Source: a virus | Reading direction: 5' to 3' (one strand) | Length of the DNA stretch: 62,622 nt | IMG/VR virus record: IMGVR_UViG_3300043395_001957 | Span: 1-62,622 of that record | Part shown: positions 1-62,622 of the stretch, in pieces | Numbering within the stretch: position 1 is the stretch's first letter | Layout of the letters: every line of letters starts with the position of its first letter | The notes under the pieces: model-generated | Databases searched by the model: none | Told to the model about the DNA's origin: nothing | What the model saw: only the letters and a program-made list of their open reading frames with translations | Position numbers and translations under genes: made by a program

Positions 1-34
1 GTTCAGTTTCGCCTGCTCTTACATTTACTGGCAT
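1..34 (-). CDS. Partial: first codons of the MPVN small protein
   Basis: The start codon (34-32) and first eleven codons, reading MPVNVRAGETE, of the small protein found whole at 31362-31694 and 62240-62539. The gene runs off the window. On the circular reading it continues into 62505 and is the same gene as 62240-62539. Confidence 0.9.
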   Translation of the reverse strand, partial: MPVNVRAGETE

Positions 35-117
35 TAGTTATCTACTTTATATGTTTTATTATTAAAACGAACTTTATATACTGTATTAAAGTCCAATGTT
101 CTCCAATCTCCATCTAA
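1..117. repeat. Terminal direct repeat, left copy
   Basis: Bases 1-117 are identical to 62506-62622, so the window overlaps itself at its ends. Identity with the internal copy (31661 onward) runs 126 bases and stops at base 127. This looks like the overlap of a circular assembly rather than a virion end, because the repeat lies inside coding sequence and there is no cos- or pac-like landmark. Confidence 0.95.
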
Positions 118-366
118 TCCAACAACGGGTACATTGTACATATCCATTGCTGCTTTTGTATCAGAACCGCCGGCAATTCCATCACCAATCGGTCCATCTA
201 TCCAATACATATCATAATATCTTTTTCTGCCAGTTTCAGTTATCCAACCTACTCTAACAGGGTTAGAAGGGGTGGCCTGATTCTTTAGAATATCTTCAAA
301 TTCAGAGAAACTTATTTCAGCTGATATGAAGTGTTGTAGTTTACTATGTACGGAGTTACTATTCAT
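34..366 (-). CDS. Conserved 110-residue protein of unknown function (A)
   Basis: No family recognised. The product is nearly identical to the one at 31694-32026, differing mainly at residue 2 (Asn here, Thr in B). The N-terminal third is helical (HSKLQHFISAEISFSEFE). The rest looks like a small beta fold ending in WRTLDFNTVYKVRFNNKTYK. The stop codon overlaps the start of the next gene (TAATG type at 32-36). It sits last in the tail and protease run, so it may be a minor virion or completion protein, but this is only positional inference. Confidence 0.85.
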   Translation of the reverse strand: MNSNSVHSKLQHFISAEISFSEFEDILKNQATPSNPVRVGWITETGRKRYYDMYWIDGPIGDGIAGGSDTKAAMDMYNVPVVGLDGDWRTLDFNTVYKVRFNNKTYKVDN

Positions 367-367
367 A

Positions 368-778
368 TTAATCAGTTATTGGGCCTCCAATGACCCATGC
401 ATCACATGTTCTTTTTGCAGCACATTTGAAATCAAAAGCGGTGCATAAAGCTATGTCACCAGCATCAATTGTATCCCATGCATCTTCACCACCAATACCA
501 CTTGCTATACAATCTAATATCTTTTGTGTTTTATCAAAAAATGCACAATTACCACAAAGTGATTTTTTTGCTGCTTCTATATCTCCACTATGAAATTGTT
601 CTGCTTTTGCTTTCCAATAATCCTCATTTGGTTCATTTGGATTTTGTGGTCCATAATGAGCAACTTCAATTGCGTTCTGTCTATTTTTTAGATTAAGAGC
701 AATATCCTGCGTTTCTGGAGGACAAGCTGCTAATCTATATTTTTTTAATTTATCTATTATGGTTTTATTACTTAGCAT
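368..778 (-). CDS. Cysteine-rich protein, probable metal-binding (A only)
   Basis: A 136-residue protein with no counterpart in unit B, where the protease runs straight into the 110-residue gene. The C-terminal half holds a CGNCAFFD motif (about residues 75-82), then single cysteines, then FKCAAKRTCDAWV near the end, an arrangement that suggests four or more cysteines binding a metal. It overlaps the end of the protease gene by 11 bases, so the two are translationally coupled. The function is not known. Confidence 0.8.
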   Translation of the reverse strand: MLSNKTIIDKLKKYRLAACPPETQDIALNLKNRQNAIEVAHYGPQNPNEPNEDYWKAKAEQFHSGDIEAAKKSLCGNCAFFDKTQKILDCIASGIGGEDAWDTIDAGDIALCTAFDFKCAAKRTCDAWVIGGPITD

Positions 779-1805
779 CTTTCTTTTTTCTTTGTGTTGA
801 TGATTGACCAGGGTATGTCGAGCTGATTGATGGTTGTGCTTCAGCCTCTTCTAATAATCCTAATTCTCTTAATTTATTTCTGCTCCATCCCAATGCTGCT
901 TTTCCACCCCACAACATATATGAAATATAGCCACAATCAGAAGTTGAATCAGCTTGGTCATAATATACCTCTGCTCTACTTAGGTATGAGTGCATTCTTT
1001 TGATGGTTTCAACTGAAATGGGTTCACCATTTGCTAATTGCTGCGCTCTTACTTTGCCCGTTTGGGTTGCACATTTATTACCATTCTTCTCATTTAATTC
1101 TATTCCCTTCTTTGCATTGTTAGATATACCACTACCATAATCAGAGTAAGATTCCATCTCTATTCTCTGCTTCGCTTTATACCTCTTATCCTTCTTTATA
1201 AGCGCTTTAATTTGTCCTAGTAATACTTCCGCTTCATTTTCGGTTAACTCCTCTATATCCTTCTCTAAAGCAAGTTTAACATCACTCTTTTTATGTTCAA
1301 AAAGTCCCTCGATTGAGAAACCCCTGAATGTACCATCTTTAACTTTCTGCCAAACTTTAGGTTCTTCTATTTTATATATTCCAAACCATGTTCCTTTTGG
1401 TAAAGTAAATCCGTATAAGTTTGATTTATCTTTTTTAGATTCTTCAATTATCCAACTTTCAGTAAGATAAACACCTGATGTTTTACTTCCATGTTCTAAT
1501 GTTACTTCATCACCATATTTGTTTTTCATAAACTTTCTGGCAACCATTTCTATGGTCTGTGGAGTGAAGAATACGTGATATCTTTTACCCTCACCATCTA
1601 TACGAAGTATCTTCTTATTCGGCACTAATATAGGACCAGCAACTAATTGCTTTTCATCTGATACTGATTGAAATGATACTTCTTTGTTTAACCAAACGAA
1701 ATCTCTTTCAATAGCCGGACTTTCTACTAAAGAATTAGCAAATACACCATCTTCATCATCTTGTAAGATTAGTTCGTATAATTCTTCTGTGTTATCTTTT
1801 ATCAT
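768..1805 (-). CDS. Prohead protease, XkdF-like, with extra C-terminal domain (A)
   Basis: Residues about 55-175 match the XkdF-type phage serine protease pattern: GPILVPNKKILRI, a YHVFFTPQTIE block, TLEHG, VYLTESWIIEES, KDKSNLYGF, PKGTW, and VKDGTFRGFSIEG. This family cleaves scaffold and capsid during head maturation. A linker rich in charged residues leads to a second conserved domain (about 225-320) with NGNKCATQTGKVRAQQLANG and a Cys-containing WGGKAALGWSRNKLRELG end. The gene lies downstream of the tape measure, far from the capsid gene, which is unusual. A TGTTAAATA element lies only 3 bases before the start codon. Confidence 0.85.
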   Translation of the reverse strand: MIKDNTEELYELILQDDEDGVFANSLVESPAIERDFVWLNKEVSFQSVSDEKQLVAGPILVPNKKILRIDGEGKRYHVFFTPQTIEMVARKFMKNKYGDEVTLEHGSKTSGVYLTESWIIEESKKDKSNLYGFTLPKGTWFGIYKIEEPKVWQKVKDGTFRGFSIEGLFEHKKSDVKLALEKDIEELTENEAEVLLGQIKALIKKDKRYKAKQRIEMESYSDYGSGISNNAKKGIELNEKNGNKCATQTGKVRAQQLANGEPISVETIKRMHSYLSRAEVYYDQADSTSDCGYISYMLWGGKAALGWSRNKLRELGLLEEAEAQPSISSTYPGQSSTQRKKKDAK

Positions 1806-1808
1806 ACC

Positions 1809-1817
1809 TATTTAACA
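1809..1817 (-). promoter_or_regulatory. TGTTAAATA element before the protease gene (A)
   Basis: The minus strand reads TGTTAAATA ending 3 bases before the ATG. Unit B has the same element at 33196-33204. No YTAC box stands 18 bases upstream. If this is a promoter, the mRNA would be nearly leaderless. Confidence 0.4.
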
Positions 1818-1830
1818 TTTAAAAATTTAT

Positions 1831-3951
1831 TTATCCACCAGTAAAGGTAGCTGCTCTGCTAGTTCTTCTATCTAAAGCCTGTTGTGAACTAACCTCTCCA
1901 CTTACTACATATGCTTTCAATGGTGCTCTTGCTACAGATATTGTTTCAGCAATTTGTGTAGTTGGATTCATACCACCTTGTGTTTGTATTTGTGGTGCTG
2001 CTGCTCCTGCTACTCTCGGTGCTGCAATTGATGGTGCAGATGAGGCACTTCCACCACCTCCACCTTGCACACCAGCTTGTGCAGCTGCTTTATTAATTTC
2101 AGATATTGATTTAACTGCTCCAGCTACTGATGCTGCAATAGATAAACCTGCTGATACGGTATTGATTGCTACCCACGGCATACCAAATGTTAATGGTGAT
2201 GCTGCTACTGCTTTAGCGTTAGCGATACCTGTTGATGCGATAATCTGTCCAATTGATGCTGCCTGTTGTATAATTACAGCAGCGATTGCTAATGCTTTAT
2301 TCTTTCCTGCTACCTGTCCTAACACATTTCCGAATTGTTGGAATAGGCCTAAGTAAGCCATATTTATTTCATGCTTAGCTTGTGTTGCTGCTTTTTCAGT
2401 TGCAATCTCTTGGTCAGTTATAGCTTTTCTAGCATCAGCATATTTCTTACGAATTTCTGTTTTGTTAAACTCTGTTAATTCTGTATTAGCTAATTCAGTT
2501 GCTTCCTGCTCTGCAAGGATACTTCTTTGTTCTGCTAAACGAGCTAAATCCTGCTCAAAATCAAATTCAACTAATTGATTTTGTCTATCTAAATCTTCTA
2601 ATTTAGCTTGTAACCCAGTAAGTATAATACCTCTTTCTTCTTCTTGCTGTTTTTTAAGTTCTTCTTTTTTCTTCTCATCAATCTCTTTTTGTTTAGCTGA
2701 ATCTTCTTCGGCAAACTTAGTTCTCATTGTTGTGAGTTCTGCCTGTCTACCTGCTTCTAATAATGCGGTATCTTGATTATATTTTACAGCAGTTGCAACT
2801 AATGATGAATACTTCTGATTGATTTCATATTCAGTTCTTTCTCTTTCAGTTAAAGTTGCTTTAAACGCATCTTCTTCACCTTTACGGATTTCAGCTAATT
2901 CACTCTCTCTTAATCTTCTTTGTTCCTCAATTTCTTTTTCTTTCTCTTGCTGATTTTTTTCTCTTTTAGCCTTTGCTCTATCAGCTGCTTCTTTAGCTGC
3001 TGCCTCTTCTTCTTTACGCTCTTCAGCTCTAGCATTATAGCCAGTTGCCAAATAATCAGCGTATGCATCTTTTGTAGCCTGCTGTCTCTTATCTAAATTA
3101 TCCTGAAGTTTCTTAAATGTTTCAGCATCTACTTTACCTAAGTTCTCATTATATGTTTTTACTGCTTCTTGCTCTGCAGCAAATGCAGCTTGATAATCTG
3201 CATAAGATTGGTCGATATTATATTTACGAATTTCAGCTTCAGATTTACCTTGCGCTTTCATTTGTGCAAGTGTAACTTTTCTTCTATTCTCTGCTGATTT
3301 TTGGTTTAAATCTAATAAAGCCTGTTGTGATTCTAATGCGGCATTTGTTTTATCAATTGCTCTTTGTAATTCCTTTTCACCCGTTGCAGTTTTATACAAC
3401 TCCGTAGCCATTTCAGATAAAGCAGATACTGCAAAACCGATAGCAACAACGATAGCACCAATACCTGTAGCGGTTAATGCTGCTGCAAATGCTCTAGCAC
3501 CAACTGCAGCCTGTCCTTCTGCTATACCAATTGCTGTAAATGATTTTGCTAAGAATCCGTTTATTACGGTATATACTTTTGTTACACCTGTAAGTTCACC
3601 AATACCCTTTGCAGTATCAACTATATCATTACCTAACTCTACAAATGATGCTTGAATGTTAGATATCTTAATACCACTAAATTGTTTTAAAGTTGCAATT
3701 GTACCACCAACTTGATTTCCAATAGCACCAATAGGACCTGGTAGTTTACCCAATACATCAGCGAAGTTACCCGCACCTGCTCTTGCCCCTACTAAAGAGT
3801 CGTTAACATCATCAATCTGTCTTTGTAGATTAATAAACTCCTGAGAACCTACCGCAGTTTCTTTCAACTGCTTTTTTAATTCTCTAAGTTGTGCTATTGA
3901 TGGTTCAATGTTGGTTTGAATATCAACTTCTACTTCAATTTTTTCTGCCAT
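1831..3951 (-). CDS. Tail tape measure protein (A)
   Basis: A 706-residue protein with the usual tape-measure layout. A helical N-terminus (LKKQLKETAVGSQEFINLQRQID) is followed by Gly/Ala-rich hydrophobic stretches around 65-180 (GATATGIGAIVVAIGFAVSAL-like). A long charged coiled coil spans about 190-520 with many KKEEL/QEEE runs, then come another hydrophobic part about 530-615 and a Ser/Ala/Gln-rich tail. Tape measures set tail length during assembly; at the usual ratio near 1.5 angstrom per residue the tail would be about 100 nm, which is inference. The start overlaps the end of the 69-residue gene upstream by 17 bases. Confidence 0.9.
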   Translation of the reverse strand: MAEKIEVEVDIQTNIEPSIAQLRELKKQLKETAVGSQEFINLQRQIDDVNDSLVGARAGAGNFADVLGKLPGPIGAIGNQVGGTIATLKQFSGIKISNIQASFVELGNDIVDTAKGIGELTGVTKVYTVINGFLAKSFTAIGIAEGQAAVGARAFAAALTATGIGAIVVAIGFAVSALSEMATELYKTATGEKELQRAIDKTNAALESQQALLDLNQKSAENRRKVTLAQMKAQGKSEAEIRKYNIDQSYADYQAAFAAEQEAVKTYNENLGKVDAETFKKLQDNLDKRQQATKDAYADYLATGYNARAEERKEEEAAAKEAADRAKAKREKNQQEKEKEIEEQRRLRESELAEIRKGEEDAFKATLTERERTEYEINQKYSSLVATAVKYNQDTALLEAGRQAELTTMRTKFAEEDSAKQKEIDEKKKEELKKQQEEERGIILTGLQAKLEDLDRQNQLVEFDFEQDLARLAEQRSILAEQEATELANTELTEFNKTEIRKKYADARKAITDQEIATEKAATQAKHEINMAYLGLFQQFGNVLGQVAGKNKALAIAAVIIQQAASIGQIIASTGIANAKAVAASPLTFGMPWVAINTVSAGLSIAASVAGAVKSISEINKAAAQAGVQGGGGGSASSAPSIAAPRVAGAAAPQIQTQGGMNPTTQIAETISVARAPLKAYVVSGEVSSQQALDRRTSRAATFTGG

Positions 3952-4144
3952 AGGTATTCTTTATTTTATCCCATATACTTGTCCAAGTAACTACCTTTCT
4001 ATTGGTTTTATTATGTCTTTTTATTTTTCTAAAAGCATCTTTCCAACCATTTGGTAGTTCATTCTTCCCCTTAGCTATATCTACTCTTTCAGATACGCCA
4101 TAATAATCGCTTAAGGATAATAGTTCAATTACATTTTTTATCAT
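3935..4144 (-). CDS. Small protein upstream of the tape measure (A)
   Basis: A 69-residue basic protein, very similar to 35325-35534 in unit B (ELLSLSDYYGVSE and KDAF-KIKRH blocks). No family recognised. It overlaps the tape measure start by 17 bases, which suggests coupled translation and a role in tail assembly, by position only. A TGTTAAG element lies just upstream of its ATG. Confidence 0.8.
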   Translation of the reverse strand: MIKNVIELLSLSDYYGVSERVDIAKGKNELPNGWKDAFRKIKRHNKTNRKVVTWTSIWDKIKNTYGRKN

Positions 4145-4148
4145 ATAG

Positions 4149-4156
4149 ACTTAACA
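4149..4156 (-). promoter_or_regulatory. TGTTAAGT element before the 69-residue gene (A)
   Basis: The minus strand reads TGTTAAGT 4 bases before the ATG, matching TGTTAAATC at 35538-35546 in unit B. No clear YTAC box; a CACT/CAAT-TATTT pattern is shared at that distance. Confidence 0.35.
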
Positions 4157-4166
4157 TTTAGTTTTA

Positions 4167-5018
4167 TTAAAATAAGTGAAGGTAGTCCGAATGATTTCCC
4201 CAATAGGGATGTGTGCTTATTAAATTATCCTTTTTATAAATCGAAAAATGTGATGTAAAGTGTGAGCCGTGATTGATGTGTATAGATTGATTTGGTGCTT
4301 CCCATTGCTTTCGTATCATATTTTGGTTTTCTATCATACCACTATTAGTTACTAAAGCATTACCTAATATGTGATGAAAGTGCTCTAACGCATCATCTAC
4401 TCTCATTATCATCTGATGCATAGGTTCATCATCTTGTCCCCTTTGTTGCCAACCATCTTTATTTATACCACCATAATTCATATTTGTCCAAATCTCACCA
4501 CTACCAAAATCAGGGTAATCAAAATATCCTTTTGGATACATTACATCATGCTCTAAAAACGAAACATATTCATAATCATTCATTGTTTTAGCAGTGTATA
4601 TACATTGTAATATCTGCAACAATTGATTTAAATGTGATGAGTTTCTATTCCAACTAATTACTTCGTGAAATGGATTAGAATCTATTCTATTCCAAACACA
4701 CGTTACAATATCAGCTTTACCTTCTGCTGCTATTTGTATAGTTTCTAATGATTTTTTTACTGCCGGATGGTTGGTTGTATCGTTTGAATACCAAATTCCT
4801 AGTCTATTTGTTTCCGATTTAGGATATACAAATGTAGAGCCTTCCATAATACGCTCTCTAACCCCATTTATTTCCATTTCTAGCCACTTTATAACGCCTG
4901 GCTTAGTATCACCTATCAAATTATTATCTGCTCTTAAAATCAATCTATCACCCTTTATAAGCGATTTAATTTTATCTAAGCAATCAACATCACCATATGT
5001 TGCATAGGTTATATTCAT
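4167..5018 (-). CDS. Glycosyltransferase-like protein with EHD motif (A)
   Basis: A 283-residue protein in two parts. Residues 1-70 form a beta-rich domain (ITYATYGD, LILRADNNLIGDTKPGVIKWLEMEI) that resembles the DUF3395 pattern. Residues 70-283 look like a GT-A type fold: NRLGIWYSND, an internal Rossmann-like region, then YVSFLEHDVMYPKGY with E156-H157-D158 where a DxD metal site would sit. The C-terminus is rich in His (HINHGSHFTSHF, YWGNHSDYLHLF). It overlaps the upstream DSD glycosyltransferase by 4 bases (ATGA). Glycosyl transfer is inferred from fold-like features only; sugar and target are unknown. Confidence 0.6.
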   Translation of the reverse strand: MNITYATYGDVDCLDKIKSLIKGDRLILRADNNLIGDTKPGVIKWLEMEINGVRERIMEGSTFVYPKSETNRLGIWYSNDTTNHPAVKKSLETIQIAAEGKADIVTCVWNRIDSNPFHEVISWNRNSSHLNQLLQILQCIYTAKTMNDYEYVSFLEHDVMYPKGYFDYPDFGSGEIWTNMNYGGINKDGWQQRGQDDEPMHQMIMRVDDALEHFHHILGNALVTNSGMIENQNMIRKQWEAPNQSIHINHGSHFTSHFSIYKKDNLISTHPYWGNHSDYLHLF

Positions 5019-5956
5019 TTCAATACTGATTTAGATGCTGTTTTTTGTATCCAATCCCAATATCTTCTACTTGCTGTATTCTCTTTGATATTTAATTCTT
5101 TATCATATGGTAATTCGCTCATCCATTGTGCTTTGTAAAATAGTCCATCATTTGGTGATGTTACACCAGCGTTATGCATAATGTTTAATCTAAAATAATC
5201 CGCTTCTGATGAAGTTCCCCAACTGAAATCAAATTCAGGCAAACAATTTGTTTTCCACCCCCTTCTCCATGCACCCCAAAGAACTGCCCACATATCCGAA
5301 CACCATATTTGTAGTTCGTGATAAGTAGGATTCTCCTTTTTGATTTCGTTATTTAATTCAGTTACCTGTTTGAATAATTGTTCACAATCTCTTTCAACTC
5401 TATCCCAAAATTCATAATCAACACCTTTCATCAAATACTGCGCACCAATAGCGTTCATTTCGTTGTCTCTAATCAATGATTCTGGCAAATCCATAATCTC
5501 ACACATCTTATCAATTATCTGCTGACCTTTGCCAACTATGTAAGAATGTGCTATATACCAACGGGTATCTGAACCATACCATTCTTCATCGTTTCTTATA
5601 TCAGTACTAATCCATTCAGAAATTGATTTAGAAAATATGATATCTGAATCGTGATAGAAGATTGCTTCATCTTTTAAATAAGGATGAGCTGCCCAATGTT
5701 GTTTAAGAATATTAGGTCTGATTGATGAAATGTAATGTTTGGTTTCTCTCGTATCGTTATAGAAAAAGAAACGAGCCGGATATCCGTTAGCCAACTTTGA
5801 CCATTCTTCAGGTATTACTCCGTTTTGTTTCCAACATACAATATCTATGAAGTTTGGATTTACACCCATCTCCATAAAATTATTTAGCATTACTTCAACT
5901 TGCCAAGCGTAATATAGTGTGGCTGGTTGTGCGCATACAAATCTTAATTCTTTCAT
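5015..5956 (-). CDS. DxD-containing glycosyltransferase-like protein (A)
   Basis: A 313-residue protein with a GT-A style layout. The N-terminal strand FVCAQPATLYYAWQVEVMLNN is followed by RPNILKQHW and then EAIFYHDSDIIFSK with D103-S-D105 as the likely metal-binding DxD. The spacing of YxxWQ, RPxxxxxxW and the acidic motif recalls the hydroxyproline arabinosyl- and peptidyl-serine galactosyl-transferase families, a resemblance I see by eye and cannot test. It lies directly downstream of the Thr-linker tail genes and overlaps the EHD protein. Unit B has a close copy at 37574-38539. Confidence 0.65.
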   Translation of the reverse strand: MKELRFVCAQPATLYYAWQVEVMLNNFMEMGVNPNFIDIVCWKQNGVIPEEWSKLANGYPARFFFYNDTRETKHYISSIRPNILKQHWAAHPYLKDEAIFYHDSDIIFSKSISEWISTDIRNDEEWYGSDTRWYIAHSYIVGKGQQIIDKMCEIMDLPESLIRDNEMNAIGAQYLMKGVDYEFWDRVERDCEQLFKQVTELNNEIKKENPTYHELQIWCSDMWAVLWGAWRRGWKTNCLPEFDFSWGTSSEADYFRLNIMHNAGVTSPNDGLFYKAQWMSELPYDKELNIKENTASRRYWDWIQKTASKSVLK

Positions 5957-5983
5957 ATAATTTAAAATATAACTTTTTACTTT

Positions 5984-7276
5984 TTAACATTGTTCTGATG
6001 AATATGCAGTTACCTGACCTGTTGATGAGTTTATATCCCAATTCGCACCATTCATAAATATGTAACTATATCCTGTCAGAGGATTAGGGAAAGTATCTAC
6101 ATAAACAAAACATCCAACACCAAAAGTACTACTATTACAGTCTGAATAGAATGTTCTACTATTTGGTGCATCATTACAAGCGGCTGCTACACTATTACCT
6201 CTACCACATCCAGTAAATTCATAAATTCCAGCAGGTAAAGTTGTAGTGGTTGTAGTCGGTGCTGCAGTTGTGGTTGTAGTGGTTGTAGTTGTTGGACAAG
6301 TTCCACAAGTCAAACTCCAATCTGCTGCATCTGATGTAGGATTGAATGGGTCTGCGTTTCCGTATTCAACTAAAACATATCTTCCAGATGTAGAATTAAA
6401 TTGATAATTAAATGAGCCATTAGGAGTTACATTAAGTGATGCTCCCCAAGGACCTGCGTAATTAGCGTATCCTACCCATCCTGATGTACCAATTAATCCA
6501 GTCGAATCGTAAAGATTAAATCTATTAGGTCTATCAATTGCATCATATACAAATGTACCACATTGTGCAGAAGTTGAACAAACATCTCTAGTCGGATATG
6601 AACCCTGCGATGTAGCAGATGTTTCAAATCTAACATTTCCATTATTACAAGAGTAGCAAGCTTGTGTTGTTGTAGTTGTAGATGTTGTTGTTGTAGTTGT
6701 AGATGTTGTAGTTGTAGTTCCGCCTGGCACATATAATACACCATTAGATGGTGCTGATTCACACCCATTTGAACATATAGTAATAATTCTATAATATGTT
6801 GATGATATAGGTGCAGGAATTGTTCTTGGAGAAGTACAACCTCCGGTATTATTTCCACCCCATGTTATATTATCAGATGAAGTTTGTATTGTAGTTGCAA
6901 TACATCCACCACAAGAACCTGTTTGGAATGCAATATTAATATTTCCACCGCCAGCATCCGTAATTGATGTTATGCTTCCTGTACAACATGGTGCGCATGT
7001 TGTTGTAGTTGTAGATGTTGTAGTAGTAGTTGTAGGATTTATAATTTGAATTTCAGAATTACTTCCACAACCAATTGTTTGGTTAACTAATTTTAAACAC
7101 TCTATATTATCAGGTACTGTTATAATCGCAGTGCTTCCTACATTTGGTAAAAATACATTACTACCATCTATACATAAGGTATAGTTTATACAATCTAATG
7201 AATAAAATACATTATATAATGGACCTGAATTAGTTCCTTTCGATGTTAATGTTATTTGTCTATTTATGTTTGGCAT
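5984..7276 (-). CDS. Modular tail protein with Thr-rich linkers (A)
   Basis: A 430-residue secreted-looking virion protein built of small Cys-containing beta domains joined by Thr runs. The N-terminal domain (1-80, MPNINRQITLT) is shared with 38581-40821 in B. Linkers lie at about 81-93, 187-204 and 329-346. Between them sit a CAPCCTG domain (94-185) and a domain at about 206-328 (ACYSC...CGTCP, with a YDAIDRPNRFNLYDSTGL core) also found in B. The last domain (347-430) has no B partner. The layout suggests an adhesin or tail-tip decoration whose domains are swapped at the linkers. Thr/Pro-rich linkers are plausible O-glycosylation sites. Confidence 0.75.
   Translation of the reverse strand: MPNINRQITLTSKGTNSGPLYNVFYSLDCINYTLCIDGSNVFLPNVGSTAIITVPDNIECLKLVNQTIGCGSNSEIQIINPTTTTTTSTTTTTCAPCCTGSITSITDAGGGNINIAFQTGSCGGCIATTIQTSSDNITWGGNNTGGCTSPRTIPAPISSTYYRIITICSNGCESAPSNGVLYVPGGTTTTTSTTTTTTSTTTTTQACYSCNNGNVRFETSATSQGSYPTRDVCSTSAQCGTFVYDAIDRPNRFNLYDSTGLIGTSGWVGYANYAGPWGASLNVTPNGSFNYQFNSTSGRYVLVEYGNADPFNPTSDAADWSLTCGTCPTTTTTTTTTAAPTTTTTTLPAGIYEFTGCGRGNSVAAACNDAPNSRTFYSDCNSSTFGVGCFVYVDTFPNPLTGYSYIFMNGANWDINSSTGQVTAYSSEQC
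6230..6300 (-). repeat. Thr-codon linker repeat 3 of the modular tail protein (A)
   Basis: Degenerate ACN repeats encoding Thr runs with AAP and LPAG breaks, between the shared Cys domain and the unit-specific last domain. Confidence 0.8.
6660..6724 (-). repeat. Thr-codon linker repeat 2 of the modular tail protein (A)
   Basis: ACA/ACT repeats with Ser breaks, directly before the ACYSC domain. The same arrangement precedes the related domain in unit B near 40000. Confidence 0.8.
6996..7034 (-). repeat. Thr-codon linker repeat 1 of the modular tail protein (A)
   Basis: Short ACN tract ending the conserved N-terminal domain; it marks where units A and B stop resembling each other. Confidence 0.75.
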
Positions 7277-7285
7277 ATTCTTATA

Positions 7286-8788
7286 TTATATACTTCCTGA
7301 ATATCTATTTCTATCTGCATTCCAGTTTTGTGATATTTCACCTGCAGATAATCTTCTATTATAAATTCTACAAATACCAACATTACCACTCCATTGTGCG
7401 TCTTGACCATCATTTCCAGGCATTAATAAACTACCTGTTCCATACAAACTCACATAATTACCTAAACCATAATTTGCAACAAAATTACCATCTATATATA
7501 TTTCATTTAGTTTTGTTACAGATGATGTAACAAATGTAGATGATGTTACAGCTGTAATTACAACCTGATGCCAATTATTTACAGATAATTCTGCATTTAA
7601 TCCGTTTTTATATAATGTAAATGAGGCTGTGTCTGGTGTTCCACCTGTTGGTGAAGTTCCTCTAATTAAAGATGATGCCGAACCTGAATAAAGTCCTAAA
7701 ACGTCAGAATATAACGCTGAATTAATTTCTCTATCATCAGGTACACCTTCTGAACCAAATATAAAGTTATTAAATATAGCAGGTGATGAAGATGTTTCAG
7801 TTCCGAAGAAAGGTCTATTAATCCATATTTCAAATGTACTTCCTGTTACTGTAGTAACATCACTAAATAATCTATTTGTTCTAATAGCAGAGCCGGTAAA
7901 GTTCATATATGATGCATTACCATTCGATACAAAATTTGTACTACCAGAAATTATACTACCAGTAACTAATGAAACTAAATCAGTAATAGATGAGCCACTA
8001 CCAGGATAAGATGGGGTTTTACCAAAATCATAATACAATTGTATAGATTGTGTTACATAATCTCCAGGTGCAGTTGTTGTAGTTGTAGTAGTTGGACCTG
8101 CTGTGGTTGTTGTGGTGCTCGTAGTCGATGTAGTACTTGTAGTGCTCGTAGTCGATGTAGTAGTTGTTGTGGTACTAGTAGTAGAAGTAGTTGTCGTTGT
8201 TGGAGCAGCAGTTGTCGTAGTTGTTGTTATGACAGACGATGTAAAATTAAAACCACACAATAATTCATTTAAAGTAAGTGTATCAGGTAATATCGGCCCT
8301 AACAATTGTAAATTACAAGTGCCATCTTTTAGAGAATAATCATTAATTGCTCTTAGATGATAATAGTTACCTCTGAAGTTGACAACATCATTCAATTCCA
8401 TTTTAGTATAATCAGCCAATGGAATAATTGCAGAGCAATTTACTAATCTCGTTTTAGGATTGTATAAAAGTGATATATAAGTTTCCCAATAATTTGTATA
8501 AAGTGAGTTCGCTGGTACTGTACCATATGATGCAGCTTCATTATTAAAAAGTAAAGATAAAGAGTTTTCGGTTGGAAAACTGCCACTTACAACATTATAA
8601 TTATCAAAATATGGAAACTTATCTTGCGCATAAGTAACACCACCGATTGCTGCTGAACCGCTTTCTAACCACCATTGTTCACACTCTACCATTCCATTAA
8701 AAAAGAATAAACGTGGTAACACTCTCGATGGTTTGTATGCTGCATCGGAGATATAAGTTGGTATGTATATAGGAATTATCTGACTCAT
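7286..8788 (-). CDS. Tail fibre/receptor-binding candidate with LamG-like domain (A)
   Basis: I start this gene at the ATG reading MSQIIPIYIPTYIS, 2 bases after the stop of the upstream gene, because it aligns with MAKNKIYIPTFIS in unit B; an earlier in-frame ATG would overlap the upstream gene by about 100 bases. The 500-residue protein has a conserved N-terminal part (YWETYISLLYNPKTRL, ELNDVVNFRGNYYHLRAINDYSL). A long Thr linker (roughly 190-255) leads to a C-terminal LamG/concanavalin-like domain (SIQLYYDFGKTPSYPGSGSS, FEIWINRPFF, NEIYIDGNF, VGICRIYNRRLSAGEI). Such lectin domains often bind cell-surface glycans, so this is a good receptor-binding candidate. Confidence 0.75.
   Translation of the reverse strand: MSQIIPIYIPTYISDAAYKPSRVLPRLFFFNGMVECEQWWLESGSAAIGGVTYAQDKFPYFDNYNVVSGSFPTENSLSLLFNNEAASYGTVPANSLYTNYWETYISLLYNPKTRLVNCSAIIPLADYTKMELNDVVNFRGNYYHLRAINDYSLKDGTCNLQLLGPILPDTLTLNELLCGFNFTSSVITTTTTTAAPTTTTTSTTSTTTTTTSTTSTTSTTSTTSTTTTTAGPTTTTTTTAPGDYVTQSIQLYYDFGKTPSYPGSGSSITDLVSLVTGSIISGSTNFVSNGNASYMNFTGSAIRTNRLFSDVTTVTGSTFEIWINRPFFGTETSSSPAIFNNFIFGSEGVPDDREINSALYSDVLGLYSGSASSLIRGTSPTGGTPDTASFTLYKNGLNAELSVNNWHQVVITAVTSSTFVTSSVTKLNEIYIDGNFVANYGLGNYVSLYGTGSLLMPGNDGQDAQWSGNVGICRIYNRRLSAGEISQNWNADRNRYSGSI
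8066..8230 (-). repeat. Long Thr-codon linker of the LamG tail protein (A)
   Basis: About 165 bases of ACN repeats with TCT/AGT and GCTCCA-like breaks, encoding Thr runs broken by Ser, AAP and AGP. In unit B the matching tract (about 41925-42240) is roughly twice as long. Confidence 0.85.
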
Positions 8789-8789
8789 A

Positions 8790-10811
8790 TTATGGGCAAT
8801 TATAGAATGAACCAATAGTACCATTGAAATCAATGAATGATGCGTACTTACTATAATAGTAAGGGAATCCCCACTTCCAATAGCTATATCCACCATTAAA
8901 TGGAGTAGTTAGGCTTGAATCGGTAAACAATTGTGTTACTGCTGCTGGATTATTTGTAGCTGCATATACAACAGTTGGATAGTAATAAGTGTTACTACAA
9001 GCAGCAGTATCACTTCCCCATCCTGCATTACCAATTACATATGCGTAAGATGTAACAGGCGGAGTAATACCACCGACAGAGCCTGATAAACCTGTTCCTG
9101 CTATTCTAACTAATGGTGTTGAAGCAAATGTTGTTTTAACTTCAAACTTACCTTGTGAGAAGAAGTTTGTTGTATCAGTATAATATGTTTTACCATATTC
9201 TCTATTTGCTTCTTTACTGAATTGTTGAGAAAGATAGTCTTGGTCTAATGTATCACCAAAGTTAAGTTGATTCACAGCTAAGTTATTCGCTGGAATTACT
9301 TCTATCTTCTCATCTAAGTTTATGTATTTATTGAAATCTTTTACTTGTCCTTTTTTGTACCAATTATTAAATGTTTCAATTATGAACTCATTTGATTTGG
9401 TTTTATTAGGGTATATTACTAAGTTAAACTTCTTTTGTAAACCTGTAATGAAATCAATCTGCTTAATTCCATTTGTACCATACGGCATATTCGATGGAAT
9501 ATCTACAATCCTACCATCAGCAGCTTGGTTTACTTGCGTAATTTGTATATACGATTTCGTAGTATTATCAGGGTCCAGAGTTACAACTGGCTGTTGAGTT
9601 GGTGCTGCAAAATTAGGTCTTTGTCTTATTTGGAAATAATATGTACCTGCAGGAATGCCATACAATTTAAATTGTGTTTGTAATTCGTATGTTTGATTTA
9701 TACCACCCGTTCTGCTATTTTGTAATTGGTCAAAGAATATAATGTAAGATTGTATAGCAGTTAAACCATATGCAGTTGAACTACCTGTTTCTACCATTTG
9801 TATCTGCCACGTACCATTAGCACTAAAAGTACCAGGCATATTATTTACAGAACAACTTACATTCACATTTAGATTTAAAATACCTTCTAAATTTGTTTTT
9901 TGTTCTACTCTATATGCACCATTCTGATAAAATCCTTGCGGGTCTGATAATGTATTATACCAAGGTAAAGTAACAAAAGTATTTGATGGTAAAGTAATAT
10001 CAGTCATACCACTACCACTAATTGCACCTACCTTTATTTTACCATAGGTTTCCAAATCAACTTCGTTGAACTCTGGGTATTTTAGTGAATGGTTACAAAT
10101 CATATATACATCATTCATAAATGGTTCATTCATAAATGATGATGAGTATGTATATCCAGCTTCTTCAAAGATTGCATCTAATACTTTTTTAACTCTGATT
10201 GCAGGTTTAAAGTTTTGTACAGTTAGTGCACCATCGTTATCATTCATTCCAAATGTTTGGAAATCACCTTGTGCGTATTGATATCCCGTACCATAATCGG
10301 CAAGTGGATAAACTATATCACCATTGAAAAGATTACCATTCCAACTTGCTGAAATATTATCGTAAGATGCAGTATGGTTATACTTTTGTAGTGATGTTAA
10401 GTTTGTTAAATAATTTCTATTGATATCTCTACCAAAAGATGATAGAGTACCATATATTGTTACTTCATATGAATCGATAAATTTATTTGCTAATACATTC
10501 ACCTTATTCAGCTGAAGATATCCGTTTGACAAATATACTGAGTCAAAATCAAAGTAAGCTGGTACTTTAATATTTGTTGCGAATAAGAATGGATTATCAA
10601 TTGATATATCATACACATGCTCAAAGAAAGCATTATTTACCTTTGTACCTGGCAAAGTAATTTGACGAGTAAAATCAGATGGTAATACTCCTATATCAAA
10701 TAAACCTGTTACATTGTTAGATAACTGAATATCCTCATCTGCAAAAAGGTCCAATTGTTGCCCATTGGCTATTAATCGAAAGGTAAATCCTTGCGTTGAT
10801 ATAACTCCCAT
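8790..10811 (-). CDS. Tail/baseplate structural protein (A)
   Basis: A 673-residue protein homologous to 42798-44912 in B. The first ~170 residues are well conserved (VTGLFDIGVLPSDFTRQITL, FFEHVYDISI, NPFLFAT, GYLQLNKVNV, FIDSYEVTI). A middle part contains IPSNMPYGTNGIKQIDFITG and KKFNLVIYPNKTK, and a block at about 500-580 has NLAVNQLNFGDTLD and REYGKTYY. The C-terminal ~100 residues differ from B. The order next to connectors and fibres suggests a tail-tip or hub component; no enzymatic motif seen. It ends 2 bases before the next start. Confidence 0.7.
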   Translation of the reverse strand: MGVISTQGFTFRLIANGQQLDLFADEDIQLSNNVTGLFDIGVLPSDFTRQITLPGTKVNNAFFEHVYDISIDNPFLFATNIKVPAYFDFDSVYLSNGYLQLNKVNVLANKFIDSYEVTIYGTLSSFGRDINRNYLTNLTSLQKYNHTASYDNISASWNGNLFNGDIVYPLADYGTGYQYAQGDFQTFGMNDNDGALTVQNFKPAIRVKKVLDAIFEEAGYTYSSSFMNEPFMNDVYMICNHSLKYPEFNEVDLETYGKIKVGAISGSGMTDITLPSNTFVTLPWYNTLSDPQGFYQNGAYRVEQKTNLEGILNLNVNVSCSVNNMPGTFSANGTWQIQMVETGSSTAYGLTAIQSYIIFFDQLQNSRTGGINQTYELQTQFKLYGIPAGTYYFQIRQRPNFAAPTQQPVVTLDPDNTTKSYIQITQVNQAADGRIVDIPSNMPYGTNGIKQIDFITGLQKKFNLVIYPNKTKSNEFIIETFNNWYKKGQVKDFNKYINLDEKIEVIPANNLAVNQLNFGDTLDQDYLSQQFSKEANREYGKTYYTDTTNFFSQGKFEVKTTFASTPLVRIAGTGLSGSVGGITPPVTSYAYVIGNAGWGSDTAACSNTYYYPTVVYAATNNPAAVTQLFTDSSLTTPFNGGYSYWKWGFPYYYSKYASFIDFNGTIGSFYNCP

Positions 10812-10812
10812 A

Positions 10813-11982
10813 TTATAAAATTAATTTGTACGATTGACCAAAATTAAATTCAAATTGGTATTGTATTAATTTATCTACAACACCTGTTTTAAATGTCATA
10901 TTTTGTGTTGCTATTGTTACTGGTCTCACTATACCATTTGTATAATCTACCCAATATAATTCATCTGAAACTAATAATTGTTTTATAATATCATTCCAAT
11001 CTTCAGTTAACCAATTGGTATTTGCTGAAAGTGATTGTTTAGAATCTGATACATAGTTTAATACCGAACTATCGGTTGATTGATATGAGAACGAAGATGC
11101 TTCCCATGTACCAATTTGTGGAGAATATGTTCTCTTTTCAGTTTGGAAAGATTGTCTACTTACTTCGTTTAAATTAATATAATCGAATTGTCCGTATCGG
11201 TTTTTAAATGCTATTCTTTGGTTTGGATATTTTGTAGGACAATCTATTTCAAATCTAATACTATTTCCTAAAGGTGTAGAGCCACTAAATGCTTGGATAC
11301 TATACCACTCTAAAGAGTTTAGCGAGCCTGAATATGGAAATCCTGCATTAGATGGTGCTTGTGCATAATTTGAAATACACAAAGATGTTGTTGTAGCGTT
11401 TTGTGAAATATTTCGTGTAGATGAACCTAAATTTGAATTATATACTACTCTATTAGCAACGATACCTGCATCATTTGCAATATATACACCCATTGTACCA
11501 ACATCAGTTAACAATGTAGATTGTGTTACAGGTCCATCAGTCATCATAGGCCAGAATGGTGTTTTAGCTGATACCTGTTGTCCGATTGGTTCAGGGAATA
11601 TACCATACCCATCTAATGCTCTATAAGTGTTTGAACGAACGTGTGAGCCTGTTACATAAGAACTACCTGAAAGATATTGCCAATAGAAATCTACTGCATA
11701 ATACATTACATTTGAACTATTATCAATTCTCAAATCAGTTAGAGTTGAGTTTATAATTCTATTCAAATCAAATATACCAACAGTTGCAGTATTAGGAAAT
11801 TTAAGTATTGTATAATCAGCTACTGATGATGATTGAAATAATGTTCCCTGCCAATAATATAATTCGCCTACATATTGAAATGAAGCTGATGTATATGCTG
11901 GTGTATTCTCACTTACCGTAAATATAATCGGTGATTGAGCCAATGAGCAGGATGCAGGAGTTTGTGTTATAGATAAAGCCAT
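10813..11982 (-). CDS. Minor tail protein, unknown family (A)
   Basis: A 389-residue protein homologous to 44912-46090 in B. Both begin MALSIxQTPA and share FDLNRIINSTLTDL, DFYWQYLSGS, ALDGYG-F-EPIGQ, FWP-MTDGP, the KNRYGQFD block and GVVDK-IQY-F-FN-GQ-YKLI at the C-terminus. The middle, around residues 160-230, is variable. It sits between the tail-completion proteins and the hub-like protein, which suggests a distal tail component. A GGTTAAATA element lies upstream. Confidence 0.65.
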   Translation of the reverse strand: MALSITQTPASCSLAQSPIIFTVSENTPAYTSASFQYVGELYYWQGTLFQSSSVADYTILKFPNTATVGIFDLNRIINSTLTDLRIDNSSNVMYYAVDFYWQYLSGSSYVTGSHVRSNTYRALDGYGIFPEPIGQQVSAKTPFWPMMTDGPVTQSTLLTDVGTMGVYIANDAGIVANRVVYNSNLGSSTRNISQNATTTSLCISNYAQAPSNAGFPYSGSLNSLEWYSIQAFSGSTPLGNSIRFEIDCPTKYPNQRIAFKNRYGQFDYINLNEVSRQSFQTEKRTYSPQIGTWEASSFSYQSTDSSVLNYVSDSKQSLSANTNWLTEDWNDIIKQLLVSDELYWVDYTNGIVRPVTIATQNMTFKTGVVDKLIQYQFEFNFGQSYKLIL

Positions 11983-11999
11983 TCGATTAAATCTTTATT

Positions 12000-12008
12000 T
12001 ATTTAACC
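12000..12008 (-). promoter_or_regulatory. GGTTAAATA element before the minor tail gene (A)
   Basis: The minus strand reads TGGTTAAATA 17 bases before the ATG, with TTAC 14 bases upstream of the TGG; the same arrangement occurs at 46108-46116 in B. Confidence 0.45.
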
Positions 12009-12034
12009 ATTCAAAATAAAAAAGTAAGTGATGG

Positions 12035-12442
12035 TTATGTTTTAGCTCTAACCGCTTCTCTTATTTCTTCAACAATTGCTTTACCAACTGCGTTTGTATA
12101 TGATTTTATTGCCTGTTTAACAGATGAATCTTTATATGCTTTATCAGCATAATCGAAGTGTTGTGGATATCTCTTGCGTAGTTTTGCAGTCTTACCATTG
12201 CCACGTCCGAATGGTGTATTCCAATACTTACCATAAGTGGCGCCAGGAGGTGCAAAATAAAATGTAATAGTCGCATCACCATTTGTATCAAATTTAACCA
12301 TTCTATCAGGCGTATTGTACTGACGTATGGTATTACGAAGATTGCCCGTATCTCGTGGTGCAAGTTGAGAACCTACATTACGAATCGTTTTAGCAACATT
12401 CTTTAATGGTTGTTTTATTTGGGATATATTCTTAATAGCCAT
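12035..12442 (-). CDS. HK97 gp10-like tail completion protein (A)
   Basis: A basic protein of 135 residues from the ATG at 12442; a TTG two codons earlier is possible, but TAATG overlap with the upstream stop favours the ATG. It carries the APRDTGNLRNTI motif typical of gp10-like neck/tail completion proteins, then YFAPPGATYGKYWNTPFG, and a helical basic C-terminus (KAIVEEIREAVRAKT). It probably joins head and tail at the neck. It is nearly identical to 46143-46550 in the first 75 residues and diverges afterwards. Confidence 0.75.
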   Translation of the reverse strand: MAIKNISQIKQPLKNVAKTIRNVGSQLAPRDTGNLRNTIRQYNTPDRMVKFDTNGDATITFYFAPPGATYGKYWNTPFGRGNGKTAKLRKRYPQHFDYADKAYKDSSVKQAIKSYTNAVGKAIVEEIREAVRAKT

Positions 12443-12987
12443 TAGCAAACAGGATTAGGATATGAGCCTGATGGTAACAAATTAAATAGACAACGAGGTC
12501 TATCATTGTGTGTTACTAAAGTAAATGTAGCTACATGTCCTGCCAATCCATTGTTAAATCTATCCATAAATGGCTCACATACAATATCTCCATCGATATC
12601 AAATGCAGCTACTGAATATTGTGTAAAAGAAGTAAGGTCATTGATAATTGCCAAAGTGTTAGCAAGAATATCAACTGTATCATCAACTCCATAAAACGGA
12701 ATCGTTTGTTCATTATTCTTATTATTTGATTCGTTATCCTTATTCTTAATCTTATCAGCAATTACTAATTGTATTTCATGTCTAGTTGTCGAATCGGATA
12801 TAGTACTACTCATTATATTTACATTTCCTAATGGATACATAGGAAACTCTCTATCATCTACTTCCTGCAATTCACCAGTTGTTACTTTAGTAATAGATGG
12901 GTGATTTGTCATTATGGTTTCGAAATAATCTAAAGCATTGTAGTACAATGTATAGTTTACTCCTTGATTATATTGTAAGTAGCTCAT
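12442..12987 (-). CDS. Neck/tail terminator candidate (A)
   Basis: A 181-residue protein close to 46550-47119 in B (YNQGVNYTLYYNALDYFETIMTNHP, EVDDREFPMYPLGNVNI, HEIQLVIADKIKNKDNES, NDRPRCLFNLLPSGSYPNPVC). Size and position between adaptor and gp10-like protein fit a tail terminator or head-closure protein; this is inference from synteny. Its stop overlaps the next ATG. Confidence 0.6.
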   Translation of the reverse strand: MSYLQYNQGVNYTLYYNALDYFETIMTNHPSITKVTTGELQEVDDREFPMYPLGNVNIMSSTISDSTTRHEIQLVIADKIKNKDNESNNKNNEQTIPFYGVDDTVDILANTLAIINDLTSFTQYSVAAFDIDGDIVCEPFMDRFNNGLAGHVATFTLVTHNDRPRCLFNLLPSGSYPNPVC

Positions 12988-12993
12988 AATTTA

Positions 12994-13506
12994 TTATAAT
13001 TGAATTCCACCAAAGTACTGATTTGTTTGGTCTGGATAAATCTGTGTTTGGTTTCCAACTGATTGTAAGTATTGAGGAATTTCGTTTGAGTAAGATATCA
13101 AATAGTTTTGTAATCTCAACGCATAGTAGTCAGCATTGTTCTGAGCTTTCGCTAGAAGGTAATCTATCTCCGCTTTCGATGGAGCGACGCCTTGCTCACT
13201 CTGTTGCTTCACAGCACCATTTGATTTGAACTGAATAGAACTGAAAGGAATGTATTCCACACAACTATACCAAATAAGAGTTGGTTTAACGTGGTCTGTC
13301 ATCAAATCAGCATAATACCCTGTAAATGGAGTTTGAGTTTCTATTTGTAAACTTAAATAATCATACAATACAGTACCTAAAAGGTTTTTTAGATACTTTA
13401 CCTGTGCAGTTTGTATAAATGGTAATAAAGCATCTGCATCAATAGCACCCTGTAATGGGGTATTCTTAATGATATCGTTTCTCGTTATAAATAATGCGGT
13501 TGCCAT
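12994..13506 (-). CDS. Head-tail adaptor (connector) candidate (A)
   Basis: A 170-residue, mainly helical protein directly downstream of the portal gene, where gp6-like adaptors lie in siphoviruses. Conserved with B: LLPFI-TAQ-KYLKNLLGTVLYDYL, CVEYIPFSSIQFKSNGAVKQQSEQGVAP-KAEIDYL and QIYPDQTNQYF. I recognise it as the type common in Bacteroidota phages next to portals, without a proven activity. Confidence 0.65.
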   Translation of the reverse strand: MATALFITRNDIIKNTPLQGAIDADALLPFIQTAQVKYLKNLLGTVLYDYLSLQIETQTPFTGYYADLMTDHVKPTLIWYSCVEYIPFSSIQFKSNGAVKQQSEQGVAPSKAEIDYLLAKAQNNADYYALRLQNYLISYSNEIPQYLQSVGNQTQIYPDQTNQYFGGIQL

Positions 13507-13509
13507 ATC

Positions 13510-14811
13510 TTATATTTTTTCTGATGTATATTCTTTTCTAAAAAATGCTCCACTCAATCCATATTCAAATCTTTCAATTGGCTCATCACCTGCTATATCT
13601 TGTGGGTCTTCATCTGCTGAATCATCCGTAGTTGCAGGATTTATCATAGCATCGTTTGTATCATCTTCAACTTCATCTACAGTCTGACCTGTTTCTTCTG
13701 CTGTTTGTGAAAGAATTACTAATGGAGTTAATTGTTCAAAGTATAATTGTGCATCATCAATACCTCCACACATTAATGCGTAATCTAATGAGTTTAAAAT
13801 AAGGCTTTGAAATGGTGCTATTGTCATTGTTTGTAAGATAGAGAAAGCCGTTTTCATTTCTTCTGATTGAGAAGAGAATCCGTTATTTGCTGTTCTGATA
13901 CCAAATAAAAGGGGTGATGTAATTCTATGTGATACTAATATTCTATCTTGTGCGTATTCTGCAACATAACTAAACTTCTCATGTAGGTTATCTATTTGTA
14001 TTACATCGATTGTTGGTTTAGTTGCTGGGTCATCATTAAATGATAACATAAACTTACCTGCATTATTAGTGCCTGTAAACTTAGCGTATAAAAGGTCCTC
14101 AATAGTTTGTCTTTCTTCTGGCGCTGGAATACCACTATTCATATTCAGCATTACCATTGGTAAGAAACCATTTAAGATATTGTTTGTATGTAAGTTACTC
14201 AATTCACCTTCTACAATTGAATACTGAAATGATGAAATCCAATCAGGTAATGAGTAGTAATATAAATTAGGAGTATAATTCTTAATCCAAAGTATTTCCA
14301 TCTTTTCAGATGATGTTTCAAAAGCAGGAATCTTTTTCTTATCTCTTACTTTTCTCTGGTCATTCCAATCAGTACAATAATAGTAGTTTTGGATACGTGG
14401 ATTATCGTATATCTTTTCAGCTCTAAGAGTTTGAACTGGCACGTGATAAAACTTAATTATCTTCGTATGCTCAGCGTTCCAATAAACTTGGAATGCAGCA
14501 TTACCAAATAGTTTTAAATCGAATGCTGCTCTTTTAACATCTTCCTGTGGTAGGATTTTTTGCAACATTAGATTTACATCTTCTCTCTTTGAGTATAATC
14601 CTTTACCATAGATTAAATCTGCAATACCTTCTACACAAGCTGCATTGGTTGTTGAATGATTGTATGCAAGATTAACTGCATCAAAGAAATCATCGTGTCC
14701 GTGGATACCAAATGGAATCCATGCATATCGTGTTCTCGTATCTTCAGTAACAACTGGCAATGCATTGTTACCACTTACATTAAAAACCGATAAATTTACT
14801 TCTTTCTTCAT
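13510..14811 (-). CDS. Portal protein (A)
   Basis: A 433-residue protein homologous to 47654-48949. Portal-type features are an N-terminal block WIPFGIHGHDDFFDAVNLAYNHSTTNAACVEGIADLIYGKGL, a central part with KLFGNAAFQVYWN and FYHVPVQTLRAEKI, and a helical stretch AEYAQDRILVSHRITSPLLFGIRT-like near residue 290, followed by an acidic tail. The portal is the dodecameric DNA gate of the head. It lies between the tube/capsid block and the connectors, and the C-terminal ~60 residues are the variable part. Confidence 0.85.
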   Translation of the reverse strand: MKKEVNLSVFNVSGNNALPVVTEDTRTRYAWIPFGIHGHDDFFDAVNLAYNHSTTNAACVEGIADLIYGKGLYSKREDVNLMLQKILPQEDVKRAAFDLKLFGNAAFQVYWNAEHTKIIKFYHVPVQTLRAEKIYDNPRIQNYYYCTDWNDQRKVRDKKKIPAFETSSEKMEILWIKNYTPNLYYYSLPDWISSFQYSIVEGELSNLHTNNILNGFLPMVMLNMNSGIPAPEERQTIEDLLYAKFTGTNNAGKFMLSFNDDPATKPTIDVIQIDNLHEKFSYVAEYAQDRILVSHRITSPLLFGIRTANNGFSSQSEEMKTAFSILQTMTIAPFQSLILNSLDYALMCGGIDDAQLYFEQLTPLVILSQTAEETGQTVDEVEDDTNDAMINPATTDDSADEDPQDIAGDEPIERFEYGLSGAFFRKEYTSEKI

Positions 14812-14812
14812 A

Positions 14813-15175
14813 TTAGTTCATTATAATATATTCGTTAGAGCTATCCGCTGAGATTGAGCCACTATTAATAGGGATTTGGTTAATGTATTCAGGCTTAGAT
14901 ACTGATTGAGAACCAAATATTTGAATACTACCATTCCATAATTCAGTAGTTCCATTTGTCAATGTAGCTCTAAACTCTTGTCCTACATAAGCACCTACAA
15001 TACTTGCTGTAAATGAAACCATACTCTCACATGCATTATATGATGCAGATGCGATTGAAGCAGTTGAATTAGTTTGTGTCAACATATCCTGTAATGACAT
15101 TGTGAACGAATTAGATGGGCTCTGACTCGTTCTAATTGTGTATCCATTGCTGCCAGATATAAAATAAGTAAGCAT
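14813..15175 (-). CDS. Small virion protein upstream of the portal (A)
   Basis: A 120-residue protein homologous to the first ~125 residues of 48953-49453 in B (MLTYF-GG-N-YTIRT, QNMLTQ-like, CESMV, SQSV-KP-Y-NQIP). The B copy has a Thr-linker tail that this one lacks. No family recognised. A two-part YTAC-like/TGTTAAATA element precedes it, downstream of the tube terminator. Confidence 0.7.
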   Translation of the reverse strand: MLTYFISGSNGYTIRTSQSPSNSFTMSLQDMLTQTNSTASIASASYNACESMVSFTASIVGAYVGQEFRATLTNGTTELWNGSIQIFGSQSVSKPEYINQIPINSGSISADSSNEYIIMN

Positions 15176-15202
15176 TATCTCGTAATAGTTTATGTTCTTC
15201 TA

Positions 15203-15233
15203 TATTTAACACATATAAAAGTAAAAATAGTTG
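15203..15233 (-). promoter_or_regulatory. Bipartite late-type promoter candidate before the portal block (A)
   Basis: The minus strand reads CAAC, 18 bases, then TGTTAAATA, starting just after the terminator that ends the tube transcript. Unit B has TTAC-N18-TGTTAAATA at the same place. Position right behind a terminator is where a new promoter is needed. Confidence 0.55.
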
Positions 15234-15235
15234 GC

Positions 15236-15270
15236 AAATAAAAAACCCCACTCAATTAAGAGTAGGGTTT
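15236..15270 (-). terminator. Rho-independent terminator after capsid/tube genes (A)
   Basis: The minus strand forms a 10-11 bp stem AAACCCTACTC / GAGTGGGGTTT with one G-U pair and a TTAATT loop, followed by T6. It ends the transcript of the tail tube and capsid genes. Unit B has the same hairpin at 49507-49540. Confidence 0.9.
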
Positions 15271-15294
15271 AATATTTTTATAATGCTATACTGA

Positions 15295-15846
15295 TTAGCT
15301 ATTAGTTCCGTACACAACAGTCGGTGCTCCTGCACCTGTTAATGCTGCGAATGGATTAGTTTGAGTTGAACCGCTGATGAATGCTGCTGGTAATTTCTCC
15401 ATACCTGTGAATGTTACAGAATAACCATAAAGGTCTCCCATAGCTGCACCTGTCTGAATTGTTCCTGCGGTTACATCTGCACCTTCTTGCTCACCAACTA
15501 ACAATGCATCTCCGTTTGTAGTCCAAACAACGATTTGAGGTCTACCATAAGCCATAAGCTTTAATTGAGTAGTCATTTCGTTAGTCAATTTCTTCAAGTT
15601 CAATACTAATTCTTGGTTGAAGAATGTAGTACCATTATCTCTTGAGCTATTCACGGTTTCAGTATATGCACTTGTTCCTTTTAACTGATAGTAGTAAACT
15701 GTGCTACCAGAAGGAAATGCGGTTATTTCGCCGCTTCCGTTCTTAGTGAAAGACCCGGTAGTATAGTTTAAGAAGTACACTCCGGCTAAACCACCGATAC
15801 TATCTTTACATACTTCGTTTCTTCCAGCTGATAAATTACAAGCCAT
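15295..15846 (-). CDS. Major tail tube protein candidate (A)
   Basis: A 183-residue beta-rich protein almost identical to 49564-50112. The GDLYGYSVTFTGMEKLPAAF segment matches the GY-TFTG-EK-PA end typical of siphovirus tube proteins, and the N-terminal MACNLSAGRNEVCKDSIGG is fully conserved. It follows the capsid gene and is capped by a strong terminator, as expected for a protein made in many copies. A head decoration role is the alternative. Confidence 0.7.
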   Translation of the reverse strand: MACNLSAGRNEVCKDSIGGLAGVYFLNYTTGSFTKNGSGEITAFPSGSTVYYYQLKGTSAYTETVNSSRDNGTTFFNQELVLNLKKLTNEMTTQLKLMAYGRPQIVVWTTNGDALLVGEQEGADVTAGTIQTGAAMGDLYGYSVTFTGMEKLPAAFISGSTQTNPFAALTGAGAPTVVYGTNS

Positions 15847-15877
15847 ATTCTGTTAAGTTTAATTTGTTAGTTAATGA

Positions 15878-16852
15878 TTAATAAGCGCCGTAGTAAACGA
15901 TATCTTGTCCGATACCGAACTGAACACCTGCAGTGTATCTCATAATGATTCTGTAGTTTTGAGAACCATCTAAGTTAGCCATGTCTAACACTCTTACTTC
16001 GTTGTGGTCAGATAAAAGACCTGTACCGAAGAATAAGTTAGATTTTTGAGCTGCTACAATCTTAGAAGAACTCATACCTGGACACAATACGATTTCGATA
16101 CCATTGAAGTTGAATGGTTTTTCACCAACGTTCATTTGGTTATTCCATCCGTTTGCACCGATAGCACCACCTGCTAATGCTTGCTGATATGCTTTAGCTA
16201 CATCAGTAGAAACATACAACAATACATCTTCTTTACCATAAACTGTATCAGGAATAGTAGATACTACTGAATCCAATTTAGATAATACGTTTGCTGAAGT
16301 TACACTACCAGAGATGATTGCTGAAGAACCACCAGTGCTTCTTGCTGGCAATACTGCTGTTGCACCACCTGCTGCGATAGAAGCAGAGAATGCAGATTCG
16401 AATCCTAAGAACTGACCATTGATGTTAGTTCCTCTCCAAATAGATTGTTCAGTTGCTTCTGCTACTTTACCACCTACATAAGAGATTAAGAAATCGTTGA
16501 AGTTAGCAGGAATAGAATCAAATGCGCTATAGCCCAATTGTAAAGCTTCCCAGCTATCTACGAATTCTTGCTTACATAATTGTAAGTTAACTTGCAATTC
16601 TTTTGGTTCTAAGATTCTTTCAGATAATACAACACTACCTGAAGTTACGAAGTCGCAAGATGCGTCTTGTACGATACCATCAACCGCTACTTTTTGTAAA
16701 ACTTCTTTAAATTTTACATTTGGGTGAATGGTAATCAATTTGTTGTCAAGCGTTCTAGCTGACAAAAGCGCTGCAGCAATATACTGACCTGCGAATTCCC
16801 CCGCATAGGTTGTAGTAATTGTAGGCTGAGCGAAATTTTGTAATTTTTTCAT
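15878..16852 (-). CDS. Major capsid protein (A)
   Basis: A 324-residue protein, nearly identical to 50143-51108 (the first ~145 residues match exactly). It has the make-up of HK97-fold capsid proteins in Bacteroidota phages: an N-arm, a helical spine region (QLCKQEFVDSWEALQLGYSAF), a central KVAEATEQSIWRGTN segment, and a beta-rich C-terminal half ending GVQFGIGQDIVYYGAY. It is preceded by an acidic scaffold gene and followed by the tube gene. Differences between A and B are concentrated at residues 165-180, a likely surface loop. Confidence 0.85.
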   Translation of the reverse strand: MKKLQNFAQPTITTTYAGEFAGQYIAAALLSARTLDNKLITIHPNVKFKEVLQKVAVDGIVQDASCDFVTSGSVVLSERILEPKELQVNLQLCKQEFVDSWEALQLGYSAFDSIPANFNDFLISYVGGKVAEATEQSIWRGTNINGQFLGFESAFSASIAAGGATAVLPARSTGGSSAIISGSVTSANVLSKLDSVVSTIPDTVYGKEDVLLYVSTDVAKAYQQALAGGAIGANGWNNQMNVGEKPFNFNGIEIVLCPGMSSSKIVAAQKSNLFFGTGLLSDHNEVRVLDMANLDGSQNYRIIMRYTAGVQFGIGQDIVYYGAY

Positions 16853-16885
16853 TGTTACCTTTTTTAAAAGATTTTTTTAATAATT

Positions 16886-17623
16886 TTATTTATAAAGTTT
16901 AGATAAGAATCTGTCTTGCGTATTCGCAACTTTCTTACCGAATTTTACTTCTGATTTTTCTGAACTCATTTTAGTTTCAACAGGAGCTCCATCTAATTTA
17001 GGTAATTCCTCTTCGATATCTGCTTCTTTGTCTACTACTTCTTCTTTAACGGCTTCCATTGATTCAATCTTCTTAGCCATTTCTTCGATACGATAAGCCA
17101 TTTCTTCCATCTTCTTTTTCATATCACCTAATTCTATTTCGATTTCAGGTGCTTCATCTTCCATTGGCTCTCCATCAGTTTCAGGCATATTAGGGTCAAC
17201 TTCTTCAGTTACCTCTGCCATCATAGATGCAGGCTTTAATCCTTTATCATTTGATGCTGGAGAATCGATATCTTTTACTTTATTAGCTTCTTCTTCGATG
17301 TTAGATTGTGGAAGGTCTTTCACTTCAGCAGTTTCTGCATCAGCCATTTCAACTTCAACATTCTCTCTTTCAACGATTTTACCGTCTTTAGTGATAACTT
17401 TGATTAAGTTTTCTTCGCCTGATTCATCTTTCAATGCTAACTCATGCTCACCATCTGGAGCTGGAGTTTTAGTACCATCTTCTGATACTACGAACAAATC
17501 TTCACCTACATCGAAAGTAGCTGATTCTACGATTGTTCCGTCTTTTAATCTAGCATAAGTTAATTCTACTTCATCTTTTGTCAAAAGTGTAATTATCTTA
17601 TTTAGGACTTGTTTTGCGTTCAT
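16886..17623 (-). CDS. Head scaffolding protein candidate (A)
   Basis: A strongly acidic 245-residue protein right upstream of the capsid gene. The N-terminal ~100 residues look like a small beta domain (TYARLKDGTIVESATFDVGEDLFVV), and the rest is a Glu-rich coiled coil (MKKKMEEMAYRIEEMAKKIESMEA) with a basic end FLSKLYK. This fits a scaffold cleaved by the prohead protease. Unit B's copy at 51142-51906 keeps the ends and the EVKDLPQSNIEEEANKVKDI core while the Glu-rich part varies. Confidence 0.75.
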   Translation of the reverse strand: MNAKQVLNKIITLLTKDEVELTYARLKDGTIVESATFDVGEDLFVVSEDGTKTPAPDGEHELALKDESGEENLIKVITKDGKIVERENVEVEMADAETAEVKDLPQSNIEEEANKVKDIDSPASNDKGLKPASMMAEVTEEVDPNMPETDGEPMEDEAPEIEIELGDMKKKMEEMAYRIEEMAKKIESMEAVKEEVVDKEADIEEELPKLDGAPVETKMSSEKSEVKFGKKVANTQDRFLSKLYK

Positions 17624-17641
17624 AATGATTAATTATTTAAT

Positions 17642-17672
17642 TATTTAACATATATTGTTTGAAAAGTTGTAA
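17642..17672 (-). promoter_or_regulatory. Bipartite late-type promoter candidate before scaffold/capsid (A)
   Basis: TTAC, exactly 18 bases, then TGTTAAATA on the minus strand, 18 bases before the scaffold ATG. Unit B has the same layout at 51925-51955. The upstream half (AAAAAAAATTACAACTTT) is also conserved. Confidence 0.6.
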
Positions 17673-17681
17673 TTTTTTTTA

Positions 17682-18494
17682 TTAAAGTGTGAAAATATAA
17701 TCATATACGGCAGTTCTTTCCAATGATGTAAGCGTTCTGTTGTATATTATTACAGTTTTTATTCTACCATTAAACCAGTTAAATACGTTGCCCAAATTAT
17801 TTATTCTAGATGCTATTGTAATTGGTGGGTCATCTGGGTCCCAATTTTCGTTTGGAACAGTTTGTGCATTCGTTATTGAAATATTATTTGCATAAACATT
17901 TTTATTTCCGCTAGAATCTACATCAAGTGTCAATATAGTTCTTACACCTCTACTTATACTATTTGAATTATTACCCGTAACACCTGTTGGGGTTGTGTTT
18001 ACAGCAGATTCTATTGTATTACCTAAACCTGCAGAATTAAGTTCAAATAAAAATTTATAAACAGTTCCTTGGTCTTTCCAACCTGCTACAATCGCTCCTT
18101 CTGGGTCTAAAAAAGAACCAGACGTAGGTGTGATATCTGCAAATAAAGTAAACCCACCTCTAACACTTCCTGTTAAATAGTTTTGCAATGCACTACCTGA
18201 TTGTAATATTGCGTATTGCTGAGAACTACTTGCAAATAAAAATCCATCAATAGAACTGAATGTTGGCGAATTTACTAATGTAAAATTATTTCCATTTCCA
18301 CTTATATCATACCATACAGTTCCACTTCCAGAATATGATGATGTTGTATTATTCAATTCCAACAATCTATTAGATGTTACGGGGTTACTACCACTTACAC
18401 CAAATACTTGAGTGCTGCCTAAGTATGCAGAACTTACAGTAGATGAACCTAAGTATATACTACTAATTGTTGAACTTGCTAATGCTATACTCAT
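17682..18494 (-). CDS. LamG-like lectin domain protein (A only)
   Basis: A 270-residue protein with an N-terminal run of short repeats (SSTISSIYLGSSTVSSAYLGS) and a C-terminal concanavalin/LamG type domain from about residue 40. Features are LELNNTTSSYSGSGTVWYDISGNGNNFTLVN, GFTLFADITP, WFNGRIKTVIIYNRTLTSLE. It starts 2 bases before the fibre's stop codon region ends and is absent from unit B, where scaffold follows the fibre directly. It is probably a glycan-binding cap or accessory of the 1044-residue fibre, gained or lost as a cassette. Confidence 0.7.
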   Translation of the reverse strand: MSIALASSTISSIYLGSSTVSSAYLGSTQVFGVSGSNPVTSNRLLELNNTTSSYSGSGTVWYDISGNGNNFTLVNSPTFSSIDGFLFASSSQQYAILQSGSALQNYLTGSVRGGFTLFADITPTSGSFLDPEGAIVAGWKDQGTVYKFLFELNSAGLGNTIESAVNTTPTGVTGNNSNSISRGVRTILTLDVDSSGNKNVYANNISITNAQTVPNENWDPDDPPITIASRINNLGNVFNWFNGRIKTVIIYNRTLTSLERTAVYDYIFTL

Positions 18495-18495
18495 A

Positions 18496-21400
18496 TTAAA
18501 CTATTATGTATAATGTATTTGGGTCTTTAGTTACTATTGCTAAATATTCAGCAGAACTCAATGAAATTATTTTTGTTACTGCTGCCGTACCTGTAAATGT
18601 ATCACCAACGTTTGTTACAACACTGCCACTTGCACTTCCAGATAAGAAGTTCATAGAGCCTGTAAATGATGAATCTCCAGCTACGTTTAAACTTCCGCTT
18701 AAGAAAGCGTTAGAGCCCGAATCAATTAATAATCCGTTTCTTCTGCTTGAAGTTGAAGTACCTGTACCTACAACGAACACAGTGTTGTTTGATAATACAT
18801 CGGTATTAAATCTACCAACGATTACAGTTCCTCTATCTGCTGCCTGTGTTGCTGCAGTTTGTAATGCTGATGAGCCTGTTACGTTTAAGCCATGTCCGAT
18901 TAAAGCAACACTATTTAAGTTTGAGTTATCTCCTAATAAGTTTGCTGATGCAGAGTGTGCTGAACCTAACATTACATTATTTGCAAATTGTCTAGGTGTA
19001 GTCAATGTAGTATTACTACCACTTGCAACTAATGAATAGTTAGAACCAACAAATAAACCATTTGCAACACTTACAAAATTACCAGCTGCAGTTGAGCCAC
19101 TATATAAGTTATTTATAGTTAAATTACCTTGTAAGTTATTACTAGCAAATCCAATAGATGAACTATCCATATTAAGGACTAGTGCTCCGCCTAAGTTATT
19201 CAGCTGAATATTAGGTGCGTTTACTAATGTAGTTTTATTTGCAACTGCTTGTATTGTTGCATTACTAAAGTTATTTGTAAAGTTTAATCCTGCTGATGCT
19301 GAAACAAAAGATGTTGCTGCTGCAGAACCAAAGTTTATATTACCACCATTTATAGTATTATGTGATATAGTATATGCTGATGAACTAACAGGTGTTCTCA
19401 TAAAGATAGTACCTGCTCCATTAATTATATTTGCGTTCATTACAGGCGATATACTCAACGAGCCAGTCAATTGTGGAACGGAGCCTGAAGTAATAAAAAT
19501 ATTATTACCACCACCAACGTATCTATTGAATGTAGCAGTTGCTGCACCTGGTGATTGGAATATGTTTGAACTACCACTAACAATAGTTGCAGTAGTTAAT
19601 GCGTTGTTTTTAAATATTAAGTTTGAATTACTTCCACTTACTGATGCGGTTACATATGCTAATGATGATGTGAATCCATCAGCAATCATCCATACGTTTC
19701 TACCATAGAATGATGCGGTTGTATTTACTTTAAATCCACCAAATGCTGATGGAGCGATTTCAACTGCACCACTTTCAGCAAGAGTTACTTTGTTATCTCT
19801 CCAATCCATTTGAATTGGTTTAGCATTATCCGATTCTCTTGTAATCAATAATACTGGCTCAAAAGGATTTGATTTAAGTGTATAGTTAGAGCCTGTTGTA
19901 GAACTTAATCCAAATGTAATAGCTGAGCCCGAATAGTTTTGTACGCCTGATGTGTTTTGGAATACAATAGGAGTAAAAAATGTAGTTAGTCCATTAATGA
20001 ATGTATTACTACCATCAAATAAGTTTGAGCCTGTTGTTGCGAATCTAGCATTTAATAATTGTTGTGATGCAGTAAATGCATTAAATGTATCTGCTTTAGC
20101 AAATGATGAAGATGGTTGGTTTTTCCATAAAGAAGAACTTGCTTCATATACCAATACATCACCTTGCTGTTCTGATACTATTCTAACGTTATGTAATTCG
20201 TTTAATTCCCATCCATTACTAACATTAACAAATATTGAACCATTGTTTGATTGTACTCTTAGTACTTCACCAAGGGTTACTATGTTTAAAGGTGCTTGTG
20301 GTGCTACGTTTGTAAATTGACCTGAAGAAGATAGGTAAATTAAATCACCTGCATTCATTCCGGCAGTATTCACACCAATTACTTTACCAATTACAGTAAT
20401 ATCAGCGTAATCACCACTAACCGCAGTGTTTGCTAATATACCTAGTGTATTAGATGAATTTGCTTCACTATCATAAGATGCGGTATTGAATCTCGGATTA
20501 TCTCCTGTTGCTCCACTAATTCTTACAACAGTACCAATAGGTAGAGTTGATTGGTTAGCGTTTATAGCTGAAACAATTACATCTCTAGCGAATGATGCGG
20601 TTGCTGCATTTTCAGCGTATGATGCACTAACTGCACTACCTGTTGCTACAGTTACACTAAATGTACTTGCATCTCCTTTTGTAAATGTGATTGTTGCGTT
20701 ATTAGCAGATGCAGTTACTATTGTTGATGCGGTAATAGAAGAACTAACAAATCCTAAATTAGTTATTTGCTGTGAACCTGAAATAGTTCCTGCTGGCAAT
20801 ATAGAGCCTGTGATATCAGGTATATTTACTGCGAATGTAGAGTTATCACCTTTTGTGAATGTAAGGTTACGAGTTCCATTATTAAATGATGCAGTTATCA
20901 ATGATGATGCAGTAATTGCTGCAGTTACCCAACTTCCACTTTGTGCTTCAATTGAGTTTAATCTTTGATTTGCTGATTGTGTGAATGCGTTAGTACCTGC
21001 TATCGAAGCAGTAAACGATTCTATTGAATCTACTCTACCATCTATTGATTGTGTGAATGCGTTAAATTCAGTTTGTGATGCAAAGTTTGTATCTAATGAA
21101 GTACTGAATGCTTCTAATGCATCTACTCTACTATCAAATGATGCACTAGCATTTATGTATGATTGTGTAAATGCGTTGAAAGAAGAAGTATTTAATTTTG
21201 TATCAATACTATTTTGCAATGCCCCTGTTGCTGCTGCTAATTCAGTTTGAGTTACATATGTTACATCTAATGATGCAGTAAATGATTCTAATGAATTCAA
21301 TCTTTGATTTTGTGCATTATCTACCGCTGCTACTGAAGCAGAGTTTGCGTATGATGATGTTGCTGCTTCTAAAGCATCTAAACGAGCATCTGCTGATGCA

Positions 21401-21630
21401 CTAAATAACTCTAAGTTATTAATTGCTTCTGCTGATGCAGATGGGTCTAATTCAAGTATTCTCTGATTAAACGAAGCACTATCAGCATTATATGATATCT
21501 CATCAACTAATGAGTCTATCATATCTGTATTGAATCCCCTTAATCGTGATGGAGTAATCTGTCCATTATTATTATTAGGAAATTGCGTATTGTTTTCTAC
21601 CTTTAAGGCCTGTTTTGAAATTTCTGCCAT
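18496..21630 (-). CDS. Long repetitive tail fibre (A)
   Basis: A 1044-residue protein very rich in Ser, Ala, Thr and Asn. The N-terminal ~55 residues (MAEISKQALKVENNTQFPNNNNGQITP) are shared with 51962-55096 and probably anchor it. Residues about 60-240 hold coiled-coil-like repeats of the QRLNSLESFTAS / NAFTQS type. Further on are beta-repeat stretches, and a region about 690-1000 related to B (NRYVGGGNNIF, GTGTSTSSRRNGLLIDSGSN). The extreme end, ADPNTLYIIV-like (KDPNTLYIIV), is unit-specific. It looks like a trimeric fibre of beta-helical and coiled-coil segments. Equal length in both units despite different middles is notable. Confidence 0.75.
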   Translation of the reverse strand: MAEISKQALKVENNTQFPNNNNGQITPSRLRGFNTDMIDSLVDEISYNADSASFNQRILELDPSASAEAINNLELFSASADARLDALEAATSSYANSASVAAVDNAQNQRLNSLESFTASLDVTYVTQTELAAATGALQNSIDTKLNTSSFNAFTQSYINASASFDSRVDALEAFSTSLDTNFASQTEFNAFTQSIDGRVDSIESFTASIAGTNAFTQSANQRLNSIEAQSGSWVTAAITASSLITASFNNGTRNLTFTKGDNSTFAVNIPDITGSILPAGTISGSQQITNLGFVSSSITASTIVTASANNATITFTKGDASTFSVTVATGSAVSASYAENAATASFARDVIVSAINANQSTLPIGTVVRISGATGDNPRFNTASYDSEANSSNTLGILANTAVSGDYADITVIGKVIGVNTAGMNAGDLIYLSSSGQFTNVAPQAPLNIVTLGEVLRVQSNNGSIFVNVSNGWELNELHNVRIVSEQQGDVLVYEASSSLWKNQPSSSFAKADTFNAFTASQQLLNARFATTGSNLFDGSNTFINGLTTFFTPIVFQNTSGVQNYSGSAITFGLSSTTGSNYTLKSNPFEPVLLITRESDNAKPIQMDWRDNKVTLAESGAVEIAPSAFGGFKVNTTASFYGRNVWMIADGFTSSLAYVTASVSGSNSNLIFKNNALTTATIVSGSSNIFQSPGAATATFNRYVGGGNNIFITSGSVPQLTGSLSISPVMNANIINGAGTIFMRTPVSSSAYTISHNTINGGNINFGSAAATSFVSASAGLNFTNNFSNATIQAVANKTTLVNAPNIQLNNLGGALVLNMDSSSIGFASNNLQGNLTINNLYSGSTAAGNFVSVANGLFVGSNYSLVASGSNTTLTTPRQFANNVMLGSAHSASANLLGDNSNLNSVALIGHGLNVTGSSALQTAATQAADRGTVIVGRFNTDVLSNNTVFVVGTGTSTSSRRNGLLIDSGSNAFLSGSLNVAGDSSFTGSMNFLSGSASGSVVTNVGDTFTGTAAVTKIISLSSAEYLAIVTKDPNTLYIIV

Positions 21631-21644
21631 GTTATATTTTTATT

Positions 21645-21917
21645 TTAATCTAAAACGATATCAAATCCATCAGAGTAACCATCACTAAATGCACCACCTT
21701 TAGTTCTGTTTGGTGATTCTATTTGTCCAATACCCTGTTGCATTAATGCACCTTGACAACATCTAACATCATACGTGTCAGAATCTAAACACAAACACGC
21801 TCTTCTGCTATTCTTAGGAGAAGATAAACCACGTGTTGGCCCGATATAGTAGCCAGAGTTATTCTCCCTGTTTACTGAATATCTTAAAGCACCATTTCTA
21901 CTATTTGACCAAGGCAT
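21645..21917 (-). CDS. Conserved small Cys protein between frameshift gene and fibre (A)
   Basis: A 90-residue protein almost identical to 55113-55385. Conserved Cys pattern RRACLCLDSDTYDVRCCQGAL, Arg/Asn-rich N-terminus (MPWSNSRNGALRYSVNRENNSGYY), and a GGAFSDGYSDGFDIVL end. The four cysteines may bind metal or cross-link. It probably belongs to the virion or its assembly, by position. Function not known. Confidence 0.75.
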   Translation of the reverse strand: MPWSNSRNGALRYSVNRENNSGYYIGPTRGLSSPKNSRRACLCLDSDTYDVRCCQGALMQQGIGQIESPNRTKGGAFSDGYSDGFDIVLD

Positions 21918-21933
21918 AATAAATTCTTTATAG

Positions 21934-21963
21934 ACTTAACAATGTTTAGATTAAAAATGGTAG
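21934..21963 (-). promoter_or_regulatory. Bipartite late-type promoter candidate (A)
   Basis: CTAC, 18 bases, then TGTTAAGT on the minus strand, 16 bases before the ATG of the 90-residue gene. Unit B keeps the two boxes and the 18-base spacer at 55401-55431 while the spacer sequence differs. Confidence 0.6.
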
Positions 21964-21969
21964 AAGTAT

Positions 21970-22233
21970 TTAACCGCTTATCTTTTTCATTGCTTCTTTG
22001 TGTAATAAAGTTTCTAACTGAGCTTTATCAGATTTATACGCTAGATACAATAAACACTTCTCAAGCGGTTCTTTTACTACTTCATCGATTTCCTTAATCT
22101 TTCCATCGGCGAGTTGAATGATAGTTGAATAAGCTCTCCACTTCTTTGAAAAATTGACCTCATGTTGTGAGGAAGCTCCACTTCCTTCAAAGAGTTCAGC
22201 ATATCTTTCAGTAAGTCCGTTTGTAAATGAACA
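21970..22233 (-). CDS. -1 frame extension of the frameshift protein (A)
   Basis: Open frame reached by a -1 slip on the T9 run (22241-22233). It continues CSFTNGLTERYAEL and ends KAQLETLLHKEAMKKISG. It has no ATG of its own at the right place (only a TTG upstream of the run) and is better conserved with B than the zero-frame tail is (NFSKKWRAYSTII-LADG, PLEKCLLYL, LHKEAMK). It should exist only as the C-terminus of a 255-residue fusion. Confidence 0.7.
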   Translation of the reverse strand, partial: CSFTNGLTERYAELFEGSGASSQHEVNFSKKWRAYSTIIQLADGKIKEIDEVVKEPLEKCLLYLAYKSDKAQLETLLHKEAMKKISG

Positions 22234-22736
22234 AAAAAAAACAGCGCTCCCCAATGAACTTCCATATTAACACCTAACCATTTAGTTTCCTCTATATCTC
22301 CATCATATGGACGGATGGAATACATCTTACCTTTCTTATTTGTAACTGGTCTATATAATATGGACATTATCTTTGCCCAATTCTTATCGATTTGTATAGT
22401 ATCGTATTGAGTAATATCAGCATAAGCACCATAAGCCATCTTACTTAAATTAGGTTCGAATCCATATTCAGTTCCATCTATTGTAACAAATGGTTGTAAT
22501 TCAATAGTTTCAGGTGATATAAATTCAGCTAATCTGCTTTTTAACTTTAAGTATGATTCAGATGATAACCCCTTTATATATTCAGGTTCTAGTCCGCATA
22601 GGTGATGTAACATTAATGCAACTTGTGCTTCTTCCTCATCTCTATATGCTTCTAAATCTGCTTGCAATGCAAGATATTGTTTAAGAGTTACATCTTTCCA
22701 CGTTGTTGGTATCTCTAATGTTAATGTTTGTTTCAT
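22077..22736 (-). CDS. Frameshift-site protein, zero-frame product (tail assembly chaperone candidate, A)
   Basis: A 219-residue protein starting in an ATGA overlap with the coiled-coil peptide gene. Conserved blocks are PTTWKDVTLKQYLALQAD, LMLHHLCGL, IKGLSSESYLKLKSRLAEFISP, NLSKMAYGAYADITQYDTI, IMSILYRPVTNKKG-MYSIRPYDGDI and HWGALFFFV. At residues 166-168 the mRNA holds CUG-U9-GUU, a slippery run. Slipping back one base fuses residues 1-168 to the 87-residue -1 frame, giving 255 residues. Siphovirus tail assembly chaperones (lambda G/GT type) use such a shift; the position after the terminase instead of before the tape measure is unusual, so the role is tentative. Confidence 0.7.
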   Translation of the reverse strand: MKQTLTLEIPTTWKDVTLKQYLALQADLEAYRDEEEAQVALMLHHLCGLEPEYIKGLSSESYLKLKSRLAEFISPETIELQPFVTIDGTEYGFEPNLSKMAYGAYADITQYDTIQIDKNWAKIMSILYRPVTNKKGKMYSIRPYDGDIEETKWLGVNMEVHWGALFFFVHLQTDLLKDMLNSLKEVELPHNMRSIFQRSGELIQLSFNSPMERLRKSMK

Positions 22737-22906
22737 GCTGTGTATGTATTTAATATTTGTTTTAATTGTTTGTTTTTAGCCATTTCGTTTTTCAGCATTG
22801 CATCCATAGCAATGATTTTGGCTTTCAACTCTTCGTTTTGTTGTTGAGTTTGTGCTACATATAATAGTAGTTCTCTTATTTCTTCTGATGTGTATATTTG
22901 ACTCAT
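22733..22906 (-). CDS. 57-residue coiled-coil peptide between terminase and frameshift gene (A)
   Basis: Short gene joined to both neighbours by ATGA overlaps (22903-22906 and 22733-22736). The product reads MSQIYTSEEIRELLLYVAQT and continues as a heptad-like helix (NEELKAKIIAMDAMLKNEMAKNKQLKQIL in parts). Unit B encodes the same peptide at 56200-56373 with an identical IIAMDAMLKNEMAKNKQLK core. The overlaps and conservation make it a real gene. Role unknown; perhaps a partner of terminase or of the frameshift protein. Confidence 0.85.
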   Translation of the reverse strand: MSQIYTSEEIRELLLYVAQTQQQNEELKAKIIAMDAMLKNEMAKNKQLKQILNTYTA

Positions 22907-24057
22907 CGTATTGATATTGAATATTGTCCTTTGTTAACTGCTTTTTGTGATAGTTTCATCATACAACAATATCGTGCTGCATCGATTAAGTGGTCTAAGC
23001 CCCCTTCTGGTGTATCCGTAACATAACCATATTTGTCAGTTGCATATTGATATGAGTATAATTCATTGATTAGGTTTTGGGATTTATTATGCACAAATAT
23101 CTTATAGTTGTTCATTACATTAATACCAAACTTAATACTATCCTTTCCTTTTGTTACAGGCTTTATATTAAAACCCATACGATATAATTCCTCAATTAGC
23201 CTTGGTTCTGCTGAATCAGCCCATATCTCTTCACTCTTTGTAATATCTAACTTCCTTAACCTATCAGCAATATCAGATGTTACTAATCCCTTTTCGTATA
23301 AATGCTCTTCTAAATAGATTCTATCGCCTGTCCTATATACTGCTACTAATGCAGTTGGGTCATTACTAAAACCAAAGTCTATTCCGAATCCAACGAAATC
23401 AGATTCAAAATGTCCGCATGTTTCAAATTGGAATATGGCTTTATCATTGGGTGCGTATTCACCTTTACCATATATCAACCATTTCTTTTGGTTTGTGTGT
23501 TGTAAATCTTCAATTGCTTTGACTACTGATTCTTCTAAGAATGGGTTATCCTTATATGTTGTTACAAATCTTTCGCAATCCTTCATTTGTCTTACCCAAT
23601 GATATGGTGATACCGTTGGATTCAATGCCATTATAATTTGACCTGTTGTTCTAATCATTAATTGGAATGCTGATTCTTCATCTATTTCAGAACACTCTTC
23701 TAAGAATAGTATAGATGATTTAATACCTCTAAGCTTTTCAGCATCATCAGTAGATACAAACTGAATGATTGAATCACCATATCGCCATATTCTGTCCGTT
23801 ATGTTGAAATCATCTTCTCTAAAGATATTCAGGCTTTTAAGTATATCGCTGAAATCCTTCATTACAGTCCTTTTAAGCGATGGAATTGTTTTCCTTACTA
23901 TTGTTATGGTCTGCGTACTTTCAATCGCTTTAACGATAAGATATTGAAGAATAGCGTATGTCTTACCGCTACGTGTTCCACCAATGTGTTGAGTGACACG
24001 ATGTTTACTTTCTAATAGATTCTCAAATGTTACAGTAGTATTAATCTTTACTTCCAC
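22903..24057 (-). CDS. terL: Terminase large subunit (A)
   Basis: A 384-residue packaging motor. The N-terminal ATPase has Walker A GGTRSGKT at 26-33 and a Walker B-like LFLEE at about 117-121. The C-terminal nuclease shows GIDFGFSNDPTALVAV, WADSAEPRLIEELYRMGF and DHLIDAARY, holding the usual acidic metal ligands. The start overlaps terS by 17 bases. Compared with unit B the nuclease half is much better conserved than the ATPase half, a sign of mosaic descent. Confidence 0.92.
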   Translation of the reverse strand: MEVKINTTVTFENLLESKHRVTQHIGGTRSGKTYAILQYLIVKAIESTQTITIVRKTIPSLKRTVMKDFSDILKSLNIFREDDFNITDRIWRYGDSIIQFVSTDDAEKLRGIKSSILFLEECSEIDEESAFQLMIRTTGQIIMALNPTVSPYHWVRQMKDCERFVTTYKDNPFLEESVVKAIEDLQHTNQKKWLIYGKGEYAPNDKAIFQFETCGHFESDFVGFGIDFGFSNDPTALVAVYRTGDRIYLEEHLYEKGLVTSDIADRLRKLDITKSEEIWADSAEPRLIEELYRMGFNIKPVTKGKDSIKFGINVMNNYKIFVHNKSQNLINELYSYQYATDKYGYVTDTPEGGLDHLIDAARYCCMMKLSQKAVNKGQYSISIR

Positions 24058-24334
24058 TCTTCGTAATGTTTACTGATATAGATTGTATCCTTTGGTCAAT
24101 CTCTGCTCTCATCTCTGTTCTACTCAACTTAGGTAAAGTAAATTCCATTAACTTCAGTGCTAATTCGATTGCACGTTCCGGGTCGTCTTTTCTGATTTTC
24201 TCTAAGTCTGCTGATAGTGTGTTCAATGTATTATCTACTGCTCTTGCAATTGTCAGCTTCATCATTTCAGTTGAACGATTGATTGCGCCTTTTGGTCTGC
24301 CAGTTGCCAGTTTATGTCCTTTTTGAAATCCCAT
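24041..24334 (-). CDS. terS: Terminase small subunit (A)
   Basis: A 97-residue basic protein beginning GFQKGHKLATGRPKGAINRSTE, the pattern of short small terminases, with a helical middle (LEKIRKDDPERAIELALKLMEF) and a polar tail. It lies immediately upstream of terL with overlapping ends and would recognise viral DNA for packaging. A TGTTAAAC element and AT-rich leader precede it. Confidence 0.8.
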   Translation of the reverse strand: MGFQKGHKLATGRPKGAINRSTEMMKLTIARAVDNTLNTLSADLEKIRKDDPERAIELALKLMEFTLPKLSRTEMRAEIDQRIQSISVNITKSGSKD

Positions 24335-24364
24335 ATTAAATCCTATTATTTAAATATCATAACA

Positions 24365-24372
24365 GTTTAACA
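24365..24372 (-). promoter_or_regulatory. TGTTAAAC element before terS (A)
   Basis: The minus strand has CTAC, 16 bases, TGTTAAAC, about 30 bases before the terS ATG. B has CTAC, 15 bases, TGTTACAT at 57843-57850. The spacing is shorter than at the best sites. Confidence 0.35.
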
Positions 24373-24414
24373 TCTACCTATTGGGTTTGTAGTTGATGGA
24401 TATATATGTATATA

Positions 24415-24549
24415 TTATTCAAAGAGCCCTTTCCAAACTGTCAATAGCATATCCATAGCCATTGCTAATATACTAAATCCAAATAGTAATCCTATATACG
24501 CTAATATTAATTCCCATAGTGGGTCTCTTTCCTTTTTATTATCTTTCAT
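24415..24549 (-). CDS. 44-residue single-membrane-span protein (A)
   Basis: ATG at 24549, stop TAA at 24415. The product reads MKDNKKERDPLWELILAYIG and then LLFGFSILAMAMDMLLTVWKGLFE: a charged N-terminus and one hydrophobic segment of about 22 residues. Unit B encodes a related 35-residue peptide at 57900-58007 in the same place before terS. Conservation in place and composition supports a real gene. A small membrane protein of this kind could serve lysis or membrane signalling, but nothing shows which. Confidence 0.7.
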   Translation of the reverse strand: MKDNKKERDPLWELILAYIGLLFGFSILAMAMDMLLTVWKGLFE

Positions 24550-24682
24550 CCCTTTCTACTCTTTCTAATAACCAAAATCCACATATGTTATCATCTTCGT
24601 CTACTACGACTATGTGATGGTTATGTGTATATGGTATTGTGTTCATATAAATCCTTTTATCTTTTACCCACATCCAGTCCAT
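24539..24682 (-). CDS. 47-residue hypothetical protein (A only)
   Basis: Starts 6 bases after the glycosyltransferase stop and overlaps the 44-residue membrane gene by 11 bases. Product MDWMWVKDKRIYMNTIPYTH followed by HHIVVVDEDDNICGFWLLERVERDER. A later in-frame ATG would give 35 residues. Good fit into the gene chain is the only evidence. Confidence 0.55.
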   Translation of the reverse strand: MDWMWVKDKRIYMNTIPYTHNHHIVVVDEDDNICGFWLLERVERDER

Positions 24683-24687
24683 TTGTA

Positions 24688-25296
24688 TTACTGGTATTTG
24701 CTGAACCATAATCTTTTATCTTCTTCCTTTATTGGATTGAATTCTGCTCTTCCGCTTGTTTGTTCGGATTCTCCACTCATTTTCCAATGCGTTATTTCAT
24801 AGTTCTGCTTTCCGCTTTTGTTGAACAACCAATCATCTCCGTAATGTACTTTTAAATCTTCAGGTATTTCTACATAAGAGTTTTTATGGATAGCAAATAC
24901 ACAACCATAACAATTAGGTCTATTCTTAATCGGTGCTACTCCACCACTACGATGTGGTCCTTGCCAACAGGTCACACCTGCTCCTATCATTCCTCTATCT
25001 TCCGTAATGTATTCTTCTAACTTATCTACAAAACTCCAATCGGTTTCCACATCATCGTTTACAAAAAGAAGTTTGTCGAACTTTGCTAATCGGTATCCTT
25101 TGTTCCATGCAGGGTTTACATAGGTGTTCTTACCTTCTCTTATGTGTACTACCTTTTTGAAATCTTCTAAATGTATTTCATCTGGTGTGTTATCTATTAC
25201 GATTATCTCTCCTACGGATTTGATTTCGTTTAGTGCTCTTATTGTTTCTATCCCTTCTCTTCCTTGCCACATTGTGGGCATTATTACTGATATCAT
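24688..25296 (-). CDS. GT2-like glycosyltransferase (A only)
   Basis: A 202-residue protein with a GT-A layout: MISVIMPTMWQGREGIETIRAL, EIIVIDNTPD, NPAWNKGYRLA, LLFVNDDVETDW (DDV as the metal motif) and GDDWLFNK with a likely catalytic acidic pair. It would transfer a sugar from a nucleotide donor; acceptor unknown. It sits 1 base behind the methyltransferase as a two-gene insert between the zinc-finger protein and terS, where unit B has a different small gene. Confidence 0.8.
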   Translation of the reverse strand: MISVIMPTMWQGREGIETIRALNEIKSVGEIIVIDNTPDEIHLEDFKKVVHIREGKNTYVNPAWNKGYRLAKFDKLLFVNDDVETDWSFVDKLEEYITEDRGMIGAGVTCWQGPHRSGGVAPIKNRPNCYGCVFAIHKNSYVEIPEDLKVHYGDDWLFNKSGKQNYEITHWKMSGESEQTSGRAEFNPIKEEDKRLWFSKYQ

Positions 25297-25297
25297 A

Positions 25298-25843
25298 TTA
25301 GTCGATTTTAGATTTGCTTCTTATTCCCCAAAAGTAAAGGTCATCAGGGTTTCTATTTTCTTTAAATTCGTATTCACTAAACCATATATCCAATGGAAAG
25401 TGTTCGAAATCTTCTCTATTTAAATTTTTATAATAATCGTTTTCGATTTGTGATGTGAATGGTGAATCTTGCGGTGATGTTCTTCTCGTTCCATGCTCTG
25501 GTCTATTTGCTGATGCACAACTGAATACTACCATACCGCCTTCCTTTGTTAATCTTACCATATTTGCGAATGTCAAAACCCAATACTCATCGTGCTCAAA
25601 ACATTCTGATGAAATGGTTACATCGAATAGTTTGTTTGATTTGAATTCGTGTCCTCTACTTACTACATCTACATTTGGTCCATTACCAATATCAATGCCA
25701 GTATATTCCGCATTGGTAAAAAGATATCTATTGTTTCCATTGATGTCCAAAGAGCCTACATCTAATACTCTTACACCACTAAATTTGTGTGGGAATCTAT
25801 CCCTTACGCTTTGCATAAATGCTTGTTGTTGCGAATGCGCCAT
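25298..25843 (-). CDS. SAM-dependent methyltransferase (A only)
   Basis: A 181-residue class I methyltransferase. Motif I is VRVLDVGSLDINGNNRY, the acidic strand-2 end is YTGIDIGNGPNVDVV, and FDVTISSECFEHDEYW and MVRLTKEGGMVVFSCA follow. No DNA-recognition domain is visible. Its coupling to the GT2 gene suggests modification of a sugar or host surface molecule rather than DNA, which is inference. Confidence 0.8.
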   Translation of the reverse strand: MAHSQQQAFMQSVRDRFPHKFSGVRVLDVGSLDINGNNRYLFTNAEYTGIDIGNGPNVDVVSRGHEFKSNKLFDVTISSECFEHDEYWVLTFANMVRLTKEGGMVVFSCASANRPEHGTRRTSPQDSPFTSQIENDYYKNLNREDFEHFPLDIWFSEYEFKENRNPDDLYFWGIRSKSKID

Positions 25844-25854
25844 AATTGTTTGTT

Positions 25855-26271
25855 TTATTCTTCGTAATAGTTTCTTGTATCAGGATAATCCAATTTTATC
25901 TTTGTTTCTCTTTTATTCTTTGGTTTATCATCGTTGTGAGCAAATATCCAATGACATAACTCATCATTTTTGAATACTTCTTCTAATCTTTCTTTCATCA
26001 ATGCTCTCCATTCATCTCTAGTCTTACATTTAAATGTTTTACTAGCCATTGCTTTGAATAGTGGACCTGTTAAGGTATATCCATCTCTTAACGGATAAGG
26101 CCTTCTGCCTGTTGTGCCTGGTCTTCTACCATTTTTCAGTGCTCTTATCTTATTGTATTCATTAGCTGCTTTATTTCTACACTGCTTACATATTTTTGTT
26201 GTATGTTTGTGTTTCTGCTCAATCTCTTTTGTTTCACCGCAGTGAATACAAGTTAGGATTTCTATTCTCAT
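25855..26271 (-). CDS. Zinc-finger protein (A)
   Basis: A 138-residue basic protein with two CxxC pairs at the N-terminus (CIHCGE...ICKQCRNKAANEYNKIRAL), then RRPGTTGRRPYPL and a helical C-terminal half ending KIKLDYPDTRNYYEE. Unit B's 58286-58762 shares the finger, the GRxPYPL turn and the end. It looks like a small nucleic-acid-binding protein; some HNH-type nucleases start this way, but I see no HNH residues. Next to the sigma gene, so perhaps a regulator. Confidence 0.65.
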   Translation of the reverse strand: MRIEILTCIHCGETKEIEQKHKHTTKICKQCRNKAANEYNKIRALKNGRRPGTTGRRPYPLRDGYTLTGPLFKAMASKTFKCKTRDEWRALMKERLEEVFKNDELCHWIFAHNDDKPKNKRETKIKLDYPDTRNYYEE

Positions 26272-26280
26272 TATAACTGA

Positions 26281-26835
26281 TTAATCTATAAATGGATTGT
26301 TTATTATCTTCTTTAAGTGTGCTCTTATTTTTTTAATGTTTATGAATACAGTCGATTTACTTATTCCTATCTTATCTGCTACTTCTTGCAGAGTATCATC
26401 TGAAGTCCAATAGATTTCGTATATCATAGCAGGTGCGAAATGTTTTGTTTTCTTTAACCTTTCTATTTCACTCATCACTGCTTCATGTGCTTTCATTATA
26501 GCCACATCTCTTTCAACATCATATTCTTCAACAGGTCCATCAGCTGTAATCTCTTCCTGATATTGTAATCGGTTTAACTTCTTTGTTTTATTTATCCATC
26601 TGTGTTTCAAAAACGCCATACAATACATTAGATTATATGAGTTCAAATAGAATAACTTAGTGTTCTTTTTTCTATGTAGATATTCATAAAGTTCGCCTAC
26701 TAAATCTTCAGCTTCCTCTCTATTCTTTGTAATATTGTAACTAACTTGCGATAGCCACGTATGAGATTCTTTGAAAAGGATTTCTAATCTTCTATTACAT
26801 TCCAATGCCACACTGCTAGTCACTTCGTTACTCAT
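26281..26835 (-). CDS. ECF-like RNA polymerase sigma factor (A)
   Basis: A 184-residue protein with sigma region 2-like sequence at about 25-85 (VSYNITKNREEAEDLVGELYEYL, then YNLMYCMAFLKHRWINKTKK). A region 4 helix-turn-helix lies at 147-172 (DTLQEVADKIGISKSTVFINIKKIRAHLKK). The linker is acidic, as in ECF sigmas. Such a factor would redirect host RNA polymerase to phage promoters; the TGTTAAATA-type elements ahead of the structural genes are candidates. Unit B's copy is 58755-59309; the HTH is nearly the same in both. Confidence 0.75.
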   Translation of the reverse strand: MSNEVTSSVALECNRRLEILFKESHTWLSQVSYNITKNREEAEDLVGELYEYLHRKKNTKLFYLNSYNLMYCMAFLKHRWINKTKKLNRLQYQEEITADGPVEEYDVERDVAIMKAHEAVMSEIERLKKTKHFAPAMIYEIYWTSDDTLQEVADKIGISKSTVFINIKKIRAHLKKIINNPFID

Positions 26836-27099
26836 TTATAATAATGATTCTTTTGATGTGATAAATCCTCTTATTCCATCTGCTGCTCTTCTCCAATGTC
26901 CTGCAGCTGAGCCACAACTGCAAGGTTGAGGTTCTCTAGTTCCACTTATCTTTAGATAATTACTCCATACCCAACTCATCTTATCGTGAGGAATGTGAGT
27001 TGTAATATTCATCATTGTATTTCTTAAATCAATGAATTCAGACTCACTATATGGATAAAACCTATCAGTTGGTGGTAATGTAGTTGCTGTTGTTTCCAT
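26836..27099 (-). CDS. Conserved 87-residue protein with CSCGSAAGHWRRA motif (A)
   Basis: Homologous to 59306-59575. Both keep FYPYSESEF-like N-terminus, DITTHIPHDKMSWVWSNYLK, and PQPCSCGSAAGHWRRA. The CxC plus His motif could bind zinc. It lies 1 base ahead of the sigma gene, so it may act with it (anti-sigma or transcription accessory), by position only. Confidence 0.75.
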   Translation of the reverse strand: METTATTLPPTDRFYPYSESEFIDLRNTMMNITTHIPHDKMSWVWSNYLKISGTREPQPCSCGSAAGHWRRAADGIRGFITSKESLL

Positions 27100-27362
27100 T
27101 ACTTATCTACTCTTTTTAATTTAGGTAATTTAATTTCTGCTTGCTTTGGTTGTTGTGGCATATTAATTGGAATAGGATTATCCAATGCTAAGAATTGTTT
27201 GATGTTCTGAAACTGCGGATGTTTGGGTGAGAAACTAAACCCTACTGATGCTAAGATTAACACCAGGTCATTTACTGATGTGATTTTTGTAAAATCAATG
27301 AGATATACACTATTCTCATCGATGTTTTCTGTTCCGTCTAAATTTCCTTTTACTAATTCCAT
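27099..27362 (-). CDS. Conserved 87-residue early protein (A)
   Basis: Homologous to 59565-59843: VYLIDFTKI, LILASVGFSFSPKHPQF, and a C-terminal Pro/Gln-rich linker ending EIKLPKLK. Small alpha/beta protein with a flexible basic tail. No family recognised. One-base overlap with the next gene. Confidence 0.75.
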   Translation of the reverse strand: MELVKGNLDGTENIDENSVYLIDFTKITSVNDLVLILASVGFSFSPKHPQFQNIKQFLALDNPIPINMPQQPKQAEIKLPKLKRVDK

Positions 27363-27379
27363 TTGTTTTGTTTTTATGT

Positions 27380-27574
27380 TTATAACTTAATTGCATTACA
27401 TTCCCCATCATATTGTGGGTTAGTTAATCGATTTAACCACTGCTTCCTTTCGCAGCACCCGCATGAGTTCTTTCCGAATAGTTTAGCAATTGCTAATGCA
27501 ATATGCTCACCCATTCCAAAAGTAACAACATATATAAGCGCTTCTACCCAATCACCTATTTTAATTCTTTTCAT
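27380..27574 (-). CDS. Small protein with CGCCERK motif (A)
   Basis: A 64-residue protein with a hydrophobic N-terminal helix (VEALIYVVTFGMGEHIALAIAKLFG) and NSCGCCERKQWLN. Unit B's 59853-60065 keeps GHGKSAAYWVARKLGYSNCGCDRRR. The CxC(C) motif next to a hydrophobic helix suggests a membrane-associated or metal-binding peptide. Function not known. Confidence 0.7.
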   Translation of the reverse strand: MKRIKIGDWVEALIYVVTFGMGEHIALAIAKLFGKNSCGCCERKQWLNRLTNPQYDGECNAIKL

Positions 27575-27575
27575 A

Positions 27576-27722
27576 TTATCTTTTTTTATCTTTTAATGCC
27601 TGACGAACTAATGCCTGAATAAAACCTTTTATTTGGAATCCGTGTCTTTGGCAATATTCTTTTAAATAACGATGCAGTTCTTCATCTAATTGAACCATCT
27701 TATATTGTTTCTTTTCTTTCAT
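27576..27722 (-). CDS. 48-residue ribbon-helix-helix-like protein (A)
   Basis: ATG at 27722, two bases after the GIY-YIG stop region; TAA at 27576. Product MKEKKQYKMVQLDEELHRYL then KEYCQRHGFQIKGFIQALVRQALKDKKR. The pattern VQLDEELHxxLKxYCxxHGF...FIxxLVR matches the 63-residue protein at 60426-60617 and the layout of small Arc/CopG-type DNA-binding proteins: one strand, then two helices. It may regulate the early region. Confidence 0.75.
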   Translation of the reverse strand: MKEKKQYKMVQLDEELHRYLKEYCQRHGFQIKGFIQALVRQALKDKKR

Positions 27723-27723
27723 A

Positions 27724-28248
27724 TTATTTTAATCTTTTATTCAAACTCATTCCTAACTGATGGAAGTGGTTAATCATTGTGTATTCAATATTTCTAAGTG
27801 TTTCCTTATCAGTACCAGCCATGTCCAATATAACCCACTTATGTTTATCATAACCATAAACATCAAATGAATGATGTAAGTATGGCATTACTCCATTGTT
27901 TAGTTTATATTCTTTCTTATGTGCATTTCTTCTATAACTGAAAAGAGTTTGGGTGCTCCCCACATATACACGTTGCTCTGGGTTGATTATCAAATACACT
28001 GCTGATTTACTATCATCTGCACATACATTCTCTTTAGCCCATTGATTACAATATGCTGACCACTTCTTATGATTCTTTCTTTGCCAATCAATTTGGTAAG
28101 TAGGCTTTGTTTGTCTAAAATTTTTATTGTTTTCTTTTACACAACTTTTGCAGTTTGTTTGCAATAAATCAGGAGATGCTGCTCTTTTGTGAAATTGTGT
28201 TAGTGGTTGATGCTTACCACACTTTGAACATTGTTTTGTTGTTGCCAT
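27724..28248 (-). CDS. Zinc-finger GIY-YIG endonuclease (A)
   Basis: A 174-residue protein with an N-terminal CSKCGKHQPLTQFHKR...CKSC finger and a C-terminal GIY-YIG domain (VYLIINPEQRVYVGSTQTLFSYRRNAHKKEYK, then a Glu-containing NIEYTMINHF near the end). This is the architecture of phage homing or intron-type nucleases. It occupies the early region where unit B has a different GIY-YIG gene, consistent with independent insertion. Confidence 0.8.
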   Translation of the reverse strand: MATTKQCSKCGKHQPLTQFHKRAASPDLLQTNCKSCVKENNKNFRQTKPTYQIDWQRKNHKKWSAYCNQWAKENVCADDSKSAVYLIINPEQRVYVGSTQTLFSYRRNAHKKEYKLNNGVMPYLHHSFDVYGYDKHKWVILDMAGTDKETLRNIEYTMINHFHQLGMSLNKRLK

Positions 28249-28301
28249 TTTGTTTACTTTTATATACAGATATATATAAATAAATTTTTGAAAGCGCTGT
28301 T

Positions 28302-28511
28302 TTACTTAGCTTTTTTAAAATTTTGTTTTAATTCTGTAAGTTTTTTGATTAGATAATCAGTATCATCGGCATCTAAATCAATGTATTCTGATGAATAATA
28401 ATTAGAAGGGTCTTCACTATCTGAAATATACAATCTAATTGTGCTTTTTTCTGTAAACCAAACTTCTAATTGTGCAGTTGTGTTGTTGTCTACTAATGTT
28501 TCTTTTATCAT
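28302..28511 (-). CDS. First gene of the minus-strand operon, hypothetical (A)
   Basis: I choose the ATG at 28511 (MIKETLVDNNTTAQLEVWF), giving 69 residues, because the promoter -7 box lies at 28532-28539 and the longer reading would start upstream of it. Product is acidic (SDSEDPSNYY, DLDADDTDYLIKKLTEL). No homolog in B. Unknown function. Confidence 0.65.
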   Translation of the reverse strand: MIKETLVDNNTTAQLEVWFTEKSTIRLYISDSEDPSNYYSSEYIDLDADDTDYLIKKLTELKQNFKKAK

Positions 28512-28531
28512 AGCATTTATTTTTATTACTA

Positions 28532-28562
28532 CAAATATAGTAATAATAATTGATATTTCCAA
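28532..28562 (-). promoter_or_regulatory. Bacteroidota-type promoter of the minus operon (A)
   Basis: The minus strand shows TTG (28562-28560), 20 bases, then TATATTTG (28539-28532), matching the TTTG-N19-21-TAnnTTTG promoter. Transcription would start near 28525, just ahead of the first gene. Confidence 0.8.
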
Positions 28563-29083
28563 TAAATTGTATGATTATTTAGTATTGCAGTAATTGCAAT
28601 TATGCTGTCTGCTTATGCTATATGCTTTCTCTGTGTCGTCTTACTTCCAAAAGGATACACTACACCTCCTGACACTACGGATTAAAAAAAAAATAATCAA
28701 TAGTGAAACGAAGTGTAGTGTAGTGAATTACTTCCAATGAGGAGTAACACTCTGCTTATTCACACTATTCGCAGTATCCATAAGTTATTTACCTTCATAT
28801 GCACCCTATGGATAACACCTACCTATCTGATGAGTATCTCAACTCTGGCATAGATTTCCATTTATTCCTTATCAATGCTATTGGCGGAGGTGTAGTTCAA
28901 AGTTCCAATAGAAAATCAAAAGAGCTGTTGTATGATTAAGTTTAAAGTTTAGATTACAAATGTAATGATAAAAATTGAAAGTTCCAAATAAATTGTAAAA
29001 AAAGTTTAGAGTTCAGAGTTTATATGGACATTTACATTAAATATAAGAAAGATTTTTGAAAAAGCAAAATGCTTAAAAAAATA
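28563..29083. other. Non-coding region, possible origin/regulatory region (A)
   Basis: About 520 bases between divergent promoters with no convincing gene. It holds a 9-base inverted repeat ACACTACAC (28657-28665) / GTGTAGTGT (28713-28721) flanking an A10 run. A direct repeat TTACTTCCAA occurs at 28641-28650 and 28728-28737. A 46-codon plus-strand frame (28799-28939) looks like chance. Repeats and AT-rich tracts are compatible with a replication origin but do not prove one. Confidence 0.45.
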
Positions 29084-29115
29084 TTTGGAAAATGTAAAAC
29101 TTTTTCGTACATTTA
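29084..29115 (+). promoter_or_regulatory. Promoter of the small RNA (A)
   Basis: TTTG (29084-29087), 20 bases ending TTTTTCG, then TACATTTA (29108-29115). The same layout with TTTCG directly before the -7 box drives the B small RNA and the plus-strand genes at 29376. Confidence 0.8.
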
Positions 29116-29120
29116 TGTTA

Positions 29121-29238
29121 AGTAAGGAGAAGGACTTAATTAATACTGATATTTACTACACTTTTTGCATCAGTGTCCTTCAACTTTCATATAAATAGCC
29201 CCCCTGCGGTTGGTGCCATCTCCGAGGGGGGCTTTCTT
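29121..29238 (+). ncRNA. Structured small RNA with terminator (A)
   Basis: About 118 bases from promoter to terminator with no open frame. Helix 1 pairs AAGGAC (29130-29135) with GTCCTT (29175-29180). A 9-base 5' bulge TTAATTAAT follows. Helix 2 pairs ACTGAT (29145-29150) with ATCAGT (29169-29174), directly adjacent on the 3' side, closing an 18-base loop. The RNA ends in a 9 bp hairpin AGCCCCCCT (29197-29205) / AGGGGGGCT (29225-29233) plus a T-rich tail, with GTGCCAT in its loop. Unit B has the same architecture at 61678-61788 with changed but still paired bases. Function unknown. Confidence 0.8.
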
Positions 29239-29261
29239 ATGCCCAAAATACCCCATTTTCA

Positions 29262-29290
29262 TAACTCATTGATAATCAACACGTTATAAA
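29262..29290. repeat. Operator-like dyad repeat, copy 1
   Basis: A 29-base exact direct repeat of 29311-29339. Its first 25 bases form the dyad TAAC-N3-TTGAT-N-ATCAA-N3-GTTA, the size of a dimeric repressor site. It stands upstream of the plus-strand promoter at 29376. Not found in unit B. Confidence 0.65.
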
Positions 29291-29310
29291 TTAAGCAAAA
29301 AGTTGCTGCG

Positions 29311-29339
29311 TAACTCATTGATAATCAACACGTTATAAA
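29311..29339. repeat. Operator-like dyad repeat, copy 2
   Basis: Second identical copy, 49 bases (about 4.7 helical turns) downstream of the first, 37 bases ahead of the -33 box of the plus-strand promoter. The spacing allows cooperative binding. Confidence 0.65.
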
Positions 29340-29375
29340 AAACTTGCTCAATTTTGAAAAAAACTTGCTAAAATA

Positions 29376-29407
29376 TTTGGCTACTTGCTAACTTTTTCGT
29401 ATATTTG
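29376..29407 (+). promoter_or_regulatory. Promoter of the plus-strand accessory genes (A)
   Basis: TTTG (29376-29379), 20 bases ending TTTTTCG, then TATATTTG (29400-29407), a full match to the Bacteroidota pattern. It precedes the three-gene plus-strand cluster by about 95 bases of leader. Confidence 0.8.
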
Positions 29408-29500
29408 TTCTGTTAGGTTGATAGAGTATCAGTTCCTAACACATAAACTTTAAACTTTAACAAACCTCCGGAATGGGAGAAAATCCAAACAAAAACAGTT

Positions 29501-29881
29501 ATGAGTACTTTATTACTTAACAAAAACGGAAACGAAGTCGTTAATCAAAAAGACATTGTGTTTCCATTATCAGTTCTTTTTTCTTCAAAAGAAGAAATGG
29601 AAAGTAATCAATCTTTAGTAGATGATATCCTTATTACTACATTTACTCACGTGTTACATTCTAAAATTAATAATCCTTCTTTATTAGAAGATTTAAAAGT
29701 AGGAGATTCGCTTTTCAATATCTTAATTGATAAGTGTGATGAATACTTTTCACTAAATTATTCAGAGAATTGGGCTGATATCACATACCCAATTATTTTA
29801 CAAACATTAATAGATAAAGAAGAATATGAAGAGTGTTCAGCTTTACAAAAATTGTATGACCAATATAAATCTATTAAATAA
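29501..29881 (+). CDS. Hypothetical plus-strand protein (A only)
   Basis: A 126-residue acidic, mainly helical protein (MSTLLLNKNGNEVVNQKDIV, LFSSKEEMESNQSLVDDIL, DKEEYEECSALQKLYDQYKSIK). No family recognised. First gene of the cluster under the dyad-controlled promoter, transcribed against the structural genes; such clusters often encode early or host-interaction functions. Confidence 0.75.
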   Translation: MSTLLLNKNGNEVVNQKDIVFPLSVLFSSKEEMESNQSLVDDILITTFTHVLHSKINNPSLLEDLKVGDSLFNILIDKCDEYFSLNYSENWADITYPIILQTLIDKEEYEECSALQKLYDQYKSIK

Positions 29882-29906
29882 TAATTAACTTTAAAATCAA
29901 AACAAA

Positions 29907-30164
29907 ATGGTACAAAACATCCCAACAACAACAGAATCTTTAATGATGTATCTCGCAGATAGTATCATTGATACACGTGGTAACATTGCCAGAATCAACA
30001 ACACCCTCAACCGTTTACAAAACGATTTACATTCAGCTCAAAGTAAAGAAGCCAGAATGGGGTGGTATGAACTTATAGATGATAATAGATTAGAATTAGA
30101 GAACTATGAGTTCCGATTAGATTGGTTACGAAGTCGATTAGATGAATTACACAATTTAGTATAA
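29907..30164 (+). CDS. Hypothetical helical plus-strand protein (A only)
   Basis: An 85-residue protein, predicted mostly coiled coil (IARINNTLNRLQNDLHSAQS, RLELENYEFRLDWLRSRLDEL). The start MVQ and leader ACTTTAAAATC-AAAACAAA resemble those of the next gene (MVQKH), suggesting shared translation signals. No known family. Confidence 0.75.
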   Translation: MVQNIPTTTESLMMYLADSIIDTRGNIARINNTLNRLQNDLHSAQSKEARMGWYELIDDNRLELENYEFRLDWLRSRLDELHNLV

Positions 30165-30182
30165 ACCTTAAACTTTAAAACA

Positions 30183-30383
30183 ATGGTACAAAAACACACA
30201 TCACAATTAATTGAGCAATTCAGATTTAATTTAAGAAAACGATTAGATACACTTTGGGAGTTAGAAGATATTCTAGCAGATAAGGAAGAAAATGATGATG
30301 TAATCACATTCAAACATATAGTCAAAGATGAAATACAAAGGATTCTCAATATTTGCAAACTAATAGAAAAAGGTAAGATATAA
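30183..30383 (+). CDS. Hypothetical helical plus-strand protein (A only)
   Basis: A 66-residue charged helical protein (MVQKHTSQLIEQFRFNLRKR, LEDILADKEENDD, IQRILNICKLIEKGK). Last gene before the bidirectional terminator at 30382-30420. No known family; the leader repeats the AACTTTAAAACA pattern. Confidence 0.7.
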   Translation: MVQKHTSQLIEQFRFNLRKRLDTLWELEDILADKEENDDVITFKHIVKDEIQRILNICKLIEKGKI

Positions 30384-30420
30384 AAAAGAAAGGGTAGCTG
30401 TTATGGCTACCCTTCTTTAT
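30382..30420. terminator. Bidirectional terminator (A)
   Basis: A 9 bp perfect stem AAGGGTAGC (30390-30398) / GCTACCCTT (30406-30414) with a 7-base loop, A-rich on one side and T-rich on the other. It ends the plus-strand cluster and the minus-strand late operon, which converge here. Confidence 0.85.
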
Positions 30421-30442
30421 TTTCGGTTTGGCTATTCTCTGA

Positions 30443-30571
30443 TTAACGGCCTTGTCCTCTATACTTTTTTGGTCTTTGGTCCTTTGGACCGTAGGATTTT
30501 CTGGCCTTACCAGTTACCTTTTTACCAAACGATATCTTTTGTATGCTACTAGAGCCCTTTCCCTTTGCCAT
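30443..30571 (-). CDS. 42-residue basic protein, last gene of the late operon (A)
   Basis: ATG at 30571 lies inside the end of the membrane coiled-coil gene (23-base overlap, other frame). Product MAKGKGSSSIQKISFGKKVT followed by GKARKSYGPKDQRPKKYRGQGR: very Lys/Arg/Gly rich. Unit B encodes the same peptide at 61851-61979 with five or so changes. Composition suggests nucleic-acid or membrane binding; the site right behind a holin-like gene makes a lysis or late role possible. Function not known. Confidence 0.85.
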   Translation of the reverse strand: MAKGKGSSSIQKISFGKKVTGKARKSYGPKDQRPKKYRGQGR

Positions 30572-30827
30572 CTGTTAGATATTGTACTTGTGTTTGTAAT
30601 TTAGCTACCTCTGCTGTAAGGTGTAATATAGTTGCACGCATTTCATCTTTCTCTTTACTACTCTGCTCTAATAGAGCTTCTAACTTCATTATACGAGTTT
30701 GACAATCGTGTCTGATGAATCTCTCATCATCCTCTCTATTTTGTGCACGCTTCTCATAGTATCTCCATGCAGCTGCACCACCTAAAGTTGTGATTGCAGT
30801 TATTAATACTGAATACAAATTTTCCAT
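30549..30827 (-). CDS. Membrane-anchored coiled-coil protein, holin/spanin candidate (A)
   Basis: A 92-residue protein with one N-terminal membrane segment (about 5-22, YSVLITAITTLGGAAAW), a basic region and a long coiled coil (RIMKLEALLEQSSKEKDEMRATILHLTAEVAKLQTQV). This layout is seen in small phage lysis proteins and in other anchored proteins; lysis is inference. Nearly identical to 61957-62235. Its 3' end overlaps the basic peptide gene. Confidence 0.75.
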   Translation of the reverse strand: MENLYSVLITAITTLGGAAAWRYYEKRAQNREDDERFIRHDCQTRIMKLEALLEQSSKEKDEMRATILHLTAEVAKLQTQVQYLTDGKGKGL

Positions 30828-30883
30828 TTGGTAATTACAATTTTTTTCCTTATCTTTAACAAATAAAAAACCAAAAGTTAGTT

Positions 30884-31372
30884 ATGTTTTACATTTATCA
30901 CATACCAGGAGTTAAAATAGGTTGCTCTACACAACCAAAAACGAGAGTAAAGAGACAAGGATACGATTATTATGAATTATTAGAAACTCATAATGATATC
31001 AATATTGCTTCTCAAAGAGAATTAGAATTACAAAAAGAATATGGATATAAAATAGATTCAACTCCATATAAACAAAGTTATGAGTGGGTAACAAAAGGTA
31101 ACCCATCAATTGAACCAATGTTAGATGGTTATAGAAAATGGGTAAAAGAGAACCCAGAAAAAGTAAAAGAAAATGCTAGAAATGGTGGATTAAAGCAAGG
31201 TCCAATTCAAGGTAAAAAAAATGTTGAAAGTGGTCACATATCAGCATTAGGTAAAAAAAATTCAGAATTTAATAATCGCATTAGAACATGTCCTCATTGT
31301 AATATTGTAACTAGAGGTGTTGGTTATGAAAGATGGCATGGTGATAAATGCCGAAATAAATCTAATCCTTAA
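30884..31372 (+). CDS. GIY-YIG homing-type endonuclease inserted on the plus strand (A only)
   Basis: A 162-residue protein: N-terminal GIY-YIG-like part (MFYIYHIPGVKIGCSTQPKT, then RVKRQGYDYYELLET, a Glu in RELELQKEYG), a middle with KENPEKVKENARNGGLKQG repeats, and a C-terminal CPHCNIVTRGVGYERWHGDKC finger. It is opposite in strand to its neighbours, sits between two genes that are adjacent in unit B, and overlaps the MPVN gene tail to tail by 11 bases. All this points to a mobile homing gene. Confidence 0.8.
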   Translation: MFYIYHIPGVKIGCSTQPKTRVKRQGYDYYELLETHNDINIASQRELELQKEYGYKIDSTPYKQSYEWVTKGNPSIEPMLDGYRKWVKENPEKVKENARNGGLKQGPIQGKKNVESGHISALGKKNSEFNNRIRTCPHCNIVTRGVGYERWHGDKCRNKSNP

Positions 31373-31694
31373 AATCAGGATGGTCTTCTTCCGGAATACA
31401 GTTTGGCACAGAAACTCCACCCATATCCTTCATACCCAATTGGCGGTATCCACTTTGGCACGGGTCTTCACCTTCTTCAGCTAATAAATTAATACCTTTG
31501 AATTTAGTATCATAAGCTACTCTAGCCATTACTTTAGCTGATGTATCTTTTATCTTACTCATATTTTCTTTTTCCCAATATGAGTAGCAAATAGCAGCTG
31601 AAACATCTTGTTCTTTACCTGATGCTATTTCTTCTCCTATACAACGGCTGATGAACTCTTGTTCAGTTTCGCCTGCTCTTACATTTACTGGCAT
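31362..31694 (-). CDS. MPVN small protein (A side)
   Basis: A 110-residue protein: MPVNVRAGETEQEFISRCIG then EE-AAICYSYW, a pattern of small structural-region proteins in Bacteroidota phages. The C-terminal half (DPCQSGYRQLGMKD...VPNCIPEED) has two Cys like the B copy (DACWEGYEAIG...VPNCVP). Its first codons lie in the shared 136-base stretch. Function not known; the AAICYSYW motif is sometimes attached to structural or protease-associated proteins. Confidence 0.8.
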   Translation of the reverse strand: MPVNVRAGETEQEFISRCIGEEIASGKEQDVSAAICYSYWEKENMSKIKDTSAKVMARVAYDTKFKGINLLAEEGEDPCQSGYRQLGMKDMGGVSVPNCIPEEDHPDFKD

Positions 31695-31786
31695 TAGTTA
31701 TCTACTTTATATGTTTTATTATTAAAACGAACTTTATATACTGTATTAAAGTCCAATGTTCTCCAATCTCCATCTAATCCAACAAC
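31651..31786. repeat. 136-base stretch shared exactly by units A and B (internal copy)
   Basis: This stretch spans the start of the 110-residue MPVN gene and the end of the next 110-residue gene. It matches 62496-62622 and continues as 1-126. Mismatches flank it: base 31650 is g where 62495 is t, and base 31787 is a where base 127 is g. It is the point at which unit A sequence changes into unit B sequence. Confidence 0.9.
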
Positions 31787-32026
31787 AGGAACATTATACA
31801 TGTCCATTGCTGCTTTTGTATCAGAACCGCCGGCAATACCATCACCAATCGGTCCATCTATCCAATACATATCATAATATCTTTTTCTACCTGTTTCAGT
31901 TATCCAACCTACTCTAACAGGGTTAGAAGGGGTTGCCTGATTCTTTAGGATATCTTCAAATTCAGAGAAACTAATTTCAGCTGATATAAAGTGTTGTAAT
32001 TTGCTATGTACGGAATTACTTGTCAT
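31694..32026 (-). CDS. Conserved 110-residue protein of unknown function (B)
   Basis: Near-identical twin of the unit A protein at 34-366 (MTSNSVHSK here). The last 85 or so bases are identical in sequence, being part of the shared stretch. It overlaps the protease end by 11 bases and the MPVN start by TAATG. Confidence 0.85.
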   Translation of the reverse strand: MTSNSVHSKLQHFISAEISFSEFEDILKNQATPSNPVRVGWITETGRKRYYDMYWIDGPIGDGIAGGSDTKAAMDMYNVPVVGLDGDWRTLDFNTVYKVRFNNKTYKVDN

Positions 32027-33191
32027 CTTTTTTCTTTCTTTGTGTTGATGATTGACCTGGATAGCTTGATGATATAGATGGTTGTGCTTCTAATTCCTCT
32101 ATATGATATAAGGGTTTACTATCTGCTGTATGTTCTATACCTGTCATTAATCTACCATCAGGTCCTTTATGTGTAGGTCCTTCGTATAGTTTACCATCTT
32201 TTGTATAATGTGGTACACCTTCTTTTCCTTCTACTAACTCACCTAATTCTCTTAATTTATTTCTGCTCCATGCTAAACCTGCTTTTCCTCCCCAGAGTAA
32301 AAAACTGATTGTCCCGCATGCATTCATATCAGTTTCATCGTAGTATGCTTCTGCTCTACTTAAATAAGAATACATTCTCTTTATTGTTTCCAGGCTAATT
32401 GCTTCGCCTGCTTCTAATTGTGCGCTTCTAACTTTTCCAACCTGCGTAGCGCATTTATTACCATTTTTCTCATTTAACTCTCTACCTCTCTTTGCATTTC
32501 CACGAACTCCTGAGCCATAGTCTTGGAATGATTCCATCTCTATTCTCTGCTTCGCTTTATACCTCTTATCCTTCTTTATAAGCGCTTTAATTTGTCCGAG
32601 TAATACTTCTGCTTCAATTTCAGTTAACTCCTCTATATCCTTCTCTAAAGCAAGTTTAACATCACTCTTCTGGTGCTCAAAAAGTCCCTCTATCGAGAAA
32701 CCGTTAAATTCGCCAGATTTTACTCTCTCCCATACTTTAGGATTATCTTCTGCAGAATATACTGCAAACCAACTTCCTTTAGGTAAAGTAAAACCATATA
32801 GATTTGATTTATCTTTTGTAGGATGTTCTACTATCCAGCTCTCCACCATATGAACGCCTGATGTTTTATTACCATGCTCTAAAGTTACTTCAGAAAGTAA
32901 TTTATTCTTCATAAACTTTCTTGCAACCTTTTCAATTGTTTGTGGAGTAAAGAAAACATGGTATGGAGAACCATCCTCTTTTAATCTTAATATCTTTTTA
33001 TTAGGAATAAGCATTGGGCCTGCAATTAACATTTTTTCTTCATTAACTGCTGCAAATGTATATTCCTGATTGAAGTAAACGAAATCACGCTCAATAGCGC
33101 CTGCGGCTACTAATGAGTTTGCAAACACACCATCCTCTTCGTCAACTAAAACAAGCTCAAAAAGCTCTTCTATATTTTCGTTCTTTATCAT
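32016..33191 (-). CDS. Prohead protease, XkdF-like (B)
   Basis: A 391-residue copy of the unit A protease. The XkdF part is conserved (GPMLIPNKKILRL, TPQTIEKVARKFMKNK, TLEHGNKTSGVHMVESWIVE, KDKSNLYGFTLPKGSWF, VKSGEFNGFSIEG). The C-terminal NGNKCATQVGKVRSAQLEAGE domain is also kept. Near the end it carries an extra ~45-residue segment (GVPHYTKDGKLYEGPTHKGP) that A lacks and that looks like a short inserted repeat module, before the shared AQPSISS-YPGQSSTQRKKK tail. Confidence 0.85.
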   Translation of the reverse strand: MIKNENIEELFELVLVDEEDGVFANSLVAAGAIERDFVYFNQEYTFAAVNEEKMLIAGPMLIPNKKILRLKEDGSPYHVFFTPQTIEKVARKFMKNKLLSEVTLEHGNKTSGVHMVESWIVEHPTKDKSNLYGFTLPKGSWFAVYSAEDNPKVWERVKSGEFNGFSIEGLFEHQKSDVKLALEKDIEELTEIEAEVLLGQIKALIKKDKRYKAKQRIEMESFQDYGSGVRGNAKRGRELNEKNGNKCATQVGKVRSAQLEAGEAISLETIKRMYSYLSRAEAYYDETDMNACGTISFLLWGGKAGLAWSRNKLRELGELVEGKEGVPHYTKDGKLYEGPTHKGPDGRLMTGIEHTADSKPLYHIEELEAQPSISSSYPGQSSTQRKKKDDK

Positions 33192-33195
33192 AATC

Positions 33196-33204
33196 TATTT
33201 AACA
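33196..33204 (-). promoter_or_regulatory. TGTTAAATA element before the protease gene (B)
   Basis: TTGTTAAATA on the minus strand, 4 bases before the ATG, matching the unit A site at 1809-1817. Confidence 0.4.
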
Positions 33205-33217
33205 ATTTAATTTAGGT

Positions 33218-35341
33218 TTATCCACCACTTAGCGTAGCAGCAACATTTGTACGGCGGTCTAAAGCCTGTTGTGAACTAACTTGTTGTGATACAACATAGG
33301 TTTGAATAGGCCTTTGTTGAGACATTGCTATACTTTGTGCGATTTGTGATGATGGATTTGCTCCTGTTGTTGTTTGTATTTGAGGTGTTGCCATTGCTGC
33401 AGGTGCTCCACCATACGATGGAGGTGGTGCAGATGGAGATGCAGCTGCGCCTGATGATGATGGATTATCAGTATTAGTAGAATTAATTTGTTGTATTGAT
33501 TTAACTGCTGATGCAACAGTTGATGCAATACTTAAACCTGCTGATATCGTGTTTATTGCGACCCATGGCATACCACCTGTTAATGGAGATGCCGCTACTG
33601 ATTTAGCATTTGCTATTGCAGTATTTGCAATAATCTGCCCAATTGCTGCTGCCTGTTGTATAATTACACCAGCGATTGCTATACCTTTTGATTTACCTGC
33701 AACTTGTTGTAATAGAGAACCGAATTGTGAGAACAATCCTAAATAAGCCATATTGATTTCGTGCTTAGCTGCTGCTGCCGCTTTTTCGGTTGCTATTTCA
33801 CCATCGGTAATTTTACGTCTTTCATCTGCAAATTTCTTACGGATTTCAGTACGCTGAAATTCTGTTAATTCAGTATTTTCTAATTCTATTCTTTCTTGCT
33901 CTGCAAGTATTTCTCTTTGTTGTTTGAATCTCTCTAAATCCTGCTCAAAATCAAAATCAACCAATTGATTTTGTCTATCTAAATCTTCTAAACGAGTTTC
34001 TAAACCTACAAGTAAGATACCTCTTTCTTCTTCTTGTCTTTTAAGAAGTTCTTCTTTCTTCTTATCATCAATTTCTTTTTGTTTATCGGCATCTTCTTTT
34101 GCAAACTTATCTTTCATTGAAGTAAGTTCAGCCTGTCTACCTGCTTCTAATAATGCAGTATCTTGATTGTATTTTGTAGCAGTTGCAACTAATGCTGAAT
34201 ACTTTTGGTTTATTTCATATTCAGTTCTTTCTCTTTCGGTTAAAGTTGCTTTAAATGCATCTTCTTCACCTTTACGAATCTCACCTAATTCACTCTCTCT
34301 TAATCTTCTTTGTTCTTCAATCTCTTTTTCTTTTTGCTCTCTTTTCTTATCAGCAGCTTGTTGATTCTTATCAGCTATTTCTTTATTTTTAGCTGCTTCT
34401 TCTTTAATCTCTTCTGCTCTAGCATTATAACCAGTTTCTTGATAAGTAGCATAAGCATCTTTTGTAGCCTGTTGTCTCTTGTCTAAATTATCTGATACTT
34501 TCTTAAATGCTTCTGCATCTAACTTACCTAAACTTTCATTATACAATTTTACAGCCTCTTGCTCTGCAGCAAATGCAGCTTGATAATCTGCGTATGATTG
34601 GTCAATATTATATTTACGGATTTCGGCTTCAGATTTACCTTGCGCTTTCATTTGAGCAATGGTAACCTTTCTTCTATTCTCTGCTGATTTTTGGTTTAAA
34701 TCTAATAAAGCCTGTTGTGATTCTAATGCGGCATTTGTTTTATCAATTGCTCTTTGTAATTCTTTTTCACCTGTTGCAGTTTTATATAACTCCGTAGCCA
34801 TTTCAGATAAAGCACTTACTGCTAAACCGATAGCAACAACGATAGCACCAACACCAGTAGCGGTTAATGCTGCTGCGAATGCTCTAGCACCAACTGCAGC
34901 CTGTCCTTCTGCTATACCAACTGCTGTAAATGATTTGGCTAAAAATCCATTTATAACTGAATATACTTTGGTTACACCCGTAAGTTCACCAATACCTTTA
35001 GCAATATCAGTAATATCATTACCCAATTCAACGAATGAGGCTTGGATATTATTTAATTTAAGACCTGAAAATTGTTTTAATGTTGCAATTGTACCACCAA
35101 CTTGTCCGCCGATAGCACCAATTGGACCAGGTAATTTACCTAATACATCAGCAAAGTTACCAGCACCTGCTCTAGCTCCTGCTAAAGAGTCCTGAATATC
35201 ATCAATCTGTCTTTGTAAGTTGATGAACTCCTGCGAACCAGCGGCAGTTTCTTTTAGCTGCTTTTTTAATTCTCTAAGCTGCGCTAACGATGGTTCAATA
35301 TTGGTTTGTATATCAACCTCTACATCAATTTTTTCTGCCAT
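33218..35341 (-). CDS. Tail tape measure protein (B)
   Basis: A 707-residue copy of the unit A tape measure, one residue longer, so tail length should be the same. Same order: helical start, hydrophobic Gly/Ala part, long charged coiled coil, second hydrophobic part, and a Ser/Pro/Gln-rich C-terminal region that is the least conserved piece (SSSGAAASPSAPPPSYGGA) before SQQALDRRT. Confidence 0.9.
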   Translation of the reverse strand: MAEKIDVEVDIQTNIEPSLAQLRELKKQLKETAAGSQEFINLQRQIDDIQDSLAGARAGAGNFADVLGKLPGPIGAIGGQVGGTIATLKQFSGLKLNNIQASFVELGNDITDIAKGIGELTGVTKVYSVINGFLAKSFTAVGIAEGQAAVGARAFAAALTATGVGAIVVAIGLAVSALSEMATELYKTATGEKELQRAIDKTNAALESQQALLDLNQKSAENRRKVTIAQMKAQGKSEAEIRKYNIDQSYADYQAAFAAEQEAVKLYNESLGKLDAEAFKKVSDNLDKRQQATKDAYATYQETGYNARAEEIKEEAAKNKEIADKNQQAADKKREQKEKEIEEQRRLRESELGEIRKGEEDAFKATLTERERTEYEINQKYSALVATATKYNQDTALLEAGRQAELTSMKDKFAKEDADKQKEIDDKKKEELLKRQEEERGILLVGLETRLEDLDRQNQLVDFDFEQDLERFKQQREILAEQERIELENTELTEFQRTEIRKKFADERRKITDGEIATEKAAAAAKHEINMAYLGLFSQFGSLLQQVAGKSKGIAIAGVIIQQAAAIGQIIANTAIANAKSVAASPLTGGMPWVAINTISAGLSIASTVASAVKSIQQINSTNTDNPSSSGAAASPSAPPPSYGGAPAAMATPQIQTTTGANPSSQIAQSIAMSQQRPIQTYVVSQQVSSQQALDRRTNVAATLSGG

Positions 35342-35534
35342 AGCTATGTTTTATTTTATCCCAAATACTTTTCCAAGTTACTACTTCTTTATTAGATTTT
35401 CTATGTCTTTTAATTTTAGTAAAAGCATCCTTCCAACTATTTGGTAGTTCGTTTTTTCCTTTGGCTATATCTATTGTTTCAGATACGCCATAATAATCGC
35501 TTAGGGACAGTAGTTCAATTACATTCTTTATCAT
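35325..35534 (-). CDS. Small protein upstream of the tape measure (B)
   Basis: A 69-residue twin of 3935-4144 (MIKNVIELLSLSDYYGVSET). It overlaps the tape measure start by 17 bases, exactly as in unit A. Function not known. Confidence 0.8.
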   Translation of the reverse strand: MIKNVIELLSLSDYYGVSETIDIAKGKNELPNSWKDAFTKIKRHRKSNKEVVTWKSIWDKIKHSYGRKN

Positions 35535-35537
35535 ATA

Positions 35538-35546
35538 GATTTAACA
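35538..35546 (-). promoter_or_regulatory. TGTTAAATC element before the 69-residue gene (B)
   Basis: TTGTTAAATC on the minus strand, 3 bases before the ATG; partner of the unit A site at 4149-4156. Confidence 0.35.
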
Positions 35547-35584
35547 ATTCGAATGTAATAAATAATTGATACTATGGTAATTTA

Positions 35585-36457
35585 TTAAAACAAGTGGATG
35601 TAATCCGAATGATTTCCCCAATATGGGTGTTCAGTAAATAAATTATCTTTTTTGTAGATAGAATAGTGTGATGTAAAGTGTGAGCCGTGATTGATATGAA
35701 TATTAGGATGTTCTGCATTCCACTCATTCATTTTTAATTGTGGTTCTAATAATCCACTATTAGTTACCAATGCATTTGGTAGAAGCGATTCAAAATGCTT
35801 TATAGCATCATCAAACAACATTGTTAATTGTGATGTAGGTTTATCGTTTTGTCCACGTGGCTGAAATCCATCTTTATTCATTCCTATATAATTCATATTA
35901 GCAAGAATACCCTCATCAAAATCAGGGTAATCAAAATATCCTTCAGCATAAACTAAATCATGCTCTAAAAAACTTACATATTTGTAATCACCACTTTGTC
36001 TTGCTGTATATAGTAATTGTAGTACTTGCAGTATTTGATTCAAATGTGATGATGTTTGTGTCCAAGCAATACACTCATAAAATGGATTGTGTGGTTCGTG
36101 TTTCCACATACACGTTAATATATCTGCTTTACCTTCTGCTGCTTTACGAATACTTTCTAACGATGCTCTAATAGCAGGATAGATTCTTTCGTTTATATTG
36201 TTTGAATAGAATATACCTAAACGATTTGTTTTAGGTTTAGGTATTGTAAGTAAAGAACCTTCTCTAACTTCTTCAGTTACTAATTCACCATCTATTTCTG
36301 CTTCAATTTTTAAATACTTAACAGTACCAACTTGCGGGTCTCCGCATATGTTATTATCGGCTCTAACTAATAAACGGCCGTTTACTACTTTATCACGTAT
36401 TTGTTGTGTGCAATCTCTATCACCATATACTGCTGATTTTATCTCCATAGATGCCAT
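35585..36457 (-). CDS. Glycosyltransferase-like protein with EHD motif (B)
   Basis: A 290-residue copy of the unit A EHD protein: N-terminal DUF3395-like domain (KSAVYGDRDCTQQI, LLVRADNNICGDPQVGTVKYL), NRLGIFYSNN, YVSFLEHDLVYAEGYFDYPDF, and the His-rich end HINHGSHFTSHYSIYKKDNL. It is the last gene of a four-gene overlapping cassette and overlaps the FkbM gene by 19 bases. Confidence 0.6.
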   Translation of the reverse strand: MASMEIKSAVYGDRDCTQQIRDKVVNGRLLVRADNNICGDPQVGTVKYLKIEAEIDGELVTEEVREGSLLTIPKPKTNRLGIFYSNNINERIYPAIRASLESIRKAAEGKADILTCMWKHEPHNPFYECIAWTQTSSHLNQILQVLQLLYTARQSGDYKYVSFLEHDLVYAEGYFDYPDFDEGILANMNYIGMNKDGFQPRGQNDKPTSQLTMLFDDAIKHFESLLPNALVTNSGLLEPQLKMNEWNAEHPNIHINHGSHFTSHYSIYKKDNLFTEHPYWGNHSDYIHLF

Positions 36458-36963
36458 ACGCCTACTCTGTTTATATCTTCGTTACCTAACTGATAAAGTT
36501 GATGATTAGTAAATCCCCATTCAACCATCTTTTGTTCACATAAGATACGAGTAGGGTCATTATGATATTCAATTGCTATTTCATCTACAAATTCAATCAT
36601 TTCTTTTGTAACATTTTGAAAGTGTATTTCAGCACCTTCAATATCACATTTGATAACCTGTGGTTTATAATGTTCTAATAAATCTTCTATTTGCTTATCA
36701 GCATTAACACATAATTGAAATGTATAATATATACCTTTGTTTCCATACAATTGATGATACTTCTCAATATCATGTGCAGCGCAATCAAATCCAATTAATT
36801 TACTTGCACCTTTAGAAACAAAATATTCAGATGATGATAACCATCCTTCATTCCATGTACTATCCCAAAATGAACAGCCCATGTCCATTACAATTTTGTT
36901 TTCACAATTTAGAAATCTCCAATGGATTTCAGGGTTTTCTGATGTTATTTTTTCTATTTGCAT
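36439..36963 (-). CDS. FkbM-family methyltransferase (B only)
   Basis: A 174-residue methyltransferase. Residues 24-33 (IVMDMGCSFW) form the SAM-binding strand and loop. VIKCDIEGAEIHF at 103-115 is the FkbM hallmark, followed by FVDEIAIEYH. FkbM enzymes usually O-methylate sugars or small molecules. It sits between the oxygenase and the EHD glycosyltransferase with overlapping ends, so it probably works on the same glycan or protein target. Confidence 0.8.
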   Translation of the reverse strand: MQIEKITSENPEIHWRFLNCENKIVMDMGCSFWDSTWNEGWLSSSEYFVSKGASKLIGFDCAAHDIEKYHQLYGNKGIYYTFQLCVNADKQIEDLLEHYKPQVIKCDIEGAEIHFQNVTKEMIEFVDEIAIEYHNDPTRILCEQKMVEWGFTNHQLYQLGNEDINRVGVWHLWR

Positions 36964-37577
36964 AATTCGTAGTATCCTCCTATATCAAATTTTACTTTTG
37001 TATTAATCGCTTCACCTTCTTGCACACTCCACTTACTAAATGGAACAATTCTAAAATCCACAGAAACCCTACTCCTGTTCGTTTGGTTGAGTTTATTTCC
37101 GTGAGTTAACCGAACACCTTCCCACATAATAAACTCTCCGTATTGAGCTTCTAATGGGGTATAATCACCCTTATCTTCTTCACTCTCTGCCCAAATAGTA
37201 TTGGTATCAAAAGCATCAGTAAAAGGTAAAAAGAAATTAATCTCTGCTTGGTTATGATTATATTGTTTATCCTTATGCCATTCACCAACACCTACATTGT
37301 TTGGTGCTTGTATTCTGAATGTTGGTATTTTTTGATACACAATTGGTTCGCCGAATAGTGGCATTACCTGTTCTTTAACAAAATCATCGTATATTGGTTT
37401 CATATACTGAAAATTATCATAGTATTTTCTATGCACTTCAGTTTTTTGGTCATTTTCTCTTTTAAGTAAGTCAAATTGATATTGTTTATGCAACATATTT
37501 AACTCCTTTGTACCATAAATCAACCCTAATACTTCCAAAAATGGATAAGTTTGGGTATTATAATCTAATTTTATCAT
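36954..37577 (-). CDS. 2-oxoglutarate/Fe(II) oxygenase-like protein (B only)
   Basis: A 207-residue protein with the iron triad spacing of 2OG dioxygenases: WHKDKQYNH (H101, D103), distal LTHGN (H159) and a 2OG-binding Arg in RSRVSVDFR (about R168/R170). A jelly-roll reading is supported by alternating strands (AEINFFLPFTDAF, FIMWEGVRLTHG). Such enzymes hydroxylate amino acids, peptides or sugars. Overlaps of 4 bases upstream and 10 bases downstream tie it to the glycosyltransferase and FkbM genes. Confidence 0.75.
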   Translation of the reverse strand: MIKLDYNTQTYPFLEVLGLIYGTKELNMLHKQYQFDLLKRENDQKTEVHRKYYDNFQYMKPIYDDFVKEQVMPLFGEPIVYQKIPTFRIQAPNNVGVGEWHKDKQYNHNQAEINFFLPFTDAFDTNTIWAESEEDKGDYTPLEAQYGEFIMWEGVRLTHGNKLNQTNRSRVSVDFRIVPFSKWSVQEGEAINTKVKFDIGGYYELCK

Positions 37578-38539
37578 AACAATTTACTTTTTTGTGCTGT
37601 TTTTTGAATCCATTCCCAATATTTTTTACTTGCAGTTTCATTTTTTATATCTAATTCAACATTATATGGTAAAGAGTTCATATATTCAGCTTTATAAAAA
37701 AATCCATCTTTTGAAGATGTTACGCCTGCATTGTGCATTATATTCATTCTATTGAAATCTAATTCACCTGATGTACCCCAACTGAAATCAAATTCAGGTA
37801 AACAATTTGTTTTCCATTCTCTTCTCCATGCTCCCCATAATACTGCCCACATATCAGCGCACCATATTTGTAATTCGTGGTAAGTAGGATTATCTTTTTT
37901 GATTTCGTTGTTTAAATCAGTTACCTGTTTAAATAATTGTTCACAATCTCTTTCAACTCTATCCCAAAATTCATAATCAACATTTTTCATCAAATATTGC
38001 GCACCAATAGCGTTCATTTCGTTGTCTTTAATCAACGATTCTGGCAAATCGGTAATCTCACACATTTTATCAATTATCTGCTGACCTTTGCCAACTATGT
38101 AAGAATGCGCTATATACCAACGGGTGTCTGAACCATACCAATCATCATCTATGATAATTTGTTTGTTTATCCACTCATTTATTGGTTTAGAAAATATGAT
38201 ATCTGAATCGTGATAGAATATAGCATCATCTTTTAGATAAGGATGTGCTGCCCAATGTTGTTTAAGAATGTTAGGTCTGATTGATGAAATGTAATGTTTA
38301 GTTTCTCTCGTATCATCATAGAAAAAGAAACGTGCTGGATACCCGTTAGCCAATTTAGACCATTCTTCGGGTATCACTCCATTTTGCTTCCAACATACTA
38401 TATCAATGAAATTTGGGTTAACACCCATCTCCATAAAGTTGTTTAACATTACTTCTACTTGCCACGCATAGTAGAGTGTTGCAGGCTGTGCGCAAATAAA
38501 TCTTAATTGCTTATCCGCATAAATTTGTATGCCATTCAT
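37574..38539 (-). CDS. DxD-containing glycosyltransferase-like protein (B)
   Basis: A 321-residue copy of 5015-5956, with the same FICAQPATLYYAWQVEVMLNN start, RPNILKQHW and AIFYHDSDIIFSK DxD motif. The N-terminus is seven residues longer (MNGIQIYADKQL). A TGTTAAATA element stands upstream, so the four-gene modification cassette could be expressed on its own. It is preceded by the Thr-linker tail gene. Confidence 0.65.
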   Translation of the reverse strand: MNGIQIYADKQLRFICAQPATLYYAWQVEVMLNNFMEMGVNPNFIDIVCWKQNGVIPEEWSKLANGYPARFFFYDDTRETKHYISSIRPNILKQHWAAHPYLKDDAIFYHDSDIIFSKPINEWINKQIIIDDDWYGSDTRWYIAHSYIVGKGQQIIDKMCEITDLPESLIKDNEMNAIGAQYLMKNVDYEFWDRVERDCEQLFKQVTDLNNEIKKDNPTYHELQIWCADMWAVLWGAWRREWKTNCLPEFDFSWGTSGELDFNRMNIMHNAGVTSSKDGFFYKAEYMNSLPYNVELDIKNETASKKYWEWIQKTAQKSKLL

Positions 38540-38554
38540 ATATCATTCGTTTAT

Positions 38555-38563
38555 TATTTAACA
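38555..38563 (-). promoter_or_regulatory. TGTTAAATA element before the modification cassette (B)
   Basis: GTTGTTGTTAAATA on the minus strand, 15 bases before the ATG. No clear YTAC box at 18 bases. Unit A has no matching site before 5956. Confidence 0.35.
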
Positions 38564-38580
38564 ACAACAAACGATTTTGT

Positions 38581-40821
38581 TTATAAACAACCACCATCAC
38601 ATTGAACTTGCAAGTCCATATATAAGTTAGTTCCAACATCACCTGATACAACTGTATATCCAGGAGAAACATACGATGGTATTGAACCATTGTTTTGACA
38701 AGCTGCGTCTGTTATTTCACCTGTTACAACAATATTCGTATAAGTGCTTCCACCACCAGTACATTGGTCAGCATTACATCCAACACTAATCACATCACCA
38801 ACATAGACAGTATAGGTTCCAGATGCCGTATTATTTCTTGTTTCAACAGATACAGAATTTATATATAAATCGTATATACCTTGCCCACCAGCAACTTCAC
38901 TAAAACTCCAATATAAAGTAGCAGATGCACCAGTAGTTGTTGTAGTAGTCGGTGGTACAGTCGTAGTGGTAGTAGTTGGTGGTACAGTGGTTGTTGTAAC
39001 ACAATTACACGAAGTTCCACCATATGTTACGAATGAAATAGTTGCACCTACACCAAATAGTGAGCCGTTTTGTAAACAATCATTAATAACTTGTGGTCCT
39101 ATACCAAATGTTAAGTAAATAGTATTTCCACAGCAATCTACATATCTTACATCACCTGCTGAATCAACTTCAAAACTTACTGATGTTACACAAGCAGATG
39201 TTGTAGTGGTTGTAGTTGGTGCTAGTGTTGTAGTTGTAGTAGTCGGCGCTGCGGTTGTAGTGGTAGTAGTCGGTGCTGCAGTTGTGGTTGTTGTAGTTAC
39301 ACCACATGCAGTATTACAATTTATAGAATTACCAACAGTTGTCATTATAATTGCAGGTGAACAAGGACTAAATAATTGTGTAAAGTTTTTATATACAAAA
39401 CCAGTTATTGATTGTGGTTTATAATATCTGTTTGATGTTACAATTGAACTACCTGCAGGGAATGCAACACATACGGCACTTTGTACAAAAGTACAAGGGT
39501 CACAACTATATTCATCTGCCTCATAATAATCATATGGTGATGCAGTAGTTGTAGTAGTTGTAGGTACTTGTGTAGTTGTTGTTGTAGTTGGAGCTTGTGT
39601 AGTTGTTGTTGTACTTGTAGTAGTACTTGGACAAGTTCCACAAGTTAAACTCCATTGAGCGGTATCAGATGTTGGGTTTTCCGGGTCCGCTGGTCCATAC
39701 TCAACCATTACATATCTTCCGCTTGTTGATGCGAAATCATATGTGAAGTTTCCGCTTGGTGAAACATTCAATGATACTCCCCACGGACCTGGCCACGTTG
39801 CGTATCCAACCCAACCTGATGTTGCTATTAAACCAGTTGAATCGTAAAGATTGAATCTATTAGGTCTATCAATTGCATCATAAGTAAATGTACCACACTC
39901 ATTTGAAGTAGAACATACAACCTGTGTTGGGTACTGACCATATGCAGTATCAGATGTATTAAATGTTATCGTTCCATCACCACAAGAATAACAAGCTTCT
40001 GTTGTAGTAGTTGTAGTAGTTGCAGCTGTTGTAGTAGTTGTAGTAGGTGCAGCTGTTGTAGTAGTCGTAGTAGTAGTTGTACTTGTAGTGCTTGTTGTAG
40101 ATGTTGTAGTTGTGGTAGTTGTTACACAATCACAATCACTATTTTTAGTTACACTAAACCAAGTATTATTTGGAACTATTATACTTCCACTAACTAAACA
40201 AGATGTTAAACTTTTTGGATTAAAATAACTTAATAATTCAGCTTGAGGTTCACCAGTTTCACAATTTAGATAATATACAAATGCAGTATTAACTCCGTTA
40301 ATTTGTACAGTATCATTATCACAATTACATATATTGAACGAGCCTGTTCCGCATGGTACACCTAAATTTGGTATAGTGCTACAATTTCCTTGCGGTGCTA
40401 CACTACAATTTATAGTTTCTATAATTTCTCTTGCGCAAATATATCTTATTACTCCTGATGAGAAAACATGTACTCTTTGAACACCATAGCAATCTATGTA
40501 AGTAAGAGTAGCTGGATTTGCATTTCTTACTACTGAATAATTTATACATGTCGGACATAATGTTGTAGTTGTACTTGTAGTTGCTATTATATCAACAACA
40601 CTATTTCCATTACATTCAGCACCACCATTTACAACTTTTAAACAAGCAGCATTATCGGGAACAGTGACTACTACCGATGAGCCAACTGATGGCAAATAAA
40701 CATTATTACCATCTATACAAATGGTATAGTTTACACAATCCGTAGAATAGTAGACATCAAATAAAGGACCAGCATCTGCTCCTTTACCTGTTAATGTTAT
40801 TTGTTTATTTATGTTTGGCAT
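38581..40821 (-). CDS. Long modular tail protein with Thr-rich linkers (B)
   Basis: A 746-residue version of 5984-7276. The N-terminal ~80 residues match (MPNINKQITLTGKGADAGPL). Then come five or six small Cys-containing domains separated by Thr runs with AAP, QAP, VPP and LAP breaks. One domain (ACYSC...CGTCP, core DAIDRPNRFNLYDSTGLI) is shared with A but sits at another place in the chain; the others are not. The C-terminus (SATLYWSFSEVAGGQGIYDL) is new. This is direct evidence of domain gain and shuffling at linker repeats. Confidence 0.75.
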   Translation of the reverse strand: MPNINKQITLTGKGADAGPLFDVYYSTDCVNYTICIDGNNVYLPSVGSSVVVTVPDNAACLKVVNGGAECNGNSVVDIIATTSTTTTLCPTCINYSVVRNANPATLTYIDCYGVQRVHVFSSGVIRYICAREIIETINCSVAPQGNCSTIPNLGVPCGTGSFNICNCDNDTVQINGVNTAFVYYLNCETGEPQAELLSYFNPKSLTSCLVSGSIIVPNNTWFSVTKNSDCDCVTTTTTTTSTTSTTSTTTTTTTTTAAPTTTTTTAATTTTTTTEACYSCGDGTITFNTSDTAYGQYPTQVVCSTSNECGTFTYDAIDRPNRFNLYDSTGLIATSGWVGYATWPGPWGVSLNVSPSGNFTYDFASTSGRYVMVEYGPADPENPTSDTAQWSLTCGTCPSTTTSTTTTTQAPTTTTTTQVPTTTTTTASPYDYYEADEYSCDPCTFVQSAVCVAFPAGSSIVTSNRYYKPQSITGFVYKNFTQLFSPCSPAIIMTTVGNSINCNTACGVTTTTTTAAPTTTTTTAAPTTTTTTLAPTTTTTTSACVTSVSFEVDSAGDVRYVDCCGNTIYLTFGIGPQVINDCLQNGSLFGVGATISFVTYGGTSCNCVTTTTVPPTTTTTTVPPTTTTTTGASATLYWSFSEVAGGQGIYDLYINSVSVETRNNTASGTYTVYVGDVISVGCNADQCTGGGSTYTNIVVTGEITDAACQNNGSIPSYVSPGYTVVSGDVGTNLYMDLQVQCDGGCL
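38925..39005 (-). repeat. Thr/Pro linker repeat (B, last linker)
   Basis: ACN tracts with two VPP breaks encoding TTTTVPPTTTTTTVPPTTTT. Pro-containing unlike most A linkers. Confidence 0.8.
39195..39303 (-). repeat. Thr/Pro linker repeat (B, fourth linker)
   Basis: Three to four near-identical units of six Thr plus AAP or LAP, the most regular linker in the window. Confidence 0.85.
39540..39640 (-). repeat. Thr/Pro linker repeat (B, third linker)
   Basis: Units of Thr runs with QAP and QVP breaks between the shared ACYSC domain and a YEADEYSCDPC domain. Confidence 0.8.
39990..40125 (-). repeat. Thr linker repeat (B, second linker)
   Basis: Longest linker of this gene, about 45 residues with Ser, AAP and AA breaks, directly before the shared ACYSC domain. 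Confidence 0.85.
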
Positions 40822-40830
40822 AATATTATA

Positions 40831-42798
40831 TTATATACTTCCCGAATATCTTGTTTTGTCTGCGTACCAGTTTTGTGATATTTCAGCATCACTTAATGCT
40901 CTATTATATGCTCTACAAATACCAACTTTTCCACTCCAGTTTCCAGCGGGTAAATCATTACCAGGCATCATTAAACTTGCAGTTGAATATAATGATGGAG
41001 AAGATGTTTCAAATTTAGTAAATCTACCAGCTTTAACACCATCAACATAGCTATATATATTTCCATCTGAATCATCCCACTTAACAACAAATTGATGCCA
41101 ACTTCCTGTTGGTGTTAAAGCAGTTTGCAATCCATCTTGATAAGTTGTTCCGAATCCAGGATTATTAAAACCTGTAACTAAAGCTGATGAGCTATATGGT
41201 GCAGTTAATTGGTCTGTATATGTAGCTATTGCATATTCAACAGGAGAAATTGTACCATTTGAGCCAACTATAAAGTTATCAAAATCAGGTGAAGGGCTTC
41301 CATAAAAAGGTCTATTAAACCAAATTTCAAATGTAGTTGCTCTAGAACTACTTACTACATTACTAAATAATCTATTAGTTAAAATAGCAGAACCCGTGAA
41401 ATCCATATACGATGAACTACTATTTGATACAAAGTTTGTACTACCAGAAATTATACTACCTGTAACTAATGAAATTAAATCAGTAATAGATGAGCCACTT
41501 CCAGGATATGATTGTGTTTTACCGAAATCGTAATATAATTGTAATGATTGCGTAACAGCAGTAGTATTAAAATTCCATATTACTTTTATTGAAGAATACA
41601 AATCAGTATTAACCAAATTACTTACACCAATTTGATTAGAAGTTTGGCTTCCAGATGCAATCGCAAATAATAAAGTTGAATCGCCATAATACGATGCAGT
41701 CCAACTAAAATTATATGTATTATCAAATTTCACATCAGTTGCAATAGTTTGAGTTCCAGTTACATATGTGGAGCCAGTAAATAAATTATTACCTGTACCT
41801 ACTGGCGATTTATTAATCACATATAATGAAGATGGAGGAGATGTTAAATCACCCATACTACCTGTTATCACATTTAAACTACTACTTAATTCCAAAATAT
41901 ATGTTTTATTAGGTGGATTAATAGTAGTAGTTGTTGTAGTAGGTGCTACAGTTGTTGTACTAGTCGTTGTAGTTGCTGCGGTAGTCGTAGTAGTTGTACC
42001 AGCAGCAGTAGTTGTTGTTGTAGTAGGAGCAGCAGTAGTAGTTGTACTAGTAGTACTCGTAGTACTTGTAGTAGTTGTACTAGTGGTGCTCGTTGTTGTT
42101 GTAGTTGGCGCAGCTGTTGTTGTTGTGCTCGTAGTACTTGTTGTAGATGTTGTAGTAGTAGTAGGAGCAAGTGTTGTAGTAGTAGTTGGACCTGCAGTTG
42201 TAGTAGTAGTAGGGCCAGCTGTTGTAGTTGTTGTTGTTACAGTTTGTGAATCAAAATCAAACAAACAAGTTATTGTTTTATTAGCTGATGCAATTACATC
42301 TTCTAATATTGGACCTAATAATTGAATCTTACACTCACCATTAGATAAGTTGTAATCATTGATTGCACGAAGGTGATAGTAATTTCCTCTCCACTCAACA
42401 ATATCATTAAGTTCCATTTTAAAATAATCAGCAAGAGGAATAATACCTTCGCAGTTTATTAAACGAGTTTTTGGATTATAAAGTAAAGATACATATGTTT
42501 CCCAATAATTTGTATAAAGAGAACCTGTTGGAGTTGTACCATATACTGCTGGTTCATTGAAGAAAAGAAGTGAACGAGAGCCCGATGTAGGGTCTTGTCC
42601 TTCATAGTTATCAAAATAAGGAAATGAAGTTACTTCTGTAGATACAACACTACCTGTATTACCGTTTGAATATCCTTGAATATAATATGTTTCACATGCT
42701 TTTAATCCATTATAGAAATAAATGTGCGGCAGGACTCTAGCAGGTGCGTAATTCACACTACTAATAAATGTCGGTATGTATATCTTATTCTTCGCCAT
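40831..42798 (-). CDS. Tail fibre/receptor-binding candidate with LamG-like domain (B)
   Basis: A 655-residue copy of the unit A LamG tail protein. The N-terminal ~190 residues are conserved (IYIPTFIS, YWETYVSLLYNPKTRLINCEGIIPLADY). The Thr linker is about twice as long (near 190-300). An extra ~110-residue domain (TYILELSSSLNVITGSMGDL onward) lies before the LamG part (SLQLYYDFGKTQSYPGSGSS, WFNRPFYG, VGICRAYNRALSDAEISQNW). The upstream gene's stop overlaps this start by one base. Probably binds host surface glycans. Confidence 0.75.
   Translation of the reverse strand: MAKNKIYIPTFISSVNYAPARVLPHIYFYNGLKACETYYIQGYSNGNTGSVVSTEVTSFPYFDNYEGQDPTSGSRSLLFFNEPAVYGTTPTGSLYTNYWETYVSLLYNPKTRLINCEGIIPLADYFKMELNDIVEWRGNYYHLRAINDYNLSNGECKIQLLGPILEDVIASANKTITCLFDFDSQTVTTTTTTAGPTTTTTAGPTTTTTLAPTTTTTSTTSTTSTTTTAAPTTTTTSTTSTTTTSTTSTTSTTTTAAPTTTTTTAAGTTTTTTAATTTTSTTTVAPTTTTTTINPPNKTYILELSSSLNVITGSMGDLTSPPSSLYVINKSPVGTGNNLFTGSTYVTGTQTIATDVKFDNTYNFSWTASYYGDSTLLFAIASGSQTSNQIGVSNLVNTDLYSSIKVIWNFNTTAVTQSLQLYYDFGKTQSYPGSGSSITDLISLVTGSIISGSTNFVSNSSSSYMDFTGSAILTNRLFSNVVSSSRATTFEIWFNRPFYGSPSPDFDNFIVGSNGTISPVEYAIATYTDQLTAPYSSSALVTGFNNPGFGTTYQDGLQTALTPTGSWHQFVVKWDDSDGNIYSYVDGVKAGRFTKFETSSPSLYSTASLMMPGNDLPAGNWSGKVGICRAYNRALSDAEISQNWYADKTRYSGSI
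41925..42240 (-). repeat. Very long Thr-codon linker of the LamG tail protein (B)
   Basis: About 315 bases of ACN repeats with TCN, GCN-CCN and AGP breaks encoding over 100 residues, the largest low-complexity tract in the window. Confidence 0.9.
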
Positions 42799-44912
42799 TA
42801 TTCACTTGCTATTGATTCAGCATTAAATACCAAGACTGTGCTTGAAATATCTGCAGTTGTTATTGTATAATAAAATGTTTTAGTATATGCTAAACCTGAA
42901 TCCAAATTGGTTACTCCACTATCGGTTGTTTTAGTGAAAGAATAAGCCACTTGAGATGAATAAGGCCCTAAAGCAGTAAATATTAATGTATCACCGGCAG
43001 CAACAGGGTATTGTAAGGTTAAACAACTTGGTGGTGAACAATCAGTTACAAGTCCTTCACCCTGTATTGCACTTGCTTGCGCAGATACAACATATGTAGT
43101 AAAGTGTCTAATAGAAGCAACTGCATCAATTCTTCTTTGGTCAATTGCAGTAGCTTGAGCTTGTGCACCAAATTCTGCATTTCTAGAAGCAAAACTACCT
43201 GAAAGACCTGTTCCTTCAAGATATATTAATGGAGAAGAAGCAAATGTAGTTTTAACATTAAACTCTCCCTGTGAGAAGAAGTTTTCAGTATCTACATAAT
43301 ATGTTTTACCATATTCTCTATTGTTTGCTTTTTGGAATTGTTGTGAAATATAATCACCATCCAATGTATCTCCAAAATTTAGTTTATTAACCGCTAAGTT
43401 GTTAGCTGGAATTACTTCAATCTTTTTATCAAGGTTAATGTATCTGTTAAAATCTTTTACTTGTCCTTCTTTGTACCATTTATTAAATTCCTCTACGATA
43501 AACTCTCTAGGTTTAGTTTTATTTGGATATATTACTAAATTAAACTTCTTTTGTATGCCCGTTATAAAATCAACTTGCTTAATACCTGTTGTTCCATATG
43601 GCATATTTGATGGTATATCTAAAACAAGGTTATCTCCACCTTGATTTACCTTTTTAATTTCTAAATAAGTATTAGAGACAGTATTGCCAGGGTTTAAAAT
43701 AACTTGGAAGTTAGAACCCCCATAGTTATCATAATCTAAATAAAATTTATATTGACCAGCTGGTAAAAGCGATGTATTAAACTCCGTTACCAATTGGAAT
43801 TTTTCAGTTTTAGTTTGTGTTGCGTTATATGTTTGTATTGTTCGCATATAACTATTAAAGTTTACTAATGCAGTTGTAGATACCAATGCTGCAGTAGTAG
43901 CATCTTTAACATGTAAATACCAAACAGGAACACCATTACCTGCGCCTGTTGATTTAACTTCAAAGTTTAATGCTAATTCACCTCTTAATCTCGATGGAAA
44001 TGCTAGAGTATATGTGCCAGCAGAATCTATATTATTTTGTGGATTATACTGAACATTATACCAAGGGAATTGTAAATCAACTGCAGCAGACATTGTGAAA
44101 TCAGTTTGTCCACTACCACTAATTGGTGCTATTCTAAACAAGCCATATGTTTCTAAATCATATTGGTCATATACAGGGTATCTCAATTGGTTATTACATA
44201 ACATATACACATTATCTAACCATTGTTGATTCCAAAAATCGCCTGTATATGTGTATCCATATGTTTCAAAGATTGCATCCCATACTTCTTTTATTCGGAT
44301 AGCAGGTTTGAAATCTTGCACACAAAGAGCACCTTCATTTGAATCTATACCAAAGAAAGATTCTTCAGGTGTAAATTGTATCTTCTGTCCATATTCTGCT
44401 AAAGGATAAACAATACTTCCACTAAAAAGATTACCACCCCAACTTGCTGATATATTAGCATAAGATGATGTGTGATTGAATTGTGCAAGTGATGCAGTTA
44501 AATCAGTAAGATAAAATCTATTAATATCTCTTGCAAATGAAGATAAACCACCAAAGATAGTTACTTCATATGAATCAATAAATTTATTTGCTATTACATT
44601 TACTTTATTAAGTTGTAAATAGCCTTGAGATAAATAAATACCATCAAAGTCCAAATAGCATGGTACTTTAGAATTGGTAGCAAATAGAAAAGGATTCTGA
44701 ATTGATATATCATACACATGCTCAAAGAATGCGTTATTCTTCTTTGTGCCAGGTACTGTAATCTGACGTGTGAAATCAGAAGGTAATACACCTAAATCAA
44801 ATAGACCTGTTACATTATCTGATATTAGTATTTCTTCATCATCAAACAAGTCCAATTGAGTTCCATTGGCAACTAACTTAAACGCAAATCCTTGTGTACT
44901 TATTATCCCCAT
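42798..44912 (-). CDS. Tail/baseplate structural protein (B)
   Basis: A 704-residue copy of 8790-10811, conserved in the first ~170 residues (VTGLFDLGVLPSDFTRQITV) and in the IPSNMPYGTTGIKQVDFITG and NLAVNKLNFGDTLD blocks. Its last ~110 residues (AQATAIDQRRIDAVASIRHF onward, ending VLVFNAESIASE) have no A counterpart and look like a separate beta domain. Ends overlap neighbours by one base. Confidence 0.7.
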   Translation of the reverse strand: MGIISTQGFAFKLVANGTQLDLFDDEEILISDNVTGLFDLGVLPSDFTRQITVPGTKKNNAFFEHVYDISIQNPFLFATNSKVPCYLDFDGIYLSQGYLQLNKVNVIANKFIDSYEVTIFGGLSSFARDINRFYLTDLTASLAQFNHTSSYANISASWGGNLFSGSIVYPLAEYGQKIQFTPEESFFGIDSNEGALCVQDFKPAIRIKEVWDAIFETYGYTYTGDFWNQQWLDNVYMLCNNQLRYPVYDQYDLETYGLFRIAPISGSGQTDFTMSAAVDLQFPWYNVQYNPQNNIDSAGTYTLAFPSRLRGELALNFEVKSTGAGNGVPVWYLHVKDATTAALVSTTALVNFNSYMRTIQTYNATQTKTEKFQLVTEFNTSLLPAGQYKFYLDYDNYGGSNFQVILNPGNTVSNTYLEIKKVNQGGDNLVLDIPSNMPYGTTGIKQVDFITGIQKKFNLVIYPNKTKPREFIVEEFNKWYKEGQVKDFNRYINLDKKIEVIPANNLAVNKLNFGDTLDGDYISQQFQKANNREYGKTYYVDTENFFSQGEFNVKTTFASSPLIYLEGTGLSGSFASRNAEFGAQAQATAIDQRRIDAVASIRHFTTYVVSAQASAIQGEGLVTDCSPPSCLTLQYPVAAGDTLIFTALGPYSSQVAYSFTKTTDSGVTNLDSGLAYTKTFYYTITTADISSTVLVFNAESIASE

Positions 44913-46090
44913 TAGATTATCAATTTATATGCTTGACCCCAATTGAAATCAAATGAATATTGTATTACTTTATCTACAACACCAGTTTTAAATGTAATTG
45001 AAGATGTGTTTATAGTAATAGGTCTTAACTTAACAGGGTTAGTGCTTTCATCGTATATCCAATATACTTCATCAGCTACTAACAATTGTTTGAATATTTC
45101 GTTGTATGCTTCATCAACCCAATCGGTTTGAACTGATATTGCTTGTTTGGAGTCGGCTATATAATTGAGAACCGAACTATCGTAATTATTGTAACTCAAA
45201 GTAGATGCTCCCCAAGTACCTAATTGTGGCTGGTAAGTTCTTCTTTCAGTATTGAATGATTGTCTATTAACCATATTAAAGTTAAACCAATCAAATTGTC
45301 CGTATCTATTTTTCCATTTAATACGGATATTAGGATACTTTTGATTACAAACTATATCGTAAGTCATTGGACTACCAATAGCCAATCCGCCTGCTGCATA
45401 TGGTTGTACAGTAAAATATGTTAAACCTGATGTAGATAATGGGAATCCACTTTGTTGTGGTCCTATTGGGTATTGTTTAATCTGACCAGTTGTTGCAGAA
45501 GTTGCACTTAACGAAAAATCAGCCGTACCTAAATTTGATGTATATGTAATTTTAACTGGTATATCACCACCTCCAGTAGTGCCTACATAAACACCTGCAG
45601 TACCTTTGTTTTCAGCTAATACTGATTGTGATGCTGGTCCATCAGTCATTAATGGCCAAAATTCAGTTTTTGAGAATATAGCTTGTCCTATTGGTTCTTG
45701 AAACAAACCATAACCATCTAATGCTTTATATGTAGATGATTTAACATGCGAACCGGTTGTATATGTACTTCCTGAAAGATATTGCCAATAGAAATCACAA
45801 GCAAAGTATTCAACGCTTGATGTGTTTGCTTGTGCTAAATCAGTTAAGGTAGAATTGATGATTCTATTTAAATCAAAAATACCATTCAGTGCAAGATTAG
45901 GATACTTTGTTAAAGTATAATCTGCAACCGAACCCGAATCAGTAAGTGAACCAGTCCAATAATATAATTCTGCAACATACTGAAATCCTTCACTAGCAAC
46001 TATCGCAGTATTACTTTCATTTAATGAAAATATTATTGGTGATTGCGCCAATGATACAGTAGCTGGTGTTTGTACAATAGATAAAGCCAT
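44912..46090 (-). CDS. Minor tail protein, unknown family (B)
   Basis: A 392-residue copy of 10813-11982 with the same MALSIVQTPA start, FDLNRIINSTLTDL, DGYGLFQEPIGQ, FWPLMTDGP, KNRYGQFDW and GQAYKLII ends; the residues around 170-235 differ. A GGTTAAATA element precedes it. Confidence 0.65.
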   Translation of the reverse strand: MALSIVQTPATVSLAQSPIIFSLNESNTAIVASEGFQYVAELYYWTGSLTDSGSVADYTLTKYPNLALNGIFDLNRIINSTLTDLAQANTSSVEYFACDFYWQYLSGSTYTTGSHVKSSTYKALDGYGLFQEPIGQAIFSKTEFWPLMTDGPASQSVLAENKGTAGVYVGTTGGGDIPVKITYTSNLGTADFSLSATSATTGQIKQYPIGPQQSGFPLSTSGLTYFTVQPYAAGGLAIGSPMTYDIVCNQKYPNIRIKWKNRYGQFDWFNFNMVNRQSFNTERRTYQPQLGTWGASTLSYNNYDSSVLNYIADSKQAISVQTDWVDEAYNEIFKQLLVADEVYWIYDESTNPVKLRPITINTSSITFKTGVVDKVIQYSFDFNWGQAYKLII

Positions 46091-46107
46091 TAGATTTAAA
46101 TCTTTAC

Positions 46108-46116
46108 TATTTAACC
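46108..46116 (-). promoter_or_regulatory. GGTTAAATA element before the minor tail gene (B)
   Basis: TGGTTAAATA on the minus strand 17 bases before the ATG, with TTAC 14 bases upstream, as in unit A at 12000-12008. Confidence 0.45.
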
Positions 46117-46142
46117 ATCTAAAATCGTTTTGTAATTGATGA

Positions 46143-46550
46143 TTATGTTTTAGCTCTAACTGCTTCTCTTATTTCTTCAGCAATTGCTTTACCAACTGCT
46201 TTTGTATATGATTTTATAGCGTTTTTGACAGCACTATCTTTATATGCTTTTTCAGCGTAATCAAAGTGTTGTGGATATCTTCTTTTAAGTTTTGCAGTCC
46301 TACCATTACCGCTTCCGTATGGTTTATTCCAATACTTACCATAAGTAGCTCCAGGAGGTGCAAAATAAAATGTAATAGTCGCATCACCATTTGTATCAAA
46401 TTTAACCATTCTATCAGGCGTATTGTACTGACGTATGGTATTACGAAGATTGCCCGTATCTCGTGGTGCAAGTTTAGAACCTACATTACGAATTGTTTTA
46501 GCAACATTCTTTAATGGTTGTTTTATTTGGGATATGTTTTTAATAGCCAT
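46143..46550 (-). CDS. HK97 gp10-like tail completion protein (B)
   Basis: A 135-residue copy of 12035-12442 from the ATG at 46550 (TAATG overlap). APRDTGNLRNTIRQY and YFAPPGATYGKYW are identical to A; differences lie at GNGRTAKLKRRYPQHF and in the helical tail. Confidence 0.75.
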   Translation of the reverse strand: MAIKNISQIKQPLKNVAKTIRNVGSKLAPRDTGNLRNTIRQYNTPDRMVKFDTNGDATITFYFAPPGATYGKYWNKPYGSGNGRTAKLKRRYPQHFDYAEKAYKDSAVKNAIKSYTKAVGKAIAEEIREAVRAKT

Positions 46551-47119
46551 TAGCAAACAGGATTAGGATACGAGCCCGATGGTAATAAGTTAAATAAGCA
46601 ACGAGGTCTATCGTTGTGTGTTACCAATGTGAATGTAGCTACATGTCCTGCTAATCCGTTATTAAATCTTTCTATAAATGGCTCACATACAATATCACCT
46701 TCAATATCAAATGCTGAAACTGAATATGCTGTGTAAGAAGTTAAATCATTTATAATTGCCAATGAGTTTGCAAGAATATCTACATAATCATTAACACCAT
46801 AAAAATCTATGGTTTGCTTATTGTATGTGGTTTCCGTAACATTTGCCGGTCTACCACTTTCGTTATCTTTATTTTTAATTTTGTCAGCAATTACTAATTG
46901 TATCTCATGTCTAGTCGTGCTATCCGTAATTGTAGTAGATAGAATGTTTACATTTCCTAATGGATACATAGGAAACTCTCTATCATCTACTTCTTGAATA
47001 TCACCCGTAGTTACTTTAGTAATCTGCGGATGGTTAGTCATTATTGTTTCAAAATAATCTAACGCATTATAGTAGAGTGTATAGTTTACTCCTTGGTTGT
47101 ATCTTAAATAATTTGACAT
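46550..47119 (-). CDS. Neck/tail terminator candidate (B)
   Basis: A 189-residue copy of 12442-12987. It is eight residues longer because of an insert (GRPANVTETTYN) in the loop after NKDNES, the only clearly variable part. Confidence 0.6.
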   Translation of the reverse strand: MSNYLRYNQGVNYTLYYNALDYFETIMTNHPQITKVTTGDIQEVDDREFPMYPLGNVNILSTTITDSTTRHEIQLVIADKIKNKDNESGRPANVTETTYNKQTIDFYGVNDYVDILANSLAIINDLTSYTAYSVSAFDIEGDIVCEPFIERFNNGLAGHVATFTLVTHNDRPRCLFNLLPSGSYPNPVC

Positions 47120-47128
47120 ATTCTAAAT

Positions 47129-47641
47129 TTAAAGTTGGACCCCAGAAAAGTACTGATTGGTTTGGTCTGGATAAATCTGTGTTTGATTTCCAACACTTTC
47201 CAAATATTGTGGAAGGTCTTGCGAATATGAAATACAGAAGTTTTGTAATCTCAACGCCCAATAGTCAGCATTCGTTTGTGCTTGTTGTTTAAGGTAATCT
47301 ATCTCCGCTTTAGTTGGAGCGACGCCTTGCTCACTCTGTTGCTTCACAGCACCATTTGATTTGAACTGAATAGAACTGAATGGAATATATTCTACGCAAG
47401 TGTACCATACAAGTGATGGTTTTACATAATCTTCCATTAATTCGTAATATCTGCCAGTAAATGGATTACCTGCTTCAATTTCTGCTGCAAGATAATCGTA
47501 AAGAACTGTACCTAAAAGGTTTTTCAAATACTTTATTTGTGCAGTATAAATAAACGGAAGTAATGCATCTGCATCCAATGAACCCTGTAAAGGTGTTGTC
47601 TTTATAATATCGTTACGAGATATAAATAGCGCTATTGCCAT
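47129..47641 (-). CDS. Head-tail adaptor (connector) candidate (B)
   Basis: A 170-residue copy of 12994-13506, same length, with the CVEYIPFSSIQFKSNGAVKQ core identical. Lies directly after the portal gene. Confidence 0.65.
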   Translation of the reverse strand: MAIALFISRNDIIKTTPLQGSLDADALLPFIYTAQIKYLKNLLGTVLYDYLAAEIEAGNPFTGRYYELMEDYVKPSLVWYTCVEYIPFSSIQFKSNGAVKQQSEQGVAPTKAEIDYLKQQAQTNADYWALRLQNFCISYSQDLPQYLESVGNQTQIYPDQTNQYFSGVQL

Positions 47642-47653
47642 GTCTTAATAATT

Positions 47654-48949
47654 TTAATTTTCAGTTGTATATTCTCTTGAGAAGAAAGCTGGTTTAACAA
47701 ACTTTTCAATTGGTTGGTCGGGCTTTATCTCTTGCACATCGGTTGTTGTTTCATCTTTAGTAGTTGCAGGATTCTCCATAGCATCATTTGTATCTTCTTC
47801 AACTTCTGCTACAGTCTGACCTGTTTGTTCTGCTTGCTCTGAAAGGATAGCCAATGGAGTTAATTGCTCAAAGTATAATTCTATTTCACTACCATATCCA
47901 CCTTCTCTTAAAATATAATCTAATGAATTAAGAATTAGATTTTGGAAAGGTGCAATTGTCATTGTTTGTAAGATACTAAATGCAGTTTTCATTTCTTCTG
48001 ATTGAGAAGAGAATCCGTTTGATTGAGTTCTGATACCAAATAATAATGGTGATGTAATTCTATGTGCTACGAGTATTCTATCTTGTGCGTATTCTGCTAC
48101 ATATCTAAACTTCTCATGCAGATTATCAATATTTACTACATCAATTGTTGGTTTAGTAGCAGGGTCATCGTTAAATGATAACATAAACTTACCGGCGTTA
48201 TTTGTACCTGTAAATTTAGCGTATAGTAAATCTTCTATTGTTTGTCTTTCTTCAGGAGCAGGTACACCATTGTTCATATTCAACATTACCATTGGTAAGA
48301 AACCATTCTCTATGTTGTTTATGTGTAAGTTAGATAATTCTGCTTCTACTAATGAGAACTGCATCGCAGATACCCAATCAGGCAAACTATAATAATATAA
48401 GTTAGGCGAATAATTCTTTAACCAAAACAATTCCATCTTTTCTGATGATGTTCCGAAAGCAGGAATCTTTTTCTTATCTCTAATCTTTCTTTGGTCACTC
48501 CAATCTACACAATAGTAATAGTTTTGGATACGAGGTGTATCATATATCTTTTCAGCACGAAGTGTTTGAACTGGCACATGATAAATCTTAATTATTTTTG
48601 TATGTTCATCATTCCAATAAATTTGAAATGCTGCATTACCAAATAGTTTTAAATCAAATGCTGCTCTCTTAACATCTTCCTGTGGTAATAAGCGATTTAG
48701 AGTATCATTAAACGCTTCATCTTTGGAATATAAACCTTTACCATAGATTAAATCAGCAATACCTTCTATACATGCCGCATTCGTTGTAGATGTATTGTAG
48801 CAAAGGTTAACTGCTTGAAAGAAATCATCTTGTCCATAGACACCGAATGGCACCCATGTGTAACGGCTTTTAATATCCTCTGTGATTATCGGCAGTGTGT
48901 TTTGTCCGTTGCCTACATTTACTACTGAAAAATTTGTTTGTCCTTTCAT
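47654..48949 (-). CDS. Portal protein (B)
   Basis: A 431-residue copy of 13510-14811. Conserved WVPFGVYGQDDFFQAVNLCYN, ADLIYGKGLYSKDE, EDVKRAAFDLKLFGNAAFQIYWND, AEYAQDRILVAHRITSPLLFGIRT and the SSQSEEMKTAFSILQTMTIAPFQ helix. Variation is limited to the termini. Confidence 0.85.
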   Translation of the reverse strand: MKGQTNFSVVNVGNGQNTLPIITEDIKSRYTWVPFGVYGQDDFFQAVNLCYNTSTTNAACIEGIADLIYGKGLYSKDEAFNDTLNRLLPQEDVKRAAFDLKLFGNAAFQIYWNDEHTKIIKIYHVPVQTLRAEKIYDTPRIQNYYYCVDWSDQRKIRDKKKIPAFGTSSEKMELFWLKNYSPNLYYYSLPDWVSAMQFSLVEAELSNLHINNIENGFLPMVMLNMNNGVPAPEERQTIEDLLYAKFTGTNNAGKFMLSFNDDPATKPTIDVVNIDNLHEKFRYVAEYAQDRILVAHRITSPLLFGIRTQSNGFSSQSEEMKTAFSILQTMTIAPFQNLILNSLDYILREGGYGSEIELYFEQLTPLAILSEQAEQTGQTVAEVEEDTNDAMENPATTKDETTTDVQEIKPDQPIEKFVKPAFFSREYTTEN

Positions 48950-48952
48950 ATA

Positions 48953-49453
48953 TTATGGTATTGTCGTTGTTGTTGTAGTCGGTGCTAATGTGGTTGTAGT
49001 AGTTGGTGAAGCAGTTGTAGTTGTAGTAGCTGGTGCTGCTTGGTCCCAATACTTAAATGTATTATTAGTATCCGCACTTATAAATGTTTCCTCATATGGT
49101 ATTTGGTTTACATAATCAGGTTTTTCTACTGATTGTGATGCAAATACTTGCAAAGAACCATGCCATACCGGGTCTAAATAAGTAAATGGTGTTGTTGATG
49201 ATGTAATAGCAGGTGTTAAGAACATTCTATACTCATCACCTATATTTACAGTCAATGCAATATCCAAATCAAAAGATATATCAACCATGCTTTCGCATTG
49301 GTTATAAGACCATTGACCAGGACTATTTAAAAAAGAATAGTTCTCTTGCGTAAGCATGTTTTGAACATCAACTCTTAAATAGTTACTGCCAGACGGTATT
49401 TGAGCCGTTCTTATCGTGTAATTATTGTATCCTCCGAGAAAATATGTTAGCAT
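48953..49453 (-). CDS. Small virion protein with Thr-linker tail (B)
   Basis: A 166-residue version of 14813-15175. The first ~125 residues are homologous (MLTYFLGGYNNYTIRTAQIP, CESMVDI, SQSVEKPDYVNQIPYEE). After that it adds KYWDQAAPATTTTTASPTTT-type repeats and stops inside the repeat, with no domain after it. The A copy ends before the repeat. Acquisition of a linker without a cargo domain is unusual. Confidence 0.7.
   Translation of the reverse strand: MLTYFLGGYNNYTIRTAQIPSGSNYLRVDVQNMLTQENYSFLNSPGQWSYNQCESMVDISFDLDIALTVNIGDEYRMFLTPAITSSTTPFTYLDPVWHGSLQVFASQSVEKPDYVNQIPYEETFISADTNNTFKYWDQAAPATTTTTASPTTTTTLAPTTTTTTIP
48958..49040 (-). repeat. Terminal Thr/Pro repeat of the small virion protein (B)
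   Basis: ACN tract with ASP and LAP breaks forming the very C-terminus of the gene; same sequence type as the linkers near 39200 and 42000. Confidence 0.8.
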
Positions 49454-49471
49454 TATCTTTATGTTATCTGG

Positions 49472-49502
49472 TATTTAACAATCAATTATGTGGAAATAGT
49501 AA
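49472..49502 (-). promoter_or_regulatory. Bipartite late-type promoter candidate before the portal block (B)
   Basis: TTAC, exactly 18 bases, TGTTAAATA on the minus strand, immediately downstream of the tube terminator, as in unit A. Confidence 0.6.
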
Positions 49503-49506
49503 GCAA

Positions 49507-49540
49507 ATAAAAAACCCCACTCAATTAAGAGTAGGGTTTA
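49507..49540 (-). terminator. Rho-independent terminator after capsid/tube genes (B)
   Basis: Same stem AAACCCTACTC / GAGTGGGGTTT, TTAATT loop and T tail as in unit A. The surrounding ~45 bases are identical between the units. Confidence 0.9.
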
Positions 49541-49563
49541 ATATTTTTATAATGCTATACTGA

Positions 49564-50112
49564 TTAGCTATTAGTTCCGTACACAACGGTTGGGTTTGAA
49601 CCACCCAATCCTGCGAATGGATTTGTTTGAGTTGAACCGCTGATGAATGCTGCTGGTAATTTCTCCTGACCAGTGAATGTTACAGAATAACCATAAAGGT
49701 CTCCCATAGCTGCACCTGTCTGAATTGTTCCTGCGGTTACATCTGCACCTTCTTGCTCACCAACTAACAAAGCATCTCCGTTCATAGTGTGAACTACGAT
49801 TTGAGGTCTACCGTATGCCATCAATTTCAATTGAGTGGTCATTTCGTTAGTCAACTTCTTTAAGTTCAATACTAACTCCTGATTGAAGAATGTAGTTCCA
49901 TTCTCTCTAGAAGTATTCACGGTTTCAGTATATGCACTAGTACCTTTTAATTGGTAATAATAAACTGTACTTCCCGATGGGAACGCAGTTACTTCACCAC
50001 TTCCGTTTTTAGTGAAAGACCCGGTAGTATAGTTTAAGAAGTACACGCCGGCTAAGCCACCGATACTATCTTTACATACTTCGTTTCTTCCAGCTGATAA
50101 GTTACAAGCCAT
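49564..50112 (-). CDS. Major tail tube protein candidate (B)
   Basis: A 182-residue near-copy of 15295-15846. The only notable change is at the C-terminus (FAGLGGSNPTVVYGTNS here). Same GYSVTFTGQEKLPAAF segment and downstream terminator. Confidence 0.7.
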   Translation of the reverse strand: MACNLSAGRNEVCKDSIGGLAGVYFLNYTTGSFTKNGSGEVTAFPSGSTVYYYQLKGTSAYTETVNTSRENGTTFFNQELVLNLKKLTNEMTTQLKLMAYGRPQIVVHTMNGDALLVGEQEGADVTAGTIQTGAAMGDLYGYSVTFTGQEKLPAAFISGSTQTNPFAGLGGSNPTVVYGTNS

Positions 50113-50142
50113 ATTCTGTTAATTTAAAATGTTAGTTAATGA

Positions 50143-51108
50143 TTAATAAGCGCCGTAGTAAACGATATCTTGTCCGATACCGAATTGTACACCAGCTGTG
50201 TATCTCATTATGATACGATAGTTTTGAGAACCATCCAAATTAGCCATGTCTAATACTCTAACTTCGTTATGGTCAGATAATAAACCTGTACCGAAGAATA
50301 AGTTAGATTTTTGAGCTGCTACGATTTTAGATGCACTCATACCTGGACACAATACGATTTCGATACCATTGAAGTTGAATGGTTTTTCACCAACGTTCAT
50401 TTGGTTGTTCCAACCATTTGCTCCGATAGCACCACCTGCTAATGCTTGCTGATATGCTTTTGCTACGTTAGTAGATACATACAACAATACATCTTCCTTA
50501 CCATATACGGTATCAGGGATTGTGTTTACAACAGAGTTTAATTTGTCCAATACGTTTGCTGAAGTTACGCTACCAGAGATAACGATACTTCCAGATTTTG
50601 CTGCTAATACTGCAGTTGCACCACCTGCTGCGATAGATGCAGAGAATGCTGATTCAAATCCAAGGAATTGACCATTGATGTTAGTACCTTGCCAAATAGA
50701 TTGTTCAGTTGCTTCTGCTACTTTACCACCTACATAAGAGATTAAGAAATCGTTGAAGTTAGCAGGAATAGAATCAAATGCAGAGTATCCTAATTGCAAT
50801 GCTTCCCAGCTATCTACGAACTCTTGCTTACATAATTGTAAGTTAACTTGAAGTTCTTTTGGTTCAAGGATTCTTTCAGATAATACTACACTACCTGATG
50901 TTACGAAGTCGCAAGATGCGTCTTGTACGATACCATCAACTGCTACCTTTTGTAAAACTTCTTTGAACTTTACATTAGGGTGGATGGTAATCAATTTGTT
51001 GTCAAGCGTTCTAGCTGACAAAAGCGCTGCAGCAATATACTGACCTGCGAATTCCCCCGCATAGGTTGTAGTAATTGTAGGCTGAGCGAAATTTTGTAAT
51101 TTTTTCAT
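50143..51108 (-). CDS. Major capsid protein (B)
   Basis: A 321-residue near-copy of the unit A capsid protein. A three-residue difference at about 165-180 (VLAAKSGSIVISG against VLPARSTGGSSAIISG) marks a loop free to change. The rest is nearly invariant, consistent with strict assembly constraints or recent exchange. Confidence 0.85.
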   Translation of the reverse strand: MKKLQNFAQPTITTTYAGEFAGQYIAAALLSARTLDNKLITIHPNVKFKEVLQKVAVDGIVQDASCDFVTSGSVVLSERILEPKELQVNLQLCKQEFVDSWEALQLGYSAFDSIPANFNDFLISYVGGKVAEATEQSIWQGTNINGQFLGFESAFSASIAAGGATAVLAAKSGSIVISGSVTSANVLDKLNSVVNTIPDTVYGKEDVLLYVSTNVAKAYQQALAGGAIGANGWNNQMNVGEKPFNFNGIEIVLCPGMSASKIVAAQKSNLFFGTGLLSDHNEVRVLDMANLDGSQNYRIIMRYTAGVQFGIGQDIVYYGAY

Positions 51109-51141
51109 TGTTACCTTTTTTAAAAGATTTTTTTAATAATT

Positions 51142-51906
51142 TTATTTATAAAGTTTAGATAAGAATGCTGATTGTGAGTTTTGAGCTTTCTTACCATAAT
51201 TTGTTTTTGATTTGTCAGTAGAGAACTTAACACCGGATTCAACAGGAGCACCATCTAATTTTGCTAACTCCTCTTCTTCATCCATAGTTGGTAACATCTC
51301 TTCTTCATCTTTTTCTTTTTCTACTTCAATAGAGATTTCAGCCATCTTAGCCATCTTTTTCTCCATTTCTTCAATGCGGTATGACATCTCTTCCATTTTC
51401 TTAGCCATATCAGCCATATCCATTGGAGTATCTTCACCCTCTTTGATATCAGCAGGAACGCCATCACCAACTTGTGGGATATCTGATTCTGCTTCTTCAG
51501 TTACTTCTGCTAACATAGATGATGGTTTTAAACCTTTATCATCAGATGCTGGAGATTTGATGTCTTTTACTTTGTTAGCTTCTTCTTCGATGTTAGATTG
51601 AGGAAGGTCTTTTACTTCAGCAGTTTCTGCTTCAAATTCAACATTCTCTCTTTCAACGATTTTACCGCCTTCTGATTTTACTTTGATGTACACTTCTTGT
51701 CCCTCTTCACCTACTAATTTAAGGTCGTGGAAACCATCTGGTGCTGGTGTTTTTTCACCATCTTCACCGATAATCATAAGGTCTTCGCCTACATCAAAAG
51801 TAGGAGATTCTACGATTGTACCGTCTGCTAATTTTGCATAAGTTAATGATACTTCATCTTTAGAAAGTAATGTCATTATCTTATTAAGAACTTGTTTTGC
51901 GTTCAT
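51142..51906 (-). CDS. Head scaffolding protein candidate (B)
   Basis: A 254-residue acidic copy of 16886-17623: similar N-terminal beta domain (TYAKLADGTIVESPTFDVGEDL), EVKDLPQSNIEEEANKVKDI, Glu-rich coiled coil (MAKKMEEMSYRIEEMEKKMAKMAE) and FLSKLYK end. Nine residues longer in the Glu-rich part. Confidence 0.75.
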   Translation of the reverse strand: MNAKQVLNKIMTLLSKDEVSLTYAKLADGTIVESPTFDVGEDLMIIGEDGEKTPAPDGFHDLKLVGEEGQEVYIKVKSEGGKIVERENVEFEAETAEVKDLPQSNIEEEANKVKDIKSPASDDKGLKPSSMLAEVTEEAESDIPQVGDGVPADIKEGEDTPMDMADMAKKMEEMSYRIEEMEKKMAKMAEISIEVEKEKDEEEMLPTMDEEEELAKLDGAPVESGVKFSTDKSKTNYGKKAQNSQSAFLSKLYK

Positions 51907-51924
51907 AGTTTTTCTAATTTATAT

Positions 51925-51955
51925 TATTTAACAATTTGAGTTACTAAAGTTGTAA
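51925..51955 (-). promoter_or_regulatory. Bipartite late-type promoter candidate before scaffold/capsid (B)
   Basis: TTAC, 18 bases, TGTTAAATA on the minus strand, 18 bases before the ATG; partner of 17642-17672. Confidence 0.6.
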
Positions 51956-51961
51956 TTTTTT

Positions 51962-54900
51962 TTATAATGATGGATTTATAATCATATAGCCTACAATATC
52001 AGTATCACCATTACCTGTTGATTGAATTGTAAATGTTCCACTTCCTTTTGAAAGGATTGCTGGGCTATGTGCGTTTGTAAGTGTTTGTTTAGTTACTATA
52101 ATAATTGAATTTGCAGTTACTAATGAGTTAGAAACAACTGCCTGTGATGGAGATGCTCCATCAAGCGTTGCAGTTCCAACTTGTTGATTACTTCCTGTTG
52201 CAAAACGATGTTCAAATCCTTGTGCTATATTTGTACTTCCTGTAAATGCTGTGCTACCACTTACATTAAGAGTTCCCTCTACAAATGTGTTACTACCACT
52301 ATCAATTAAGAAACCAGTCTTTCTCGTAGAAGTTCCCGTACCTGTACCTACTGCAAAAACAGTTTCTGCAGTATATGCTTTTGTACCACCTAAATCATTC
52401 CATCTACCTGCGAATACTGAACCCCAATCTGCGCCTGTTGGACCAGCTACTCTACTGTTAGTACCATATACAGTTAACGATTGACCGATTAGGTTTGTAG
52501 AGTTAACATTAGTATTGTCACCATTGAAAGATGCAGATATCACATTAGAACCACCAAACATAGTACTATTTGAAATTACTCTTGGTGATGTAAATGTTGC
52601 GTTGGAGCCTGATGCGTATATTGTACTACCACCTATGAATACTCCTGAATTAATACCTAATGCAGCGTTTGTATTAACCGTTGATGGGAAGTATGAGTTA
52701 TTAACAATTAAAGTACCTTGAACAGTAGCACCATTTAAATTAATAGATGAACTATCGTAATTTAAAGTAACTGTTCCACCTATCGTATTAGCGCTCATAT
52801 TACTTGATGCAGATAGTGGAGTTTTAGCTGCTACTGCACTTATAGTACCTGCTATAATATTATTTGTAACATTAAGACCTGATACTGCTCTTTCAAAATT
52901 ATTAGCTGCGCTTGTTCCAAAAGATAAAGCAGTACTTGCACCATTCATAAGTAAGTTACTACTTACCGTATATGTTGATGAAGAAACAGGTGCTCTAAAT
53001 ATTACTCCGGCATTTGAAATGTTGTTAGCCATTGTAATTGGGAATGCTGCGGAGCCTGTTATCTGTGGTAATACGTTTGTATAAATGTTACCACTACCAC
53101 CAACATATCTATTAAATCCAGCAGTTACACCTGAAGGATTTGCGAATATATTACCACTACCACTTACGATAGTTGTTGGATTACCTGTATTTGTTTTAAA
53201 TATTAAGTTTGTGTTTGCGTTTACTTGTGATGAACTTATATGCGATAATGATGCATATGTAGGCGTTACACTTGAGTTAGTTAGTACTAATGAGCCGCTT
53301 TTACCTAATAAATAAACTTCACCTTGTCCGCTACCTACTACATCACCTATTGATTCAACACCTCTAAAGTTATTTGAGCCCGTTGTTGCGAAGTAAGAAT
53401 TAGAAACATATTGTGATGCTGTAAATGAGTTTAGTGAAGATAAATCAGTTGTTCCACCAAATGATGATGTTGCTACAGTTGTTGTTCTACCACTAGCATC
53501 TCCAACCCAAACATATCCTTGAGCTAAAGGTGCATCAAATGTTGAACTTATTTTTAAACTACCTGTAATATCTACGTTAGTATTTATTCCAGAATTAACT
53601 GAAACAGGTGTTTGAAATGTTACACCACCAACAGTACTTTGGAATTGAACCGGGTTATTTTGGAATGTTGTATTATTTCCTGCAGCACCTGCTAAAGTAA
53701 ATGTTTTAGTATTACTTACACCATCTCTACTAAATGCAATATCACCAACACCTGGTACTAATTGTATATTATAGAAATTAGAGGAGCCTGTCAAGAAACG
53801 GATATTACTTCCATCACCTATTTCCAATGCGTTTGCACTACCACCTACTCTAAATCCGTTAGATGCAGATACATATCCGCTTACAACTTGATTTCCGTTA
53901 AATGTATTACTTCCGGTTGTTGCAAAACTACCTGTATTAATTACACTACCTGTTTGGATATATGGTTGTAATGCTGATGCTATATTTTGAAAATTATCAT
54001 ATTGTGTTACACCATTATTATTAGTTGTAAGAATATATGAGCCCGTACCTAGTTGTATTGAACTACTAATCCAATCAACTACATCAGGGTAAAATGTTCC
54101 TGATTGATTTAATGCACCACTTATAGTTTGGTTTCCAACAAATGAGTTACTTCCTGTTGTTGCGAAACTACCTGTATTAATACCACTACCTGTGATTGCG
54201 TTTATTCTTGCGTCTACCGATGCCGAAAATGTAGAATCAATTGGTGATTGTCCTAACCAAGTAATTGCTGCACTACTATTTAATGTTAATCCACCACCTA
54301 TATAAAGAAAACTTCCTACATCTGTATTTCCATTTAATTTTGTAGATGTAGTCGGGTTTACAACTAAATCACCACTAATAAGTGTATTACTTGCAGTTAT
54401 TTGGTTTGATACAATTAAACTACCTGTCAATTGTAATGTGTTACTTCCTGTTGGAACATTTATTGTAACTGCTCCTGCACCAATTCCATTTCCAACTGCG
54501 TTTGTTTGTCCTAATTGGAATCCACCATCTGCAGCTAAAATTATATTATTGCTTTTAGCTAATATTTTTATGCTACCGCTACCACCATATTGACCATTAT
54601 TATTAATATTAAAATCACCATATGCGGTAAAGTTATTATTAGGTGCTTGGAACTCTACGTTAGCTTGTCCACCACCTGTTGATATAATATTCAATTGAGT
54701 GTTACCACTTGTTGTTATAGTTTGATTACCCGTAAATGTGTTACTGCCTGTTGTAGCGAAACTACCTGTATTAAATGTGCTTCCACTTACATCAGGTATG
54801 TTTACTGAAAATGTAGAAGCATCCCCTTTTGTAAATGTTAAGTTACGAGTACTATTATTAAACGATGCAGTGATTAGTGAACTTCCAGTTATTGCTGAAG

Positions 54901-55096
54901 TTACACTACCTGTTGCGTTATTTATTCTAGTGTTAAAAGATGCACTATCTGCAGTATATATGGTTTGATTCACTGTAGAATCAATCATATCTTCATTGAA
55001 TGTCCTTAATCTTACTGGCGTAATCTGACCATTATTATTATTAGGAAATTCGGTATTGTTTTCAACCTTTAAGGCCTGTTTTGATAATTCTGCCAT
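51962..55096 (-). CDS. Long repetitive tail fibre (B)
   Basis: A 1044-residue fibre of the same length as in unit A. The first ~55 residues match A. The middle differs: it lacks the QRLNSLESFTAS coiled-coil repeats and has repeated NTGSFATTGSNTFTGNQ modules (at least five). The region about 660-960 is again related to A (NRYVGGSGNIYTNVLPQITGS, GTGTGTSTRKTGFLIDSGSN). The last ~90 residues (FEHRFATGSNQQVGTATLDG...YMIINPSL) are a separate C-terminal domain. It is followed directly by the scaffold gene. Confidence 0.75.
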   Translation of the reverse strand: MAELSKQALKVENNTEFPNNNNGQITPVRLRTFNEDMIDSTVNQTIYTADSASFNTRINNATGSVTSAITGSSLITASFNNSTRNLTFTKGDASTFSVNIPDVSGSTFNTGSFATTGSNTFTGNQTITTSGNTQLNIISTGGGQANVEFQAPNNNFTAYGDFNINNNGQYGGSGSIKILAKSNNIILAADGGFQLGQTNAVGNGIGAGAVTINVPTGSNTLQLTGSLIVSNQITASNTLISGDLVVNPTTSTKLNGNTDVGSFLYIGGGLTLNSSAAITWLGQSPIDSTFSASVDARINAITGSGINTGSFATTGSNSFVGNQTISGALNQSGTFYPDVVDWISSSIQLGTGSYILTTNNNGVTQYDNFQNIASALQPYIQTGSVINTGSFATTGSNTFNGNQVVSGYVSASNGFRVGGSANALEIGDGSNIRFLTGSSNFYNIQLVPGVGDIAFSRDGVSNTKTFTLAGAAGNNTTFQNNPVQFQSTVGGVTFQTPVSVNSGINTNVDITGSLKISSTFDAPLAQGYVWVGDASGRTTTVATSSFGGTTDLSSLNSFTASQYVSNSYFATTGSNNFRGVESIGDVVGSGQGEVYLLGKSGSLVLTNSSVTPTYASLSHISSSQVNANTNLIFKTNTGNPTTIVSGSGNIFANPSGVTAGFNRYVGGSGNIYTNVLPQITGSAAFPITMANNISNAGVIFRAPVSSSTYTVSSNLLMNGASTALSFGTSAANNFERAVSGLNVTNNIIAGTISAVAAKTPLSASSNMSANTIGGTVTLNYDSSSINLNGATVQGTLIVNNSYFPSTVNTNAALGINSGVFIGGSTIYASGSNATFTSPRVISNSTMFGGSNVISASFNGDNTNVNSTNLIGQSLTVYGTNSRVAGPTGADWGSVFAGRWNDLGGTKAYTAETVFAVGTGTGTSTRKTGFLIDSGSNTFVEGTLNVSGSTAFTGSTNIAQGFEHRFATGSNQQVGTATLDGASPSQAVVSNSLVTANSIIIVTKQTLTNAHSPAILSKGSGTFTIQSTGNGDTDIVGYMIINPSL

Positions 55097-55112
55097 GTTA
55101 TATTTTTATATT

Positions 55113-55385
55113 TTATTCTAATACGATATCAAATCCATCAGAGTAACCATCAGAGAATGCACCACCTTTAGTTCGTGTTGCTGATTCTATCTGTCCAATA
55201 CCCTGTGACATCAATGCACCTTTACAGCAGTTTACATCATAGGTATCTTTATCAACGCAGAGACATGCTCTTCTACTATTCTTTGGAGATGATAGTCCGC
55301 GTGTTGGTCCGATGTAATAGCCAGAGTTGTTCTCTCTATTCACCGAATATCTTAACGCACCATTTCTACTATTTGACCAAGGCAT
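55113..55385 (-). CDS. Conserved small Cys protein (B)
   Basis: A 90-residue near-copy of 21645-21917 with the Cys pattern RRACLCVDKDTYDVNCCKGAL kept. Function not known. Confidence 0.75.
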   Translation of the reverse strand: MPWSNSRNGALRYSVNRENNSGYYIGPTRGLSSPKNSRRACLCVDKDTYDVNCCKGALMSQGIGQIESATRTKGGAFSDGYSDGFDIVLE

Positions 55386-55400
55386 ACTGATTGTTTTATG

Positions 55401-55431
55401 TATTTAACAATCATAAAGTTATAAATCGTAG
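55401..55431 (-). promoter_or_regulatory. Bipartite late-type promoter candidate (B)
   Basis: CTAC, exactly 18 bases, TGTTAAATA on the minus strand, 15 bases before the ATG of the 90-residue gene; partner of 21934-21963. Confidence 0.6.
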
Positions 55432-55433
55432 AG

Positions 55434-55700
55434 TTATTTAACACCAATGCCCTTCATCGCTTCCTTATGTAGTAAAGAATCTAATCTTGCTTTATCAGAT
55501 TTGAAGGATAGGTATAGCAAACACTTCTCTAATGGGTATTTTACTACTTCTTCAATTTTGGCAAGTTCACCATCTGCGAGCTCAATGATAGTCGAATAAG
55601 CTCTCCACTTTTTGCTAAAATTTGCCTGATGTTGTGAGGAAGGTCCATCTCCATCGTAGATTTCAGGGTATCTTTCAGTAAGTCCGTTTGTAAACGAACA
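55434..55700 (-). CDS. -1 frame extension of the frameshift protein (B)
   Basis: Open frame of 88 residues entered by a -1 slip: CSFTNGLTERYPEIYDGDG, NFSKKWRAYSTIIELADG, PLEKCLLYLSFKSDKARL, LLHKEAMKGIGVK. Closely related to the unit A extension, including 35 or so residues past the zero-frame stop. Confidence 0.7.
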   Translation of the reverse strand, partial: CSFTNGLTERYPEIYDGDGPSSQHQANFSKKWRAYSTIIELADGELAKIEEVVKYPLEKCLLYLSFKSDKARLDSLLHKEAMKGIGVK

Positions 55701-56203
55701 AAAAAAAACAGCGCTCCCCAATGTAGTTCCATATTTACATCCAACCATTTCTCTTCATCTATATCTCCATCGTATGGACGGATGGAATACATACTACCTT
55801 TCTTATTTGTAACAGGCCTGTATAGTATGGACATTATCTTTGCCCAATTCTTATCAATTGTAATTGTATCGTATTGTGTGATATCAGCGTAAGCACCATA
55901 AGCCATCTTACTTAAATTTGGTTCAAAGCCGTATTCAATCCCATCTATTGTTACGAATTTTTGCAAATCAATAGTATCAGGTGATATAAATTCTGCTAAT
56001 CTGCTTTTCAATTTTAAATAGGATTCAGATGATAATCCCTTTATGTATTCTGGGTTTAATCCACATAAGTGATGTAGCATAAGTGCAACCTGTGCTTCTT
56101 CATCATCTCTATATGCTTCCATATCTGCTTGTAATGCAAGATATTGTTTAAGAGTTACATCTTTCCATGTAGTTGGTATCTCTAATGTTAATGTTTGTTT
56201 CAT
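55544..56203 (-). CDS. Frameshift-site protein, zero-frame product (tail assembly chaperone candidate, B)
   Basis: A 219-residue copy of 22077-22736, same length. The U9 run again falls exactly after codon 165 (55708-55700), preceded by GCGCUG and followed by GUUC. A -1 slip gives a 256-residue fusion. Keeping the run while neighbouring third positions have changed argues that it is selected. Confidence 0.7.
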   Translation of the reverse strand: MKQTLTLEIPTTWKDVTLKQYLALQADMEAYRDDEEAQVALMLHHLCGLNPEYIKGLSSESYLKLKSRLAEFISPDTIDLQKFVTIDGIEYGFEPNLSKMAYGAYADITQYDTITIDKNWAKIMSILYRPVTNKKGSMYSIRPYDGDIDEEKWLDVNMELHWGALFFFVRLQTDLLKDTLKSTMEMDLPHNIRQILAKSGELIRLSLSSQMVNLPKLKK

Positions 56204-56373
56204 GCTGTATAGTTTTGTAATATGTTTTTTAATTGTTTGTTTTTAGCCATTTCGTTTTTCAGCATTGCATCCATAGCTATTATCTTTGCTCTTAACTCTT
56301 CGTTATCCTTTTGTGTTTGCTGCACATATAGGAGTAAATCTTTTATCTCTTCTGATGTATATGTTTGACTCAT
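56200..56373 (-). CDS. 57-residue coiled-coil peptide (B)
   Basis: Same peptide as 22733-22906 (MSQTYTSEEIKDLLLYVQQT start, core IIAMDAMLKNEMAKNKQLK) with ATGA overlaps on both sides. Role unknown. Confidence 0.85.
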   Translation of the reverse strand: MSQTYTSEEIKDLLLYVQQTQKDNEELRAKIIAMDAMLKNEMAKNKQLKNILQNYTA

Positions 56374-57542
56374 CGTATTGATATTGTGTAGTTTCCTGCT
56401 TTAATCTTTTTAGCATTTAATCTTTCCATACATACATAGCGGATTGCGTCAATTGCGTGGTTTGAATAATCAACGGGGATATTCTCAAAGTTTCCGTTTT
56501 TATCAACCATCCAAACATACTCTCCAAATTCCTTCACTATATTGCTGCTTCTTTTTGTCACTATTAAGCGATATTGCATCATAAGGTCAATACCTAGCTT
56601 AATCGAATCCTTTCCTTTCCTGACAGGTTTAACATTAAATCCGAGCCTATATAGCTCTTCATTCAAACGAGGTTCTGCACTATCAGCCCAAATCTCTTCT
56701 CTACCTACTTCTAATTCTCTTAATCGGTTTGCAATATCAGATGTTACCATTCCTTTCTGATATACCAATTCATCTATGAAAAGGTCTTTATCTCTTTTCC
56801 AAATCGCTACTAATGCAGTTGGGTCTACGGTAAATCCATAGTCTAATCCGAATGCAACAAACTCTGCATTCTCCGGCACTTCCTCTACTAAATTGATTGA
56901 GAAGATTGTTCCTACATTATTGCCTGGCAATCCCATACCATATATCTTATAGTATTCAGGGTTGATTTCTTTTAATCTTTCAATCTCTTCTACTAACTGC
57001 TTTTCTAAATAAGGGTTATCACGAAAGGTACTTATATAAAGGTCTGCTTCAGGGTGTGTTTGTATTTCGTTGAAGATATAGTTGTTAGTACCAAAGGATG
57101 GGTTGTATGCTATAATTGTTTTCTTACGTGTTCTGATAAACAATTGGAAATAATCTTCTTGTGATAACTCATTACACTCATCTACAAATAAGTAATCTCT
57201 TGCACTACCTTTTCTTTTTTCCGCACTATCGATGGACATAAACTCAACCATACTTCCATTATCAAATGAATAAACGTGTTCGGTTGCTGACCATCTTTCT
57301 TCTTCCCAAATTCCTAATTCTTTTAATATGCTTATCCAATCTCTCATAATAGAGACACGCATAGATGGAAATGATTTTCTTACTACTGATATTACTATGT
57401 TTGGTTCGGATAGTGCTTTAACCAATATCCATTGTAGTGCTGAGTAAGACTTACCGCTACGCGTTCCACCCTGAAGAATACAAATCCTTCTACTGCTCTC
57501 AATATCTCTATATGTCTTTGATGTGTTGATTTGCAGTTCCAT
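56370..57542 (-). CDS. terL: Terminase large subunit (B)
   Basis: A 390-residue packaging motor. Walker A GGTRSGKS at 25-32, Walker B YLFVDE at about 117-122 (a canonical DE, unlike the LFLEE of A), nuclease motifs GLDYGFTVDPTALVAI, WADSAEPRLNEELYRLGF and NHAIDAIRY. The ATPase half differs strongly from A while the nuclease half is close. Overlaps terS by 35 bases. Confidence 0.92.
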   Translation of the reverse strand: MELQINTSKTYRDIESSRRICILQGGTRSGKSYSALQWILVKALSEPNIVISVVRKSFPSMRVSIMRDWISILKELGIWEEERWSATEHVYSFDNGSMVEFMSIDSAEKRKGSARDYLFVDECNELSQEDYFQLFIRTRKKTIIAYNPSFGTNNYIFNEIQTHPEADLYISTFRDNPYLEKQLVEEIERLKEINPEYYKIYGMGLPGNNVGTIFSINLVEEVPENAEFVAFGLDYGFTVDPTALVAIWKRDKDLFIDELVYQKGMVTSDIANRLRELEVGREEIWADSAEPRLNEELYRLGFNVKPVRKGKDSIKLGIDLMMQYRLIVTKRSSNIVKEFGEYVWMVDKNGNFENIPVDYSNHAIDAIRYVCMERLNAKKIKAGNYTISIR

Positions 57543-57816
57543 CTTGTATGTTTACGCTGATTTGCTGTATTCTCTGATTAATCTCACCAGTCAATTCTAT
57601 TGATGCTTTCTTTGGCACAATGTATTCTAATAGTTTAAGATATATCTTTGCGGCTTCTATTGGGTCTTGCTTTCTAATCTTTTCCAAATCTTCACGAAGG
57701 GCATCCAATCCGCTATTAGCCAAACGGGCAACAGCAAGTTTAGCCTGCTCCGTAGAACGATTAATTGCTCCTACTGGCCTTCCTTTACTTAATTTATTTC
57801 CTTTTGCGAATGGCAT
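57508..57816 (-). CDS. terS: Terminase small subunit (B)
   Basis: A 102-residue protein with MPFAKGNKLSKGRPVGAINR, related to the unit A start (KGxxLxxGRPxGAINRSTE), followed by DLEKIRKQDPIEAAKIYLKLLEY. Overlaps terL. Confidence 0.8.
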   Translation of the reverse strand: MPFAKGNKLSKGRPVGAINRSTEQAKLAVARLANSGLDALREDLEKIRKQDPIEAAKIYLKLLEYIVPKKASIELTGEINQRIQQISVNIQDGTANQHIKDI

Positions 57817-57842
57817 ATATGTTTAGCGATGTTATTTAATCA

Positions 57843-57850
57843 TGTAACAA
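57843..57850 (-). promoter_or_regulatory. TGTTACAT element before terS (B)
   Basis: CTAC, 15 bases, TGTTACAT on the minus strand; aligned with the TGTTAAAC site of unit A but poorer. Confidence 0.25.
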
Positions 57851-57899
57851 CGCTTTCAGGTTTTGTAGTTGATGATATATTTGTATATACATATATATG

Positions 57900-58007
57900 T
57901 TAGTTGAGTAGGGCGTTCCATATAGTCCACAACATATTGAAACCAAAACTTAAAACGAATAGGATTCCTAAATAGGCTATAAACAATATCCAAGTTTCAT
58001 CACTCAA
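57900..58007 (-). CDS. 35-residue single-membrane-span protein with TTG start (B)
   Basis: Frame from TTG (58007-58005) inside the end of the upstream gene to TAA at 57900. Product reads MSDETWILFIAYLGILFVLS then FGFNMLWTIWNALLN. It aligns with the 44-residue protein of unit A (WELILAYIGLLFGFS...LLTVWKGLFE). No ATG or GTG is available in frame near the start, so TTG is the likely start. Conservation supports it despite the short length. Confidence 0.6.
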   Translation of the reverse strand: MSDETWILFIAYLGILFVLSFGFNMLWTIWNALLN

Positions 58008-58293
58008 TAGGGATTTGGTATTTCTCCACAATAATATCAATAGCTTTTTCATATAGTGTTGATTCCTTTATTCTTTTGTTCTTATATTTGTTTTCTAATC
58101 TGATTAGTTCTTTTTGTACTTGCTGATATATTCCTTTGTTTATTATCCATTGAGTCAAAATTACTACCTTTAACCCATCCGGTATTTTGGCTACATTGGA
58201 ATGATAACCATAAAGAGGCTCACTCCATTCTGCAATTCCTATTCCTACCGCAAACTCATTTGCTAATCGGTGATATGTTTCTTCCCTAATCAT
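58000..58293 (-). CDS. Hypothetical 97-residue protein (B only)
   Basis: Helical protein (MIREETYHRLANEFAVGIGI, LKVVILTQWIINKGIYQQVQKELIRLENKYKNKR). It fills the place of the methyltransferase and GT2 genes of unit A, overlapping both neighbours by 8 bases. No family recognised. Confidence 0.75.
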   Translation of the reverse strand: MIREETYHRLANEFAVGIGIAEWSEPLYGYHSNVAKIPDGLKVVILTQWIINKGIYQQVQKELIRLENKYKNKRIKESTLYEKAIDIIVEKYQIPIE

Positions 58294-58762
58294 CTTCTTC
58301 CATTCCGTATCCTAGCTTTTCCCAATCTTCCCATGTCATATTGCGAGTATCAGGATAATCTTTATTTATTTTTCCTTGTATTTTATTTCCTTTATCTTTT
58401 TCTTTATGAGAATTAATCCAAGCCATTAACTCTTCGTTGTTTTCAGTCTCTTCTAAATTCTTTTTTATTTGTTCTATCCATTTATCTCTATCCTTTATCT
58501 TACTCATTATACTTCTTGTCTTATAAAACTTTTGCTGATAATATTCCCATTCTCCTAATGGATATGGCAATCTTCCCATTAGTCCTGCTCTTCTACCTTC
58601 TTTCTCCGCTTGTATTCTAGCATATTCTCTTTGTCTAGCTCTTTGACAATCTAAACATACGCTAGTTTTATGTCCTACCTTTTGTGGTATTTCTTTTATC
58701 TCTCCGCAATGTAAACATTCCAATAGTAATGTTGGATATTTCTTTGTAACCTTTTTAGTCAT
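58286..58762 (-). CDS. Zinc-finger protein (B)
   Basis: A 158-residue version of 25855-26271: CLHCGEIKEIPQKVGHKTSVCLDCQRARQREYARI, GRRAGLMGRLPYPL, and KDYPDTRNMTWEDWEKLGYG at the end. Eight-base overlap with the sigma gene. Confidence 0.65.
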   Translation of the reverse strand: MTKKVTKKYPTLLLECLHCGEIKEIPQKVGHKTSVCLDCQRARQREYARIQAEKEGRRAGLMGRLPYPLGEWEYYQQKFYKTRSIMSKIKDRDKWIEQIKKNLEETENNEELMAWINSHKEKDKGNKIQGKINKDYPDTRNMTWEDWEKLGYGMEEDD

Positions 58763-59309
58763 TTATAAATGGGTTCTTAATAATTTGTTTTAGGTGTTGC
58801 CTAACTCTTTTTAGGTGTGTGAATACAGTGCTTTTAGATATACCAATTTTATCTGCTACTTCTTGTAGGGTATCATCGCCAGTCCAATATATCTCATATA
58901 TCATTGCGGAACTAAATCCTTTTGTTTTCTTTAATCGGTTTATCTCATCCATTACTGCTTTATGCGCTTCCATTATCTGAATATCTGCATCTACATTGTA
59001 TTCTATATCACAATCTTCCGATTGAACCATACCAATGTATTGTATCTTCTTTGCTCTTTTAGTACGATTTATCCATCTTGATTTAATGAACGAATGGCAG
59101 TACATAAGATTATAGGAATTATCGTAGTATAGTTTTGGACTACATTTTTCTGCTAAATACAGGTATAGGTCTTGAACGAGCTCCTCACTTTCTAATCTGC
59201 TTTTGCAAATATTGTATGAGACTTGCAAAAGCCACGTGTTAGATTGCCTGTATAAGTTATCTAATCTCTCATTACATTCAAATCTAACACTAGCCGTTAC
59301 TTCACTCAT
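58755..59309 (-). CDS. ECF-like RNA polymerase sigma factor (B)
   Basis: A 184-residue copy of 26281-26835, same length: VSYNICKSRLESEELVQDLYLYLAEK, HSFIKSRWINRTKR, acidic linker, and DTLQEVADKIGISKSTVFTHLKRVRQHLKQII as region 4. The recognition helix is almost unchanged, which predicts that both phages read the same promoter sequence. Confidence 0.75.
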   Translation of the reverse strand: MSEVTASVRFECNERLDNLYRQSNTWLLQVSYNICKSRLESEELVQDLYLYLAEKCSPKLYYDNSYNLMYCHSFIKSRWINRTKRAKKIQYIGMVQSEDCDIEYNVDADIQIMEAHKAVMDEINRLKKTKGFSSAMIYEIYWTGDDTLQEVADKIGISKSTVFTHLKRVRQHLKQIIKNPFIND

Positions 59310-59575
59310 ATCAATGCTTCTACTTTAGTTACAAATTCTCTTAATCCTTCTACTGCTCTTCTCCAATGTCCGGCAGCCGAGCCGCAGCTACAGGGTTGTG
59401 GTTCGGTTGTCTTTGTAACCTTCAAATAGTTAGACCATACCCAACTCATCTTATCATTAGGAATATGGGTTGTAATATCGTTTAAAACCCTTTTCACTTC
59501 ATTATACTCATCTTGCGTATATGGGTAATACGGGTTAACGTGTTCTGGTGGTATTGTAGTTATATTATTCTCCAT
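59306..59575 (-). CDS. Conserved 89-residue protein with CSCGSAAGHWRRA motif (B)
   Basis: Copy of 26836-27099 with DITTHIPNDKMSWVWSNYLK and PQPCSCGSAAGHWRRA unchanged. Four-base overlap with the sigma gene. Confidence 0.75.
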   Translation of the reverse strand: MENNITTIPPEHVNPYYPYTQDEYNEVKRVLNDITTHIPNDKMSWVWSNYLKVTKTTEPQPCSCGSAAGHWRRAVEGLREFVTKVEALI

Positions 59576-59843
59576 CTTTCAATACTTTTAGTTTAGGTAA
59601 TTTAATTTCCTTTTGCTGAGATTGCTGAGGATTTCCTATTTGAATAGGTCTACTTAAATCTAATAAGTGTTGAATATTTGAGAATTGCGGGTGTTGCGGG
59701 GAAAAACTAAACCCGACTGCTGCTAACAACATTATCAAATCCTCTACTCTTTGCATCTTTGAGAAATCTACTAAATACACCGCATCTTTTTGAATTTGTG
59801 GTACTGCGTTAGTGCCATCTAAATTTGCTTTAATTGTTTCCAT
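59565..59843 (-). CDS. Conserved 92-residue early protein (B)
   Basis: Copy of 27099-27362 (VYLVDFSKMQ, MLLAAVGFSFSPQHPQF, EIKLPKLK end). Function not known. Confidence 0.75.
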   Translation of the reverse strand: METIKANLDGTNAVPQIQKDAVYLVDFSKMQRVEDLIMLLAAVGFSFSPQHPQFSNIQHLLDLSRPIQIGNPQQSQQKEIKLPKLKVLKDGE

Positions 59844-59852
59844 AATTGTTTT

Positions 59853-60065
59853 TTATAAAATTGAAATTGTTTCTGAATAATCTTTACACGTCCATTGATT
59901 CATTGTAACTCGACGTCTATCGCAGCCACAATTTGAATAACCTAACTTTCTAGCTACCCAATATGCCGCTGATTTTCCGTGGCCTAATGTAACTAATCCA
60001 ATGATGTGTTCTAATATGCTTCCTAATCTGATGAAGCATCCTACTTTGTATAATATCTTTTTCAT
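59853..60065 (-). CDS. Small protein with NCGCDRRR motif (B)
   Basis: A 70-residue relative of 27380-27574: hydrophobic helix (LGSILEHIIGLVTLGHGKSAAYWVARKLG) and CGCDRRR. Overlaps the GIY-YIG gene by 4 bases. Confidence 0.7.
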   Translation of the reverse strand: MKKILYKVGCFIRLGSILEHIIGLVTLGHGKSAAYWVARKLGYSNCGCDRRRVTMNQWTCKDYSETISIL

Positions 60066-60424
60066 GCTAGTCCTAATTCTTTTAATTTTCTTAATTTTTC
60101 TTGTCTTGCTCTTCCGCCTTTTCCTGATTTACCTAACTCTGCAACCAAACCTGATGCAACATTTACTTCAGCTGCTTTCTTTCCACCTTTGTATGATTTC
60201 TCTAATGCAACTCTATAATCACGAGATGGATTCCAACCATAACCATATTTCAGATTAAGTTCCTTTTCCGTATCTGCTGCTTCATCAATATCGGTAAATG
60301 TAAGGATTTGTGTTACATCATTAATTGTGTAACCTCTTCTATTATATAGAGCTTTCAATCTCCTTTCTAAATTTGCTGTGCAACCCCATTGCTTTCTTTT
60401 GGGTATGTGATATACATAAAACAT
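60062..60424 (-). CDS. GIY-YIG-type nuclease (B only)
   Basis: A 120-residue protein starting MFYVYHIPKRKQWGCTANLE, then RRLKALYNRRGY and a Glu in ADTEKELNLKYGYGWN, a compact GIY-YIG pattern. The C-terminal KGGRARQEKLRKLKELG is basic. The start resembles that of the plus-strand nuclease at 30884 in unit A (MFYIYHIP), so the two are probably related and have inserted at different places. Confidence 0.7.
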   Translation of the reverse strand: MFYVYHIPKRKQWGCTANLERRLKALYNRRGYTINDVTQILTFTDIDEAADTEKELNLKYGYGWNPSRDYRVALEKSYKGGKKAAEVNVASGLVAELGKSGKGGRARQEKLRKLKELGLA

Positions 60425-60425
60425 A

Positions 60426-60617
60426 TTACTGATTTGCTTTAAAATGTTTTCTAATTAGATTAGTTACAAAGCGACTCATTACAAAGCCGTGGTCCTCGCA
60501 GTAAATCTTTAATTCCGCATGAAGGTCTTTGGGTAATTGAACGAATGCATATTTGGCTCTATACTTTGCCATTGCTTCGTTGTGTCTTTGTTGCCATTCT
60601 TTATCTGATTTTTTCAT
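60426..60617 (-). CDS. Ribbon-helix-helix-like protein (B)
   Basis: A 63-residue protein with a basic N-terminus and FVQLPKDLHAELKIYCEDHG followed by FVMSRFVTNLIRKHFK. Related to the 48-residue unit A protein at 27576-27722, with 15 more residues at the N-terminus. Probable small DNA-binding regulator of early genes. Confidence 0.75.
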   Translation of the reverse strand: MKKSDKEWQQRHNEAMAKYRAKYAFVQLPKDLHAELKIYCEDHGFVMSRFVTNLIRKHFKANQ

Positions 60618-60666
60618 AATATTCTCGTTTATATAAATATACTAAAATTTTTTTTTATTAACAAAT

Positions 60667-61242
60667 TTAATTTTCTGTGTTAAATAATTCATCAAAGCTT
60701 TGTGATATCTCTTGTTTAGTCATTTTATTAATATCTCTTGCTTTATCCATTTCCAGGACAATGTCCCTAACATTGTCCGTTGCTTTATCCTTATCAATAT
60801 CCATATCCTTATCCTTAGCCCTTACGTTACCATTATCATAGGGTATAGTAATGGTTGTATAAGGGTTATCTAACCCTTTACTAACAATTGGTAAAGTGTT
60901 ATCATTTGGTTTAATAATGCTATGGGATAGTAATAATTCTCTTGCTGATTTTACAGCAGGTGCATTATTAGTAAAGAAATTCTTATACTGAAATGTAACA
61001 AACTTTGGTATAAACCATTTGTTATTATCAGCAATGTAAATTCTTTCTTTAAGATATTCAATGATATCTTCTAAACTTCTATCAGTCCCTGTGTAGAACT
61101 TAATAGTTTTTAAACTTGGTTTATAAACACCTGCATGGTCACAAGCATCTAATAAGTACAACCATACTAATTTCATATCAGCTGGTAGTTCAGTAAACCA
61201 TTCATCATTCCATTTGTTGGAGTCTGTTAATCTTTTTGCCAT
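60667..61242 (-). CDS. Replication organiser, DnaD/phage_rep_org-like (B only)
   Basis: A 191-residue protein. Residues 1-110 match the winged-helix start of phage replisome organisers (NKWNDEWFTELPADMKLVWLYLLDACDHAGVY, LEDIIEYLKERIYIADNNKWFIPKFVTFQY). The rest is a charged tail with alternating KDKDMDIDKDK, normal for these proteins. It would load host replication proteins at the phage origin. Unit A has nothing similar. Confidence 0.8.
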   Translation of the reverse strand: MAKRLTDSNKWNDEWFTELPADMKLVWLYLLDACDHAGVYKPSLKTIKFYTGTDRSLEDIIEYLKERIYIADNNKWFIPKFVTFQYKNFFTNNAPAVKSARELLLSHSIIKPNDNTLPIVSKGLDNPYTTITIPYDNGNVRAKDKDMDIDKDKATDNVRDIVLEMDKARDINKMTKQEISQSFDELFNTEN

Positions 61243-61260
61243 ATCTCTATTTGTTTAAGT

Positions 61261-61278
61261 GGGGAGGTTTCCCTCCCC
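61261..61278 (-). promoter_or_regulatory. GNRA-capped GC hairpin before the replication gene (B)
   Basis: The minus-strand RNA forms a 7 bp stem GGGGAGG / CCTCCCC with a GAAA tetraloop, 18 bases before the replication gene ATG and just after the upstream stop. No T tail follows on this strand, so it is more likely a stability or translation element than a terminator. It stands out in this AT-rich sequence. Confidence 0.5.
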
Positions 61279-61285
61279 TTTTGTT

Positions 61286-61486
61286 TTACTTTTGTTTTGA
61301 TTGTTTTTCCATTACATCTGCAATTCTTCCGATGTTCATTGCTAATGTCATTACTGCTTCTGTCATTGATACCCCAATCATTCCACATTGTTTGTTAGGT
61401 CCGTGTAGGTCTGCGTAATCTAATACATTTACTAGATTGTCAATTGCTTCAGCGATTTCGTTTGGTGTTTGGTTTTTTGTAGCCAT
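61286..61486 (-). CDS. First gene of the minus operon, hypothetical (B)
   Basis: A 66-residue helical protein (MATKNQTPNEIAEAIDNLVN, MTEAVMTLAMNIGRIADVMEKQ) with one Cys. Lies about 40 bases behind the promoter at 61525. No homolog in A. Confidence 0.7.
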   Translation of the reverse strand: MATKNQTPNEIAEAIDNLVNVLDYADLHGPNKQCGMIGVSMTEAVMTLAMNIGRIADVMEKQSKQK

Positions 61487-61524
61487 TGTTTTTGTTTTTT
61501 AAGTTATTGTTTTTGTTTACTATG

Positions 61525-61556
61525 TAAATATAAGAAATTAAATCCATAAAACCAAA
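61525..61556 (-). promoter_or_regulatory. Bacteroidota-type promoter of the minus operon (B)
   Basis: TTTG (61556-61553), 20 bases, TATATTTA (61532-61525) on the minus strand. Same job as 28532-28562 in unit A. Confidence 0.75.
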
Positions 61557-61639
61557 TTTATTTTTATTTATATTTTAATCTCTATTGTATATAAGTATCA
61601 AACCAATTTTAAAAAAGCCCATTTTTCTAAACTTTTTTT

Positions 61640-61671
61640 TTTGGAAATACGGAAATTATTTCGTAAGTTTG
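61640..61671 (+). promoter_or_regulatory. Promoter of the small RNA (B)
   Basis: TTTG (61640-61643), 20 bases ending TTTCG, TAAGTTTG (61664-61671). Full match to the Bacteroidota pattern. Confidence 0.85.
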
Positions 61672-61677
61672 TTAAAT

Positions 61678-61788
61678 GAGTAGGAGCTTAAAGAATACCG
61701 ATACATTTTTTTAATCTATTGTCGGTGCTCCTCATATATCTCTATATAACCGCCCTCCTTCGTGCCATTTGGGGGGCGGTATTTTTTT
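61678..61788 (+). ncRNA. Structured small RNA with terminator (B)
   Basis: Counterpart of the unit A RNA. Helix 1 pairs AGGAGC (61682-61687) with GCTCCT (61727-61732). The 5' bulge is TTAAAGAAT (9 bases). Helix 2 pairs ACCGATA (61697-61703) with TGTCGGT (61720-61726), closing a 16-base loop. The terminator hairpin is ACCGCCCTCC (61749-61758) / GGGGGGCGGT (61771-61780) with one U-G pair, GTGCCAT in the loop and T7 after. Four paired positions differ from A by double changes that keep pairing, while bulge ends and the GTGCCAT loop are kept. Confidence 0.82.
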
Positions 61789-61791
61789 GCT

Positions 61792-61830
61792 AAAAAAAAA
61801 GGATAGCTGTTATGGCTACCCTTCTTTATT
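61792..61830 (-). terminator. Terminator of the late operon (B)
   Basis: On the minus strand AAGGGTAGC pairs with GCTATCCTT (one G-U) over a 7-base loop, followed by T9. On the plus strand the same place has an A-C mismatch, so here it acts mainly for the minus operon. Confidence 0.85.
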
Positions 61831-61850
61831 TCGGTTTGGTTATTCTCTGA

Positions 61851-61979
61851 TTAACGGCCTTGGCCTCTATATTTTTTCGGTTTTTGGTCCTTTGGACCGT
61901 AGGCTTTTCTGGCCTTACCAGTTACCTTTTTACCAAACGATATCTTTTGTATGCTGCTAGAGCCCTTTACCTTTGGCAT
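61851..61979 (-). CDS. 42-residue basic protein, last gene of the late operon (B)
   Basis: Twin of 30443-30571: MPKVKGSSSIQKISFGKKVT then GKARKAYGPKDQKPKKYRGQGR, overlapping the membrane coiled-coil gene by 23 bases in another frame. Amino acids are kept while silent positions differ, supporting selection on the protein. Confidence 0.85.
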   Translation of the reverse strand: MPKVKGSSSIQKISFGKKVTGKARKAYGPKDQKPKKYRGQGR

Positions 61980-62235
61980 CAGTTAAATATTGAACTTGTG
62001 TTTGTAGTTTAGCTACTTCAGCAGTTAAGTGAAGTATAGTTGCACGCATTTCATCTTTCTCTTTACTACTCTGCTCTAATAGAGCTTCTAACTTCATTAT
62101 ACGAGTCTGGCAATCGTGTCTGATAAATCTCTCATCATCCTCTCTATGTTGTGCACGCTTCTCATAGAATCTCCATGCAGCAGCACCACCTAAAGTTGTT
62201 ATTGCCGTTATTAATACTGAATAAAAGTTTTCCAT
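61957..62235 (-). CDS. Membrane-anchored coiled-coil protein, holin/spanin candidate (B)
   Basis: A 92-residue near-copy of 30549-30827 with four or so changes (YFYSVL-type N-terminus, same coiled coil). One membrane span then cytoplasmic or periplasmic coiled coil. Function inferred only from layout and late position. Confidence 0.75.
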   Translation of the reverse strand: MENFYSVLITAITTLGGAAAWRFYEKRAQHREDDERFIRHDCQTRIMKLEALLEQSSKEKDEMRATILHLTAEVAKLQTQVQYLTDAKGKGL

Positions 62236-62239
62236 TATC

Positions 62240-62539
62240 TTATTCCTTTATAGGTACACAATTGGGAACTTCTCTACCATCTAAAATCTTTGTACCTATG
62301 GCTTCATATCCTTCCCAACAGGCATCCTCTAATCCTTCTAATAAGTTTATACCTTTCCAAGCATCTTGTCTTAATTTAGATGCTACTTTACCTTGAGTAC
62401 TCATATTGGTATCTTTTCTCCAATAGGAGTAACAGATAGCAGCTGCTTGCTCTTGTTCGTATCCACCTGATACTTCTTCTCCTATACAACGGCTTATGAA
62501 CTCTTGTTCAGTTTCGCCTGCTCTTACATTTACTGGCAT
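62240..62539 (-). CDS. MPVN small protein (B side)
   Basis: A 99-residue relative of 31362-31694. The first 14 residues are identical, AAAICYSYWRKD is kept, and the C-terminal half has DACWEGYEAIG and VPNCVPIKE. In this unit it directly precedes the membrane coiled-coil gene, with no nuclease inserted. Confidence 0.8.
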   Translation of the reverse strand: MPVNVRAGETEQEFISRCIGEEVSGGYEQEQAAAICYSYWRKDTNMSTQGKVASKLRQDAWKGINLLEGLEDACWEGYEAIGTKILDGREVPNCVPIKE

Positions 62540-62622
62540 TAGTTATCTACTTTATATGTTTTATTATTAAAACGAACTTTATATACTGTATTAAAGTCCA
62601 ATGTTCTCCAATCTCCATCTAA
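62506..62622. repeat. Terminal direct repeat, right copy
   Basis: Identical to bases 1-117. The shared stretch starts 10 bases earlier, at 62496, and is cut by the end of the window. Confidence 0.95.
62539..62622 (-). CDS. Partial: 3' end of the 110-residue protein gene
   Basis: Last 27 codons and stop of the gene found whole at 34-366; cut by the window end. The sequence is the same as 34-117. Confidence 0.9.
   Translation of the reverse strand, partial: LDGDWRTLDFNTVYKVRFNNKTYKVDN

Follow-up and report, generated by a model that had tools for sequence, protein, structure and literature searches.

Two adjacent phage genes encode proteins in which small modules are joined by threonine-rich linkers, and a preliminary description of this DNA was right that the domains are shuffled at these linkers. 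We propose that the ACN tracts encode flexible, mucin-like linkers bearing exchangeable small beta-rich and lectin-like modules, and that what preserves the tracts is their role as substrate for an enzyme encoded downstream and dedicated to them, B0, a putative GT-A-type enzyme that would O-glycosylate the Thr runs into extended, protected stalks. To this explanation as a whole we assign a probability of roughly 0.64. The interpretation originally given, in which the tracts themselves act as recombination sites, is only partly supported.

Two Thr-linker genes in two joined phages

The window, i.e. the whole stretch of 62,622 nt that was analysed (IMG/VR record IMGVR_UViG_3300043395_001957), consists of two separate phages of ~31 kb, here called A and B, which are fused at a common repeat of 136 bp. 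The same ACN repeat had been said to occur in several genes of one genome; A and B do not form one genome, so that comparing their genes means comparing two related phages. Searches of GTDB contigs for the anchor and for module m4 found no relative, and searches of cultured phages with gene 1 and gene 2 gave no match. As the closest cultured portal, that of Nonlabens phage P12024L, stands at 33%, Bacteroidota are only the presumed host of the window phages. The features, in window positions, are:

31651..31786, strandless: exact 136-bp repeat, also at the contig ends; A/B join
38581..40821, minus strand: gene 1 of phage B, Thr-linker modular tail-associated protein, 746 aa (ORF and translation)
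40582..40821, minus: B gene 1, anchor m3 at the N-terminus, aa 1-80 (modelled as a beta-sandwich, pLDDT about 90)
40561..40581, minus: B gene 1, Thr linker 1, 7 aa
40000..40122, minus: B gene 1, Thr linker 2, 41 aa
39625..39999, minus: B gene 1, module m7 (ACYSC..CGTCP)
39544..39624, minus: B gene 1, Thr linker 3, 27 aa
39298..39543, minus: B gene 1, module m8
39199..39297, minus: B gene 1, Thr linker 4, 33 aa
38998..39198, minus: B gene 1, module m6
38932..38997, minus: B gene 1, Thr linker 5, 22 aa
38584..38931, minus: B gene 1, C-terminal module m4 (beta-sandwich model)
40831..42798, minus: gene 2 of phage B, 655 aa, anchor, Thr linker and LamG-like C-terminus (ORF)
42244..42798, minus: B gene 2, N-terminal anchor, aa 1-185, kept in all relatives
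41923..42243, minus: B gene 2, single Thr linker, 107 aa
40834..41922, minus: B gene 2, C-terminal region, LamG/ConA-like (phrog_8510, E 4e-9)
48953..49453, minus: third Thr-tract gene of phage B, ending in a dangling 22-aa Thr tract
5984..7276, minus: gene 1 of phage A, m3, FN3-like, m7 and m23 in this order, three Thr linkers (ORF and module parsing)
7286..8896, minus: gene 2 of phage A, anchor, 52-aa Thr linker and LamG-like region (ORF)

Module parsing resolves gene 1 of B into m3, m30, m7, m8, m6 and m4, with five Thr linkers. The linkers are 72% Thr, in short runs interrupted by S and AAP/LAP/AGP. The structure model of gene 1 is confident for m3 and m4 only, and the linkers are disordered; compared with PDB folds it gave no match at E<=0.001, and seven viral matches were not informative on function. 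The model of the gene-2 anchor (pLDDT 56) is too low for use. The C-terminus of gene 2 in A matches Pfam Laminin_G_3 at 2e-5, under the curated cut-off of that family, and the true start of this gene is probably the Met at aa 37. The homologue of the third Thr-tract gene in A (14813-15175) is without a tract, and three relatives (L015, L017 and L061) carry module m20 where B has only the dangling tract.

The preliminary description had placed two Thr-linker genes here, with common anchors and some common domains, and this is borne out by the amino acid identities between A and B: 62% for the gene 1 anchor, 59% for the gene 2 anchor, 74% for the ACYSC..CGTCP module and 55% for the LamG-like C-terminus. 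It had also stated that domain number and order differ between the two phages; number and identity do differ, but the shared domains are not permuted, and true changes of module order and of gene are seen only among the relatives.

Exchange of modules at the linkers

The relatives are 105 IMG/VR contigs, whose loci are labelled with L-numbers (the window halves being WIN_A and WIN_B); those of gene 1 were gathered by a degenerate search from a closer subset of gene-1 anchors. Across these contigs the N-terminal anchors of both genes are retained and dozens of modules vary in number, order and gene, with 24 module families found in at least two neighbour contexts. Where homologous modules stand in differing contexts, the median distance between alignment end and linker edge is 0-5 aa in most families, with the exception of the gene-2 anchor, which has a spacer of ~15 aa; overall, 53% of alignment ends lie within 10 aa of a linker edge, against 10% expected under uniform placement.

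The same boundaries are found in the DNA. Homology of the m7 of B to L071 and L069 spans linker to linker; m6, which occurs in tandem copies in L036, is nearly identical in gene 1 of L127, the DNA match spanning linker 4 to linker 5; and the homology of L077 and L079 to B begins at most one base from the first base of linker 5. In coding-strand coordinates of the halves, which are not window positions, homology between A and L015 (24630-25001) runs from linker 1 to linker 2, that between A and L071 covers 24943-25422, that between B and L077 starts at 23625 (linker 5 begins at 23626), and L079 is a gene-2 anchor followed by the m4 of B from 23627. The claim that modules move within and between genes is upheld by the occurrence of the same families on both anchors: m4, with 91-93% aa identity to that of B in L076-L078, sits on the gene-2 anchor in L079, L082, L083, L085-L088 and L091, and relatives of m8 are found in gene 2 of L013 and L040, gene 1 of L013 and a third gene of L032. 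In L010 the m3 anchor is fused straight to a gene-2 anchor, and L032 resembles a gene-2/gene-1 linker-to-linker fusion relative to L121.

Alignment of relatives around the linkers also places recent swap points there. L069 and L108, 97% identical, carry behind a common anchor Gly_rich_2 (E 4e-16) in one and Laminin_G_3 (3e-6) in the other; L091 and L092 differ by a 118-aa module inserted at a linker; and L089 resembles L086 up to and including linker 1 but L087 from linker 2 onward, m10 standing in the middle. Linker length, whose fixation in populations would have spoken against shuffling, varies between near-identical phages: linker interiors differ strongly in length between 97% identical genomes, and L016 and L017 (99.9% identical) show the sole linker-length change at that identity, 120 bp with no repeat at its ends. 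The N-terminal anchor stays with its gene, and behind it modules are gained, lost, repeated and swapped between phages; the outcome is an altered binding tip, e.g. a LamG lectin in place of a glycine-rich adhesin.

It is very improbable that the shuffling is only apparent and arose from misassembly of repetitive linkers in metagenomes. The window is itself a fusion of two phages at a common repeat, and the 120-bp difference of L016 could be an assembly collapse, but the architectures recur across assemblies (L008/L009, L036/L037, L077/L078/L081, L089/L090, L033/WIN_A and L004/WIN_B) and the swapped modules have no long DNA repeat in common.

The breakpoints had been assigned to ACN repeats. 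Homology does end at the linkers, but the tracts are made of ACN codons in ordinary synonymous proportions and are not clean DNA repeats. We consider it unlikely that they are recombination sites which move modules between genes and phages, and that this is why they exist. Such a role would suit the location of the breakpoints, the variable length of linker interiors, the L032 fusion and the resemblance of many linker pairs (~70-79% alike over ~100 bp), as well as the long exact linker-linker matches in L017 (49 nt) and L118 (35 nt). The latter are exceptions, however: exact linker-to-linker DNA matches are mostly no longer than in synonymous shuffles, and Thr codons in the linkers follow ordinary synonymous usage, as elsewhere in the genes. 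The adjacent module differs in 16 of 27 close pairs with Thr linkers and in 4 of 26 without, which suggests a higher swap rate with Thr linkers in raw, not independent, pairs; when each genome is used once, the counts become about 3/8 versus 0/5 (hand count). Swaps are also seen at joints that lack Thr tracts, as in the exchange at the same anchor end in L023/L028 versus L025-L027 and in the FN3-like and m3 modules joined directly to gene-2 anchors. The L016/L017 deletion has no end homology, and the C-terminal tails on capsid and tail-tube proteins of B0-positive Bacillota phages (see below) have nothing to shuffle. With codons ordinary, matches near shuffle level and swaps without Thr, there is no clear support for the claim that recombination is what the ACN tract exists for, or that it requires the tract. 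The joints would coincide with the linkers because joins are tolerated there, their place being set by tolerance and selection and not by a dedicated recombination site. The exchange itself would probably use the general recombination of phage or host, crossovers falling in conserved flanking sequence as well as inside or next to the linkers.

B0 and its pairing with poly-Thr tracts

The presence of the tracts is better explained by their strict pairing with B0 than by a role as recombination sites. B0 and its gene neighbours are:

37574..38539, minus: B0, phrog_4417 / "prophage pi2 protein 34" family, putative DxD glycosyltransferase (PHROG profile)
5015..5956, minus: B0 homologue of phage A, 86% aa
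36954..37577, minus: 2OG-Fe(II) oxygenase-like (NCBIfam TIGR04324, E 3e-14; 53 bits, where the curated cut-off is 150)
36439..36963, minus: possible FkbM-type methyltransferase (NCBIfam TIGR01444, E 0.0018, below cut-off)
35585..36457, minus: conserved downstream gene that looks GT-like only on visual inspection (homologue in A, 4167-5018)

In 35/35 B0-bearing contigs B0 follows the last Thr-linker ORF on its 3' side at a distance of at most about 90 bp, and where a contig has tracts of at least 12 aa but no B0, it stops before the place expected for B0. Among 44 informative loci, 30 have both tract and B0, 14 have neither, and none is discordant. On the anchor tree each trait changes 8 times, and independent pairs agree in 8/8 cases when all branches are used, only 4 of these 8 co-changes lying on well-supported branches (4/4). 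Short tracts (9-11 aa) without B0 occur in three related contigs, L093 and the pair L096/L097, which are near copies. Elsewhere in IMG/VR, a poly-Thr ORF stands no more than 200 bp from B0 at all 71 distinct loci, the Bacillota loci among them being closely related to each other.

The pairing of poly-Thr with B0 also holds in unrelated lactic-acid-bacterial phages. B0 is carried by 74 cultured phage records, and in the 15 phages sampled nearby virion proteins bear Thr-rich tails or linkers (15/15; 14 under a strict rule that leaves out SAC12B with its TTVKPTTVAP repeats). Poly-Thr is found at capsid and tail-tube C-termini of cultured Lactococcus, Enterococcus, Lactobacillus and Staphylococcus phages with B0, the Lactococcus phages including 1706, CHPC836 and bIL285. 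CHPC836 has tails on both MCP and MTP; bIL286 has no B0 and neither tail, and both B0 and tails are absent from phiFL3A (of the genus of phiFL1A), phiFL4A, TP901-1 and A2, though there are few such B0-negative controls, and short Thr-rich stretches do occur in two other ORFs of bIL286. With the type of site judged from sequence, B0 seems tied to capsid and tail-tube C-termini, and Bacillota phages may use the same enzyme-substrate pair on these tails.

Genes that are adjacent and gained or lost together, as in L023 versus L025, might merely co-travel as a cassette with no functional link. Linkage could account for part of the co-occurrence, but as a full account it is improbable: the MTP tails, several genes away from B0, also follow it (CHPC836/bIL286), the pairing is seen in Bacteroidota-type as well as Bacillota phages and on capsid, tail-tube, Ig-domain and linker proteins that are unrelated, and it persists while the tract sequences differ.

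As to the enzyme, B0 matches phrog_4417, a family annotated as of unknown function, over its full length (E 1.1e-59 over 2-291/293), and D111xD113 and a late H269 are invariant in 20 diverse members. No phrog_4417 member passes the curated glycosyltransferase models of Pfam and NCBIfam, the best match being a weak one to PF04488 (Gly_transf_sug/DXD, E 0.014) in 1 of 22 members, with none in the others; a PDB profile search with B0 found no relative. DxD motifs are also present in metal-dependent enzymes other than glycosyltransferases, and this, with the lack of a curated family or PDB profile match, leaves room for another chemistry on the tracts, for instance that of a peptidase-like enzyme or of a phospho- or nucleotidyl-transferase from a different class. 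We find this doubtful, since DxD with a late His, Thr acceptors and the weakly sugar-gene-like neighbours (the product of 36954..37577 is weakly like the "sporadic carbohydrate cluster" model TIGR04324) fit a GT-A enzyme, and one member does match a Pfam DXD glycosyltransferase weakly. Moreover, mycobacteriophage glycosyltransferases are described as acting on virions of the phage that encodes them (Freeman et al. 2023, cited in PMC12619734 and PMC11256854), with glycans reported on the C-termini of capsid and tail-tube subunits (PMC12619734, citing Freeman 2023), the very termini that bear poly-Thr tails in B0-positive Bacillota phages. The systems differ in that the enzyme here belongs to phrog_4417, with no curated GT match, that the presumed acceptor, poly-Thr, is readable in the sequence, and that in the window phages this acceptor is located between the modules of receptor-type proteins, in their linkers. 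A GT-A-type glycosyltransferase is the most likely identity of B0, and its action on Thr runs is suggested by strict co-occurrence, adjacency and DxD conservation. In the literature covered, which includes few subscription journals, no report ties poly-Thr tracts or "pi2 protein 34" to virion modification.

Comparison with known systems and implications

Diversity-generating retroelements diversify phage host-binding domains; unlike them, the phages described here vary through the exchange of whole modules and not through point mutation. The preliminary description had proposed variation free of reverse transcriptase; this agrees with the lack of a reverse transcriptase, and hence of a sign of such a retroelement, among the B-half proteins scanned with PHROGs, a scan that was not exhaustive. 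Modular carbohydrate-active enzymes, with their Thr/Pro-rich O-glycosylated linkers, and mucins resemble our proteins in having disordered Thr-rich linkers between binding modules, but here the proteins belong to phage virions, and linker and putative enzyme are encoded together.

In T-even phages conserved glycine-rich motifs bracket the adhesin segments that are swapped (Tetart et al. 1998, cited in PMC12529663), and in antireceptors of Streptococcus thermophilus phages the variable host-range domains are split by collagen-like repeats (PMC5601072, citing Duplessis and Moineau 2001). As in these systems, exchange boundaries lie at a low-complexity motif: conserved motifs flank exchangeable receptor-binding segments as in T-even phages, and simple repeats separate variable domains of a tail protein as in S. 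thermophilus. In contrast to the T-even case, however, the motif is Thr-rich, not Gly-rich, and is not conserved at the DNA level, and what passes from one gene to the other are complete folded modules belonging to many families; in contrast to S. thermophilus, disordered Thr-rich linkers with a dedicated downstream enzyme gene take the place of Gly-X-Y collagen.

For phages, the picture is one of binding-tip change built on fixed anchors, floppy joints and a shared pool of modules, of which the change of lectin for adhesin between 97% identical genomes is a part. The pairing of phrog_4417, a family of unknown function, with virion poly-Thr across very different phages provides a testable rule, and it seems fairly probable that this family represents a widespread mucin-like virion glycosylation system, in which one glycosyltransferase family would act on poly-Thr wherever it is appended, whether the phage host is of Bacteroidota type or belongs to the Bacillota. 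Should the tracts be glycosylated, many phages would have sugar-coated virions, and the sequence alone would show which sites carry the glycans. Virion stability, the way phages are recognised by the immune system, and adhesion in mucus or biofilm would then probably be affected.

Two phages in one record

The window, a 62,622-bp IMG/VR virus record, consists of two co-linear halves, A and B, each of about 31 kb; for the majority of B genes, A has a homologue at the corresponding place in the gene order (43–99% aa identity). Both contig ends (1–117 and 62506–62622) carry the same 117-bp repeat, which is contained in an exact repeat of 136 bp where A and B meet (31651–31786). L033, which represents phage A in another metagenome, matches at 100% across window position 1 and continues beyond it into A's own other end (32020 to 29176, 99.5%). 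Phage B was found alone as L004, and a second copy of A (L053) forms a separate contig in the same metagenome as L004. Hence A and B are two separate, related phages joined in assembly, a concatemer being the less likely alternative; the size and gene count of the record are therefore misleading. Recognisable genes include the portal, terminase large subunit, head maturation protease and a neck-type protein, and the nearest cultured portal is that of Nonlabens phage P12024L (33%). This nearest cultured relative (L129) has ERF and YqaJ recombination genes; none of this type was recognised in A or B. Near its terminase end (24688–25843), phage A encodes a glycosyltransferase of family 2 together with a methyltransferase; no B gene was paired with either.

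Thr-linker genes and the position of module joins

In B, the tail-associated Thr-linker genes lie beside a gene that we call B0:
37574–38539 (-), B0, directly downstream of gene 1, matching phrog_4417 ("prophage pi2 protein 34" family)
38581–40821, gene 1, an N-terminal anchor and, behind it, compact modules split by Thr-rich linkers
40831–42798, gene 2, an N-terminal anchor, a Thr-rich linker and a compact C-terminal module

The A counterparts follow the same plan. As listed, gene 2 of A (7286–8896) has a start that overlaps the upstream gene; the conserved protein begins at Met 37 (MSQIIPIYIP). A third structural gene of B (48953–49453) terminates in a dangling Thr tract, which is followed by a ~150-aa module in the relatives L015, L017 and L061; A has no tract there.

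Five IMG/VR scans yielded 105 non-redundant contigs, with 113 ORFs that contain Thr linkers and 48 segment families of more than one member; 24 segment families have at least two neighbour contexts. As the preliminary description proposed, the N-terminal anchors are shared while the number and order of domains differ: the anchors m3 (gene 1) and m1 (gene 2) are N-terminal in almost every case, and the modules behind them vary. Thus m4, the last module of gene 1 in B, follows the gene-2 anchor in L079, L082, L083, L085–L088 and L091; m8 is found in three different genes (gene 1, gene 2 and one other); gene 1 of L121 has up to eight repeats of m2, a module that in L032 and L124 is attached to the anchor of gene 2; and m6 and m5 are in tandem in L036. 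At 7770–8564, L031, which is 99.6% identical to L121, has its gene 1 split into two ORFs and ~104 bp extra at the gene 2/gene 1 border, which may reflect an assembly error or real inactivation.

Alignment of related phages also bore out the placing of breakpoints at linkers. For homologous modules in different contexts, the alignment ends 0–5 aa from a linker in most families, and DNA matches run from linker 1 to linker 2 (A vs L015, 83.6%), from linker 2 to linker 3 (A vs L071, 80%), from linker 4 to linker 5 (B vs L127), or from linker 5 past the stop codon into B0 (B vs L077, 79.7%). Recent events follow this pattern: L069 and L108 (97%) share the gene-2 anchor but have Gly_rich_2 and Laminin_G_3 C-termini, respectively, with break points inside the linker and just upstream of gene 1; L092 differs from L091 by one module inserted at a linker; and L089 is a mosaic of L086 and L087 with junctions at both its linkers. 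Linker length is not fixed, differing greatly even within these groups. An extra ~110-aa ORF (phrog_7759, of unknown function) accompanies the glycine-rich tip of L069 (merged contig 3300021962_000673, ~7668–7993) and is missing from its LamG-bearing near-twin L108; it is perhaps a chaperone or partner of the tip.

The further proposal that ACN repeats themselves act as recombination sites was upheld only as to location. Linker Thr codons (ACT.41, ACA.46, ACC.04, ACG.10) are used much as elsewhere in the same genes (.40,.50,.05,.05), and exact linker-linker matches are mostly at the level of synonymous shuffles, the few longer ones (L017, 49 nt; L118, 35 nt) suggesting recent duplication. Module switches at the anchor end are seen where there is no Thr tract, too (L023 and L028 vs L025–L027, anchors 86–97% identical), the anchors of L021, L022, L048, L051 and L063 carry FN3-like modules without one, and in L010 the gene-1 anchor is fused to gene 2 at a tract-free joint. 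L016 and L017 differ by a 120-bp linker deletion with no repeat at its ends. Close pairs differ in 16/27 cases with Thr linkers vs 4/26 without, which falls to ~3/8 vs 0/5 (counted by hand from the list of pairs) if no genome enters more than one pair. Thus joins are located at the linker, and its DNA is at most a candidate for driving them.

Pairing of B0 with Thr tracts

In all 35 contigs that have B0, no more than ~90 bp separate it from the last Thr-linker ORF, on whose 3' side it lies; where tracts of at least 12 aa occur without B0, the contig ends before its position. Among 44 informative gene-2 loci, 30 have tract and B0, 14 neither, and none one alone; L025–L027 carry both and L023 neither, with flanks ~95% identical. 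Mapped onto the anchor tree, tract and B0 each show 8 changes; they agree in 8/8 independent pairs, or in 4/4 on well-supported branches only, too few for a sign test to reach 0.05. The sole exceptions are the distant relatives L093 and L096/L097, with short Thr tracts (about 7–11 aa) and no B0 homologue, which may be true exceptions or may rely on a different enzyme. When IMG/VR was scanned separately for B0, 71/71 distinct loci had a poly-Thr ORF within 200 bp; many of them are closely related prophages, so that the effective number is smaller.

Among cultured phages, 74 records contain a B0 homologue (21–37%); most are phages of Lactobacillus, Enterococcus, Staphylococcus and Lactococcus, and Chryseobacterium phage MA9V-3 has one as well. 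All 15 sampled have Thr-rich tails or linkers on nearby virion proteins, e.g. the phiFL1A tail protein (..TTTTTSTTTTTTSSTTTTTTTQASSK), 1706 (..VTTTTTTTTTTHHD) and the capsid and tail tube of iLp84, with looser repeats in SAC12B and LP65. Within the genus Sandinevirus, the capsid and tail-tube proteins of CHPC836, which has B0, bear Thr tails; those of bIL286, which lacks B0, do not, and apart from this the two phages' proteins are closely alike (377/425 and 176/203 identical). Phages phiFL3A, phiFL4A, TP901-1 and A2 have neither B0 nor Thr tails. We found no report of phrog_4417 paired with poly-Thr in the literature searched.

A possible role for B0

D111-x-D113 and H269 are invariant across 20 diverse B0 members, as would be expected for a GT-A glycosyltransferase; profile searches returned no curated GT family match and no relative in the PDB. 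Of the genes beside B0, one resembles a 2OG-Fe oxygenase of a carbohydrate cluster and another an FkbM methyltransferase, both below curated cut-offs. The cassette behind B0 (35585–37577) comprises a conserved unknown gene, the FkbM-like methyltransferase and the 2OG-Fe(II) oxygenase (weak carbohydrate-cluster match), and its gene content varies among A, B and relatives.

Module swapping at low-complexity joints and virion glycosylation are both known from other phages. The former is known for T-even adhesins (a title cited as ref. 66 in PMC12529663) and for S. thermophilus antireceptors (PMC5601072), the latter for mycobacteriophages, in which the C-termini of capsid and tail-tube proteins carry glycans (PMC12619734, citing Freeman 2023). 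From the invariant D-x-D, the sugar-gene-like neighbours, linkers of mucin-like composition (72% Thr plus S, P and A) and the mycobacteriophage glycan sites, we infer that B0 O-glycosylates the Thr tracts, with both the sugar transfer and its benefit to the phage being presumed.

Follow-up and report, generated by a model that had tools for sequence, protein, structure and literature searches.

Phage-encoded small RNAs with a loop seed that changes together with the start of a neighboring endonuclease gene: a probable antisense family

Introduction

Phage homing endonucleases are known to be restrained by hairpins in their own mRNAs, and in the mRNAs of T4 I-TevI and Aeh1 mobE these hairpins sequester the ribosome binding site (PMC3014915). 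Antisense RNA has also been linked to a homing endonuclease gene in a lytic phage, as CfrI of cyanophage S-PM2 is an RNA of ~225 nt that extends in antisense through both the endonuclease gene and psbA (PMC2984593, PMC12197685). The type I antitoxins SymR and RalA are small RNAs directed against translation of the nearby nuclease genes SymE and RalR, the latter prophage-encoded; SymR overlaps its target, and RalA is Hfq-dependent and base-pairs within the coding sequence (PMC4147584). Phage P22 encodes sar, an RNA which interferes with translation initiation of the phage antirepressor gene, with no family of changing loop seeds described there (PMC12197685). In a search of the open-access literature we found no report of a homing endonuclease under the control of a trans-acting RNA.

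Here we describe a family of phage small RNAs that would share with the I-TevI and mobE hairpins the holding down of a homing endonuclease by RNA pairing at the translation start (PMC3014915); however, in those systems the mRNA itself carries the inhibitory strand, whereas here it would be a separate RNA with its own terminator. Unlike CfrI, these RNAs do not overlap the endonuclease gene on the opposite strand, and complementarity is confined to a short loop seed. A separate trans-acting RNA of this kind would be new, and, if our reading is correct, represents a new way for phages to control selfish nucleases, in which seed and target change together. It would also give Bacteroidetes-type phages an sRNA family with a defined target and provide a natural record of the re-targeting of an antisense seed.

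Organization of the record

The window, by which we mean the whole stretch of DNA analyzed (62,622 nucleotides, IMG/VR record IMGVR_UViG_3300043395_001957), contains three identical copies of a repeat (1-117, 31661-31777, and 62506-62622), giving a unit A of 31,660 bp and a unit B of 30,845 bp that are related across most of their length (~68-95% identity where aligned). Many of the related IMG/VR records consist of one unit only, with a length of 30-33 kb, and in two other contigs (G002 and L002) the end of unit A runs directly into its start. The record is probably two related, diverged phage genomes of ~31 kb that were joined by the assembler through the shared repeat. Because the units look like separate phage genomes, we regard their small RNAs, A and B, as orthologs and not as copies within one genome. 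A nucleotide search for isolate relatives found none, and a terminase and portal search of 84,980 genomes for a host or prophage gave no match. No copy of the RNA was seen in Nonlabens phage P12024L, whose portal protein is 33% identical.

Table 1. Features of the two small RNA loci and of their candidate targets in the window.
Feature	Position	Strand	Details and basis
Small RNA copy B (unit B)	61671..61788, ends approximate	+	Covariance model R1 108 bits, R2 97 bits; fold z -4.1
Copy B promoter, Bacteroidetes-type	61640..61671	+	TTTG 61640-61643, TAAGTTTG 61664-61671; sequence, pattern
Copy B hairpin 1	61682..61732	+	Fold; covariation across 16 members
Copy B hairpin 1, parts			P1 61682-61687/61727-61732; bulge UUAAAGAAU 61688-61696; P2 61697-61703/61720-61726
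Copy B seed hairpin/terminator	61749..61788	+	Stem 61749-61758/61771-61780, loop UUCGUGCCAUUU 61759-61770, T-run; fold
Small RNA copy A (unit A)	29117..29238, ends approximate	+	R1 92 bits; fold z -3.4
Copy A promoter-like elements	29084..29117	+	TTTG 29084-29087, TACATTTATG 29108-29117; sequence
Candidate target, unit A: zinc-ribbon GIY-YIG endonuclease gene, 174 aa	27724..28248	-	Model resembles I-TevI catalytic domain
Weak candidate target, unit B: early gene, 191 aa, possibly replication-related	60667..61242	-	Start AUGGCA, 6 bp only

The RNA family

Both RNAs have the same layout, in which a P1 stem is followed by a bulge of 9 nt confined to the 5' side, a P2 stem capped by an A/U-rich loop, a linker, and then a GC-rich hairpin and a run of T's, and the fold of each was better than that of all 200 of its dinucleotide shuffles (z scores in Table 1). 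They are members of a family of structured RNAs (~120 nt) that we identified in more than 30 related phage contigs with covariance models built from eight and then 16 sequences. No family in Rfam 15 reached its gathering score, the best hit being 17.7 bits vs. a cut-off of 44.2. Among the 16 members, 16 of the 18 base pairs have changed on both sides (89 such alignment cells vs. 26 expected) and 95.7% of the cells are paired, far above slid controls; this alignment was fitted to the structure and so leans toward it, and a MAFFT alignment of eight sequences had already given 11 of 18. The G-U pairs in the family fit this strand only, and the elements that stay constant are the UUAA of the bulge and a single C-G pair close to the P2 base. 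A weak covariance model match elsewhere in the window (37219-37333, 22 bits) was judged to be false.

The spacing between the TTTG and TAAGTTTG elements of copy B is that which we take to be typical of Bacteroidetes promoters. A strict form of the promoter pattern was matched by 11 of 34 family members, and did not pick up the elements upstream of copy A, which are a weaker match. Just 3' of copy A there is a 29-bp direct repeat (29262-29290 and 29311-29339, around CATAACTCATTGATAATCAA), and sequence similar to it also follows the RNA in two other contigs (L035 and L046).

The first-pass annotation had noted that the terminator stems of the two RNAs differ and that both loops contain GTGCCAT, and the folds confirm this, placing the heptamer in the loop at 61762-61768 in copy B and 29213-29219 in copy A. 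The heptamer is not enriched in the window (five occurrences vs. 6.3 expected); the signal is its position inside homologous hairpins with changed stems and not its frequency. The further proposal that the loop heptamer is invariant did not hold among ~35 homologs, in which the loop is mostly GUGCCAU with GUGCCAG, GUGCCAA, UUGCCAU, UUGCCAA, and GUCAUU also found; as described below, the loop is conserved only where the start of the target gene is and elsewhere changes with it. Approximately eight phages have a separate terminator downstream of the seed hairpin, which does not serve as one itself but still carries the seed in its loop; this argues that the loop is maintained for a role of its own. 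Inspection by eye revealed no internal pairing partner for the seed. Mimicry of a tRNA anticodon or the 16S 530 loop by GUGCCA was considered and dropped, as the motif is variable and a closing stem is not consistently present.

Joint change of the seed and the endonuclease start

The forms of the loop track the sequence around the start codon of a GIY-YIG or HNH endonuclease gene close by, where the corresponding sequences are AUGGCAC, AUGGCAA, CAAUGAC, and AAUGACAAA. With a GUGCCAU loop the adjacent endonuclease gene often begins AUGGCAC, and the loop UUGCCAU is found with the start AUGGCAA (G027), the loop GUCAUUG with the start region CAAUGAC (G032, G056, and G057), and the loop UAGUCAUU with the start region AAUGACUA (G036). 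In two phages with the loop GUGCCAG (G007 and G033), UUGGCAC lies just upstream of the start and pairs with one G-U. A protein search yielded two new phages, L303 and L372, in which the gene starts AUGACAAA and the RNA loops (UUUGUCAUU/UUUUGUCAUU) form 9 bp with it; these RNAs were read after the protein search and the fitting seed had not been written down as an expectation beforehand. On the tree of the target protein the class of seed changes at least two times, and most simply three.

For the 20 phages in which each loop could be compared with the start of the phage's own GIY-YIG gene, the duplex energy was unmatched in 20,000 permutations of the loops among phages. When 38 orthologous gene clusters were scanned without preselection, the zinc-ribbon GIY-YIG cluster came first on two counts: its mean duplex energy was -11.8 kcal/mol, and its z score for loop specificity was -4.3, with the next cluster at -2.4. 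At least seven contiguous complementary bases at the start were found in 20 of 31 nearby endonuclease genes, which were picked by motif and as a class chosen after matches had been seen, vs. 28 of 666 other ORFs, and none of the 31 reached such a match in the sense orientation. The outcome was similar for GIY-YIG genes alone (14 of 20 vs. 30 of 585). The P values of these comparisons are too small because the target class is post hoc, the loop boundaries were set manually, and the phages are relatives of one another. Taken with the permutation and cluster results, the comparison strongly supports the earlier suggestion of an antisense seed aimed at the start codon.

In L221 there is a match of 12 nt at the start of an HNH gene, and the HNH cluster by itself had no loop-specific signal (z +0.5). 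No good pairing site was found in G054, L212, G029, L067, or L218. The loop of the first hairpin, examined as a control and as a possible second seed, reached seven bases in none of 18 cases. Two RNAs (L199 1501-1623 and L239 5191-5313) have GUGCCAU in the first hairpin loop and GUCAUUG in the terminator loop, and are possibly cases of two seeds in one RNA; we looked for a second target nearby in these and found none.

The target protein has an N-terminal CxxC...CxxC zinc ribbon. In a structure comparison, its predicted model (pLDDT 83) aligned with the I-TevI catalytic domain (1ln0) at a TM score of 0.83 normalized to the target length (Foldseek probability 1.00, E 0.004), which places it in the GIY-YIG fold; Pfam PF01541 matches it only below the cut-off. 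Residues Y85, Y95, G97, R106, and E155 are invariant in nine sequences of this protein, and we take these to be the catalytic Tyr, Tyr, Gly, Arg, and Glu. Other phages have the match at a gene whose motif marks it as an HNH nuclease, and in one of these Pfam identifies a NUMOD4 motif.

Candidate targets in the window

The RNAs of the window belong to the family but are not its best examples of seed-target pairing. In unit A the start of the GIY-YIG gene (AUGGCAACAA) makes a modest match to the loop (UUGGUGCCAU), of 6 bp, a mismatch, and 3 bp. No endonuclease target gene of the zinc-ribbon GIY-YIG or HNH kind was found in unit B, and consequently the target of copy B is uncertain; the matches there are of 6-7 nt, at the early gene of Table 1 and at the possible start of a small ribbon-helix-helix gene. 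Two small proteins of the window (30884-31372 and 60062-60424) appear GIY-YIG-like by eye (MFYIYHIP... and MFYVYHIP...), and their starts have no seed match.

The tape measure, fiber, and adaptor genes, put forward in the first-pass annotation as possible targets, are not supported by these data, as clusters of structural genes pair little with the loop (loop-specific z -1.7 for the tape measure and +0.4 for the portal; the strongest other clusters were at -2.4 and -2.2). Starts with ATGGCA proved not to be unusual in number (4 of 46 in unit A and 5 of 39 in unit B), Met-Ala starts being common, and ATGGCAC occurs at none of the called starts; a global start-codon regulator was rejected on these grounds.

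Proposed mechanism and alternative explanations

We consider it probable, from the sequence comparisons above, that the RNA is a phage-encoded, trans-acting antisense RNA of a new family, with a seed against the start of a nearby endonuclease gene. The RNA genes are free-standing and lie 0.15-2 kb from the nuclease gene, on either strand and with no overlap, and at the level of the family the complementarity of the seed is kept by joint change, being weak in A and absent in B. That the loop and the start of the nuclease gene have changed together implies that the RNA very probably holds that gene down. The RNA has a Rho-independent terminator, with a good promoter also present in copy B, and its conserved stem-bulge-stem scaffold is accompanied by a hairpin whose loop displays a seed of ~7-12 nt. 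The seed would pair around the start codon of a free-standing endonuclease gene that lies no more than ~2 kb away, usually that of the zinc-ribbon GIY-YIG nuclease related to I-TevI and in other phages that of an HNH nuclease. Covering of the AUG would most likely block initiation by the ribosome, and synthesis of the endonuclease would then be low, delayed, or limited to conditions in which little of the RNA is present. The computations establish the structure with its covariation, the seed, and the way seed and target have changed in step; we infer that the RNA is expressed and that it represses rather than activates, its purpose perhaps being the timing of homing or protection from the nuclease. 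A more tentative view, which we judge somewhat less likely than not, is that of a re-targetable leash, in which the scaffold is conserved and the seed follows whichever nuclease, GIY-YIG or the unrelated HNH, is the neighbor, as a phage-encoded control or addiction device against selfish nucleases throughout this phage group.

The RNA might instead regulate several early genes (replication-related, ribbon-helix-helix, and nuclease) that share AUGGCA or AUGACA starts. In one phage (G060; L285 8771-9761) a 10-nt match to the loop (AAAAUGGCAC) is found at both the GIY-YIG nuclease and a neighboring early gene, in G032 there are 8-nt matches at the nuclease and a ribbon-helix-helix gene, both genes of G063 have AUGGCAC, and an early gene of G054 has GAUGGCA. 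Such a regulator would account for unit B as well. However, the loop-specific signal of the ribbon-helix-helix cluster is z -2.0 with a weak mean energy (-5.3) and that of the initiator-like cluster is z -1.0, and we regard this explanation as possible but rather unlikely.

A little less likely again is an addiction pair akin to a type I toxin-antitoxin system, in which free nuclease is harmful, the RNA is the antitoxin, and the purpose is self-maintenance with the pairing mechanism unchanged. The RNA and the nuclease gene adjoin and change together, an antisense RNA near and complementary to a protein mRNA is present in most, though not all, of the phages, and the known type I toxins include the nucleases SymE and prophage-encoded RalR (PMC4147584). 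On the other hand, the RNA is kept in phages that have no nuclease gene, as in unit B, there is no sign of toxicity of the nuclease, and I-TevI-like nucleases are normally site-specific.

The preferred reading of an antisense seed also has to be set against two explanations that involve no RNA pairing. That the shared sequence is a DNA-level signal bound or cut by the endonuclease, such as an operator, is suggested by I-TevI reportedly being a transcriptional autorepressor as well (according to the title of a work cited in PMC3014915), but is highly improbable, as the matches are antisense only, restricted to the unpaired loop of a covarying RNA structure, and tolerant of G-U pairing (G007 and G033). 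We give hardly any credence to plain terminators whose loop fits Met-Ala starts by chance, for common as ATGGCA starts are, and unenriched as GTGCCAT is in the window, the signal is not reproduced with permuted loops, at other genes, with the loop of the other hairpin, or in the sense orientation, and the complementarity extends to AUGACAAA, CAAUGACA, and AAUGACUA.
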